The notes beneath the pieces were generated by a model, which did no database searches, was not told the origin of the DNA, and saw only the letters and a program-made list of their open reading frames with translations. Position numbers and translations under genes: made by a program. This document shows, piece by piece, positions 1-64,000 of a stretch of DNA of 64,000 bases (position 1 is its first letter; every line of letters starts with the position of its first letter). This stretch comes from Pseudovirgaria hyperparasitica (lineage: Eukaryota; Ascomycota; Dothideomycetes; Acrospermales; Acrospermaceae), in assembly GCF_010093815.1 (NCBI RefSeq), contig NW_022985553.1, forward strand, positions 1,757,939 to 1,821,938, given 5' to 3'.

Positions 1-1706
1 CGCATCGTTTCTTTCTACACTCGAGTCCGAGATAATCTTCTTTTTCGCATGCAAGTTTTCCCTCTTTCCGTTTGATAGATATCTCATTATGCCTACAGGG
101 CATAGTTATGAGTGTGTCTTCGCTACTATGTGTCTATGTCTGGTTAAGTAGCTCTTTGATGCTGAATAGCTCTCTATATGTCAAATACACATAGTCTTGA
201 CCCTCTCTTCCATCTTTCAAAGGTATGGGTGGTATGGATATGATATTCCGCATATTTTTCCGGATCCTAAGCTCGCTCTATGGTCCTCGCTGGTATGTTC
301 GCGGAAGAAAGGGAGGTAACCGGTGGATTTGACTGTCGTGATTTGTTATCCGCACTCGAAATAAGACGGGTCGAACGAATATTTGACGTGAGGACACGTT
401 GGGCGTGATAAAACGGGATAAGGGCTACAGCACTGCCAATAGTCAGTATTTAAATGCGAACCTCCTCTTCGTTGTCTGATTCTACTTTGTCCTGCACATG
501 TCCTATTCCTTCGTTAGTAGTGTTTCGAAAAGGCCATAAGTTGGGATGTTGAGCTGTTCGGTCGACTTCAGCATCAACGCTGTCGAGAATAGAAAAGGAA
601 AGAATCGCAGTACATCCCCAGATATATCACACCTACGTAGAGCTGTGTCCGTTCGAGCGGTGCGTGTATAGTCGAGGCTCGCCTGAGGAGAAGGACGCGC
701 CTAGGTCGGAGTAAAGCAAAACGCATGGATCAACATTGTTGATGAAACACCCATCATCTACTGTATTTAGTGTGAAATGAACAAAGACTGAGCTCTGCGC
801 GTCTCGGGACCAGTACATGCAGATATTGAATTTATATAATGATCAGAAACATAGGGGTACTACCAACAGCAGCAAAGAAGCAATAAAAAGTAAATCATCC
901 AATTCTGTTAACAGAGAAATAAAAGACATGCTCAGATAATTGAATCCATGAAGTTCTGTCTCCCTGGGCTAATAATTTCTGATTGGGGTGGTAACTCATG
1001 ATTCGGACACTCTGCCACATACTCAATTACAATTTCTAAAAGATGAGTTGTTATATAGCCGATGCTGTAATATGGCATGAATCTCTCGCTGTCTGTGTGC
1101 TCGGTGTTTGTATGGGTGGGACGAACTGTGAATGAATACGAGCATTTTGTGACAAGCACATGGTTGTCTGGCTGCGACGTGAAAGTAGAGCAGATACAGG
1201 ACATCTCAAGCTACAACGATCATGACAGCTTGTCTCCAAAATACAATGTCCCTACACAATACCTAAGTATGTTGTTTGACTAATGACGTGTTGGTCACTC
1301 ATGAAAATCCTTCTAAGGAGAAGTTGTGTCTTCGTTCTCTCGCAGCATCCGGCGAAATATCTAGCAAGAACCATGAAAGTTAAGAGACACTACCATCCAA
1401 GCAAGTAAGCAGTACTTCTGTCATTCAGATCTCATATACATAGCATACTTTCACTATTCGAGTTGCTAGTCTCTTACTGGCCCTCGACCAGGCAGACCAT
1501 GCCTATTGCAGGCAATTGTCTGCTATTGGCCCATTCATCCCACAGCTTTATCCTGATGGAGTGTGCGAGGTAATATACATGGAGATAGGAGATTTGCCGG
1601 ATTTAACACTCCTATATAGCTTATGTTATGTGAGCTCTTTCCATTATGCCACATCTATATAAGCTATCTACAAAATCCGCTATTCATGGTATCACTCACA
1701 GCTTCT
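1..1706. other. intergenic stretch, no convincing gene
   Basis: No frame has the codon bias, length or splice pattern of the genes that follow. The longest open stretch is 90 codons on the minus strand (932-1204); it matches no family I recognise and is probably chance. Base composition is normal (CpA and TpG are present), so this is not RIP-affected DNA. Confidence 0.6.
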
Positions 1707-1714
1707 TATAAATA
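1707..1714 (+). promoter_or_regulatory. TATA box of the SDR gene
   Basis: TATAAATA lies 48 bp upstream of the ATG at 1762, a usual distance for a fungal core promoter. Confidence 0.5.
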
Positions 1715-1761
1715 TCAAAAACCCCGAAATATTCAATATCAAACCTTTCCAGACTCTAAAG

Positions 1762-2846
1762 ATGTCATCCTCGAGAGCACACGCCCTTGCCCAGCCACGC
1801 AACCTCCCTCTCAATGTCAACGAAACGACCTGCAAAGACCGCACGTATATCGTCACTGGCGCCAATGTCGGCCTTGGTCTTGAAACAACACGCCATCTCG
1901 TTGCGGCTGGAGCATCTAAAGTAATCATGGCCGTGCGTAGTCCTACCGCCGGTGCCTCTGCGCTCGCGGACATTGAAGCTAGTACTTCGACCAGTGGAGT
2001 TGCAGAGGTCTGGCATCTCGATTTATCCAGCTTCGCCTCGGTGCGTGAGTTTGCTGCACGGGTAATCGAAGAGCTTGGACAGATTGACGCTGTGATTGAA
2101 AACGCGGCTGTGGCGATTGAAGGCACACGCGCGGAGGGATATCCGACCACTCTGACCGTGAACGTGCTGAGTACAATGTTACTGGCGGTGTTACTGCTTC
2201 CCAAATTGAGGTCCGATGCAGTGAAGTATGGATATGTGCCGCGGGTTAGCATTGTCACGAGTGGAACGGCTTTCGATATCCGAGAGGCGTGGGAGAGGGT
2301 CAGAGGGGATGCGATTGGGGAGAATAGTAAAGACGAGGGGATGGCAATGTGAGGTCAATTACACGTTGAGCTATCGAGTTTGTGCTGATTATTAGCCAGG
2401 TACCCCATGTCAAAGCTCCTTGAGATCCTCTCAGTGCGCGAGATCGCGCGACTGCTTCCTGTCGCACGAGGAAAAGTGGTCATCAATTTGATTAATCCGG
2501 GCCTTTGCGTAACAAGCCTGTGTCGGAATGGGAGCCCTGAGTTGAAGGAGGGTATAAGGCAGTTGTGGGAGAAGTGTGGTCGTTCTGCAGAATGTGGTAG
2601 TCGGACGCTTCTCGCAGGGGCAGTGGCTGGTGAGGATAGTCATGGTGTCTATATGAATGACTGCGGCCTAGCAGAGTAAGTCGACTCCCTGAGATAAAAA
2701 AAAGGACATACTACTAATCGGCAATCCGCAGTGAATTGGTGCCAGAGTGGATAGACGACACTGCAAGTAAGCAATGCTGGGATAGTGTGGCCAAGGAGCT
2801 TGAGAAGATTGTTCCAGGCTGTGTGGCGAAGGCCTTAAGGTATTGA
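1762..2846 (+). CDS. short-chain dehydrogenase/reductase (SDR), 325 aa, 3 exons
   Basis: NAD(P)-dependent oxidoreductase of the Rossmann-fold SDR family; substrate unknown. Exons are 1762-2348, 2400-2675 and 2732-2846. Introns of 51 and 56 bp start GTGAGG and GTAAGT, and both have CTRAY-like branch sites (CTGAT, CTAAT). The first splice joins residue 196 directly to the catalytic Y-P-M-S-K motif (Tyr197, Lys201), which supports the model. The cofactor motif T-G-A-N-V-G-L-G is at residues 32-39 and the catalytic Ser is probably Ser167 in V-T-S-G. The usual N-N-A-G motif reads E-N-A-A, a variant. The Ser-to-Tyr spacing (30 residues) is longer than in classical SDRs but common in fungal homologues that act on secondary metabolites. 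No signal peptide is seen. The convergent neighbour is a transcription regulator. Confidence 0.9.
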
Positions 2847-2902
2847 TGTATGCGTGCTTTGGGCTAGAGTAGTTTCCCATGTCCCTTCGGAGAGGTCCGA
2901 AT

Positions 2903-4513
2903 TCATCGAACCATTTCATACATATTGATTCTTCTAAACCAAGAGCAAGCTTGCATTTCATAGAAGTGTTGGATCCAAGGAAATTGGCTTAGAATCGTTC
3001 TCGTATCATCCCAGGTGCTTATCTCTAACTCATGAATCAAGCTTGAAGCTCTCGGGAGCAGCAACGCATCATCGACAGCATCTTGCAAGCCAGTGATCTT
3101 GCTCATGAACAGAACCCATAAGGTGAGCTCCTTGGGTACACTGACTTCTAGACTTTCCACACAAATGTCTCGAACAAGCTGTGATAGATGTGTATTATGC
3201 ACCTCACGGCCAAATCCGTTCAACAGGGCGCTAATGATCATTACAGAACCCAGATGTACTAGGCTCTGAGAGGCGGGCTTGTATCCGGAAGGTATTAGTG
3301 GTGCATACTGCAATAGCCGATGACCAAGCCAGACGTGGCTTGTCATGAATTGTGCCGATGAAAGCTTTGTGTGATTGCCAGAACTGGCTTTGTTGACGAG
3401 ACCCGACAGGATGTACATTCGTTCCCAAAGATAGAGGAGTTCAGGATCCAGGACCCTCAGTGTTCCACCCACGTTAGCGGGCAGTAGTTCGGAGTATGCC
3501 TCGGTATGTTGAAGATTCAGTCCATTCGTGTTTTCTTGAATCTCTAGCCAATCAATATCTATGCTCGGGATAGAAGCAGACCGTAAAGCATAGGCTAAGC
3601 TAGACCTGCGACTCTATTAGTCTTATTACACTTAGGTAGCCCTGAAGTAAAAACCTAAGTATCTTCAACATCAATTGGGGATCTTCAGAGCCAACTCGGA
3701 AGACACCACCGCGGATCTCTATCATTCGCAAAACGCCCTGAACGTGTACGGCGCCATGATCATAGCGTCCTTGCACAGCGTCATATGTTGACAATCCTAG
3801 AGTTGCAGCGATGGTAGTATTGGTGACACCCGTACTACGAGAAATGCGCTCGTTGATCAGGTGGAGTGACTGCGTAATATGGTGAATACCGTTAAGAGTA
3901 CGAGTCAGTGACCTGGATTCAACGAAGATCGCTATGATGCAATGGTAGCCTTGAGTTACGTATATTGTATCAGTCGGTGTCTTGGCAGTGATCCATAGCG
4001 GTATAACATACATGCTTGATCCATAAGCATCAGTCGGAGAAAGTCTGTAGAGTAATTTGCGTCGTTGACAGAAAGAGCATGGGACAAGGCAGGCTGGAGT
4101 TTCGGCACTTTCATGAAAGCTAGGGCTAAGATGAAGTTAGTAGAATGTGATTATGTGTCTTAATGGATGTCTACCGGACCTTCATACGTGAGTGCTCTAT
4201 CTCCAGGGGCTATCTTGATAGGAAGATTCAATATGGAGAGGCTGTCGCCGATGATGCGTTCGACCTGTGTGGGCGTGCTTTGGGACTCTCCATCGGCATC
4301 CATATTGTGCTGTGCACTCTGTACAGGAGAACAAGAGCCAGAACTGACGATAGGAAGGAGCTTTGATCTAGGCTGGTGTTGTAGGCTCCTGAGATAGGAT
4401 GGCCGGTTGACCTTTCGACCGATATTGTGCCCCTTTGCTGCACGCCGACGTATAGTAGATCTGGCTTTGGCATCAACCTCGCCATTACTGCTATTGATAT
4501 AGATCCATTCCAT
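2903..4513 (-). CDS. fungal-specific transcription regulator (Fungal_trans_2 type), 481 aa, 4 exons
   Basis: Likely nuclear regulator. Exons in transcription order are 4513-4180, 4125-4012, 3949-3655 and 3605-2903. Introns 2 and 3 (62 and 49 bp) have clear GTATGT/CAAG and GTTTTT/GCAG borders. Intron 1 (54 bp) has a good branch site and TTAG acceptor but a weak GTCCGG donor; an alternative is GTAGAC with a later acceptor, which would drop about 12 residues. The N-terminus (M-E-W-I-Y-I-N-S-S, then the basic stretch T-I-R-R-R-A-A-K) and the middle segments L-I-N-E-R-I-S and R-M-I-E-I-R-G-G are typical of this family. There is no Zn2Cys6 cluster, as in many members with this N-terminus. It is divergent from the transporter gene, so the two may be co-regulated; that is inference. 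Confidence 0.82.
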
Positions 4514-4753
4514 ATTGGTGCGATGCTGTCGATATAATCACAACCCATCTGTGTTAAGATGTTGCGGTTCTCATATCAAAGTCCGTTAGCTTGCCTATCT
4601 CCGGGCCTGGCTGTCTTAGCAAGAAGAACCAATGGGAGACTGGCAACTCAAAGTGGTTAAGTGCTGACTGGACGAGGGCAAAACCGAACAAGCTCTTCCG
4701 GAAGATATGGCAAGCTTGCATGTGAGCGTGTTTCTTCTTTTGTCATTCGCGCT

Positions 4754-4794
4754 GTTGGTGTTGATGTTCATGTCGATGTTGATGTCGATGTCGG
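4754..4794. repeat. imperfect GTYGAT hexamer microsatellite
   Basis: Six to seven units of GTTGAT/GTCGAT-like hexamers lie in the divergent promoter region between the regulator and the transporter. No gene is supported in 4514-5343; the open stretch at 4661-5014 is low-complexity. Confidence 0.6.
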
Positions 4795-5121
4795 GGTCCA
4801 ATTTTCATTTTTCAGTATGCACTGTCCTCGTGTTACAATTACAATAGTAGGTGGACTGATCGTGACGCTCGGAGTCTCGCTCAACAGCTATGTCCTTTTC
4901 AGCTTTGTATCCATCCCCATCCATACAAGGGGTATTCGGCAGATGCTAACCAGATGCAGCTGCGTCGCACTAAAAAAAAAGCGGGTGACCTGTGACCGTA
5001 GCTACGCCATATAGACTTAGAATTACGCACATTCTCCTAAAACACCTACACGACACAAGGAAGAAACCGACGCGCTACGACAACCCATCACCGAACACGT
5101 CAACTTTGCATCCGTTGCTTC

Positions 5122-5127
5122 TATAAA
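5122..5127 (+). promoter_or_regulatory. possible TATA box of the transporter gene
   Basis: TATAAA is 217 bp upstream of the chosen ATG. If used, it gives a leader of nearly 200 nt containing two tiny upstream ORFs. Confidence 0.35.
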
Positions 5128-5226
5128 TCCACCACATATTGTATTCTGCACACAGCAGTTAGCCGTCCTGCAATAAAGCAGGAGATCAACAGCGGCACAA
5201 CCATAGAAAGAAACAACCCCGTCAGG

Positions 5227-5281
5227 ATGTTTAATTGATCACCCTACATCAGCAAATCCCTTGTACGCGATGTCACTCTAG
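5227..5281 (+). promoter_or_regulatory. two minimal upstream ORFs before the transporter
   Basis: ATG TTT AAT TGA (5227-5238) and ATG TCA CTC TAG (5270-5281) precede the ATG at 5344. Each encodes three residues. If the transcript starts at the upstream TATA, a scanning ribosome meets both first, so translation of the transporter could be damped. This is inferred from position only. Confidence 0.35.
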
Positions 5282-5343
5282 TGGCTCACGTTGTATCATC
5301 TCGCCCACTGTTCCCTGGAGCCCTGCTATCTCATATACTCGCA

Positions 5344-7459
5344 ATGGTCACTTCTGGAGGGCTGAAACTGTTGCGTTCCACATGGCAAGCCTGGAAGAAG
5401 CTTATCGGCCAGCCTGATAATCTGCATGAAGCATTTGTCCGGACGGAGAACCAAAGAGGCGTATATATCGAGTTAGACCAGAGCGACCGAGATGATGTTG
5501 AATTGTATGACATGGCGAATCATGGGCAACCAGCGGCTGAGTACGTATCTGTGTTTCATCATTGTCTTTGTTGTCAAAAAGCTTAGGCAGCGGGGTTCGG
5601 TCACATGTCACAAATATATATATTGCTGTATCACACTGATATAGAAAGGCACTTACTGGGAACAGATCGCATGGCACCAGAACTATATCGCGACGAGAGT
5701 ATAACCGAGCTGTGTATGGTGATTCTATAGCAGAGGGATCCTTCGACAGCAAGCCGTCATTGCCCGATAACTCCACAGTCGACGAACCGACAGAAGATGA
5801 AAAACATACACTTCGTAAAGTGCCAGACAAACTGCCGCACAGCGCCTTCATGGTTGCTATCGTTGAGCTATGTGAACGGTCAGCCTTCTATGGCCTTTCT
5901 GGCCCATTCCAAAACTACATTGCAAACAAATACCACGACCCCAACGGTCTCCCTGGCGCAATCGGGTTGAATCAAGCCGGTGCAACAGGTCTGACTAACT
6001 TCTTTCAGGTACGTAGTGCAATTCTATCAACATCTCTTGCATCTAACAGAACCAGTTCTGGTGCTATATCACTCCTATCATTGGTGCTGTTGTTGCAGAC
6101 CAGTATCTCGGCAAGTACCTCACTATCGTTTACTTTTCCGTCATTTACATCGCCGGCCTGATAATTCTCTTCGTCACATCTCTTCCCTTCGTCATCGAGC
6201 GTGGAGCCGCTCTTGGTGGTCTCATCGCAGCGATGGCTGTCATCGGCCTGGGTACAGGCGGCATCAAAGCTAATGTGTCCCCACTCATTGCCGAGCAATA
6301 TACAAACACTCGCGCTACCATCCGCGTGCTCAAGTCCGGCGAACGTGTGATCGTAGATCCGGCCATCACCATCCAGAGGATATATATGATATTCTACCTG
6401 TGCATCAACCTCGGCTCGCTTTCGCCCATCATCACAACCAACCTAGAAAAACACGTCGGTTTTTGGAGTGCATACCTCGTCCCCCTGAAACTCTTCGTTC
6501 TCGGCTTTTTCGTCCTCATCTCCGGCAAGAAACACTACGTCGTACGCCCTCCACGCGGCTCCATTATCATCGACTGTTTCCACGCCCTCCTCATCGCCCT
6601 ACGCAATCACGGTGATATCGACGCTGCGCGTCCCTCGACACTTCCCGGGCGTTCCGTAAACTGGGACGAACAATTCATCTCGGAGCTCAAAATTGCGATC
6701 GCTGGGTGCAAGGTATTTCTCTTCTACCCGTTCTACTGGGTTGTCTGTATCCAAATGAGCAACAACTTCGTGTCGCAAGCCGGTCAAATGGAGCTACACG
6801 GCATCCCCAATGATGTCATGCAGAACATCGACCCAATCACCATCATCATCTTTATTCCTATCCTCGACCGCGTCGTATACCCGGCACTGCGCAGGCTTGG
6901 TATCCAATTCAAGCCCATGACACGCATCTTCTTCGGCTTTCTTCTCGGAAGTGCCGCAATGGCGTATGCCGCCGTCGTGCAGCATATGATATACAGCCGT
7001 GCACCATGCTATGACACGCCCCTCGTGTGCACTGCGGGCCTCAATGTGGACGGCTCGTACGCGCCAAATAAGATCCACGTTGCGGCGCAGACCCCTGCGT
7101 ACTTTTTTATCGCGCTGTCCGAGATCTTCGCTGCTGTCACAGGGCTTGAATATGCATTCACCAAAGCGCCTACTAGTCTCAAATCGTTCGTCATGAGTCT
7201 GTTCCTGCTGACAAATGCATTTGGGGCGGCATTGGCGGCGGCGATCAGTCCACTGAGTGTAGATCCGAAACTGGTATGGATGTATGCGGGGTTGAGTGTT
7301 GCCTGTTTTGTAGCGGGGATGGTCTTCTGGAGGCTGTACAGTAGGTATAATAGTACGGAGGAGGAGTGCAGCGAATTAGAAAAGATACCAAAGAGCCCGG
7401 AACCATTCCGAGTGACGAGACGGAGCTTTGAGGATTCGAGAGAAGACAGGGAGGAGTGA
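5344..7459 (+). CDS. POT/PTR2 family proton-coupled oligopeptide transporter, about 642 aa, 3 exons
   Basis: Plasma-membrane major-facilitator protein that imports di/tripeptides or related small molecules with protons. Exons are 5344-5540, 5681-6008 and 6056-7459. Intron 2 (47 bp, GTACGT...CCAG) is certain because it restores F-F-Q / F-W-C-Y-I. Intron 1 starts GTACGT; its acceptor may be at 5665 instead of 5680 (five residues more). Family marks are P-T-E-D-E-K-H-T-L-R before helix 1, the E-L-C-E-R proton-coupling motif, the PTR2 signature G-L-G-T-G-G-I-K-A-N-V, and F-Y-P-F-Y-W in helix 7. The C-terminal tail is charged. Start choice is the weakest point: the N-terminal 65 residues have no known domain. 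It diverges from the regulator at 2903-4513. Confidence 0.88.
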
Positions 7460-7761
7460 GTTTGTGGAGACAGTAAAATCCTTCCGACTTCTAGGAGAAT
7501 TATTGGCTACAATACTCTCTCAATCGCCTGAAGCTTAAACGTCTGGTGACACATGTAGCATTGCTGCTAGAATTATCATTCATAAGACATACATTTGTCC
7601 TCTTATATGTATCAATCATCCGGACTGGTATATGAATAGTATAGTCCTCTTGCGTTATACATTGATCTGCACAACGATCATAAATTGCTCCGGCTAAGCG
7701 GCCCCGCATCCCTGCAGTATCCTTAGCATGACTAATCACTCACCATCAGGAGCTGTAGTCC
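7460..7761. other. intergenic region between convergent genes
   Basis: Shared 3' region of the transporter (plus) and hydrolase (minus). Nothing else can be supported; a short minus frame at 7500-7739 has no coding character. Confidence 0.5.
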
Positions 7762-8613
7762 CTACTGTATATCCGATAAAAACTTTATTATGTCGTTGGC
7801 CACTTTATCAGGCTTCTCAACGACGATCCAGTGCCCGCACTGCTCGTACACTTCCAGCCTCTTCTTTCCTTCTGGAGTTCCTAGCTCTTTATGTATTCGT
7901 TCACTCATGGCTTTTGGCGCTGCGTAATCTGAGTCACCAGCGATGATCAACACCGGCTGTTTAATGTCGCCGAATCGTGGCGGCTGAGCGCTTGCAATGA
8001 CCCTACAATTCGAGATGTAACCTTCTGCCGTGTTGCCGAGAATAAGTTCGCGGATGAACGCTCGTACGAGAGGATGTGTGGAGGGATGCGTTGCTGCTTC
8101 AGGGACAGTGTTGGCCATGGCTTCTATACCAGAATCTTGCACGGTCGCGATGCGCTTCTCAAAGATTGGGGCGAGATCTGGACTAGGATAGACACTGCCG
8201 ATGAGGACGGCTGAGGAGAAGCGTGTAGGATGAGAAGCGGCGAGGTGAGCGGCGATGAATCTGGAGAGAAGATTAAGCATATGAGAACTATTCCGTGTGA
8301 ATAGAACATACCCGCTCATGCTATGCCCGACAACAACAGCTCTCTCAATTTTGAGTGCGTCCATGAGCCCGACAACGTTTGCTGAAAGACTGTCTCTACT
8401 CTGTTCGACCTGTGTGTATGAACTACGACCGGCCCCGGTGTGGTCTGGGGCGATGCATCGATATCCATTCTTCGCGAGCTCTGGTATGATAGCATGGTAA
8501 TAGTTCTGAGAAGAGCCGAGGCCATGAAGCAGAACAAGTGTCTCGCGAGTGGATTCGCTCAATGCTGTATCGGAGTAGTGGACTCGTGTGGAGTTCACCA
8601 GAAGGAAAGGCAT
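7762..8613 (-). CDS. alpha/beta hydrolase, 266 aa, 2 exons
   Basis: Single-domain alpha/beta-hydrolase (esterase or C-C hydrolase group); substrate unknown, probably cytosolic as no signal peptide is seen. Start is the ATG at 8611-8613 (M-P-F-L-L-V-N). Exons are 8613-8312 and 8260-7762. The 51-bp intron (GTATGT...CTCCAG) is supported because splicing gives G-H-S-M-S-G-F-I-A-A-H-L, the normal nucleophile elbow and following helix. Nucleophile Ser98 lies in G-H-S-M-S-G, acid Asp210 or Asp212 in G-D-S-D, and His244 in C-G-H-W. The oxyanion strand H-G-L-G-S-S is near residue 30. The intron is a multiple of three and has no stop, so retention would insert 17 residues at the active site. Confidence 0.9.
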   Translation of the reverse strand: MPFLLVNSTRVHYSDTALSESTRETLVLLHGLGSSQNYYHAIIPELAKNGYRCIAPDHTGAGRSSYTQVEQSRDSLSANVVGLMDALKIERAVVVGHSMSGYVLFTRNSSHMLNLLSRFIAAHLAASHPTRFSSAVLIGSVYPSPDLAPIFEKRIATVQDSGIEAMANTVPEAATHPSTHPLVRAFIRELILGNTAEGYISNCRVIASAQPPRFGDIKQPVLIIAGDSDYAAPKAMSERIHKELGTPEGKKRLEVYEQCGHWIVVEKPDKVANDIIKFLSDIQ

Positions 8614-8894
8614 TTCAGATAGGCTGATGGACCAAGAAGGGTGAAGCAATTGAATATACTATGGCGAAGGTGCATTGTTGACATGACGTCTGGAAGGACT
8701 GACACCGGGAGCTAGTCACTTTTGGGCCGAGGGGTATTGCAGACCAAGGCTAACCAGATTCATCGAAACACCACGCATCGCCCTGACTAGGCCGTATGCG
8801 GTGTATGTTGAGAACTTTGCTGGCTTCAATCTAAGAAGCGTCTTACCCATAGTACCGACTATAGCAATCGAGTTGCTCGATACGATCACTCAGT
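8614..8894. promoter_or_regulatory. bidirectional promoter region
   Basis: These 281 bp separate the start codons of two divergent genes. A CREB/ATF-like TGACGTC is at 8684-8690. No clear TATA box was found. Confidence 0.35.
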
Positions 8895-9962
8895 ATGGCT
8901 AAGCGGGTGGACGCTCCTTTGTCATGGCAAGCCGACCAATTCCAGGACCTTAGTGGCACATCTTCGTCCACTCAAAAATTCGACAACCCGTATGATGTAC
9001 TGATACACGGCTCCAACAACGATGCTGTAAGGGGCCTTCGACCACTGTGGAATCTTGACTGAAACTCAGTTTCATCGTAGGCGCTCATACAAGAACGGTA
9101 CAGCAACCATCGGACGGGTCGAAACCAGCAGCAACGAGCGAAGTTACTGAGCAACGATTTTGCAGGTGTCAGCGTTGATCCAGTTCTATACAACCTAGTC
9201 AATGATTCATCATACAAAGACCCGCGGTATTGCCTTGTCTTTTGGGCCAGGCCAACCCAGCATGTCAAGAATCTTATCAAGCAGATTCAAGACATGATTG
9301 CTGCAGACTTTCCAAGTGAGCATACTACAGTGGCCCTGACCGTGTACTAAGATAGAGTAGAGTTATGGTTTATGCCCCAAACTTGTCTGCACATGACGAC
9401 TTTGGAGATTACTCACTCCCGCACAGAAGCAGATGTCGCCCAACTCGTGGATGGCATTCTACCTGGAGTCACAGAGCTAACAGACTACACTTTCGATCAT
9501 CGTGCACGCCTGATAAAACCCCTCATGAGCTTTGATGCCTCAGCATTTGCCCTCAGTTTTATTCCAGCCGCCGGTGAAAATCTTTCAGATGGCCGGACGG
9601 CATCAGATGACAAGTACACTTACCATCATCTGCGCCGCGACGTGTATAATCTCTCGAAGAAGCTTGTGGATGTAGATTCGCGATATACTGTACCATCAAG
9701 TCACCTGACTGTTGGTCGCTTCATCGATAAGGATGCTTTCAGCACGGCTGAAGGCACACCCGATGCTGAGAAGATGAAGAAGCTCGTCCAAAAGTTTGAC
9801 GAGATCAATGATTGGCTACAGAGAGAATACTGGCCGACTTCAGATGGTCGTATCAAAGAGGGCGGAGAATGGATCGTCGGACAGACGCAAGGTCTTGATT
9901 TCCGCCGCGGCACACTGTGGTATGGAGGGGGAGCGAGTGTCCGTCTAGGAAAGGGATTCTAG
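8895..9962 (+). CDS. 2H phosphoesterase-fold protein (RNA ligase / cyclic nucleotide phosphodiesterase-like), 322 aa, 3 exons
   Basis: Exons are 8895-9026, 9081-9315 and 9361-9962. Introns are 54 bp (GTAAGG...CGTAG) and 45 bp (GTGAGC...AGTAG, branch TACTAAG). Splicing gives one continuous protein with the two H-x-T motifs of the 2H superfamily: His133-Met-Thr135 in L-H-M-T-T-L-E-I-T-H-S, and His237-Leu-Thr239 in S-S-H-L-T-V-G-R-F. Members act on cyclic or 2'-5' phosphodiester bonds. Widespread fungal relatives share the segments C-L-V-F-W-A-R-P, H-R-A-R-L-I-K-P and the tail G-T-L-W-Y-G-G-G...R-L-G-K-G-F. Both catalytic pairs are intact, so an active enzyme is likely; the substrate is unknown. 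Confidence 0.88.
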
Positions 9963-10394
9963 AGATCATCCTTGATGGTCTCGAAGTCTCGAAGTCCTAA
10001 GAAGAGGTGCTACAGAAGAATTCTAGAGACCCCCTCTAGTTCATCGTGCATCCTGCTCATCGCCATCTCGCTACTAAATGGGGTGGTATACGCAGGAGAT
10101 CTTCACGTCTTCGCTGTAGGCAAATCGTACAGGTATCGCAACCGTCATGCAAGGAGCAATCCCAGGTGATCGAAGCACGCCACTTACTAAATCCAAACTA
10201 TGAGAAAGGACATAATTTCTTGGTGAGACGGTCAAGTGAACGCGGAGGTAGCTCCTGCCAATATGTATTCACTAGAAACACTTTCACCACACTGTTAGCC
10301 ACTGTTCAACAATATTAGAAACTAGTTCAACCTGGTCCGTGGGACTTTGCTCACATGTTACCTCCCAAGCGAGTGATCGAACATCATCTTCACA
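9963..10394. other. intergenic region
   Basis: Nothing is supported here. Base composition is normal. Short open frames at 9972-10318 lack the third-position C bias of the flanking genes. Confidence 0.5.
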
Positions 10395-11063
10395 ATGTAT
10401 GCTACACCATTCTCTGAATGGAAGAACAATCCCTCACCGCACAGACTGTCCGCATATAGGTTCCTCAGTCCTCCCGCCACTGATGTATCTCAACCTCATC
10501 ACCAAGACTCATTCCCAATCGATCACAAGAAACTGAACTTCACCACAAAGCCCAACATGCCTCTACCTCTCGACGACCCCGACTGGGAACAATACTCAAT
10601 CAAACCTGGCGTCCCATTCACGATAGCCAAGTCCACCGATACTATTCACCCCACCGTCCTTGATAATCACACCGACATAATTACCAATGCCCCGCCCTCC
10701 ACAGTCATAAAGTACATCCTCGATTGGCTTTGCCATTTCAAACACATGAACCATCTCTCCAAGCCCGAAGACTTCTTCAAAGCTTTCGATAAGCCCGTAC
10801 GATGCGCCCATAAATGGGAGGATGACCCTGACAGACGGTGTCCTTCATTTTGGGGTAAGGGGCTCAGTATAGGGCGAGAGAGAGTCTTTACGGCGATTCT
10901 GAGCCGGTACGGAGCGGGACTGAGCAAGACACTGGTTGAAAGGAAGGTAACTTGGAATGGTGGTGCAGAGTCGGTAGTAACCATGTACCGTGATCATCGG
11001 CCAGCAGAAATTACAATAAGGAGGTTGAGTCTTGGGCGACATGGAGATTGGATTTGGAATTGA
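10395..11063 (+). CDS. hypothetical protein, 222 aa, probably with a frameshifted C-terminus
   Basis: I do not recognise the family. Third positions are strongly C-rich from about 10557, where a second Met (M-P-L-P-L-D-D-P-D-W) is a good alternative start, giving 168 aa. The first 54 codons are less convincing. The protein has no signal peptide or membrane segment; it has a Trp/Lys/Asp-rich middle and ends G-D-W-I-W-N. One base back, the frame from 11057 to 11113 reads E-L-T-C-E-Q-V-R-M-K-E-L-E-K-A-M-R-E then stop, a charged helix of coding character. So a one-base deletion near 11057 may have removed the natural C-terminus. This is the last gene before the repeat border, 331 bp away. Confidence 0.65.
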   Translation: MYATPFSEWKNNPSPHRLSAYRFLSPPATDVSQPHHQDSFPIDHKKLNFTTKPNMPLPLDDPDWEQYSIKPGVPFTIAKSTDTIHPTVLDNHTDIITNAPPSTVIKYILDWLCHFKHMNHLSKPEDFFKAFDKPVRCAHKWEDDPDRRCPSFWGKGLSIGRERVFTAILSRYGAGLSKTLVERKVTWNGGAESVVTMYRDHRPAEITIRRLSLGRHGDWIWN

Positions 11064-11394
11064 CATGTGAACAAGTGCGTATGAAGGAACTGGAGAAAGC
11101 TATGAGGGAGTAATCAGAGTTGCTAGGCTAAACATGGCCACCTACGTCGCTTAATGCGAGACTCGTCGTCTTGCTCAGCTACGACGTGACGAGAAAGCAA
11201 ACTCAGCGTTTCCGCGATAGCTGAGTAATCTGTTGGGAGCGGGAAGTCGTGAGAGAGACAGTGTGATTCCACCATCTACGCCCTCTAGGGTTGGTAGTAG
11301 TAGCAGACGAGTCCAAAAGCTTGCATACTTGAGCTCCATTTGGCTATAACATCACTATTATAAGTAGAAAGTAGACGTGATTGAGGTCATTGAA
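11064..11394. other. single-copy flank before the repeat border
   Basis: Normal-composition DNA. Apart from the lost-frame tail of the previous gene (to 11113) nothing is recognised. RIP-type composition starts right after 11394. Confidence 0.6.
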
Positions 11395-11514
11395 TGTATT
11401 CTATAATTATGTGTAGAGAACTAAGTTCTAGGAGACAGAGTCGAAGCTATTTAACCGTTTAGACACTAGTCCCGTTTAGGAAGTAGTATCTCTTACTTAA
11501 AGTACCTTCTAATA
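11395..11514 (-). repeat. Copia 3' LTR, 120 bp
   Basis: Bounded by the single-copy flank on one side and the polypurine tract (reverse complement ACACTCCCCT, 11516-11525) on the other. It marks the exact edge of the repeat block. Confidence 0.65.
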
Positions 11515-12076
11515 ACACTCCCCTATACTAAGTATATATATATATACTTAGTAATATTAGAATAAAGGAAAGCTTAAAGTAAGTAATAGTAAGAGATAGT
11601 ACTAAAAGAATAAAGGAAAGAGAGATATAAGAGAAATAACTAAGAGAGAAACGGCTGTAAGTAAGATAACTCTACTATAAACTAATTATCGTCTTTATTT
11701 AATTTAGTAGTAGTAAGGGTAGTTCTTTTATTCCTATATTAGTAATATTATTATAACTTATAATATACTATATAGATATAACTCTATTAGTAAATAATTC
11801 TTAAACTATATAATAGTATATTATAATATATTTAGACTATACTATAATTTACTAGTTTTAGATAAGAGCTATTATAGCTTAATTATCTATAAGAAGATAG
11901 AGAACTAGAATATTATAATTTATAAAGATCTCTTTTATATCTAGTAGAGCCTACTATAAGTAACTTATAGCCTTTAAGTAGGCTATATACTCTACTTTAT
12001 ATATCGACTTAGTAATATATGATTATCTCTTACTATTCTAGGCTACTAAGCTTCTATTTAATTAAAGGATATATAC

Positions 12077-12848
12077 TATTAGACACGTGGCCTACCAAGT
12101 AATTACACATGTATATAGTAGTTATATATAAGTAGTTGTAAGGAGGTAGGCTCCACGCACTAACTAACTATACTAAAAGGACCGAATCTTAAAGCTACTA
12201 CTTCAAGGGTAGAGCATACTACTTATATATAACTACTATATATATATAGAATCAACTAGTAGGCCACGTGCTCCTTATGTACCTAATATTATCTCCCTTC
12301 TTAAAGGCGCGTGTCCTTACGCGTTATGGGCATGCTACCTTATAAAAGATAAACTAAACTAGCCGTAACGGGCCTAGTATACGCGCTAGCCATACTAGGC
12401 CTAGTATAAACTATATATATATAATCGATATTCGTAATACCGCCTCTAGTACTAGATACGCTAACTTACTATAGTAACGTTACTACTATATTATCTATTA
12501 TATATATAAAGTATATATAATATAGTAAGCTAAATAGAATCGTATAAAATTTAATAATAGTTAACTAGACCGAGAGTTAAACCCGTAACCCTATAGTAGC
12601 TTTAAGATTATATAAGGAGGCGGGCTCTATATACTAACTAACTATACTAAAAGGACCGAATCTTAAAGCTACTACTTTAAGGGTAGAGTATACTACTTAT
12701 ATACGACTACTATATACATGTAGAATCAACTAGTAGGCCACGTGCTCCTTACGTGCCTAATAGTAGTATACTCTACCCTTAAAGTAGTAGCTTTAAGATT
12801 CGGTTCTTTTAGTATAGTTAGTTAGTATATAGAGTCTATCTTCTTATA
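12077..12848 (+). repeat. solo LTR of the TRIM family, split by a nested TRIM
   Basis: Halves 12077-12136 and 12768-12848 form one LTR starting TATTAGACACGTG and ending CTTCTTATA. Perfect 5-bp TSDs TATAC are at 12072-12076 and 12849-12853. It inserted into the Copia pol relic and was itself hit at 12137. Confidence 0.8.
12137..12762 (-). mobile_element. TRIM: 626-bp non-autonomous LTR element
   Basis: Two 152-bp LTRs (12137-12288 and 12611-12762) flank a 322-bp interior. Perfect TSDs GTAGT are at 12132-12136 and 12763-12767. The polypurine tract (GAAGGGAGATAA on the minus strand) adjoins the left LTR, so it points to the minus strand. The interior has no coding frame, so it must borrow enzymes. 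The left LTR keeps TG at its outer end while other copies show RIP forms. Confidence 0.85.
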
Positions 12849-13541
12849 TATACGGAGGTAGACTTAGTAGTATTAGAATCTAAACCCTAAGAAGTATCCG
12901 AGAATATATTAATTTCTATTATATCTTTAGACTTCTTTAGTATAAGATATTAGTTAATAGTATACTTAATATATTATAATATACTAAAGGCTATTTAAGT
13001 ATATTACTCTAATAGATTTATATTAAAAGTAGTATATATTCTAACTATAAAGGTAAGATCTAGACGTGTACTAGTAATAAGATAATTAAGTAACCTAATT
13101 AGTTATATATATATAAGCTAGTATTCTTAATTAATAATTTCTTCTAATCTTATTAGAAAGGTATTTATATTAACTTATTAGGCACGTGCCTACTAGTTAA
13201 TTATACATGTATATAGTAGTTATATATAAGTAGTATACTCTACCCTTAAAGTAGTAGCTTTAAGATTTAGTTCTTTTAGTATAGTTAGTTAGTATATAGA
13301 GCCCGCCTTCTTATATAATCTTAAAGCTACTATAGGGTCACGGGTTTAACTCTTAGTCTAGTTAACTATTATTAAATTTTATATGATTCCGTTTAGCTTA
13401 CCACGTTATATATACTTTATATATATAATAGATAATATAGTAGTAATATTATTACGGTAAGTTAGCGTGTCTAGTACTAGAGGCGGTATTACGAATATTA
13501 ATTATATATATATAGTTTATACTAGGCCTAGTGTAGCTAGC

Positions 13542-13779
13542 TATAAAGAGTAAAGACGTAGGATAGTAGTCTAACAGTTTATAGAGAGACATAGGAATGT
13601 ATTTATAGAGTAATCTTACTCTTATATAAGGTTGATTCCTAACAAGTAGGAATCGGTTTATATAGTCTACTTATATAGTAACCTCGCTTAACTTAGCTAA
13701 CTTAACCTAGCTCTAGCCACTACGTGGCTATATAGATTAGAATAGTCTATATAGGTCCGTTATAGTTCCCGTCCTAATA
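13542..13779 (-). repeat. Gyp-1 3' LTR, 238 bp
   Basis: Begins TATAAAGAG (RIP form of TGTAAAGAG) and ends CCTAATA (RIP form of CCTAACA). Confidence 0.85.
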
Positions 13780-14258
13780 ATATCCTTCTTCTTTTTATAC
13801 TTCGCCCTAAAGTACTTAAGTATATATAATTCTAAGTCTCTATAATCTATTATATACCTATATATCTATAACTAAGTTCCTATAACGTTATAACTATCCT
13901 TAATATAGGTGAACTCGAGATTCTAGTTTACTTTTATTAGTTTATACACGCGCTTATCCCTTACTTCGTGGCTACTACCTAGGACACGTAATCGCTACTT
14001 TAGTCGAGTATATATTTAGCTTCGCTCGCCTTTAATTTTATTCTCTAGTATATCTATCTTACTCTTAAGGTAAGTCGTTAATTCATATACTATCTTCCCT
14101 AGTTTAGGTTTAGAAGGGTCTATAGTAGTCTATTCTTATTAGAACTAGTCCTATATAACCTATTCGCGTTATTATAGTTACTGATTTAGCTTCGTTAATC
14201 GCTATTAAGGGTAGATGAATATTCCTTCCTTAGATCTCTAGCTAATATATATATATAG

Positions 14259-15540
14259 ATATCTAATACTAGTCCTATCTCTAAGCCTACCTCCTCCTCT
14301 TATAAGACTCGCTCTAAAGGCATCGCCTCCTCCCTAGCTACGCCGGCTAAGAAGCCTACCTATCGCGGTAGTATAAAGGCGCGCTCTAAGTCGGAGAAGA
14401 GAGTAGCTAGGGCTACTACTACTACTACCTCTACCACTAATATAGCTACTAGTCGCTCTAATCTAGGTAATCCTAGTACTAAACTTATGGATAAAGTGGT
14501 TATAGGTTCTCCTCTTACTCTAAAGCGCACGCCGTCTACTCTACCTCCTCTAGAGGATAAAGAAGATCTTATTATAGACGATAATCGCGAGCCCTTACGC
14601 TTACCTACGCCGCCGTCTTACCGCTCTTCCTTCCGGTCTAATATAGACTAATTTAGTCGCTCTAGGTCCTTTTAGGACCTTAATATTTACTCTAAACCCT
14701 AGTCTACTAATAATAAGGTCTAGGTCGCCGAGGATACTAAACGTGGTTATAGTTTACGCTATAGAAAAACGGCGAACTACGGTTTAATATACTATAAGTA
14801 TATTAAGAGCTATATAGCCGGCTCTAAATATCTCTTTCGCTCTAACTCTAGTATTAGCTACTACTCTACTAACCGCGATGGGCCTATACGCCCTATCTTT
14901 ACTCTATCTACCCGCTACCGCCGCTATACCGTAACTAGTAAGACTTATCTATAGATAAGTATAATAGGCTATCTTAATCTAGTATAATCTAAAGTAGTCC
15001 GCGCTAATATATTCTTAGGTTCCTATATATATATAAGATATATATAACGACCTTCGCGTCCGCGAGACCCTCGGGGGTCCTTATAGCCGCCTATCTACTA
15101 TATAGAGGGAGTTTAGGGAGCGCTATAAGCTCTTTCTAGAGGTTATTAAAGTATAAGTTACGAGCACGTTAATTATTTTTAACACCCGTTGATTTTTCTA
15201 GCCGCCGCGAGATCCCTAGCGCCTAGGCTATCTATTCTAGGGAGTCTATTCTAGCTATAGAGGCCGTAAAGAGGATTTACTCTATCCCCCTCTATCCGTC
15301 TCACGCTACTAACGGATCTTATAAGAGGTCTACTATTTCTCCCTCTAAGTCGCCTTATAAGAGGGTATATATTCCCTTCTAGATTATTCTAGATTATATT
15401 AGCTAACTTTAGACCTAGTCGCTGCGCTCCGGCGCTTAAGGCTCTTCCCTCTAGGCTCTAATAGATCGGGTTATTACTCTAGAGGCTAAGGTTATCGTTC
15501 TCCGCCGCTATATCGTGCGGTTAGAGAGGACTATACTAGA
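14259..15540 (+). pseudogene. Gyp-1 antisense gene (opposite strand to gag-pol), spliced
   Basis: Orthologue of the antisense gene of Gyp-3. The start codon has become ATA (14259). Exon 1 is 14259-14954 (696 bp), intron 1 14955-15018 (64 bp, donor mutated to ATAAGT, acceptor CTTAG), exon 2 15019-15152 (134 bp), then a 50-bp intron and a third exon. Interruptions are TAA/TAG only. Encoded features are a Ser/Arg/Lys-rich N-terminus, an acidic block near codons 95-105 and a Cys-rich segment whose Cys codons are now Tyr. Confidence 0.7.
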
Positions 15541-15858
15541 GGTTAGGACGGATAATAAGATAGAGGAGTAGCTCTATAGTTCTAGCTCTATATATTAGCT
15601 CTATACCTAGCTCTATATATTCTAGATCTACTATAGATGGTGCGCGCCGGCTCTATTTACCTAGCATTTATCCGTTTTAGTCCTTTTTAGACCGTTTAGA
15701 TACCTATTAGCTAGTTTCTAGTAATTTAATTCTTAACTTAATAATATTATATGTACGCTCGCTTAGCTTATAACTATCGGTTTCTATATTCTAATTTTCC
15801 TTAAGTCATCTAAGTATGGGCACCGTATATAAATTAGTTTATCTCTATAAATTCTATT

Positions 15859-15905
15859 AGAGTACCCGAACTAGTAGCCTAGTAGTTATTAGTTCGGGTA
15901 CTCTA
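15859..15905. repeat. Gyp-1 hairpin between antisense gene and pol
   Basis: Perfect inverted repeat: AGAGTACCCGAACTA and its complement TAGTTCGGGTACTCT around a 17-base loop. It is conserved in Gyp-2 and Gyp-3. Confidence 0.75.
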
Positions 15906-15949
15906 ATCTTTTATATTTTATATTAAGAGTTTAATTCTATGGTAGGGTA

Positions 15950-18900
15950 CCTTTTTTTAGGTTCTTAGTCCTATGTTTTTCTCGTATATAATAGTCTATA
16001 TTAGTCTATTCTAGACTCTTCTATATTATTCTATTATAGTATATCGCGTCGCGTTCCTAAAATAGTTATTTATGCTTTCTTCGCGTCTAGTAACCGTATA
16101 ACGCTTAAATTATAGGGCTGCTATATAGAGTTTTCCTAGTGCGCGTCTAGATTTCCTAGTTTAGTACTTCGTTCTCTATGGTATCCTTCTTCTTTTTATA
16201 ACGACCGTGACGTTACTATACTTATATTAATAATACGCTATTCTATATCTTTTACTTATATATAGCCATTATAGAACTTAAGATATATACCGCTAGTTCC
16301 CAGGTATTCTCGTCCTTAGTATAGTCCTTCTAACGGATTCTATATTTCTAAACACCGTCTTTATTAATCCTATGTTTGATAATATGGTCCACTTCGAACA
16401 CGTCTAGTCTATCTTAGGGTATAATAGAGTGTAACTACACGTTCGTGCGGCTATACACGTTAGATTGAAATCTTTCGAGTAGTAAGACGTGGAACACGTT
16501 ATGGATTCTTATATCGCTTCCTAAGTCGAGCTTATAGACTCTTATACTAATACGACGTTTGATTCGGAAGGGACCAGCCATTTTATAATTAAGCTTCTTA
16601 TTTACTTACGATGTTCGTATATTACGGACGTTAAGAAGGACCTTATCGCCCTCCTCGTACGTCTAATCCTTAGCTAATCTATTATAGTAATTTATATACG
16701 AGTCGTTTACTTATTAGATTATAGCGCGATAGTTATGTATGGTTTCGAAGATTTTAATCGCTAATTTCTAAGCGTGGACGTTCACGTCTATTATTCGATT
16801 AAATTAGACCGTCTAAGGCTTAAAACCTATCCTTAGACTACGTCCGAGGTTCGCCTAGAAAGGTATAATATCTATTATACTATAACGACTATTATTATAT
16901 ACGAACTCTACTATACTTAGTAGGGAGGCCTAGTCGTCCTACTCGAAATTATAGAATATACATAGGTAGGCCTCGAGCGTCTAGTTCTATCACTCTATCT
17001 AGCTATCCGTCTAAGGATAAAATACTATAGATATATTTCTATTTATACTTACTATTTCGTAGAATAACATCTAGAATTTAGACGTGAAGGTACTTCCTCG
17101 GTCCGTAACGATTCTTTTTAGTATACTATAGACCTTAATAATCTCGTTCTAGAACACCTACGCTAGTTCTTTAGATGTAATCGTCTTCTATACCGGGATA
17201 TACCTAGATATCTTTATAAGTCTATCCACGATAATAAGAATAGAATTATAACTTATCCTAAGTATCTCGCTTAGAGGTAAGTTAACTATAAAGTCTATAG
17301 TAACGTCTTCCTATATAAAGAGAGGGGCTAAAAGAGGCTATAAATTCCTATATGGCTTATGTCTAGGGGCCTTCATTCTTTAATAAATCGGATAAGTAGC
17401 TATCTATTCTTTAATGTACTTAGGTATATCTTCCTAAAAATAGTACTAACGAATTAAGCTTAGGGTACGTATATACCTAAAGTATTCTACTAGGTTAGCG
17501 TTATAGTATCGGCTAACTACATTAAATCGCGCGTTACCCGTCGGTATATAGTACTTTCTATTATAGTAAAGTAAGCCGTCCACGAAGGTCTACTTATAGT
17601 CTACTTTAGTCCGTAATAACCTATCTTACTATATTTTATGTAACTTTAAAACTATCGGGTCTATCTTCTATAGATCTATAATTAACTAGGCGAGGTTAAT
17701 TAGATATTCACGCTAGGCATTATCGCCCTTCCTAATAGCGCTAATAAATAGCCTACTAGAGACTTCGGTACCGCGTCTTTAGTTACCGGCTTTGGTCTTA
17801 GAGATTCGATTACCAGTATTAACGTTAGCATCTTGCTAATCGCCTAATAACTTAAAATCTAACCTCGTCCTTAAGAGTTAGGCCTATAGCTACTCTAGGA
17901 CCCTATGGCTACTATAATTCTAGGCGCCTTCTTTATAGTTAGGTCTTCTTAACATCCTATTAGCTAGGTTTATACTTCTAGGTTAATAGTAGATTATAAA
18001 GTGAAAGTTCGTAAGCCACTTAGCCTATTAGACCTATTAACGGTTTAAAACCGTCATGCTTATAAACCTCTTTAAGTTATAGTAATTAGTTAGTAACTCG
18101 ACGTTATATATAGTACCTTTAAGATAATATCGCTACTATTTAAACGACTCTACTATTACTAGTAGCTCTTAGTTATAGATAGTATATCTAGTCTTAATAT
18201 CGACCATTTTACGTGAGAAGAACATAACTAGATACTATTAGACCTTTTTAGACTTAGTTAGTCTAGGCTAGGAGAGAATATCTAAGATTATAAATCCTAA
18301 CGCGTCGGTTTCGATATAGATAGGTTTAGTTAGGTCGAAGTACACTAGTAATAGGGTAGTTATAAATGCCTCTTTGATTTTCTTAAAGAAGGCCCTTTCG
18401 CCTTCTAATAATTCTATAGACTATGATTTAATATTATACTATTTCTATCTACCGCGGACCGTAATAGACGAATCTATAGTAGTAGTACGCGCGTTAAGCG
18501 GTACTACTAGCTAGGAGAAATACTTAACGAATTTTTAGTAGTAATTAGCGAATCTAATAAAGACACGTATATCTTAAACCGATTTTAGTTTAGGCTAGTC
18601 CACGATAGTAGCGACTCTATCCCTTTCTATGGTTATACCTTGATTAGTAATAACGAAGCTAAGGAAGTTAACGTGGTCCTAGTGGAACTCGTATTTAGAT
18701 AGCTTAATATATAGCTTATATTTTTCTAGTCTATCTAGGACTACGCGTATATACTAGATATATTCTTCTTCGTTATTAGAGAAGATAAGGATATTATTAA
18801 GGTATACGATGCACGTCGTGTTAAGTAGGTCTACTAGCGCGTTATTAATATACGCTTAGAAGGTTCCTAGCGCGTTAGTTAGTCTAAAAGGGACTACTAT

Positions 18901-21300
18901 ATACTCGAAGTATCTATAACGGGTCCTAAACGCCGTTTTCTACTTATCGCCCTTCTTAATATATAGGCGGTAGTAGATATCGCGTAGATCGAGCTTAGTA
19001 AAGATCTTCACGCGCCCTAGTCTATTAATAGACTTAGAGATAAGAGGTAGTAGATAATAATTCTTTCGTGTAATATTATTTAGGCTACGGTAGTTAATAT
19101 ATAGACGGAGACTCCTATCCTTCTTCTTTATAAAGAGGATTAGAGCTCCGGCTAGAGATATACTAGGCCTAATCTATTCTCGTGTAAGGTTCTTTTCGAT
19201 ATATTCTTAGAGGACCTATAGCTCGGGTTCTAATAGAGGGTAGATAGGTCCGTATAGGGGTTATTAACCATCTTCAAGGTTAATAGTAAGGTCAGTAGAT
19301 TAGTATTAAGGTAATTCGGACGAGTCGATCGCTAACGCGATATATTAGTATATTTTATACTAATATAGTAGGTTTTCGTCTACTTTAATACTAAGCTCTC
19401 TATTTTAAGTAAGTAAGAGGACGTAGATAGCGGAGATTACCTTTTTATAGTCCTTCTAGAATTATTCGTCGTTGACTAGCTATACTAGATTCTATTATAG
19501 TAGGTACATACGCCAGCCAGCTGTTTTCTAGATGAAGTCTAGTTTCGGGTTATGTTTTTCGAGCTACGGTATACCGAGAATCATGTTAAAGGGACTATCT
19601 ACCACGATAAAGGTTAAGTAGTAGGGTTTCTACTTCCCCCCGCTATCCTAGATACTATATTTAATAGTATAGGTACCCTATAATTTAATAGAACCGTCGA
19701 TACTATAGAAGGTAGTATCTATTAGTACTTAAATATCGACGTTAAGTTCTCGTACTCGTTAAGTTAATATAACGTTAGTAGCTAAACCGCTATTAAGTAT
19801 TATAGTCTAATGTTATCCATGAGGGACCTCGATAGGCCTAGCCTATAGTTTAATATACTAGTTAGCTAGTTATCCCTCTATTTTAGTTACGCCTATAAGT
19901 CGCGAGGGTTCCTTATAGATAGTTAGTTTTTTATATTATATACCGGGTAGTTAGGCGCGATATGTCCTAGCTACTAGTACTTATAGTATATAACTAACTT
20001 AGTATCTATATTAGTATTCGGTAGTTTCCCTAAGCGGCACTCGGGTACTATATAGCCTATCCTACTATAGGTATAGTAGGTAACTTTAGGTTATTTATAC
20101 GAGTCGTTTCTCGCGTCTCGATATATCGACTAGTAGAAAGATCCGTAGTACGGGCCTCGTCTTCTCGAGTTCGTAGAGTAGTAGCGCCTACGAGGTATTC
20201 CGCACGATCTATTACTAAACCGGTCCTCTTTAGACGATTTTATATCGGATTAGATTAATAGGGATAGTCGTGCGCCTATACGACGTTAGTTATTTATTAT
20301 ATACTAATATCGTTCTACGAGATTCGTGAGTGCCTAAAGGTTAGTAGAGATAGATATTATAAGGTCGATACGTTCCTTTACGCTTGGGTTAAGGGACCTT
20401 TTAAAGTCGTCGTATTATCGAACTATACAATCTTCCTTAGCTTCTCTCTAAAGAGGTCGGAGGTATTCAAGAAGTTATAACGGGGATTATCTCTCTCGCT
20501 ATTAAGTCTTAAAGATATGGCTCTAAGCCTATTTACGTCGCTCGGCTCTATTACTAAAGTATTAAAGAAGGAATTTAGTAAACGTGTTCTAGTTATACAC
20601 ATCCTTAGGGTGTTTAATTCGATGTACTATCTAACGTTTAGATGGCGTTAGGTCTAGGTAGTTCTATACGAACCTAATCTTATTACTATCGTTCATGAAT
20701 AGATAGAAGAATCAGCTATACTAGTAAGCCTATTTATAAAAGCTCCTCCTGGTTTTACCGTCGAAGTAAGGTAGTTTCTTAGGCTAAGGTAACTAGGATA
20801 GTAATAGACTTAGTTAGACTGTTTCGGCTTAAGTTAATCTATATTAGTATAGATTAGTTACTACTAGTACTAAAGCGCGTAGTACGGCTTCAAGTCTAGC
20901 GGTTTATCCTCACGCTTCGTCAAGTTCACAAAGTTACTACTCAAGCTAAGCCTAACGCTACCTCTCCGTGTATAGCTTAGTATATATATTATCGTAAGGC
21001 GTGGTTAACGTTAGTCGGTTCTAACGAATTAATTCGTTAACGTTAATAGGGTCTAGTCTTATAGTAAGGATAGGTCTAGTATAGTATAAACTAGACCGCG
21101 ATAGAGTATAATAGACTCCTTCCTTATTATCTAGGTAATCTTTCACGGTTATATAGAATACCGTACTAGTTATTAGTGCGATAGCCTATAGGGTATACTT
21201 ATTAGTGGAGGTGGTTATAGAGAGACTATTCTCTTCGTTTAGATTTAGAGAGAGTCTCTTATATAAGGTAGTACCACGGGTATTATAGCGCGTAGTAGGA
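15950..21300 (-). pseudogene. Gyp-1 gag-pol relic
   Basis: Assigned by colinearity with Gyp-3. Chromodomain at about 16245-16400, integrase core about 17000-17350, RNase H about 17700-18250, RT about 18500-19220 (the YLDD box near 18793-18804 now reads Y-L-N-N), protease region about 19550-19750, gag about 19800-21300. Dozens of TAA/TAG codons. Some domains stay recognisable because GC-rich codons without CpA survive. Confidence 0.8.
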
Positions 21301-21346
21301 GCTATCTCTATAAGCTACTATTATACTATATAGAGAGGAATTAAAA

Positions 21347-21584
21347 TATAAAGAGTAAAGACGTAGGATAGTAGTCTAATAGTTCATAGAGAGACATAGG
21401 AATATATTTATAGAGTAATCTTACTCTTATATAAGGTTGATTTCTAACGAGTAGGAATTGGTTTATACGGTCTACTTATATAGTAACCTCGCTTAACTTA
21501 GCTAACTCAACCCAGCTCTGGCCACTACGTGGCTACATGGATTAGAATAGTCCATATAGGTCCGTTGTGGTTCCCGTCCTAACA
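21347..21584 (-). repeat. Gyp-1 5' LTR, 238 bp
   Basis: Begins TATAAAGAG, ends CCTAACA. It differs from the 3' LTR by transitions such as ATATGG/ATACGG types. Confidence 0.85.
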
Positions 21585-21829
21585 CTAGCGCGTATACTAG
21601 GCCTATTATAGCTAGTTTAGTTTATCTTTCGTAAGGTAGATACCTATAACGCGTAAGGGTACGCGCCTTTAAAAAGGGGAGATATTATTAGATACGTGCC
21701 TACTAGTTAATTATACATATATATAGTAGTTATATATAAGTAGTATACTCTACCCTTGAAGTAGTAGCTTTAAGATTCGGTCCTTTTAGTATAGTTGGTT
21801 GGTGCGTGGAGCCCGCCTCCTTATATAAA

Positions 21830-22069
21830 TATAAGGATTATAGATGTAGAATAGTAGTCTAATAGGTTATAGGAGGATTCGGGAATATATTTAAAAGGGT
21901 AGTCTACTCTCTTAATAAGGTTAATTCCTAAAGAGTAGGAATTAAGTATATACGGCCTACTTATATAGTAGTCTCGCTTATTCTAGCTGGCTTACCCTAG
22001 GTCCACCTATTACGGACTATACTAGACTATAGTATTCTAGTTAAGTCTATTCTAGTATTAGCCCTAATA
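21830..22069 (-). repeat. Gyp-2 3' LTR, 240 bp
   Basis: Same length and sequence type as the Gyp-3 LTRs in reverse orientation. It abuts the right LTR of the TRIM with only 4 bp between them. Confidence 0.8.
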
Positions 22070-22556
22070 ATATTCTTCTTCTTTTTATGCTTCGCCCTAA
22101 AGTACTTAGCTATATATAAATCTATAATTCTATAAGCGTTATATTTATACGCGTATCTAATTAAATCTATATAACGTTATTAATAGTCTTTATATTAGTA
22201 AACTTAAGCTCTAGTTTACTTTTATTTATATACGCGCTTATCTCTCACTTTATAGCTACTACCTTAGAGGTAGCTCCGCGGGTTATATAACTACTATATT
22301 AACTAAGCTTATATTTAGTTCTCTTATTCTAAATTTTCTTCTCTAGTATATCTATCTTACTCTTAAGGTAAGTCGTTAATTTATATACTATCTCCTTTAG
22401 TTTAGATCCGTTCGGGTCTAGAGTAGTCTATTTTAGTTAGAGCTGGTTCTATATAATCTATTTGCGTTATTATAGTTACTAATTTAGCTTCTTTAATTAC
22501 TTTTAAGGCTAAATAAGTATTCTACTCTTAGATCTCTAGCTAATATATATATATAG

Positions 22557-23890
22557 ATATCTAATACTAGTCCTATTTCTAAGCCTACCTCCTCCTCTCG
22601 TAAGACTTACTCTAAAGAGATTATCTCTACCCCGGCTATACCGACTAAAAAATCTACTTATTATAGTAGTATAAAGGCGCGCTCTAAGTTAGAGAAGAAG
22701 GTAGCTAAGGCTACTACTACTATTACTACTAATATAGCCACTAGTTGCTCTAATCTAGGTAATTCTAGTACTAGTATTACGGAAGAGGTAGCTATAAAGC
22801 CTATCTATACCTACTTGCGCCGCCTATCTACTCTATTTTCTTTAGAGGATAAAGAAGATCTTATTATAGATAATAATTAAGAGTTTACGTCTTCGCCGCC
22901 TCGCTCTAAACACCGTTCCTCTTTTTAGTCTAATATAGACCGACTTAGTTACTCTAGGTCCTTTTAGGACCTTAATATTTACTCTAAACCTAGCCCTAGT
23001 AATAATAAGGTCTAGGTCGCCGAAGATACTAAACGTAGTTATAGTTTACGCTATAGGAAAACGGCGAACTACGGTTTAATATACTTTAAGTATATTAAGG
23101 CTCACGCTACCGGCTCTAAATATCTCTTCCACTCTAACTCTAGTATTAGCTACTACTCTACTAACTACGACGGGCCTATATACCTAATCTTTAAGCTCCC
23201 TATCTACTACCGCCGCTATACTATCCTTAGTAAAGTTTATCTTTAGGTAAGTCTATTAGGCTATTTTAGTCTAGGGTAATCTAAAGTCGTCCATGCTAAT
23301 ACGTTTTTAGATTTCTATTTATATATAAGATATATATAACGATCTTCGCGTCCGCGAGACTCTTAGTAGTTCTAGCAGTTACCTAGCTTCTATACGTAGG
23401 GAGTTTAGAGAGTACTATAAGCTCTTCCTAGAGGTTATTAAAGTATAAGTTTAGAAACCGTTAATTATTATTAACCTTAGCTTATAATTTTTAGTCGCCG
23501 CGAGATTCCTAGCGCTTAGACTACCTATTCTAGGGAGTTGGTTTTAGCTACTAAGGCCGTAGAAGAGATTTATACTATTTCTTTCCGCCCGCCTTATACT
23601 ACTAACGGGTCTTATAAGAGATCTACTAGTTCTCCTTCTAAGTTACCTTATAAGAGGGTATATATTCTATTCTAGATTATTCTAGACCGTGTTAGCTAAC
23701 TTTAGGTCTAATCGCTCCGCTCTAGCGCTTAGTTATTATCTTACTAGGCTCTAACTAAGCGCGTGGTTACTCTAGAGGATAAGGTCTCTAACCTCCGTTA
23801 CTCTATTACTTAGTTAGTTCGTTCGCTATACTCTAAGAGTAATAATAAGATAGAGGAGTAGCTCTATAGCTCTATTTACTAGGGTTTCTA
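22557..23890 (+). pseudogene. Gyp-2 antisense gene, spliced
   Basis: Start codon now ATA at 22557. Exon 1 22557-23246 (690 bp), intron 23247-23310 (64 bp; GTAAGT donor intact, GCTAAT branch, TTTTTAG acceptor), exon 2 23311-23444 (134 bp), intron 23445-23494 (50 bp; donor mutated to ATAAGT, acceptor TTTTTAG), exon 3 from 23495. Exon and intron lengths equal those of Gyp-3. Breaks are TAA/TAG codons. Confidence 0.72.
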
Positions 23891-24114
23891 TATAGTATGT
23901 ATTAGCTCTATCTACCTGGTTTCTATCCGTTTTAGTCCTTTTTAGACCGTTTAGATACCTATCTACTAGTTTTCTAGTAATTTAATTCTTAACTTAATAA
24001 TATTATGTACGTTCTTATTTATTCTATAACTATTAAATTTTAGGTTCTAATTTCCTTTAAGTTACTTAAGTATAGGTATCGTATATAAATTAGTTTATCT
24101 CTCTAAATTATATT

Positions 24115-24160
24115 AGAGTACCCGAACTAGTAGCCTAGTGGTTATTAGTTCGGGTACTCT
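24115..24160. repeat. Gyp-2 hairpin between antisense gene and pol
   Basis: Same 15-base arms as in Gyp-1 (AGAGTACCCGAACTA / TAGTTCGGGTACTCT), both perfect, with a 16-base loop. Confidence 0.75.
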
Positions 24161-27100
24161 AACCTTTTATATTATATATTACGAGTTTAATTCCGTAGTA
24201 GGGTACCTTTTTAGTTTCTTAGTCCTATATTCTTCTCGTATATAATAGTCTATATTAGTCCATTCTAGACTTCTCTATATTATTCTATTATAATATATCG
24301 CGTCGTGTACCTATAACGGTTATTTACGTTTTCTTCGCGTTTAGTAACCATGCATCGCTTAAATTATGGGGCTGCCTTATAGAGTTTTTCTAGTGTACGT
24401 TTAGAATTCGTAATTCGATACTTTATTCTCTATAGTATTCTTCTTCTTTTTATAACGGCCCCGACGGCGCTAGGTTTACGGTAGTAACGTGTTATCCTAT
24501 AACCTCTATTTATATATAGCTATCGCGGTACTTAAGATATATACTATAGGTTTCTAGGTGTCCTTATCCTCGGTGTAGTTCTTCCAACGAATTTAATACT
24601 TTTAGATACCGTTCTCGTCGAGCCCATGTTCGATAATATAGTCTACTTTATATACGTCTAGTCTATCTTAGGGTATAATAGAGTATAATTATACGTTCGT
24701 GCGTTTATACACGTTAGGTTAAAACCTTTTAAGTAATAAGACGTGGAATATATTATAGACTTTTATATTATTTCCTAGGTCGAGCTCGTAGGCTCTTATA
24801 CTAATATAACGTTTAATTCGGAAGGGACTAGCCATTTTATAATCGAGCTTTTTATTTACTCGCGATATTTATATATTATAGACGTTAAGAAGGACTTTGT
24901 CTCCCTCCTTATACGCTTAATCTTTAACTAACCTATTATAGTACTTTATATATGACTTATTCGCTTACTAGATTATTACGTAATAGTTACGTGCGGTTTT
25001 AAAGATTTTAATTGCTAGTTCCTACGTATAGACGTTAACATCTATCGTTCGGTTAAACTAGACTATATAAGGTTCGAAATCTATCCTTAGACTATATTCT
25101 AGGTTTGCCTAGAAGGGCGTAATACCTATTATACTATAACGACTATTATTATACGCGAATTCTACTATACTTAGTAGAGAGGCCTAGTTATCTTATTTAA
25201 AATTATAGAATGCACGAAGGTAGGCCTCGAGCGTTTGGTTCTATCGCTCTATCTAACTATCTATTTATAGATGGAATACTATTAATATGTTTCTATTTAT
25301 ACTAGCTATTTCGTAGAATAACGTCTAGAATTTAGACGTGAATATACTCCCTCGGTCCGTAACGATCCTTTTTAGTATACCATAGACCTTAATAATCTTA
25401 TTCTAGAATACTTATACTAGTTCTTTTAATATAATTATCTTCTATATAGGGATATACCTAGACATCTTTATAAGTCTATCTATGATAATAAGAATTAAAT
25501 TATAACTTATTCTAAGCATCTTGCTTAGAGGTAAGTTAACTATAAAATCTATAGTAATATCTTCCTATATAAAGAGGGGGACTAGTAGAGGCTATAAGTT
25601 CCTATATGGCTTATGCCTAGGTACCTTTATTCTTTAATAAATTAGATAAGTAGCTATCTATTCTTCGACGTACTTAGGTATATCTTTCTAAAAATAGTAC
25701 TAATAAATCGAGCTTAGGGTGCGTATATACCCAAAATATCCTATTAGGTTAGTGTTATAGTATCGGCTAACTATAGTAAATCGTGCGTTACCCGTCGGTA
25801 TATAGTACTTTCTATTATAGTAGAGTAAGCTATCTATAAAGGTCTACTTATAGTCTACTTCGGTCTATAATAACCTATCTTACTATATTTTACGTAACTT
25901 TAAAACTATCGGGTCTATCTTTTATAGATCCACGATTAACTAGGCGAGGTCTACTTAATATACACGCTAGGTACTATCGCCCTCCCTAATAGCGCCGATA
26001 AATGGCTCGCTAGGGACTTTGGTACTACGTCTTTAGTTACCGGCTTCGGTCTTATAAATTCGATTACCGGTATTAGCGTTAGTATCTTACTAATTATTAG
26101 ATAACTTATTATCTAATCTCGTCCTTAAGAGTTAGGCCTATAGCTACTCTAGGACCCTATAGCTACTATAATTCTAGGCGTCTTCTTTATAGTTAGGTCT
26201 TCTTAATATTCTATTAGCTAGGTTTATACTTCTAGGTTAATAGTAGATTATAAAGTAGAAATTTATAAGCTACTTAGCCTATTAAATCTATTAACGATTT
26301 AAAACTATCGTGCTTATAAACCCCTTTAAGTTATAGTAATTAGTTAGTAACTTAACGTTATATATAGTACCTTTAAGATAATATCGCCACTACTTAAACA
26401 ACTCTACTATTACTAGTAGCTCTTAGTTATAAATAGTATATCTAGTCTTAACATCAGCTATCTTACACAAGAAGAACGTAACTAGATACTATTAGACCTT
26501 TTTAGACTCTATTAGTCTAGGCTAGAAGAGTATACCCGAGATTATAAATCCTAATATATTAGTTTCGACGCGAATAGGTTTAGTTAGATTAAAGTATACT
26601 AGTAATAGGGCGGTTATAAATACTTCTTTAATCTTCTTGAAGAATATTCTTTCGACCTTAGTTAATTTAATAGATTATGATTTAATATTACGCTATTTCT
26701 ATCTACTACGGACCGTAATAGACGAGTTAGTAGTAGTAGTATACGTATTAAGTAGTGCGGCTAAACGGGAGAAGTATTTAATAAATTTTTAGTAGTAGTT
26801 AGCGAAGCTAATAAAGACACGTATATCTTAAACGGATTTTAGTTGAGGCTAGTCTATAATAGTAGTAACTCTATCTTTCTCTATGGTTATATCTTAATTA
26901 GTAATAACGAAGCTAAGAAAGTTAATATAGTCCTAATAGAACTCGCATTTGGATAGCTTAATATATAGCTTATACTTTTCTAGTCTATCTAGAACTATAT
27001 ATATATGCTAGATATACTCCTCCTTATTATCTAAGAAGATAAGGATATTATCTAGGTACATGATATATATCGTATCGAGTAGGCCTACTAGCATGTTATT

Positions 27101-27249
27101 AATATACGCTTAGAAGGTGCCTAGCGCGTTAGTTAGTCTAAAAGGGACCATAGTATACTTAAAGTATCTATAACGGGTCCTAAAAGCCGTTTTTTATTCG
27201 TCGCCTTCCTTAATACGAAGGCGATAGTAGATATTATATAGATTAAGCT

Positions 27250-28700
27250 CCCGAACGACAAAGCGCCCGGGCTAGACGGAATTCCGAATCGATGCCTTAA
27301 GAGGACCATATAGGCGACCTTACCGATTATAGGCCATATATTCCGAGCGTGCGCCCGTATAGGATACTACCTATAGAGCTTCTAAACCGTATATATAGTT
27401 ATACTCCTAAAACTAGGGAAGAGCCTAAACACGCCGAAGGGATGGAGGCCGATCGCCCTCCTCTCCTACCTTAGTAAGGTACTAGAAGCTACGATTACTA
27501 AGAAGATAAGTATAGTAGTATAGGTACACGGCCTTCTCCTAGTAAACCAGAAGGCGAAGGTAGGAAGCTCCCTAATCATAGCCATTTAATATATCCTTAA
27601 GGTCATCTAGACTATATAGAAATAAGAACGAGTCGTTACGCTACTCTCCCTAGACATAGTAGAGGCGTTTAATAAGGTAAACCATATAAGACTTATCTAT
27701 AACCTCCGGATAAGGCGAATACCTAAGTGGATTATACGATTTATATAGTCCTTCCTCGCGTAAAGGACTACTTAAATATATATCCCCGGATACCGAAGCG
27801 AATATAAGAAGACGGTATACGGTATCCCGTAAGGGAGTACTATCTCCCCGATTCTCTTCCTCTTCTTTATAGTAGACCTCCTTTAGAGAATAGAATATAT
27901 AGAGGTAGTTAGATACGCGGACGATATATACCTCCTCGCGGTCGATAGTAGTACTAGTAGAATATATACACGACTCGAACAAGACCACGAGAAATGCGTC
28001 TAGTAGATAAAGCGCTATGGAGTAAAATTCGCACCTGAAAAATACTAGCTTATATACTTTATTAACTACTATAGAGGATAGACTACTAGGGAGAGGGCAC
28101 GTCGCCCCTAAATCGACGCCTTTATAGAACTACTAGTATAGAGTATATAAGCACTCGGCGTTATAATCGATAATAAGCTAAAATAGGGACCATAGGTGGT
28201 ATACGCCGTCTCTAGAGCCCTCTAGATAGAAACCGCTATATACCGGATTACGGTATCCACGTGGGGAATAGCCCGGGATAAGGCGAGATAGCTATACGTC
28301 TCCCTAGCACGCCTAGCCTTTATATACGGACACGAGTACTAGTATACGGCCCTTACATAAGCTCGGCGGGTAAAGCTTAAGTCCATATAAAACCGTATAC
28401 TCCGCCTTATCTCCGGCGTATATAAAGCTACTAACACGACGCTCCTCTAACGCGAGATAAACGTAACGAGTATATAGAACTTCTACTAGATATAGAGACT
28501 TATATACTTTACTAAATAATAAGTATAAGAACGTGGAGAAGATAGGGTATATACCTTCGCCGTACTACGTACACGTATCCGCGCGTATTACTAGGCCCTC
28601 CCTACTATAGAATAAACTCGAGTATAATATAAATACTATATAGAGGCGGACTCGAGCTAGACCGTATAGGAGGTTCGAAATAACCCAGATACCGTCCCGA
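27250..28700 (+). pseudogene. LINE reverse transcriptase relic
   Basis: The frame begins P-N-D-K-A-P-G-L-D-G-I-P-N, the non-LTR RT fingers motif, continues with G-W-R-P-I-A-L-L-S-Y-L-S-K-V, A-F-N-K-V-N-H and G-I-P-*-G-S, and has the active-site box R-Y-A-D-D near 27914-27928. TAA/TAG codons break it. After the RT a Cys/His-poor C-terminal region follows. An open minus frame over 27650-27988 is its antisense shadow. Confidence 0.85.
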
Positions 28701-29227
28701 GCTAATAGAGCCCTAAGGAGCTTAGCCGCGTTATATAGTTATAGATGTAGGATAAATAGAGGGAGGTACTTAAAGCCTAGTGGGCCTCCTAATAGGATAG
28801 GTATCTAGAATAGATCTGAGGGCCTTAGAAGGAACTAAGTAAATAGATGTATAAAGGGCTAACGAAGGCCTAAGCATCTATACTCCTCTAAGCCTAAATA
28901 GGTACTATAGGTCTCCTATATTACCTCTACTAGAGAGGCGTCCTAGATATATCTTCCTAGTATAAGGACTACGGCCGGAGAGGTATAATACGCCACTACC
29001 TCGCGACGTACTCTAGCCTCTATACTCTAAGATAAGCCCTTATCCGTATAATAAGGACCTCTAATATTACGCGATAGCTTAATAAGTACTCTAAGGATAT
29101 CGCCCGATAGATGCTCGTATACCTTCCTCTCCCCTAGTTCTAGTAGACCCGCGTATATATACTAGAAGAAGCCTAATATATGCCGGAAGAACCCCGGTAT
29201 ACGTCGGAAGAACCCCGGGAGAACCGC

Positions 29228-29262
29228 GATTATTAGTTAAGGGCAGCCCTTAACTAATAATC
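29228..29262. repeat. LINE 3' UTR palindrome
   Basis: Arms GATTATTAGTTAAGGGC and its exact complement (17 bp each) around a single A. A slightly decayed form occurs in the second LINE copy at 61647-61677. Confidence 0.75.
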
Positions 29263-30166
29263 TCCGTACCTACACGTGCTACCTAAGGGTAAACCATTAT
29301 AATATAGGCTATAGGCCTATAGGTAGCCCCTAGGGCTATATATATATAAAGAACGAGAGGATAGATAGAGCGTAGTTATGGATATAAGGGAGTTTTTCCT
29401 ATTCGTAGGTTTCTTCTTATATAGTAGCTTAGACTAGAGGAGGCATGCGCCTATAGAGTGGTACTCTACCTAGTTTACTAATATTATTATTATTATTATA
29501 GATTAAGCTTAGTAAAGATCTTTACGCGTTCTAGTCTATCGATAGACTTAGAGATAAGAGGTAGTAGATAATAATTCTTTCGTGTAATATTATTTAGGCT
29601 ATAGTAGTTAATATATAGACGGAGACTCCTATCCTTCTTCTTTATAAAGAGGATTAGAGCTCCGGCTAGAGATATACTAGACCTAATCTATCCTCGCGTA
29701 AGGTTCTTTTTAATATATTCTCGAAGGGCTTATAACTCAGGTTCTAAAAGAGGGTAGATGGGTCTATATAGAGGTTACTAGCTATCTTTAAGATTAATAG
29801 TAAGGTCGGTAGGTTAGTATTAAGGTAGTTTAGAGGAATTAATTACTAACGTGATATATTAGTATATTTTATACTAATGTAGTAGGTTTTCGTCTACTTT
29901 AATACTAAGCTTACTATTTTACGTAAGTAAGAGTACGTAGATAGTAGAGATCGCCTTCTTATAATCTTTCTAGAATTATTCGTTGTCGATAAGCTATACT
30001 AGTTCCTATTAAGATAGATTTATACGCTAGCTAGCTATCTTCTTAAGGAAGTCTAGTTTTAGGTTATATTTCTTAAGCTACGGTATACCTAGAATTATAT
30101 TAAAGGGACTATCTACCACGATAAAGGTTAAGTAGTAGAGTTTCTATTTCCCTCCGCTATCCTACA

Positions 30167-30263
30167 TTAGGAAAGATACAGCGCTCCCAAGTACTCCTAA
30201 GTACTCCCTAAGTATTCTTTCATCCTATTATATCCATCGGGCGGACCTACTTACTATCTATCC
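30167..30263. other. short segment of non-RIP sequence next to the gap
   Basis: 97 bp with normal CpA frequency, unlike everything around it. It holds three copies of an AAGTACTCC-like unit. It is not homologous to the gypsy sequence it joins, so it may be a misassembled or unique fragment. Confidence 0.5.
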
Positions 30264-31023
30264 NNNNNNNNNNNNNNNNNNNNNNNNNNNNNNNNNNNNN
30301 NNNNNNNNNNNNNNNNNNNNNNNNNNNNNNNNNNNNNNNNNNNNNNNNNNNNNNNNNNNNNNNNNNNNNNNNNNNNNNNNNNNNNNNNNNNNNNNNNNNN
30401 NNNNNNNNNNNNNNNNNNNNNNNNNNNNNNNNNNNNNNNNNNNNNNNNNNNNNNNNNNNNNNNNNNNNNNNNNNNNNNNNNNNNNNNNNNNNNNNNNNNN
30501 NNNNNNNNNNNNNNNNNNNNNNNNNNNNNNNNNNNNNNNNNNNNNNNNNNNNNNNNNNNNNNNNNNNNNNNNNNNNNNNNNNNNNNNNNNNNNNNNNNNN
30601 NNNNNNNNNNNNNNNNNNNNNNNNNNNNNNNNNNNNNNNNNNNNNNNNNNNNNNNNNNNNNNNNNNNNNNNNNNNNNNNNNNNNNNNNNNNNNNNNNNNN
30701 NNNNNNNNNNNNNNNNNNNNNNNNNNNNNNNNNNNNNNNNNNNNNNNNNNNNNNNNNNNNNNNNNNNNNNNNNNNNNNNNNNNNNNNNNNNNNNNNNNNN
30801 NNNNNNNNNNNNNNNNNNNNNNNNNNNNNNNNNNNNNNNNNNNNNNNNNNNNNNNNNNNNNNNNNNNNNNNNNNNNNNNNNNNNNNNNNNNNNNNNNNNN
30901 NNNNNNNNNNNNNNNNNNNNNNNNNNNNNNNNNNNNNNNNNNNNNNNNNNNNNNNNNNNNNNNNNNNNNNNNNNNNNNNNNNNNNNNNNNNNNNNNNNNN
31001 NNNNNNNNNNNNNNNNNNNNNNN
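30264..31023. other. assembly gap (760 N)
   Basis: Run of undetermined bases. The missing 5' part of Gyp-2 would be expected here or beyond. Confidence 1.
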
Positions 31024-31849
31024 ACCATCTAACTTTATTTTAATTTAAGTATCGGTCGGGGTAGATAGACTACTAGTTAAGGTAGCTATAACTAGGGATA
31101 ATAAGTTAGTAATAGACTTATTCATACTACACGTATATATACTATCATTTACCGTTCCCGTAGTTACTTAGAGCGGGTCTATACTTAATACCCGAGATAG
31201 TATAATCTTATCTGTAGCTACTACTAGTGGTATAGAACTCTTACCTATATCTAATAGCGCATAAGATGATTCGAGGTACTTATCTAACTAGTTTAGAGTA
31301 TCCGACTTATCCTTTTCGTAGTAGTTAGTACCTATATAGTCTCTATAACTTTAGTATATACTTATATTACCCGATAGCTTAGACTCCTCGCTCTCGTCTA
31401 AGTCATCTATATCTACTTTAGAGAAGTTATCTAGGTTATCTTTATATAGGTTTATATATATAGTATCTAGGTTAATTAGTATTAGTACTATAAATACCAA
31501 TACTATTAGCGATTTTTAAATGTAGTCGATATGGTAGGGCGCCTAGTTTAACTATATTAGGCTTAGCGCTCGCTATTCCTCTATATAATTTAGCACGCGA
31601 TTAGATAAAGGTATATATATATATACCTAGTATTAGTAGAGAGCGTGCGAATCTATAGCGACCGAAGGACGAGTTCGGCGCCTACCCGCTACTATATTCG
31701 TTAAGGGCATGCCTTATTATAACATATATAATAGTAATCGTAGATGGTAGGATTAGTCGGAACATACTACTATAGTACTCCTTTAATCCAAGGAATCTTA
31801 GGGACTATAGTAGAACCAACTTTAGAGCCTTAATTACTACTAGCCCTAC
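31024..31849 (-). pseudogene. unidentified RIP-mutated coding relic
   Basis: On the minus strand, about 31030-31480, a frame broken only by TAA/TAG reads an acidic stretch (V-D-I-D-D-L-D-E-S-E-E-S-K-L-S-G) followed by L-D-K-Y-L-E-S-S. I do not recognise it with confidence; the acidic and L-D-K-Y-L pattern vaguely recalls hAT transposase C-termini. The remainder to 31849 is featureless AT-rich DNA forming the left flank of Gyp-3. Confidence 0.35.
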
Positions 31850-32089
31850 TGTCAGGGCTGACACCAGGATGGACTCAACTGGACCACTATGGTCTAGTAC
31901 GGTCCGTGACAGGTGGACCTAGGTTAAGCCAGCTAGAATAAGCGAGACCACTATATAAGTAGGCCGCACATACTTGATTCCTACTCTTTAGGAATCAACC
32001 TCGTTAGGAGAGTAGACTACCCTTTTAAATATATTCCCGAATCCTCCTATGACCTATTAGACTACTATCCTACGTCTATAATCCTTACA
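31850..32089 (+). repeat. Gyp-3 5' LTR, 240 bp
   Basis: Begins TGTCAGGGCTGACA and ends ATCCTTACA. I could not identify a tRNA-complementary primer binding site just after it. Confidence 0.9.
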
Positions 32090-32130
32090 TTTTAATTCCT
32101 CTTTATATAGCACGACGGTAGTTTATAGGA

Positions 32131-33660
32131 ATGGCTCTAACCACTCGTCATAACACTCGTGGCACCGCCTCTTATGGTAGACCTTCTCCCAACCTAAATG
32201 AGGAGAATAGTCTACCTATAACTACCCCCACCGATGACCACACCTTATAGGCCATCGCACCGATAACTCGCACGATATTCCGTGTAACTATAGAAGATAT
32301 TATAGAACACGAGGATGGAGTCCATCATACTCCATCTCGGTCTAGTTCGAACCATACTAGACCTAACCTTAACACGAGGCTAGACCTTGTTAACGTTAAT
32401 GAGTTAATCCGTTAGAATCGCCTAACGTTAACCACACCTCATAACGACATGTATACTAGACTACACGAAGAGAGGCAACGATAGGTTTAACTCGAGTAAT
32501 AACTACGCGAACTCGACGAAGCTCGAGGACATACTACGAGACTTAAAGCTGTATTACGCGCTTTAGTTCTAGTAACGACTAATCTATATTCACATGGACC
32601 CATACCAACTAAAACGATCTATCCTAGTCCACTACTATCCCAATTGCCCCGACCTAAGAAACCACCTCACTTCGATAGTAAAAGTAGAAAGAGTTTCCAC
32701 GCATAGGCTTACTAATGTAGCCGATTCTTCCATCTATTCACGAACGACAGCGATAAAATTAGATTCGCCTAGAACTACCTCGACCCGACGCCTTTAGAAC
32801 GTTAGATGGCACACCGAATTAAACATCCTAAGGATGCCCATAACTGGGACACGTTCACCGAATTTCTCCTCTAATGTTTTGGCGACAGGGCTGAACGACG
32901 CGACTAGGCCTAGGGCCATATCTTCGAGACTCGACAACGAGATAATTAGTCACCGTTATAACTCCTTAAATACCTTCGGCCCCTCTAGAGAGAAGCCGAA
33001 GAAGATTATATGATTCGATAGTGCGACGACTTTAAACGGTCCCTCGCCCTAAATGTAAAGGACCGTCTCGACCTTACAATGATAATCCCTATAGACCTCT
33101 AAGCTCTTATAAACCTCGCGGAGCGATACTAGCGCATAATGAATAATTAACGCCGCGCTGGTGTACGACTATCCCTAACGATCTAATCTAACGCAAAATC
33201 GTCTAACTAAAACCGATTTAGTAATAGATCTCGCGGGACGTCACGAGGCCACTACTACGCCTCGAATTCAAAACCACGCGGATCGTATCGTGGATCTCCC
33301 TACTAATCGACACATCGAGATGCGAGGACCGACTCGCATAAACGATCTAAAGTCACTTACTATACCTATGGTAGAATAGGCTATATAGCACCTAAGTGCC
33401 GTTCGGGGAAGCCACCGAGTGCTAATATAACTAACTAACTAGTCATATACTATAAGTGCCAGTAGCTAGGACACATCGCGCCTAACTACCTAGCATAGAA
33501 TATAAAAAACTAATAGCCTACGAGAAACCCTCGCGACTTATAGGCGCGACCATAATAGAGGGGTAATCCTCTAAATAGTACATTAAACTATAGGCTAGAC
33601 CTATCGAGGTCCCTCGTGGATAATATTAGACTATAATACTCGATAGTAGGTCGGCCACTA
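32131..33660 (+). pseudogene. Gyp-3 gag
   Basis: One frame from ATG 32131 (M-A-L-T-T-R-H-N-T) runs through the gag capsid-like domain (about 32806-33130; W-D-T-F-T-E-F-L-L-*-C-F-G-D-R-A-E-R-R) to a CCHC zinc knuckle at 33448-33489 that reads Y-Y-K-C-Q-*-L-G-H-I-A-P-N-Y, its outer Cys codons turned into Tyr. In-frame stops are TAA/TAG, fitting lost CAA/CAG/TGG codons. The pol frame differs, so expression of pol would need a frameshift or a separate start. Confidence 0.82.
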
Positions 33661-33665
33661 ACGTT

Positions 33666-36600
33666 ATGTCGACCCAACGAGCACGAGAACTTAACGCCGA
33701 CATCTAAGCTCTAATAAGTGCCATGTTCCATGGCATCGACGGTCCCATTAAGTTATACGGCACCTATACCATCAAATACGGCATCTAGGACAGCGGAGGG
33801 AAATGGAAACTCTACTGCTCAACCTTCATCGTGGCAGACAGTCCCTTCGATATAATCCTAGGTATGCCATAGCTTAAGAAATATAACCCAAAACTAGACT
33901 TCCTTAAGAAGATAGCTGGCTGGCGTATGAACCCACCTTAATGGGAACTAGTGTAGCTTGTCGACGACGAACAATTCCAGAAAGATTGCGAAAAGGCGAT
34001 CTCTACTATCTACGTGCTCTCACTCACGTAAAATGGTAAGCTTAATATTAAAGTGGACGAAAACCTACTATATTAGTATAAAATGTACTAATATGTCGCG
34101 TCAGCGATCGATTCCTCCGAACTACCTTAATACTAACCTACCGACCTTACTATTGATCTCGAAGACGGCTAGTAACCTCTACATGGACCCATCTACCCTC
34201 TTTTAGAACCTGAGTTATAAGCCCTTTAAGAATACATCGAAAAGAACCTTACGCGAGGGTGGATTAGGCCTAGTATATCCCTAGCCGGAGCTCTAATCCT
34301 CTTTGTAAAGAAGAAGAATAGGAGCCTCCGTCTATGTGTTGACTACCGTAGCCTAAATAACATCACGCGAAAGAATTATTACCTACTACCTCTTATCTCT
34401 AAGTCTATCGATAGACTAGGGCGCGTAAAGATCTTTACTAAGCTCGATCTACGTGACGCCTACTATCGCCTTCGTATTAAGGAAGGCGACGAATGGAAAA
34501 CGGCTTTTAGGACCTATTATGGACACTTTAAGTACACCGTGGTCCCTTTTAGACTAACTAACGCGCCAGGCACCTTCCAAGCGTACATTAATAACGCGCT
34601 AGTAGGCCTACTCGACACGACATGTATCGTGTACCTAGATGATATCCTTATCTTCTTAGATAACGAGGAGGAGCATATCTAGCACGTACGTGCAGTCCTA
34701 GATAGGCTAGAAAAGCACAAGCTATACATCAAGCTATCCAAATGCGAGTTCCATTAGGACCATATTAACTTTCTTAGCTTCGTTATTACTAATCAAGGTA
34801 TAACCATGGAGAGAGATAGAGTTACTACTATTATGGACTGGCCTAAACTAAAATCCGTTCGAGATATACGTGTCTTCATTGGCTTCGCCAACTACTACCG
34901 AAAATTTATTAAACACTTCTCCCGTTTAGCCGCACCACTTAATACGCGTACTACTACCACCGACTCGTCCATTACGGTCTGTGGTAGACAGAAACAGTAT
35001 AATATCGAATCATAACCTATTAAATTAACTAAGGTCGAAAGAATATCCTTCGAGAAGATTAAAGAAGCATTCCTAACCGCCCTATTACTAGTGCACTTCG
35101 ACCCGACTAAACCTATTCACGTCGAAACTAATGTATTAGGATTTACAATCTTAGGTATACTCTCCTAGCCTAGACCAATAGAGTCTAAAAAGGTCTAATG
35201 GCATCTAGTTGCGTTCTTCTCGCGCAAGATGGCCGACGTCGAGACTAGATACACTATTCATGACCAAGAGCTACTAGTAATAGTAGAGTCGTTTAAGTAG
35301 TGGCGATATTATCTTAAAGGTGCCATGCATGACGTTGAGTTACTAACTAATTACTATAACTTAAAGGGGTTTATAAGCACGACGGTTTTAAATCGTCGAT
35401 AGGTTCGATAGGCTAAGTGGCTTATAAATTTCTACTTTATAATCTACCATCGACCTAGAAGTATAAACCCAGCTAATAGGATGTTAAGAAGACCTAACTA
35501 TGAAGAAGGCGCCTAGGATCATAGTAGCTATAGGGTCCTAGAGTAGCTGTAGGCCCAACTCTCAAGGACGAGGTTAGATAATAAGTTATCCGACGATTAG
35601 CGAGATGCTAACACCGATACCGGTAATCGAATTTATAAGACCGAAGCCGGTGACTAAAGACGCGGTACCGAAGTCCCCAGCGAGCCATTTATCGGCGCTG
35701 TTAGGGAGGGCGATAGTACCCGGCGTGTATGTTAAGTAGACCTCGCCTAGTTGATCGTGGATCTGTAAAAGACAGACCCGATAGTTTTGAAGTTGCGTAA
35801 AATGTAGCAAGATAGGTTATTACGGACCGAAGTGGACTATAAGTGGACCTTCGTGGACGGCTTGCTCCACTATGATGGAAAGTACTATGTGCCGATAGGT
35901 AACGCACGATTTACCGTAGTTAGCCGATACCATAACGCTAACCTAGCAGGACATTTCAGGTATGTACGCACCCTAAGCTCGATTCGTTAGTACTATTTTT
36001 AGGAAGATATGCCTAAGTACGTCGAAGAATAGATAGCCACTTATCCGATTTATTAAAGAACAAAGGCACCTAGGTATAAGCCATATAGGAACTTGCAGCC
36101 TCTACTAGTCCCCCTCTTTATATAGGAAGATGTTACTATGGATTTTATAGTTAACTTGCCTCCAAGCGAGATGCTTAGGATAAGTTATAATTCAATTCTT
36201 ATTATCGTGGATAGACTTATAAAGATATCTAGGTACGTCCCTATGTGGAAGACGATCACATTAAAAGAACTAGTACAAGTATTCTAGAATGAGATTATTA
36301 AGGTCCATGGTGTACTAAAAAGGATCGTTACGGACCGAGGGAGTACATTCACGTCCAAATTCTAGACGTCATTCTACGAAATGGCCGGCATGAACAGAAA
36401 CATGTTAATAGCATTCCATCTATAAATAGATGGTTAGACAGAGCGATAGAACCAAACGCTCGAGGCCTACCTTCGTGCATTCTACAATTTCGAACAAGAC
36501 GACTAGGCCTCTCTACTAAGTACAGCAGAATTCGCGTATAATAATAGTCGTTATAGTATAATAGGTGTCACGCCCTTCCAGGCGAACCTAGGACGTAGTC

Positions 36601-37200
36601 CAAGGACAGGTTTCGAACCTTACACGGTCTAGTTCGACCGAACGATAGATGTTAACGTCCACGCGTAGGAACTGGCGATTAAAATCTTTGAAACCGCACG
36701 TAACTATCGCGTAATGATCCAGCAAGCGAATGAGTCATATATAAAGTACTATAATAGGTTAGTTAAAGATCAAGCGTACGAGGAGGGAGACGAAGTCCTC
36801 CTTAACGTCCGTAATATACGAACGTCGCGAGTGAATAAAAAGCTCGATTATAAAATGGCTAGTCCCTTCCGAATCAAACGTCGCATCGGTATAAGAGCCT
36901 ACGAGCTCGACCTAGGAAACGACATAAAAGTCTATAACGTATTCCACGTCTTATTGCTTAAAAGGTTTCGACCTAACGTGTATAAATGCACGAACGTGCA
37001 ATTACACTCCATTATACCCTAAGATGGACCAGACGTGTACGAAGTGGACTATATTGTCGAACATGGGCTCGACGAGAACGGTGTCCAAAAGTATCGAATC
37101 CGTTGGAAGAACTGCACCGAGGATGAGGACACCTAGGAACCTGCGGTGCATATCTTAAGTGCCGCGATGGCTATATATAAACAGAGGTTATAGGATAACA
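33666..37200 (+). pseudogene. Gyp-3 pol: protease region, RT, RNase H, integrase, chromodomain
   Basis: Protease-like region 33666-33950 (I-I-L-G-M-P box; I cannot find the catalytic D-S/T-G-A upstream). RT about 34215-34900 with [11 protein letters not shown] and Y-L-D-D at 34632-34643. RNase H about 35050-35500 (F-F-S-R-K-M-A). Integrase core with first Asp at 36141 and second in T-D-R-G-S at about 36333. Intact integrase C-terminus 36714-37022. Chromodomain 37044-37190 (V-D-Y-I-V-E-H...R-I-R-W-K-N-C), which in this clade guides insertion to heterochromatin. Breaks are TAA/TAG. Confidence 0.88.
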
Positions 37201-37529
37201 CGTTACTACCGTAAACCTAGCGCCGTCGGGGCCGTTGTAAAAAGAAGAAGGATGCCGTGGAAAACGAAGTGTCGAATCACGAATCCTAAACGCACACTAG
37301 GAAAACTCTATAAGGTAGCCCTATAATTCAAGCGATGCACGGTTACCAAACGCGAAGAAAACGTAAACAACCGTTATAGGCACGCGACGCGACACATCAC
37401 AATAGAATAATATAGAGAAGTCTAGAATGGACTAACATGGACCATTACACACGAGAAGAACATGGGACCAAGAAACTAAAAAGGTACCCCACTACGGAAT
37501 TGAACTCGTGATATATAATACAAAAGGTT

Positions 37530-37575
37530 AGAGTACCCGAACTAATAACCACTGGGCCACTGGTTCGGGTGCTCT
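37530..37575. repeat. Gyp-3 hairpin between convergent pol and antisense gene
   Basis: Arms AGAGTACCCGAACTA and TGGTTCGGGTGCTCT, pairing along 15 bp with two G-T type mismatches. On the minus strand the loop carries TGGCCCAGTGG, a match to the RNA polymerase III A-box consensus; AGTTCAATTCC, resembling a B box, follows about 50 bases on, then a T-run. Confidence 0.65.
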
Positions 37576-37828
37576 AATATAATTTAGAGAGATAAACTAA
37601 TTTATATATAATGCCTACACTTAAGTGACTTAAAGGAAATCAGAACCTAAAATTCAATAGTCACAGAATAAACAAGAACGCATATAATATCATTAAGTTA
37701 AGAATTAAATTACTAGAAAACTAGTAGACGGGTATCTAAACGGTCTAAAAAGGACCAAAACGGATAGAAACCAGGCAGACAGAGCCAACACACACCACAT
37801 AGAAACCCTAGTAAACAGAGCCATAGAG

Positions 37829-39133
37829 CTACTCCTCCATCTTATTATTACTCTTAGAGCGCAGCGAACGAACTAACCGAGTAATAGAGCGACGGAGGTT
37901 AGAGACCTTATCCTCTAGAGTAACCACGCGCTCGGTTAGAGCCTAGTAAGACGACGACTAAGCGCCAGAGCGGAGCGACTAGACCCAAAGTTAGCCAACG
38001 CGGTCTAGAATAATCTAGAATAGAATATATACCCTCTTATGAGGTGACTTAGAAGGAGAACTAGTAGATCTCTTGCGAGACCCGTTAGTAGCACGAGGCG
38101 GGTAGGAAGGAATAGCACGAATCTCTTCTGCGGCCTTAGTAGCCAAAACCGACTCCCTAGAATGGGTAGCCTAAGCGCTAGGAATCTCGCGGCGACTGAA
38201 AATTATAAGCTAAGGTCAATGATAATTGACGGTTTCTAAACTCACACTTTAATGACCTCTAGGAAGAGCTTATAGCGCTCCCTAAACTCCCTACGCATAG
38301 AAGCCAGGTAACCGCTAGAACCGCCGAGAGTCTCGCGGACGCGAAGATCGTTATATGCATCTTATACACGAACAGGAACCTAAAAACGTATTAGCATGGA
38401 TGACTTTGGATCACCCTAGACCAAAATAGCCTAATAGACTTACCTGAAGACAAACTTTACCGAGGACGGTATAGCGGCGGCAGCGGGTAGGGAGCTTAAA
38501 GATTAGGCGTATAGGCCCGTCGCGGTTAGTAGAGTAGTAGCTGATACTAGAGTTAGAGCGGAAGAGATATTTAGAGCCGGTGGCGTGAGCCTTAATACAC
38601 TTAAAGCACATCGAACCGTAGTTCGCCGTTTTCCTATAGCGTAAACCGCGACCACGTTTAGTATCTTCGGCGACCCAGGCCTTATTATTACTAGGGCTAG
38701 GTTTAGAGCGAATATTAAGGTCCTAAAAGGACCTAGAGCGACTAAGTTAGTCTATGTTAGACCGAAAAGAGGAACGGCGTTTAGAGCGAGGCGGCGAAGG
38801 CGTGAACTCTCGATTATCGTCTACGACGAGATCTTCTTCATCCTCTAAAGGAGGTAGAGTAGACAGGCGGCGCGAGTAGGTGTAGGTAGGCTTTACAGCC
38901 ACCTCTTCCGCAACACCAGTACTAGGATCACCTAGATTAGAGCGACTAGTGGCCACGTTAGTGGCAACAGTAGTAGTAGCCTTAGCTACCTTCTTCTCTA
39001 ACTTAGAGCGCGCCTTCACACCACTACGATGAGTGGATTTTTTAGCCGGTATGGCCGGGGTAGAGGTAATCCCTTTAGAGCGGGTCTTGCGAGAGGAGGA
39101 GGCAGGCTTGGGAATAGGACTAGTATTAGACAT
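37829..39133 (-). pseudogene. Gyp-3 antisense gene: three exons, about 396 codons, unknown function
   Basis: Exon 1 39133-38444 (690 bp, ATG intact, M-S-N-T-S-P-I-P-K-P), intron 1 38443-38380 (64 bp, GTAAGT, branch GCTAAT, TTTTTAG), exon 2 38379-38246 (134 bp), intron 2 38245-38196 (50 bp, GTGAGT, TTTTCAG), exon 3 from 38195 to a TAG at 37829. Phases agree at both junctions. The first 128 codons are open. Order: Ser/Lys/Arg-rich N-terminus, Thr/Val/Ala stretch, acidic E-D-E-E-D-L-V-V-D-D, basic S-P-P-R-S-K-R-R, then C-F-K-C...S-Y-Y-S-T-N, probably once a C-x2-C pair on each side, and in exon 3 a heptad-like V-T-L-E-D-K-V-S-N-L-R-R-S-I. Two or three TAA/TAG breaks per exon fit RIP. Not a known gypsy protein; a nucleic-acid-binding role is inference. 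Confidence 0.75.
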
Positions 39134-39602
39134 CTATACACACACGTTAGCTGGAGATCTGAGAGTGGAATACTCGTTCAGCCTTAAAGGCGATTGAAGA
39201 AGCTGAATTAGTGACCGTAATAACGCGAATGGATTACATAGGACCAGCTCTAACGAAAATGGACCACTCTAGACCCGAACGGATCTGAACTGAAGGAGAT
39301 AGTATATGAATTAACGACTTACCTTAAGAGTAAGGTGGATGTACTAGAGAAGAAAATTTAGAATAAGAAAACTAAATATAAGCTTAGTTAATGTAGCGGT
39401 CACATGACCCGCGGAGCTACCTCCAAGGCAGCAGCTATAAAGTAAGGGATGAGCGCGTGTATAAATAAAAGTGAACTGGAGCTTAAGTTTACTAATGTAA
39501 AGACTATCGATAACGTCATATAGATTCAATTAGATGCGCGCATAAACATAACGCTTTTGGAATTACGGATTTGCGTGTAGCTAAGTGCTTTAGGGCGAAG
39601 CA

Positions 39603-39620
39603 TAAAAAGAAGAAGGATAT
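39603..39620 (+). other. polypurine tract of Gyp-3
   Basis: AAAAAGAAGAAGGA directly before the 3' LTR, the site where plus-strand DNA synthesis is primed. The same tract occurs in Gyp-1 and Gyp-2. Confidence 0.7.
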
Positions 39621-39860
39621 TATTAGGGCTGACACTAGGATGGACTTAACTGGACCACTATGGTCTAGTACGGTCCGTGATAGGTGGACCTAGGTTAAGC
39701 CAGCTAGAATAAGCGAGACCACTATATAAGTAGGCCGCATATACTTGATTCCTGCTCTTCAGGAATCAACCTCGTTAGGAGAGTAGACTACCCTTTTAAA
39801 TATATTCCCGAATCCTCCTATGACCTGTTAGACTACTATCCTACGTCTACAATCCTTACA
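39621..39860 (+). repeat. Gyp-3 3' LTR, 240 bp
   Basis: Begins TATTAGGGCTGACA (RIP form of TG) and ends ATCCTTACA, followed by the TSD CCTAC. Confidence 0.9.
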
Positions 39861-39865
39861 CCTAC

Positions 39866-41610
39866 GAACATTTTCCGAGTTACGCTAGTATTATACTAAT
39901 AATTAGTAACACGTCTAATACGACGTAAGTAACATACCTTTACTCCTATATACGCGTTATTATATATTAGGTTACTTATACTAGCTTTTCTCTTCTCGGC
40001 TATCTCCTAGTCCTAGTATTTAGATACTATCTATCTAACTCTAGAGAGGAGTTAGTAACGGAAGTCCATTATATCTTCCTTTACTAGCGTAATAATATAG
40101 GCGGGAGGTATGTTTTATAAATTATAATTAAGATAGTAGCTACTAAGATTAATATCTCCGGCGGCTGTCTAGGCCGATTATACTAGTATCCTAAAACTAT
40201 CTAGGCTACTATCTAGCCATATATTAAGGCGATCGAATACCGGTAGTAACCGGCCTAAAAATATTATAGCGATTAAAATCTCTATTATTATAAGGTACCG
40301 GTCTCGTTCGTAAGACTAGAGACTATCTCTATAGGACTACCTCTTTTCATAGATAGTTAGTTCCCTCTCTACTACCATTTCTCCACCTTCTTCTATTAAG
40401 CTAGATAGCTAATACGGTGGAGGAGAGGATATAAGGCCGTTATATCCCCGGTTACTATTACGGTAGAATATTACCGTAACGTCTAAGCTATATAGGGCGT
40501 TACTACCACATTCGCTACCGGTATACCTAGACTACTAGGTTATTAGTAGATAAACGAACGCGTCGAGATAAGCTAGATATATATATACACGTTTTTTATA
40601 TTAATAGCTATCGTGTAAGTCCCTATTATTAATACTAATACGTGTCTACGTTATATCGTATCTTCGTTTACCTATCCCGTTTGGTTTACTATGGTTACTA
40701 GATTATCTTCTATTAGTATTACCGCCACGGTAGCTAGATAGTCCCTTAACCGTCTTCCGTGTTAGAGGTTCTATAGAGAAGATATATAAGAGATTAGTAG
40801 ATATTTTCATTAGTAATGGGTCGGTAACCTACTAGGTAATAACATTAGATAGTGGGATAATAACTAGCTAGTAGACACGATAAAGGTTTAGGCGTAGACT
40901 AATATAGTATTTTTATAGACGCGTAATGCTTACGCGTTATTATTAATAATTTTAAGCGAGCGTGTATAGGAATTAAGGGGCTAAGAGCTAGGTAGAAGTC
41001 GGGGGTTAGTAGGTATATATCGGGCTTTCGACGGGCTTACACCTAACTTCTTCCGGTATACGCCTAGAATATCCACCGTATACCGTATTATTACTATCTA
41101 CTAATAATTATACTATAGTATTTTTCCTTTATAGTAACTATACCTTAAGATGCCATAGGCCGTAGTCTCCTACTAATACTATAGTAGAAAGATTAGTAGT
41201 ATACACTATATAATCCGTAGACACTATAACTTAGAACCATATAGACGAGCACGGCTTACCGCATCGCTATTATTATTATAACTATTAGGCCCGTGGCTAC
41301 TACTATCGACCGGGTTACGGCGCGGCTTTAGTACTCGTAGTTATATTAGTCGATAGAACTCTTTAGTTCGCTCTATTAGTATTTAGCCGTCGAGCGTTAA
41401 TTAGGAGTCCGAGTCTATAGAATTAGGTACTTCTACTACTAATATTACCCTATATAAAGATACTACTATTTTCCCTAATCCTATTTCGGACCTAAAATCT
41501 ATAGATAGCGTTACTAGTAGCCATGGTATCGATTTAGTATATTAGTCTAATATATATAGTAGAAATACTATATCCATGGCGACGAGAGTATCTAGTACTA
41601 TATATTTAAT
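39866..41610. other. AT-rich flank of Gyp-3, contents not identified
   Basis: RIP-type DNA continuing the sequence left of Gyp-3. No family could be read in six frames. CCGG/TATACC-rich motifs at 41035-41090 resemble those at 51845-51895, either side of the Plavaka relic, and could be its subterminal repeats. Confidence 0.4.
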
Positions 41611-41619
41611 AAAAACGTT

Positions 41620-42036
41620 CGAAGAGGAGAGCGGTATATATATTATAGTAGACTAGAGTAGACGTGATAATCCGTCCGACGTAAGTATATATAGTCTAGG
41701 TTTATAGTAGTAACTAATTTAGTAGGCCCGATTCGGTTAATTCAATAGTAAGTTTATAGAGCGCCTTATAATATAGACGAATCGGTTCGGTATTTCGAAT
41801 ATAGTATACGATAAATTAACTACTATCCTTAAATAGACTTCCGCTATACCCCCCGACCTTTTTATACTAAAATCTAATATCGTATATAAGTAGTTATTAT
41901 ACTACCCTAAAGGGATACCGCACGAAAGTTAATAGCGTAGCTATAACATATTCGGCACTACCATAGTTAAATACTAGTATAGGGATCCGCTTACGTTAGT
42001 GGAATTCCTCCTTAGATACCGACCGTTCGCTAGTAA
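41620..42036 (+). pseudogene. Plavaka-type transposase, N-terminal part
   Basis: The plus frame broken only by TAA/TAG holds R-F-G-*-F-N-S-K-F-I and, near the end, Y-*-Y-R-D-P-L-T-L-V-E-F-L-L-R, the layout of the region before the catalytic core in fungal Plavaka (CACTA-like) transposases. The gene is cut by Gyp-4 at 42037 and resumes at 49392. Confidence 0.6.
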
Positions 42037-42260
42037 TGTAAGAATAGGGTTATTGGATAGTAGTATAGTTAGAACAATGGGGTGTATTCTATCATAGAAC
42101 GAATTACTACCGAACCCTTTCGGTAGGAATCCGAGAGTATATACATAAAGGGACGCTAATCTATCTAGTACGTGACTATTTACCGCCCTTCACGTTACCT
42201 TCTAACCCTATTAGCTAAGATACATATAGGTTAGGTCCTACCTAAGGCTAAGTCCTAATA
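42037..42260 (-). repeat. Gyp-4 3' LTR, 224 bp
   Basis: Aligns with the right LTR over its length apart from a small indel near its 60th base. Confidence 0.85.
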
Positions 42261-42744
42261 ATTATCCCTTCCCTCTAGGAAGCTACCCTTAGCGACCTAG
42301 ATCGTTACCTATCTCTATATCCCTATCCTAAGTCTCGTAAGACCTTAGTCGTTCTCTACGCTTCGTCTTAGATACTTACCGATATTCGCTAATCTAAGAT
42401 TTACACAAGCGTTTTCCTAATAAACTAGATTTTATCTATCTTAACTTCTTATAGAGGTAAGATTACCTAATTAGGCCTAGCGTATCACGTAATGTAATTA
42501 GGTAAGCCCAGGTACTACCTATATTAAAATCTTTTCTTAGAAATATTCCTTTCTTTAAAAAACTTCTTAACTCTTTATAGAGTTTTTTAGATTATTAGGT
42601 ATATCACCCGATCCTTATAGACATAGATTTATATAGATTTACTATAATTTAGTACGATTTACGCAATTTACTAATTTTCGTACCGTCCTTAGCTAGTAAT
42701 AATATAATTCGTAATAATCCGTATAAATTAATAATAATCTTAAT

Positions 42745-43227
42745 ATGGTTTCCCGAAATCTCGACACTCTAAAGTAATTAGCGCGGAAATAGGCGCCTTC
42801 GAATAATCCCTATCTTATATACGTTACTAATATATCGAAAGCCATTAATCTACCCCGACCTAGGCTAGGCTCTAATAATCTAGCTATATATTATTATGGT
42901 TATCGCTTTCCGTCGTATATTACTCACGGTAGTACTAAATCTATAATATACGGCACTTACATGACTAAGAAGCGTTATTACTTATAGGTATTTAAGTAAG
43001 TTCGAAGAACCTTACATAGATTTACTTATATCGGTATAGATTACTACTAGGCCTCTAGTAACCTCTACCGATAAGGAGCGTGGTACTACCAATCGCAACA
43101 CCTTAGAGAAGGCTTTCTACGAGCTATATACCTAAGGTAAGCGTTACGCCTAGGAGTACGATTCTAATAAGATCCGTAAGGATTTATCGGAATCTACTAT
43201 AGCTATTATTACTACGATTACTAGATA
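42745..43227 (+). pseudogene. possible antisense gene of Gyp-4
   Basis: A plus frame from ATG 42745 (M-V-S-R-N-L-D-T-L-K) stays open for about 160 codons apart from TAA/TAG, with no TGA. It lies between pol and the 3' LTR, the same place and orientation as the antisense genes of Gyp-1 to Gyp-3, but shows no obvious sequence similarity to them. In AT-rich DNA such frames can arise by chance, so this is tentative. Confidence 0.4.
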
Positions 43228-44049
43228 ATATCATTTTTCTTAAATCGTTATAGATTCTTACTAATATATATTAATCTCTATAATAGTACTAAAATCTCTA
43301 CCACTTTGGACTTCTTTCTATACACCGGCGATATTAGAATTCCTAGAAAAGGTTCTAGTAAAAAGGCTAAGGTTCCTTCCTCGCGCGTGCTAAAGAGCCG
43401 TAAATTTAGGGAAGATGGCTCTAATCTAGAAGTTTCTATACTAAAGGTATATGGTTCTATACCGATCGTTAAATCTTTTCGCTAATTTATATAATTCTTA
43501 GCGTGCCCGCGCCGGTCCGTCCCTCTCCGTCCCGGGTCCCGCCGCTCTATAGGTTTCTATAGAGGAGTTTATAGCTATAAGGCGCGCTATATAGAATTTA
43601 TAGCGTCGGAACGAAAGGCTAGAGACTTATGTTATAAAGCTCTATACTATGCTAAATAAGAACCAGCGGAAGGAATTAGATGCAACCATCGCGGTAATTA
43701 GTACTTCTACTCCTACTCCGACTTAATCGGTTTGGATCTACATAGATCGGTGCTAATATGTCTCTTTTGTCTGGCGTTTTTGGTTTTCCGGTGGATAGAT
43801 TGGTGCGAGTTTACATAGATCTACATAGATCTTCATATTTTCTTTTAGCTCTCTTAATTTTATCTTTCTTTGATAATAACTTCTTTAATCTCTTTAGTAA
43901 TCTATACCGATCTATACCGATCGGCACCGATTTTTAATGTCCATTTCTCTTAGTAAATCATTTTTCTAAGTCTCTTTTTTAGTTAAATTTTTAAAGTTCT
44001 AAGTTTGAACTTTCTAAGGAAGTTCCTTAATTCCTTAGAATGTTTTAAA

Positions 44050-47000
44050 GATCTATGTCTCTTTCACCTTCTTCCTTTTAGGCGGCCGTTCTCGGCGCCG
44101 AACTATACTAAAAAACATCGAATCGCCGTACTTTAGTATAATTCTCTACGATTCCGCGGCTTCCTTTGCTAATCGCTACTTATATACTAACATCGCTACT
44201 TTGCTAATGTTTATTATAGGTTCCCAAGTATCTTCGTTAGGATTATATCCTTTCTAATGAATTTTATATAGCTATATACTATCTTCGGCGCGTTACTAGC
44301 TAAGTATCTACTTAACTTTATAGATATCTATACCTTCTTACGTAACTACTTTATATAGTATCTATTTAGAATAATCTAGTAATAATAAGGTATAAAATGG
44401 CTCGAGAAGCGTAATATAGAATATATTATATATCTTTAACGTAGGAGGGAGTTATAACTCGTACGCCTAGTCATTAATTACACGAGTAATCTTATATAGA
44501 CCTATTATTATATAGTTAAGCTTCTTCTTTAGCCTAATACTACGAATATTCTTGCTATTTAGTAAAACTTTATCCCTAACATTAAAGATCATAGGTTTTC
44601 TACCCTTATCATAGTACGATTTACTATAATTCGTAGCATCTTATAGTAACTTTATAACGCTTCTTTACGTTTAGAATAGTTCTATAGTAATTTCTATTAC
44701 TTTAACGTTAGATCATTCTACTTTAAACTAAGTCCCTAAGAACTACATATTATGGTTCCGACCGAAGTTTACTTCGAACGGACTTACGTAGGTTAACGTA
44801 TATCGGCTATTATTATACGCGAATTCCGCGATATAGACTAACCTTACCTAGTTATCCTACTTATAGTTATAATATACGCGTAAATACGCCTCGACTATCT
44901 GATTCTACCGCTCCGTCTATCTATCTATTTATAGGTGGAATATAGTACTAAGTTTCCGCTTGATTCCTAGCGTATAGTAGAAATCCTTCTAAAATTTAGA
45001 CGTTATCTACGGACCTCTATCCGAAACTATACTATTTAGTATACTATAGAGCCGGACTACGTCACGGAGTAGTATATCTATAAGATCCGGTGCTTGGATT
45101 ATCTTCTTTATAGGGATGTAGTATAATATCTTCGTAAATCTATCTAGAACTATAAGTAAACTATTATAAATATGCCTAGAATACTTACTTAGGGGCAGAT
45201 CTATAATAAAATCCATCGATAATTCCTTCTATGCCTCCTTTAGCATAGGTAATAGCCTTAATTTGCTATATAGTAAGTATCTATATACTTTTATATACTG
45301 GTAAACGTTATACGTTTTTATGTAGTCTTTTATATATTTATAAAGACCCGGCTAGTCGTACGTCCTTCGGATTAAATCGACCGTTCTTATAACGCTAAAG
45401 TACCCTACTAACGCGTAATCGTACTATTCCCTTAAAATATCGATTCGCAAGCCGCCTTCCGGTATATAGAGTCGGCCTTAGAAGTAGATCGCGTCTAATC
45501 GTCGTTCCTACCTTAATAACCATAGCGGATCTACAGCGCTTCCTTTTATGCTTATGACTTTCTTTACTAATATATCGGAATTCTAGGTAGATTTAATTAA
45601 GTCTTCGAGGGTTTTCTTAGTTTCTTAGACGTTTATTTAGATTACTTAATACCCGCTCTAATTCCCGCGGAGAATCGCCGAAAGTGTTCTAGCTTCTAGT
45701 ATTCTATTAGATAACTAGTCTTATAGTATCTAAAGTATAGCATAGTCTAAATTACACCGACTATCTACGTCATTCTATAACGATTTCTTATAATCTTTAC
45801 GCCGCGATAGAGGATTAGCTTTATTCTCTCTTCTAGCTTTATATAAGATTTTAAAGTTAAATATTAACATCTACTTAGCCTAACGTACTTATCGGCGATT
45901 AAGGACCTTAGTCGATATAAAGTAACGTAGATTTATATAATCTAATAACAATTCGATCTAATATACGGAGCCTTCTAAATAATATTACCATTACTTAAAA
46001 CTCTTAACGATTACGAGTAGTTCCTAGTCGTGCGTGTTATAACGCGTCTCTATATCCGCTATTTTACGGGAAAAGAAAGCGACCGAGTGCCAGTACACCT
46101 TGTCTTTCGCATCTTTATATGGTTAACTAATAATTCTAGTAATTATAAATCCTAACGCGTTAGTTTTAACCCGAATATACTTCTCGGGATTAAAATACCT
46201 AAGAATCGGCGTAGTTATAAAGTAATTCTTTAATGATTGGAACGTATCTCGCGCTTCCGGCGTTAATAATATCTTAACCGACTTAGCTTTACGCTATACT
46301 CGCCTACCTATAGGGATTTTACCGCTATTCTCTATAAGTTTATTAAGCGGCGCCGCAATTCGTAAGAAGCCTATAATGAATTTATAATAATAGTTTACGA
46401 AACCTATAAATGTTCTAATTTAACGTATAGTAGTAGGTTCTAGCCATTCCATGATGGTCTTTACACGCTCCGGCTCTATTTTTAGGCCGCCATATGTCAT
46501 AATAAAGCCGAGAAACCTAACTTCTTATTAGTAAAACTTGCATTTAGATAATTTTACGTAGAGTTTATACTACCTTAGACGATTTAGTACCGATTTCACG
46601 TATTCTTTATGATCCTATATACTATTAGAGTAAATTAGTATATTATCGAGATAAACTACGTAAATTACGTCAAGTAATTCTACGAGTATAGTATTAATAT
46701 ATCCTTAAAACGCTCCTAGCGCATTTATTAGCCCGAATAGCATAATAGTATACTTAAAATAACCATATCTAGTCCGAAATGCGGTTTTCCACTTATCTCC
46801 GTAACGAATTTAAAGCCGGTAATATACATCTCGTAAATCTAGCTTCGTAAAGTACTTTACCTTCGTTAATTAGTCTAAAGATTTACTAACTAGCGGTAAT
46901 AGGTAACGATTCTTCTTAGTCACCGTATTTAGTATCTAATAGTTAACGCATAGACGTAAACTTCCGTCTTTCTTCTTCACGAAGAGAATAGGTATACTAG

Positions 47001-49100
47001 CCGATGATATACTACGACGTATCTAGCCTCTTTTAAGGTATTCTTTAATATATTTATAAAGAACTTTAAGTTCTAGTCTCGAAAGTAGGTAAAGTAGGCT
47101 ATAAGGGACGTCTACTCCCTCTTCGAGCTCGATCTTTAGCTTATATAGCCCGTGATTAGGGAGAAGTAACGCATCTCCTACCGAAAACATATCTACATAC
47201 TACGAATATACGTTAGGTAGCGTATCTTCGCCCCGATTATTACTATTATTCTCGTCTTTATCGACGATCGATAAGGACGTAAGATAGATTAGCGATAATC
47301 GGGTCCGCACGGCGAGGTTCCATGCCTCCTTACTAATAGTTATAACTTACTAGTATAATTTACTACGGTATTATCGGAACGTTAATGTCTTCTTCTAAAA
47401 ATCAAGGATAGGGTTTAGACGTCTAAGCTAAGGCATCCCTAGAATTATATTCTATTAGGTAATATTAGCCACGATAAATTTATTAGACATCTACTATTTT
47501 ATTATCTTCGAGTCATGAACTTCGTAATTCGTTATAGCTTTACCTAAAGTTCTAACTTTATGTCTATTAACTACGATAGTTCGGCTAACTTTACCGAGAT
47601 CGTACGATAATCTATACTCCTTTACGAGAATCGACGAAATATAGTTATCTTCTATACTAGTATCTACGAGGGCCTATATAGTTTTATTACCATTTACTAT
47701 AGATAACGATACTTTTAGTAATATTAGGTCTTTACTCGCCGGAAGGCGCTACGGCTCCTCCTAAGTATATATAATTTAGCTAAGAACGCGGTTAGGTCTC
47801 GTGTACTAGCCTATTCTTTTTTTAGATTCTTATAGTTAGGCGAAATATATCCTATTTCTCTATACTTATAGTAACGAAGTGCGCTATAATCCTACTATTT
47901 TACGATAGGCGTTATATTTAAGCCTATACCTTATCCTTTTCCGTGTTAAGAAGCACCGCCTCGATTATTTCGGTATCCTCTTAACGCGTTTCTACCCCGA
48001 TTTACACTCTTCTAGCACTAATCGTAGTAAGGTTACTCTTAATCGAATATATTCGATCGACCTCGTTTCTAACCCGTATAGGGTTCGTCGGTTTTACCTA
48101 GAGAGCCGCGTTTCTTAAGGATGCGGTAGCATTTATTAGCTTTCTTCTCTAATTCGTATAGATAGTTAAAACTTAATAATACTATTCCTAGTCTTTCGCG
48201 GATTAACGGAAGTAGTACTTCGCGAAACTAGAATATACGAATATTTTCCTATAGCGTAGGAATATTATCCTATAGGTTTTAGAGGTATTATAGTAGTTAA
48301 GTAGGTATCTAGTTCGGTCGTTATACCACGCTTCTTAACTTAGATAGTGCCTTTCTTTTACGTTCTCTATCCGTTCCGAGGGTGTTTAGTATAAATATAG
48401 CTAAATATTCCTAGGTTATCGTAGATAGTGGCTATACTTTCTTCTGTCTATCCTATTAATCGCGGGATTATAAGCCTAGGTATCGTTCTCCGAACGAAAT
48501 GCGTTATACTTTAGTAGAAAAGAGTAGAGAGTTATCGAGGAAGTACTTTTCGTAGTCTCTCTTCTAGTCTTTCTACTCCTTTTAGTTCTTCCCTATAAAT
48601 ATAGTTAGGTCTTTAGGTTTTAGTACACCTAGAGAAGGAGTAGGGTAAATCGGCAACGAAGCGGTCGGGTATACGGTGGATTATCGCAACTCTAATGGTA
48701 GGTAAACTAATTCCGCCTAAATTGGTGTAGGAAGTCGTCCACCTACTATCGTTCGGCGTAGTTCTTTAAGAGACTCCTTAAGTTCTTATCTCTTTACGAG
48801 GAGTTTCGTGCGTTCTACCTATTCTTTAAGAGTTTAAATCTCTCGAGCCTAATTCGCGACGTATTCCTAAAGTTCGGCGATGGTTTATTATAATACCTCG
48901 CGTAGCTCCGCCACGACTCGTTATCCGGCTTTATATTATTAGAAGTTACTCGGCGTATCTACTATTTCTTCGTCTAAAAGCTCCGTGATTCAGTCTAATA
49001 TTTCCACTTCTCGGTTAGAAACGGCCGGGATTAATACCGATTATAGAGGATCTCTATTATTTAATATAGTGTTACTTATCCGTATAGTGGATCGTGTCGA
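44050..49100 (-). pseudogene. Gyp-4 gag-pol relic
   Basis: Minus strand. The integrase core at 45007-45216 is an open stretch starting M-D-F-I-I-D-L-P and ending S-D-R-G-P (first and second catalytic Asp). RT lies at about 46350-47100; its active-site box at 46642-46653 reads Y-L-D-N, one RIP change from YLDD. A CCHC-like and gag region follows toward 48900. Interrupted by many TAA/TAG. Confidence 0.8.
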
Positions 49101-49158
49101 TCTTCTCGGTTCTAGTTAGACTATCTTAACTATAGTACTATATAGGGAGTAATTCGAA

Positions 49159-49386
49159 TGTAAGAATAGGGTTATTAAATAGTAGTATAGTTAGATAGAA
49201 TAATAGGGTGTATTCTATCACAGAATAAATTACTACCGAACCCTTTCGGTAGGAATCCGAGAGTATATATATAAAGAGACGCCGATCTATCTAGCACGTA
49301 ACTATTTACCGCCCTTTACGTCACCTCCTAACCCTGTTAGCTAAGGTACGTGTAGGTCGGGTCCTGCCTAAGGCTAAGTCCTAACA
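49159..49386 (-). repeat. Gyp-4 5' LTR, 228 bp
   Basis: Keeps TG at its start and CCTAACA at its end, less eroded than the 3' LTR. Confidence 0.85.
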
Positions 49387-49391
49387 AGTAA

Positions 49392-51830
49392 GCTCATGTT
49401 TAAGCCGGTACGATAATTCACTAGTTTAGGCGACCGGGTATATAATAAAGCCTATATAGTAGATGGTTAGTAGGATATACACGCTACTATTCTAGATAGT
49501 ACTATCGTTATCCCTATTATTTTATCTTCGGATAAGACGAACCTTACTAACTATATTAGTAATAGAGTAGCATGGCTAGTCTACCTATCTATTTATAATC
49601 TACTACTAAACGTCCACTTATCTAGGAGTCTACTATTATTTCTACTACTTACTCTATTACTAGTAGTTAAGCTAGAAACGGTAGCGAATCGCTTTATATT
49701 CCATTAGATTATAAGTAAAGTTCTAGCCTATATATCCGCCTATAATAGAGTCGTTAACTATACTAATCATTATATAGCGTTATAGACTATATAGAGTACT
49801 AGAGTATTAGTATTATATACCGATGGCGGCTCGCGTAAGTACTATCCGCGTTTAGCTTTATATATTATAGATTTTCCGGAGTAGGTACTTATCACGGGTG
49901 TATCCTATCGGTATGCATATCTAACATATATAGTCCCTAGTAATAGACGACAGTATCTACGAGAAGCCATTACTAGTATATAGGAGTTCCGTATATACTC
50001 GTCGTTATAGGAATAGATTTACCGTATATATCGTGAGTTAATAACTAATAGCCATAGTAGCGAGTACACTAGTAGTAAGATAGATAATAGGATAAGTATA
50101 CCTAGTGTCTTATCGTTTTCGTCGACGTCTTTCGCGCTAGTAGTATAGGGCTATTATATTCGCTAATCGGTTAAGAGTCGGTATTCTAGTAGGTGGATAG
50201 AGCCATTAGATAATTTCGCCTAGTTACTTACTAGAGTTAATATATACCGCGCGGTCGCTCTGGACATTCTACATCAACTATATAAGGGCATATTAGAACA
50301 CACGTTTAATTAGATAGTCTTATATATTATTAATTAAGAGCGTACGGGACATAAGTTAAAGGGTATATTTACTAGTATACCCCCTATAGAACGAGTAAAG
50401 AAGGCAATTAATAAGCGATTCGCGTCTATTAGGGCATTCGGTCGTTATAACCCACTTACGTATATAACTTTAGTAATATAATAGACGGGGGCGATGTTTA
50501 AGCGTATACTAGTAGTGTTTATAGTCGCGTTTAAACCGCTCCTATATTATAATCGACACTTCCTAAGCGTAGTACGGGCGGTTATTAATATATATATATT
50601 AGCGGCGTACTATACGCATAATACGCAGACACTAGTATACTTAGAAGAGGCTATATTACGCTTAGACGACCTGAAATACTAGTTTACACCATATCGTGGA
50701 GACAAATCGGAGGATAATCATTTTAACTTTCCGAAGTTCCATATATTATCGCACCTAGTTAATACTATTAAATACCATGGTTCGTTATATCTAATATCGG
50801 TAGAGCTACTAGAGTAATCTTATATCGTAGTAAAGGAATTATATCGAGGTTTAAACAAGAGGGAGACGTTTCTATAGTAGATGCTAGTAGTAGACACACG
50901 CACGACGAATACTAAAATCTCTAGTAGTATAGAGGTGGCGGCTAGTACTAGTATATTAGTGGCCCCTAGCCTAGAGTAGCTCGATAATACACGTAAGCTA
51001 GTTAGCTAGCGGCGTATTCTAAAGAAGCCACGCTAGAGTAAATATACACTCTACGTCTTATAGAGCCATAGACTATCTATATTCTACTAGACTACCGTTA
51101 GCAACCTCTATAACGTATATAGTAGTAGTTTTATATTACTTAATACGGTTATACCCTTTATACGCAACTATTATAATTAGCTTATTAGGGATAATATATT
51201 AAAAGGTGCGAATATCGAACGTATTAAAAAGGACCCTTCGTGGGCACGGGTCCTTCCTATCTATATATATAAGACTATGTACGTGCCGATATAACTAGAT
51301 AGAGACATATCTATAGAGGCCTTCGACCCGATTCGGGTAAGGTATACCCGTAACTAGAAAAAGAGTGGTAAGGCTAGGGAGGATTATATAATAGTATAGG
51401 AGTTTAATAAGGGTAGTAACTACCTTAACGGGAAGCGGGTTAGTAAAGTCCGTATATTTCTAGAGGTATATAATATAGAGAGTATCGACGTAACTAGTGG
51501 TATAGCGGCGCGATTTCTAGGTACGTTAGTTAAACTACTTAATAACTCGGGTAGAGGTAATATTAATACTATTAGTAGCCTTATACCATTACGTATAGCG
51601 GGTTAAAGGTCTAGTAATAAGACTCGTATGATAGATAGGTTCCGTGTCTATAAGCTAGAGTATATCCTACGCCCTATATAGGTTATATTACGTTAGTTAG
51701 TTATAGATAGTTTATTCTAGTTAAACACGTATAGTAATTAGGGGATCTATAATAAGGTATATAACCTAGACTTCTAGGCTATGAATAGACGAAACGTAAC
51801 CGTAGCGTTAAAACACGGGCGCGTATCATA
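49392..51830 (+). pseudogene. Plavaka-type (CACTA-like) transposase, core and C-terminal part
   Basis: The frame shows the hallmark blocks in order: V-I-P-I-I-L-S-S-D-K-T-N-L-T (about 49515-49560), Y-P-R-L-A-L-Y-I-I-D-F-P-E (about 49840), D-I-L-H-Q-L-Y-K-G-I-L-E-H (about 50260-50300), then F-H-I-L-S-H-L-V-N and Y-R-G-L-N-K-R-E near 50730-50870. The second catalytic Asp sits in the D-I-L-H-Q block. An open 62-codon stretch lies at 50494-50682. Breaks are TAA/TAG. The N-terminal part is at 41620-42036 on the other side of Gyp-4; the gene was intact when Gyp-4 entered. Confidence 0.8.
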
Positions 51831-51844
51831 AGTCTATCGCTATC

Positions 51845-51895
51845 TACCGCCGCCTACCGTAGTATACCGGTATATGCCGGCATATAGCGGAAGTT
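51845..51895. repeat. CCGG-rich subterminal-like repeats
   Basis: Short units of the type GTATACCGG/GTATGCCGG follow the transposase end, as subterminal repeats of CACTA-like elements do. No terminal inverted repeat could be fixed by eye. Confidence 0.35.
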
Positions 51896-53125
51896 ATAGT
51901 TTATATATAGTAGCACTTGATAGTCGTATCCTACACTAGGATATCTCTAAGGAATAATTATAGTTTATTACGATCGGTTCTATAAAAGGCTTATATTTAA
52001 TAACTATCTATAATTTCAGCTAAGGAGTATCTAGGGATACACCTCCTTATTACCTAATAATTACTAGCTAGTATAAAAACTCCACGCCTCTAAAAGGGGC
52101 ATATAGAACTTAAAGGATCCTTATTCACGGGTAGAACTAGACGCGGATAGCATTAACCTAATATAGATAGATTATATACATTAATACCCTAAAATCCGAA
52201 CTATATCTCTAGGCCCACTAGACCTAGCTCGCATCTAATCCTAATATTTTCGTTATTCGCGTTTATACCTTATTAGATGCCGGGCATATAACGAGTCTAT
52301 GGTTAAGTAAGTATTAGGTACGTGACGAGTCTATTAATAAATAAGTACCGGGTATATAACAAGTCTATATAAATAAGTATAAATAAGTGTATACCGGGTA
52401 TGTAACGCTCTTACCAGGGAAACGTCTTCCTTAAGTATCTCCCCCTTCTAATATTTCTCCTCCTCTTCCTTTATTCTTTTCCTAGCCTTATAAGTATAGT
52501 TAGACTTACATCGCTATATTATCGATATATATATTCTTATATAGACTATTAGAAACTACGGTAACTAGATGTACGTTCTTATAATAGATAAATATACCGT
52601 ACTAATACGTCGCATTATTCGTGTTTAATATAAGGGTTTACTACTATAATCATTCGTCGTTACGCTCGTCTATCTCTTCTTAATAATAGTACTAATTAAT
52701 AACGACCTATTATAGAGATAATAGTTAGTATTACGTACTTCTCTTAAATATTTATATATTAATATCGCATGAGCACATGCTTCGCGGAGGTCCTCTATCC
52801 TTCCCTTAAGCTACCTAGACTATCCCCTAATTACTAAAAACTCTTATATCTAACTATTTCTACTATTTATTCCTCGGTTCTACTCGTTAGGCTTCGAACG
52901 ATAGTAAACCATAATAGGTTAGTAGTTATCTATATTTCGTGTACGCCGAGTTAGCATACCTAAATATAATAGATAATAGTGTATTTATAATAGTATATAC
53001 TAGATCTTATAGTATTCCTCTTTAGTAGTAGATCCACGTGGTCGTAAAGACGGCCTACTATCCTATCGTACCTATATACTACGCTACTCTTTTATCGTAT
53101 ATAGACGGTATTACTAGAGTAGGGC
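51896..53125. other. AT-rich region with irregular CCGGGTATATAAC repeats
   Basis: At 52255-52400, four irregular copies of a (GTA)CCGGGTATATAACgAGTCTAT unit alternate with AAATAAGT runs. No gene is identified; a weak plus frame at 52600-53000 may be the start of the next relic. Confidence 0.4.
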
Positions 53126-53129
53126 CATC

Positions 53130-54370
53130 GCCCGGTAAACTTAACGTTATATATAGAGTATTATATATTTAATGTCGTTATTTTACGTGCTCTATATTAG
53201 TACGGGATCGGATGCCGGCCGTATGTTTCCCCGCCTCCATTAAATTAACGAGTTATTACCGAAAACCATGTAGACTACTCACGTTAATGTAGCCGTAACG
53301 TACGTATTATACCTACGCCTATTATATAGTATATATATCTTATCTCTCTATTACCCTAGTAATATATACTATTCCCTATTCTATCTACCTATGGCTACGT
53401 CCGGCCAGCCGCAAATAAATAGCCGAGTAGAAGCGAGTCTCGACCTACTTCATATATTCAGAGCGTCCGACAGGTAGAAACTTCGGGTACACATAGAAGA
53501 GTTAATTTAGGAGGAATTTACTAGCCTATTACTAAACCTACATAGTAAGAAAGTAAAGGACTACTATATAAAATAAGAGCATTACCTACAGATAGTCGCG
53601 GATAAATGTATATTTATTAATAGTAGTTATACTATTTCACGGGTAGATACCATATATTAACTTAATACTATATTCTTGGTATTTACGCGTAACTGGCGGC
53701 GGTTAGCTAAATACCATTATATACGTTAAAACGATACCCCGGGCTAGACGAGCCGTCGTGATATTATATATACCCTACGAACCCGCCTAATATATCTAGC
53801 TAACCTAGTTATTTAACCGTTAGACTACTAGTATCTATATCTCCTAAGGTAGCCGTACCGCCGTGTTATATATATATGCCTATAGTCCTTATCCGCGATC
53901 GTACTCGGGTTACCCTAGTACTAATAACGGCTATATAGAATGGCACGACGCCGTCAAATATTAAGGGTGTAAAAATACGCGATATAGTAGGTCTTAGTAT
54001 AAATAAACTATTAGAATTTATTAGCTCGTCTATAGATATACTAGAGGATATAGGTGGTTATAGGTATGGTCGCGTCTACCTAGAGTACCCGATCCCACCG
54101 AGCGAGTTAAGTAATATAATCCTTTATAAGGATAGTTTAGACTAGGTATTATAGTAGGCTATTAAATAGGCACTAGGCTTAGGACTAGATCGGGTGGTTT
54201 TCCGCGTGGGCGATATAAACGGTATATTTAGAAGCCTACTATAACGTGTTAACTATAATCTAACTATATAGGAACGTTGCGCTATGAGTATAGTAGCGGG
54301 ATTCATCCGTCTAGCGCGCGTAGGTAAGCTCGAGATATATATACGCCGATAGATATTAGTATATATCGAT
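53130..54370 (+). pseudogene. unknown RIP-mutated protein relic(s)
   Basis: Two plus-strand frames broken only by TAA/TAG. The first (to about 53860) has G-S-D-A-G-R-M-F-P-R-L-H, S-G-Q-P-Q-I-N-S-R-V-E-A-S-L-D-L-L and I-E-E-L-I-*-E-E-F. The second (53930-54370) has I-R-D-I-V-G-L-S-I-N-K-L-L-E-F-I and V-Y-L-E-Y-P-I-P-P-S-E-L. I know neither family. They follow the Plavaka transposase on the same strand and could be a partner gene of a transposon. Confidence 0.45.
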
Positions 54371-54374
54371 ATAT

Positions 54375-54440
54375 TATAACTACTAAGCGGTGTATACCGA
54401 TGTATGCCGGTATATCCGGTATATACCGGTATAATACCGT
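54375..54440. repeat. cluster of TATACCGG/TATGCCGG units
   Basis: About six short units in 65 bp, similar to those at 51845-51895 and in the LINE 3' UTR at 29165-29225. Confidence 0.45.
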
Positions 54441-55679
54441 CGCTCTTCCGTGGATATAATACTATTTATATATCTTAGGTTTTCGGTTATTAGTTATATA
54501 TAGTATTATATATATGGCGGATACCTTACTAGATTTAGGTCTTTCGTCGATAGTATATAGGTACGCCCTAGTCCACTTAATATAGACGTAGTCGACGCTT
54601 TACCTACTTAAACGATAGATATTAATAACGACGCGACTAGTATATTTATCTATTATATTATTAGCTAGCTAACGTTATATTAGGAGAGTCGAGCGCCGCC
54701 GTCCCGCCTACTCTATCTATCGATATTAACATGCTAGCGATTATAACCCAATCGCCTTACGAATCGATATATAATACTAGTATACTCGAGAGTTCGAGCG
54801 AACGTATAAAAGTCTAATATTATATACTATTTAGGGCCGGGGAGGAAGCGCCTACCGGCGTAGTAGTTATTAAGGCGATAGTAGAAGTCTATATATAACT
54901 AGATATACTAAGTCCGCCTCCTTCTTATATGGTCCTATCGCTAGATAATATTACTAGTTTTAACATTATAGAAGAGGAGTTTATAGACACGAACCCATGA
55001 ATATCGGTATAACATTGGCTCGATAGTACGTATTATAGTATAAGGCAAGTTATATTTAAGCGGTAGTTAGACACGTACGCTAGTATACTAACGGATATAT
55101 AGTATCTCTACCATGAATAGAATAGGCAAGGCATAGCTAGTAATATCTTACTATCTAGAAGAGATAGTTACCGTAGAATTTGGGAGATAGGCTCGGCGTC
55201 TATAGTATTAGTATATTAGACGGTTAAACTTTTATATAATACTATTTACTTATACCTATATTCACCTAAGCCCTAATTCGATAGCCTTCTATAACGTACT
55301 ATATACTCGGTCGGTAAGCTACTAGACTTATATAATAGTAGCATACTACCCTACTTTATATACTACTTAAGCTACTATTACTTTAGCCTACGTTAATCTT
55401 AGCTTCCTTTAGTCGTCCCTATATTATAAAAGAAAACTTCTATAAACCTTTCCTCTACTTATCTTGGTTTTTAAACCTAAATCTTACCTTCTATACTTTA
55501 TTCCGTGTTAATCACGACTATATACGAACGCTACGTTAAACTCGACTCTATTAACCCTTAAGGTCTATTCTATATAATAGTTAACGAGGTCATATTTATA
55601 GTTCATAATATGGATTAAGAACTCGTTATATTCGGCGATGTTTAGGACTAGTCTACGCTTAACGTAATTAAGCCTTATG
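54441..55679. other. AT-rich region, contents not identified
   Basis: RIP-type DNA. A plus frame from an ATG near 54514 (M-A-D-T-L-L-D-L-G-L-S-S) has frequent TAA/TAG and no recognised motif. Nothing else can be supported. Confidence 0.4.
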
Positions 55680-56003
55680 TTTAAGCCGAGTCTCACGTTT
55701 AAGTCGAGCCTTACGTTTAAGTTAAGCCTTATACTTAAGTCGAGCCTTACGTTTAAGCCGAGCCTTACGTTTAAGTCGAGTCTCACGCTTAAGCTAATCC
55801 TTATATTTAAGCCGAGCCTTACGCTTAAGCCGATCCTTACGTTTAAGCCGAGCCTTACGTTTAAGCCGATCCTTATATTTAAGTCGAGCCTTACGTTTAA
55901 GCCAATCCTTATATTTAAGCCGATCCTTACGTTTAAGCCGAGCCTTACGTTTAAGCCGAGCCTTACGTTTAAGCCGAGCCTTACGCTTAAGTCGAAGCTT
56001 ACG
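55680..56003. repeat. 18-bp minisatellite, 18 units
   Basis: Tandem units of TTTAAGCCGAGCCTTACG and RIP-type variants; 324 bp is exactly 18 x 18. Being a multiple of three it leaves long open frames on both strands (six-residue repeats V-R-L-G-L-N on minus, F-K-P-S-L-T on plus). Which strand, if any, was coding is unclear. Confidence 0.85.
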
Positions 56004-56189
56004 ATACGACTACCATCTCGACCGATAATAAACCACTCGTCTTTAGTATACTTACTAGTAACTACCGTCCTAACGACGAGTATAAACTCAAGAAGGTCCA
56101 AAGTAGTAAGGCTCCCGTTCCTACTTATACTACCTATTAGATCTCTCTTATATAGGGCGATCTATAGTTAACCTTTAGAAATATCTATA

Positions 56190-59100
56190 GTATTAGTAGA
56201 GAAACAGATAGACTTAAGTAGAAATAAGCGAAAACTCAAGCCGAGCTTAAGCTAGTAGTATTTAAGGCTCGTGGTAAAGGTCACGGCTTTAAAGAGTCGA
56301 TTAGTTATATATATAGATTTCTTAAATTCCCTAAGTACCGCTCTTAGATTAAGTTACGTGCTCGCTTCCGATAGATTAATAAAGGGAAATCGGTATCCTT
56401 AATAAGCTTACTCCGCTTTAATCGTACTAATATCCTTCTATTATCCGACCACTCTATAGTATAGATCTTTAAGGTTAAGTAAGTAGATAACTTTATTAAG
56501 TATTTTCCTAAACTTCCTAATCTTATTATAAGCGAAGCGGATAAAGCTAATATACTATATATTAACACCGGCCTCTACGAAGACCCTCGCGACTTTTAGG
56601 TTATTAAACTTATAGCTAGCGAGCTTCTTAGTATAGGTTTTACCATCCCGTTATATATCGGACCCGATATAATATATAAACGAGTGAAGTAATTCTTCGA
56701 AGATCTAGGTGCTTATACTATAGTTCGTATCTTACTACCGCTACGTAACCCTATGAATCTTACTAGCTTTAATAATAAGCTTAAACTAGAGAGTAATCTA
56801 ATTAATTCATGGTATATAGGAGTTACTACTCCCTATATATAATACGGTATAATAAGTAGGCCGGACACTTAGCTCTAGATCTCTATTCCCTACCGCGAGT
56901 CATTTAATAAGAAATTCGACTACCTAATATATATTACTATAAGTACCTTATAAGACGAATAGACGGATCTTCTATTATCCTAATTCCAAGACATTACTAT
57001 CGGGTATATCTAGCTCTTAGGTATTACTCGGGCGCTCTTAGCTATCGTCTATCCTATTAATACGAAAGAATTCTATTATATAGAACTAGGTAGTCGTAGG
57101 TACCTTAAAGTAGATTTAAAGGATTATAATAACGACGCGTACCGCTTTAAAGTCCTTTAATTTCGCCTAGGCATCCTTCTATTCGAATGCCTCGCTCTAA
57201 AAGTCTTCGATAAGGTTAGGCGTCCTTCTAAAGTATCTAAGGTACCGATTATATTAATAGATATAGTTACTAATGTAACTCGAGCTCGTCCTAAACATTT
57301 TATTCGGACTAGCGATACTAGTTTAAGTACGATCAGGTTATCCCTTACTACGCTTATAGGGTTTACGGACGTTCCGGCTTTAGTTAGCGTATAAACCTAC
57401 GATAAGCTTACTAAGTAACGCATTAATACGTGCTAGAAACTAACCTACCACGCTATATAAGCTCCTAGAGACGGCGGCGTAGATGACCATGCCGCTTAGG
57501 ATACGTTTAATATAATAGTCCTTAATATTATTATAGACTCGGTATCTATATCTCTAATATATGGGTCCTCTAACCCTAATAATAAGATTCTAGATTATAG
57601 TACGGAGCCTTAGAATACTCTCGTTACTCTTTCTAAATTATCTATATCCCTAGATAATAATAAGGACACGAATATAGAATATAGTCACGATGTTATTAGC
57701 GACGAAGGTTCCATTACTAGCCCCGTTACTAATATATATATACTCCTAATATCGTCCAAAGTCTACTCTAGTATCCTATCCCCTTTACCACCCTCCGTAT
57801 AGAACCTAATACTTAGTAATAACTACCTAAATCTTTAACCCGTTAACTATAACCGCTACGTTAAAGATTATAAAAGATTCCACGATCTCTAGGATATTAT
57901 ACGTTCGGAACTATCTCCCTAATAATAGTATACCTATATATAGGCGACGGACGCACTTAGGGCTTAGTTCCTACTTCACGGCTATGGAGGAGCTAGGAAG
58001 AGCCATTTATAGCTTCGTCTACTACTAGCTACACTTCTAATTAACGAAATAAACGGTACTCCTATCATCGCTTATACTACTAAGGTAGTTATTCTATCTA
58101 GCGATATAATAGCGTACCTCCCTACGCTAGGTTCCACCTAAATATATAGAATATATATACATGTTATTATCGGCCTAACTAACGAAACCTACGACGACGC
58201 TATAAGAAAAGCATATGAATATACGAGTAATATATTTACTCGCTATAAGTCTCTAAAGATACCGGTTATTCTTCGAAGATGCCCCGAAGCCGTTAATTAA
58301 GAGGTTTTCTTTACTATAGCTAGACTATCTCGTTGCGGTAACCCTCTTATTAGGCTAACCTAGAACGATATAATAGGCGGTACCATCCTCGTGTAAGCCT
58401 AGGCCGACTATAGTAAACGACCATTAGAATATAGTACGGATCCCCGTGCTCGTCTATAGGAACTATATACTAGTTATATTACGCTCGAGGTCGTTAGACT
58501 CGTTAAATCTTAATACTAATATAAATAGATCCCTAAGAATTTCGAGAAAGAAACGGCTTAGCTATTACGCGCTATCTATAAATATTATACTTATAATAAG
58601 GACATGCCTAAGGAGAAGTATAATAGGATGAACGAGCTATACCTCGCTATCTAGGACCTAGTTACCATCCACGCCTAGATTTATATAGGGACCCTATATA
58701 TTATAAACATCGCTAAGGTAGCCCGTAATATATATCCGATTTTAGTCGTAATGGAAGAGGCCACGTATATCCTTAAAAGTAATATACTCGGGATTATCGT
58801 TAATTACACTACTATAGAATAGTAACCGACATTTATTTATATCGGCGACCCACGCTAGCTTAACACCTACTAGCGTAATAGTACTAATATATAGGCCGCG
58901 AACTAGAGAATCTCCTTTATAAAGCGCTAGATATAATATAGTTTCCCGACTACTCGCCTTACCGAGTTAGAACGCTTAGTTCCTAGGATAATAAACGTTA
59001 TATTACTAATTACTTACTTAGACGAGCTAACAACCTCGCCCCACATAATAAATAATATTAATATACCACTTACAGAGACCGTTCGACAAATATTTAGAAT

Positions 59101-60168
59101 CCGCGGCCATTAACACGTTATATATACTAACGTCGACGGGGATCACGCGTATATAGTAAATAACTTAATATATAATATAGACTTATTACGTTTTACTTAG
59201 TAGATTATTACCAAGCTCTTCTATTATAGCGTTGCACTCGATCGCGTACTCTATATTTCTATATACGCTACCCAACGTAATCTATTTAAAGGAATAGTTA
59301 GGAACTCGCTTCTAACTACACTTACCGCAGCGGATAAAGCTCGATTTAATACCCTACCTAAGCCGGTATAGAAGCTTATCTAATAGCGTTCATAGGACGG
59401 TTCTTAGGGTTATAATAACGATATAGTCCTTATTAACCTAGTCTAAACCAATCGCTTCGGCTTCCTCTCGGAAGTAAACCGTAATATTATTACTATTACG
59501 CGCGCTAAATAGATAATGGTTATTATCGCTAACTTTATATCTCTTAAGAGGTAGAAAGTCCTAGACGGCGTACTCGGCGAGATATAGAATAAGTACTCTA
59601 AGATTCATGCGATATACACGTACATGACCCCTAACCTAGATAGCCTCCCTCTACTCTCTAATATATCTAATCTCTAATATAGTCGCTCTATACTTAGTAT
59701 TAGAGAGAGGGGAGAACGAAGTAATTAATAAACTACCAATAGTACTAAGCCCCGTAAGCCGCTAGTCTACCATAAATATAACGTCGAAGGATATAAGTCT
59801 ATTAAGTATCTAAGAGGGTCGACGCTTATATATAATAACTATTAGAATATCGGCTATAAAGCTAATGTTTACTCTAAACCCAAGACGCTTACGGGTACGT
59901 TTTACTATAATTATAGGACTACTAGTTATACTTAGCGTTATTATCCTAGCCGTACTAAATTACCAGCATGCATAAATAGTAATAATCTAGTTAATGCTAC
60001 TAGAGCTAATACTACTAGAGCTAATACTACTAGAACTAATACTACTAGAACTAATACTACTAGAGCTAATACTACTAATAAAGTAACTACTAGCGGCTAG
60101 GATGATAGAGACTACGAGGATACCGGCCGAGATAGCAGTATTACGACATATAAAGACATAGAAGTTAA
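56190..60168 (+). pseudogene. SF1 (UPF1/DNA2-like) helicase with three C-terminal zinc knuckles, transposon-associated relic
   Basis: One plus frame of about 1320 codons, broken only by TAA/TAG. Walker A at 57980-58003 reads G-Y-G-G-A-R-K-S (R from G by one TpG to TpA change). Motif II at about 58751 reads V-V-M-E-E-A-T. Near 59480-59510, N-I-I-T-I-T-R-A-K is helicase motif VI; L-V-*-T-N-R-F-G-F-L-S precedes it. All are in one frame. The N-terminal 590 codons have no known domain (a charged E-T-D-R-L-K segment starts it). At 59768-59935 three 14-residue units have the exact C-x2-C-x4-H-x4-C spacing, but all twelve ligand positions are Tyr codons, as RIP of TGY and CAY predicts. An A-N-T-T-R tandem tail follows. 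A retro- or DNA-transposon function is inference. Confidence 0.75.
60005..60078 (+). repeat. in-frame 15-bp tandem repeat, five units
   Basis: Units GCTAATACTACTAGA or ACTAATACTACTAGA encode A/T-N-T-T-R in the helicase frame, forming a low-complexity tail. Confidence 0.85.
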
Positions 60169-61100
60169 TTAGTAATAGTATATAATTAGACTTACGTGTT
60201 AGGGCTACTTAGTTACGGCTTCTTAGTAAGTATACCTTTATATCCATTTTAGATATAGTTACGACATCCTACTAGGTAGATAGTTTAGCTCTATTAAAGA
60301 CCTATTAAGGGTATTTCTATTACGTCTACTCTAGTATAGACGCGCTATTAGATAATACGGCGCCACTAGGCACGTTAACTAGTACCCACCGATTAAGAAA
60401 TAAACACGATTCTATATCTACCGTAAGCCCTAGCCTAATAACGTAGGCTTCCTTTAGTTATCCCCTTTATACTTTTAAAACTACTTCTAGCCTTTATATC
60501 GGGAGATATTACCACCTAAAGAGAAAATATAAAAAAACATACGCCCTAATCAAAGCCTCCACCTTTAGACTTTAACTATAATATATACGGGATATAGTAA
60601 ACCTAAATATCGCATACTTCAAAAGCATAGAAGGATACGATACTTAAATATAACAAAATATAGGCTTACAATACTCGGAGAGTACCTAGGGATAAGTATA
60701 TAAATATAAAATGGGATAAGACTAACGCGGCACCTCGTATATGCGTAGCCATATACCGTCCTAGACGTAGTCGCCTATAATATAATATTACGAGATAAGA
60801 ATCATGGCTATCTAATTCTATTAAGGGTATTAGACGATATAAAGTAAATAACTACACGCCCGACCACGCCACGCTAAGTTACGTACGTGTTATAAACGCG
60901 TGTTCGAGGAATAATAAGGATATAAACGAGGTTCACCTAGTAGGTGCCTCGTTATTCCGGCTTCTACCTCTATCGTCTAACCTATACCTTCGTCTTCCTC
61001 GCGCCCACGATATACCACGCGTATACTATATAATTAGTCCGTAAATTATAAACACTATATTAACTATATACGTTAACTATACACGATTAACATATCGAAT
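60169..61100. other. region between coding relics, not identified
   Basis: AT-rich with somewhat more CpA than its surroundings. No gene family is readable. Short open stretches have no motif. Confidence 0.4.
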
Positions 61101-61411
61101 CCGATTCTATAATAAAGTAACCGTCCGAATATAGTAATTACTATAGCACTACTTCGTATCTTAAGCCTAGATATATAAGTAAAGCGTGAAGCTATAGAGG
61201 CGCGTATAAGGTAGCTATATATAGAAGTATATACGGCTACTCCACTCGCAGACCATAGGTATTAAACTAAGAACAAGCTCGGCGTAAAAAGAGCACGTAA
61301 GATTATTAATAAGGTAGTAGGCGAATTCCTAGTAGTATAGAAAAGAGTAGTAGAGTGCATAGAGATGAAGGCGCTATACCATATCTACGACCAGGTACGC
61401 ACTATAGTATA

Positions 61412-61805
61412 ATAATAATAATAATATTATATAACTAGGTAGAGTAGTACTCTATAGGCCTATGCCTCCTCTAGTCTAAGCCACTATATAAGAAGAAACC
61501 CCATAGGGAAAAACTTCCTTATATCTATAACTACATCTCGTTAAACCTCTATTTTATCTTAAGTATATAGCTATAGGGTACGCCTATTAGCCTATAGCCT
61601 ATATTACCGTTATTTTACCCTTAGGCAGCACGTGTAGGTGCGGAGGTTATTAGTTAAGGGCTACCCTTAACTAATAATCGGGGTTCTCCCGGGGTTCTTC
61701 CGGTATGTATCGGGTTGCTACCGGCGTATACCGGGTCTCTTCCGGTATATATTTCCGGGTCCACTGGTACTGGAGGAGTGGTAGATGTGTAAGCATCCAT
61801 CGGGA
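61412..61805 (-). mobile_element. second LINE copy, 394 bp, strongly 5' truncated
   Basis: Matches the 3' end of the LINE at 27250-29496 in reverse: (ATT)n tail at the left, the TTATTAGTTAAGGG palindrome at 61647-61677, CCGG-rich repeats at 61680-61770. A 16-bp TSD, TACGCACTATAGTATA, lies at 61396-61411 and 61806-61821. Confidence 0.88.
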
Positions 61806-61891
61806 TACGCACTATAGTATAGAAAACCGTATATTATAGAAAAACTATCTCCGAGTATAAGAAGAGGCGCATAATTATAGCCCTACATTCT

Positions 61892-62011
61892 ACGACCTTA
61901 TAATCCCCGCCTATCACGACCTTATAACCTCCGCCTATCGCGACCTTATAACCCCCGCCTATCACGACCTTATAGCTCTTATATACCACGACCTTATAGC
62001 CTATACTCGTA
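61892..62011 (+). repeat. 24-bp tandem repeat, five units
   Basis: Units of the type ACGACCTTATAACCCCCGCC plus TATC, in the frame of the unknown relic, encoding T-T-L-*-P-P-P-I (the stop probably once Gln or Trp). Confidence 0.8.
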
Positions 62012-62533
62012 GCGGTCCCATAGCCTACTAACGTATATACTATAAGAAAAATTAAATTCACGATTAGGTTTAACGACAACACATTCCTTAAAATACTAGT
62101 ACCTATATCTAACTAGTAGAAAGACCATAGCGACGCTTCGTGTGTTAATTTAGTAGTATTTATATAGTAAATTAGGGTCTAATACGCAACGAAGACTAGG
62201 AGGGTACTTAACTAGAGCCGTACTACTATACATTCTATCGTGCTAGTAATCGAGTATACGATAAGTAAAACGGAACTAGAGGTAGATATTAGATAGCTCC
62301 TATAGTTAGTAATCGAATATATCCTAGAATATAGTAATAGTATAATACTCCTCGGCCTTAGATAGGATATAGATAGTATACCCGAAGTAAAACGAAATAT
62401 AAACCAGCGACTAATATATAATAGTATAGACGGCTATATATAGGTTACGCTCGAATAAATCCGCCCCTCCGTCCCTAATACTACACTCGCTACGATTAGT
62501 ATAATAATAGTAATAGAAAGCTACCGCCTATGA

Positions 62534-64000
62534 CGGTAGAGATACCCACGGAGATAGTATTATAGGTAGTAGATAGCATTACCTAAACGACTTGACCCTT
62601 CCTCTAGCGATACTATATATACTACTATTAGCACCCGGGAAGTCGCGAGACCGACCTATAAGCTCTAAAGATAGTAACTTTAAAAGCCTTAAAAGTACCT
62701 TAGATATAGAGAATATAGATATCGCTTTCGAAGACTAATAGAATAATAAAAAGGGTGCTAGAGGTAGTAAGAGTAGCGTGCGTACTTAGCTAAGGCGATG
62801 CAATCCGACGTAAGACGGCTTCTACCTACTATATATTAGTATATACCTAATTCTACTAGCTATATAACTATAGCGTATATGTTCGGTTAAGACGTTACGA
62901 TACTAGTATAAGCCGGCGTCTACCTAGTTCACGTCGGGATACGCCCGGTTCTACTAGCTATATTATTACTACGACTATAATTATATAAGATCTACTCTAA
63001 TAATTAAACATTTACTTATATACTTTACTTTCTCCGTACTTATTAAAATTATGTTATAATTACTAAACGCGGCGACTTAACTCCTACCGCCTAAATCTAG
63101 TTTTCATATCTTATCGCCATTAACGCCGTCTTACTACCTATAGCCTAAGTCATATATAGAAATAGATAGGTATAACGAGAGTCATGACTATCCTAGTTTA
63201 ACTACTAGCCATAGAATGGCTAACCGTAACACGCATATACGACGTATAGAGGCCTTAAGTATTAGCGCCCTCCTACCTTATATCTAGTACCTCTAAGGCC
63301 TATACCTAATACCCGAAATAAGTCATGATATATATAGGGCTACCATTATTAAGATAGTAAGTAAAGAAGTGGTAATAGAGCTTAAAACTAGTAGTATAGA
63401 CACTACTATACTCTATAGAATAGTTAAGGAAACCGTTACTAGAGAATTTAATTAGTATATCGCGGCTATAGATAGTAAGTTAGTACCGACGGTTACGACC
63501 ATAGATATAACAGAGGCTAAACTAGACATAGATACTATAGGCATAGGTACGTAGATATAGTTACCGCTGGAATATAAGGAGAAAGATAATATAGAAGATA
63601 CTAAAATAGAAGACGACGTAGCTAGTATACTTAGACACATATATATATACACGGTCCTAGATACTAATATTAGAGTAGTATCGAATATAGGCGCGGTTAT
63701 AACCACCGATATAGATAATCCACCTATGAATATCGTCGTGCCTAGCGAAGCTCATCCACGCGTAAATACACCAGCCATAGAGATATAGTTATAGTTACCG
63801 CCGGAATATACAGAGAAAGAGAACGTAGAAGATACTAAAATAGAAGACGACGTAGCTAGTATACTTAGATATATATATATATATATAGTTCTAGATGCTA
63901 ACATTAGAGTAGTATCGAAGATAGGTGCGGCTATAACCACCGACATAGATAATCCATCTATAAATATCGTCGTGTCTAGCGAAGCTTATCCACGCGTAAA
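62534..64000 (+). pseudogene. unknown protein relic with 78-residue tandem repeats, runs off the window
   Basis: The plus frame reading L-P-P-E-Y-T-E-K-E-N-V-E-D-T-K-I-E-D-D-V continues to the window end, broken only by TAA/TAG. Upstream, 62760-63500 shows frames of the same kind (R-R-Y-D-T-S, A-I-E-W-L-T-V). Acidic repeats suggest a structural or linker region. Family unknown. Minus-strand open stretches at 63452-63706 and 63752-63946 are shadows. Confidence 0.4.
63561..64000 (+). repeat. 234-bp tandem duplication, in frame
   Basis: Unit 1 is 63561-63794 and unit 2 starts at 63795 and is cut by the window end after 206 bp. 234 bp equals 78 codons, so the frame is kept. Differences are mostly transitions. 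Confidence 0.85.

Follow-up and report, generated by a model that had tools for sequence, protein, structure and literature searches.

A RIP-degraded antisense gene with a predicted four-exon structure in Ty3/gypsy chromoviruses of Pseudovirgaria hyperparasitica

In Pseudovirgaria hyperparasitica, a Dothideomycete of the order Acrospermales, three copies of one Ty3/gypsy chromovirus, here called Gyp-1, Gyp-2 and Gyp-3, each carry a RIP-degraded spliced gene that is antisense to pol and located in the region that separates pol from the 3' LTR. Alignment of the copies yields a gene model of four exons and three introns with about 378 codons. In our reading, which we consider quite probable, these elements possess a four-exon antisense third gene encoding a spliced protein of about 378 residues, likely a nuclear and dimeric accessory regulator, and the copies were broken by RIP afterwards. 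The regulatory role of this product, taken by itself, is a tentative proposal that we hold with less than even confidence. Moreover, the genome contains a second gypsy family with an unbroken antisense gene of comparable design, which codes for a protein with the Pfam domain DUF3716.

The Gyp elements and the structure of their antisense gene

The window, a stretch of 64,000 nucleotides on contig C5 of the 35.0 Mb host genome, contains all three Gyp elements next to host sequence; the gene at 6233-7459, for instance, is identical to part of a P. hyperparasitica peptide transporter. Gyp-3 spans positions 31847-39860 and is bounded by two 243-bp plus-strand repeats (D7) that are 95% alike, its 5' LTR at 31847-32089 and its 3' LTR at 39618-39860. 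The Gyp-3 pol frame (32895-37508, plus strand, opposite to the antisense gene) is free of TGA but interrupted by 75 TAA/TAG breaks. We classify Gyp-3 as a chromovirus because a reverse transcriptase core (PF00078, RVT_1) was found on the plus strand at 34305-34784 in a genome-wide search (C5:1792243-1792722) and because the later part of the pol frame contains a chromodomain (Chromo, PF00385; E 5.3e-9, above the cut-off, on a 56-residue piece). Gyp-1 and Gyp-2 are copies of the same element, the chromodomain having been scored on Gyp-3. They are oriented opposite to Gyp-3, as follows from the inverted-repeat pairs, from their antisense genes on the plus strand and from the Gyp-1 reverse transcriptase core on the minus strand (18652-19131; C5:1776590-1777069), opposite to the Gyp-1 antisense gene. 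No reverse transcriptase of Gyp-2 was present among the 150 matches scored in the genome search.

The window also holds a further gypsy-like element at 42066-49390, with 199-bp repeats that are 88% alike, a reverse transcriptase on the minus strand (46501-46980) and strong RIP mutation (TA/AT 1.55). A tandem array with an 18-bp period (17 overlapping matches) is located at 55601-56050, and a run of 760 consecutive N at 30264-31023 makes all six frames appear open there. An Rfam scan of the window gave nothing at the gathering cut-off.

The initial annotation had proposed a spliced antisense gene in Gyp-1, Gyp-2 and Gyp-3 with three exons and two introns. A common layout is indeed present in these three copies and across 72 genomic copies, and the exons and first two introns of Gyp-3 had been placed correctly, including their splice sites. 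On the minus strand of Gyp-3, exon 1 (38444-39133, 690 bp) starts with ATG and encodes a basic N-terminus, a variable linker and a Cys segment; it is followed by intron 1 (38380-38443, 64 bp; GTAAGT...CTAAT...TTTTTAG), exon 2 (38246-38379, 134 bp) and intron 2 (38196-38245, 50 bp; GTGAGT...TTTTCAG). The proposed third exon, in contrast, consists of two exons, namely exon 3 (38033-38195, 163 bp) and exon 4 (37829-37978, 150 bp), the latter encoding a basic stretch and a leucine zipper and ending at a TAG stop. They are separated by a third intron of 54 bp that runs from 38032 to 37979 (GTATAT...CTAAC...TAG, with CTAAC 16 nt before the 3' end). Since the length of this intron is a multiple of three, reading through it does not shift the frame, and the three stops inside it had the appearance of RIP damage. 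Of the nine internal stops in the three-exon model of Gyp-3, three are thus accounted for by intron 3, and the four-exon frame of 1137 bp retains six (2 TAA and 4 TAG).

The same seven-part layout was found on the plus strand for the antisense genes of Gyp-2 (22557-23861) and Gyp-1 (14259-15571), each with 10 internal TAA/TAG; in Gyp-1, a member of subfamily B, exon 1 measures 696, intron 2 49 and exon 4 153 bp. Canonical sites at every junction are found in Gyp-3 alone among the three window copies: Gyp-1 has AT at both donor 1 and donor 2, and Gyp-2 has AT at donor 2 and AA at the last acceptor. On the minus strand 5' of the Gyp-3 ATG, a stretch of 33 nt (39322-39290; GTAAGT...TTAAT...TTCAG) resembles a very short 5'UTR intron.

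Genomic copies, RIP damage and codon-level constraint

A search of the genome with the exon 1 protein (tblastn) returned 122 rows, some of which are pieces of one copy, and 72 copies were analysed, 60 with their flanks and 12 diverged ones as shorter pieces. Exon 2 measures 134 bp in 69 of the 72 copies, intron 1 measures 64 bp in 71 and has a branch-like CTAAT 15 nt from its 3' end in 69, and intron 3 measures 54 bp with CTAAC 16 nt from its 3' end in 67 copies each. The 50 bp previously given for intron 2 hold for Gyp-3 and for 35 of the 72 copies, but Gyp-1 and 35 copies have 49 bp. In 70/72 copies, exon 1 has a length divisible by three, which is weak evidence when taken alone because its length variants go back to few events in a stretch that is triplet-rich by eye. 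All four exons are in frame in 59 of the 72 copies. As the initial annotation had suggested, the introns survive amplification: precise intron loss was found in none of the 72 copies, the stretch being missing or misaligned in a few truncated or rearranged ones. The introns can outlast retrotransposition because the genomic RNA carries just their reverse complement, which is a consequence of the retrotransposition cycle and agrees with the lack of precise losses. The gene is also borne by the element and antisense to pol, as had been claimed, with the pol 3' end adjoining in 56 and an LTR in 56 of the 60 long-flank copies; as possession of the gene was the criterion for selecting copies, these counts describe an association rather than a presence in all elements.

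None of the 72 copies is without internal stops, the fewest being four. The initial annotation had described the breaks as TAA and TAG only, and this is borne out by the absence of TGA from the three window copies and by 563 of the 566 stops counted in the 59 copies that keep the frame (TAG 429, TAA 134, TGA 3; 22385 codons). In-frame TGA occurs 3 times, compared to 16 and 75 times in the other frames of the same strand and 12, 54 and 32 times in those of the opposite strand. A stop is present in at least one copy at 24 codon sites, 14 of which are hit in at least 5% of the 59 copies, and 12 of these 14 recurrent sites show a sense codon in some copy. Codon sites 236 and 283 carry a stop in 59/59 frame-keeping copies, which leaves the ancestral codon hidden at these two sites, where the gene model may contain a minor error. 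The RIP indices of the gene (TA/AT 2.16; (CA+TG)/(AC+GT) 0.48) differ from those of the host stretch 1-10000 (0.72 and 1.25), and the start codon has undergone an RIP-type change from ATG to ATA in 47 of 60 copies. In the same 60 copies, AT is found at donor 1 in 17 and at donor 2 in 48, with GT at donor 2 in 11. Because of these donor losses, which RIP can explain, normal splicing would be lost in most copies, and current splicing cannot be assumed. Judged by its pattern in the sequence, the damage looks like host RIP acting on the copies, mainly through TAA/TAG stops.

RIP produces only transitions, and for this reason constraint on the coding frame was assessed by counting transversions. 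The 60 copies fall into subfamily A (37 copies) and subfamily B (23 copies) with almost no transversions within each; they thus represent about two independent lineages, and the selection signal, being a comparison of A with B, is a modest one. The excess of third-position changes anticipated by the initial annotation was found between Gyp-3 (A) and Gyp-1 (B), where the first, second and third codon positions carry 20, 19 and 35 transversions (p=0.009). The same comparison for pol, used as a positive control, gave 31, 18 and 66 (p=1e-7). Introns differ between Gyp-3 and Gyp-1 by 14 transversions in 168 positions, similar to the third-position rate (35/379), and positions 1 and 2 together (39/758) show about half of this rate. 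Fixed differences between A and B in the three-exon frame amount to 15, 17 and 29 (p=0.015), and to 3, 4 and 8 (p=0.09) when the variable linker and the C-terminal end are taken out. This count covers 61 of the 72 copies (34 A and 27 B); L024, L041, L058, L063, L070, L071, L072, L074 and L075 were left out because they are truncated, recombinant or poorly aligned, and L069 and L073 also belong to neither group. The periodicity is weaker than in pol, which suggests that constraint at the codon level is present but lower, as fits an accessory gene.

The predicted protein and a second gypsy family with an antisense gene

The predicted Gyp protein of about 378 residues comprises a basic N-terminus, a linker that strongly differs between subfamilies A and B, a Cys segment of which the Cys codons can be converted to Tyr by RIP, and an exon 4-encoded part in which a leucine zipper comes after a basic stretch. 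The zipper leucines 343, 350, 357 and 364 and the hydrophobic residues at 347, 354, 361 and 368 are common to both subfamilies; at the next d position, 371, K or R is found. Nonsynonymous fixed A-B transversions affect none of the 8 a/d positions compared to 11 of the 22 other positions in 343-372 (Fisher p=0.014), in a test that was chosen post hoc, after inspection of the alignment. A site in the zipper region that differs by transitions, and of which the transversion is synonymous, is not counted among these 11. Going by the aligned sequences, the C-terminal leucine zipper is preserved between the subfamilies while the neighbouring positions have diverged.

Pfam searches on six rows of the Gyp protein returned weak matches of coiled-coil type, ATG16 (E 0.014) and Lzipper-MIP1 (E 0.037), in one of the six rows each; the first row had no match, a bZIP family was absent from the matches of all six, and two fragments of the Cys region matched no Pfam family. 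With the six-copy alignment A1, a PDB search gave one match at E 0.2. A large protein collection yielded no relative of the Gyp protein, neither with the spliced frame in its three-exon form (X at stops) nor with alignment A1 in the four-exon form. The host PTR2 transporter, searched as a control, obtained 2928 matches in this collection, many of them fungal, which indicates that fungal proteins are contained in it. IMG/VR scans gave no match. DUF3716 was considered as the identity of the Gyp protein and rejected, as none of the five genome-wide PF12511 matches falls on the listed Gyp antisense copies and the Cys fragments do not match.

No intact homologue of the Gyp gene itself emerged from the protein searches or the 72 copies, but another gypsy family of this genome carries an unbroken antisense gene. 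On contig C36, the genome reverse transcriptase search identified an unbroken frame of 1451 codons. On the 3' side of this pol frame (locus L081, G000:C36:47500-53000), we modelled by hand a gene of eight exons and seven introns that reads through 627 codons without a stop (L081 582-2824, plus strand; junctions at 649-698, 804-849, 1075-1133, 1356-1405, 1748-1798, 2225-2282 and 2450-2494). Its last acceptor (AAG) is weaker than the others. The gene lies between pol and a 134-bp LTR repeat, the two repeats (C36:47680-47813 and 56755-56888) being 99% identical. The element appears young, and its pol is open as well. The encoded protein matches Pfam DUF3716 (PF12511) at E 5.4e-7, above the cut-off, and a PDB search with the C36 exon gave no match. 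Exon 6 was found at 8 genomic places, comprising C36 itself, six places with internal TAG/TAA and one stop-free piece of 58 residues; at least two of the six stop-bearing places have a reverse transcriptase encoded on the other strand some 4 kb away (C13:34078, C14:839644).

The C36 gene resembles the Gyp gene in being antisense inside the LTRs and in having several short introns, a charged N-terminus and a Cys-rich segment, and differs from it in its eight exons, its 627 codons and its unbroken frame. Homology between the two proteins was tried and not detected (hhalign probability 0.2). As they are not detectably related, it is the design and not the protein that recurs in one genome.

Other DUF3716 matches were found elsewhere in the genome. 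One of them, at L082 (G000:C2:2008000-2014000), is a minus-strand match whose neighbour is an open frame of helicase type that by eye resembles Pif1/Helitron; upstream of the match, a charged ORF on the minus strand may represent its N-terminal exon, and no pol-sized frame was found in this 6-kb stretch. A confinement of DUF3716 to the neighbourhood of gypsy pol is consequently unsupported, and the domain may not be restricted to gypsy elements. A third match, with one TAG, is located at C58:3340-3501 (L083, G000:C58:1200-8500). A literature search for DUF3716 found no paper.

Possible origin and role, and relation to known antisense genes

Under the reading that we prefer, an antisense transcript would have its start 5' of the ATG, either in the 484 bp adjoining the 3' LTR or in the LTR itself, and splicing, restricted to this transcript, would yield the protein of about 378 residues. 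The product would then enter the nucleus, dimerise through its zipper and regulate the element, and RIP would later break the copies, mainly by TAA and TAG stops.

Several other explanations were weighed. The antisense transcript might work as an RNA: by pairing with the genomic RNA, it would supply RNA interference or hold down the element's own copy number, and the reading frame would be a relic. Antisense RNA of LTR elements may act in this way according to the discussion in part of PMC7264820, and all 72 copies are broken, but the codon periodicity of the transversions and the conserved heptads speak against it, introns have no clear use in a double-stranded RNA role, and the gene of the second family is open through eight exons; we give this explanation a low probability. 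A different origin would be the backward capture of an intron-bearing host gene by an ancestral element, after which the gene would have remained a passenger without function for the element. Introns are expected in a host gene, and the DUF3716 gene next to the helicase-like frame, with no pol-sized frame in its 6-kb stretch, is in line with such a history. On the other hand, the Gyp gene is present in both subfamilies and its zipper is constrained, and capture may well be its origin without passenger status, so that mere passage has little probability. Chance, finally, could create an open-looking frame with fortuitous splice signals in RIP-mutated DNA, where TGA is scarce in all frames. Yet the gene frame has the fewest stops of all six (566 compared to 1071 to 4313 in the five others) and the fewest TGA, each of its three introns has a donor, a branch-like site and an acceptor, and transversions show codon periodicity; chance is accordingly disfavoured and has hardly any probability.

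An antisense gene at this place was already known from plant elements and from Boty of Botrytis cinerea. The initial annotation knew of no description for fungal gypsy elements, but the passages that cite Zhao et al. 2011 (Virology 417:248; cited in PMC7264820, PMC4227169 and PMC8365987) describe brtn as an extra gene of Boty-like elements, antisense and situated between pol and the 3' LTR. Compared through the title of that paper and these citing passages, brtn and the Gyp gene share an LTR element of a filamentous ascomycete as their carrier and an antisense gene at the same place. The plant aORF-3R genes (Grande gene23, RIRE2, Retand, PvRetro13), as presented in parts of PMC7264820, are likewise antisense coding genes at this place, and the Gyp gene takes the aORF-3R position, between pol and the 3' LTR and antisense to pol. 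The same parts of PMC7264820 report a nuclear product for Grande gene23, with transcription driven by a promoter that lies upstream of this gene. For Retand, 97% of the clusters studied have antisense ORFs with a TRP28 domain (PF04195) according to the relevant part of PMC11963269; these antisense proteins differ from the Gyp protein, in which no such domain was found, and the hosts are plants in one case and a fungus in the other. The word 'intron' does not occur in PMC7264820 or PMC11963269.

Spliced antisense products are described for HTLV, namely HBZ and APH, in the passages on these viruses in PMC10186651, where HBZ is said to possess a C-terminal bZIP and to reduce expression from the 5' LTR. 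The Gyp gene resembles HBZ in being antisense and, going by its splice signals and frames, predicted to be spliced; in contrast, its basic stretch is by eye not a canonical bZIP basic region, and no sequence relation is shown. The likeness to HBZ and to Grande gene23 would hence be one of place and design, not of descent. A literature search by titles and the beginnings of abstracts found no paper on a multi-intron antisense gene of a fungal gypsy element. The multiple introns, the zipper and the link to DUF3716 look new, as far as brtn can be judged from its title and citing passages.

A broader proposal is that fungal gypsy elements repeatedly took up intron-bearing host-type genes in antisense orientation, in which the genomic RNA would not lose the introns by splicing, that their spliced products are nuclear regulators of HBZ type and that DUF3716 is partly such a family; we regard this as on balance unlikely at present. 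The roles of antisense accessory genes in LTR elements are undetermined according to the part of the review PMC7264820 that concerns them. Together, a RIP-hit multi-intron antisense gene with a zipper and an unbroken one bearing DUF3716, an uncharacterised Pfam domain, provide a concrete and testable fungal case, and its interest lies in the second family, with its unbroken gene, and in the conservation of the zipper. Moreover, the retained introns are a natural marker that tells the strand read as mRNA from the strand read as genome.
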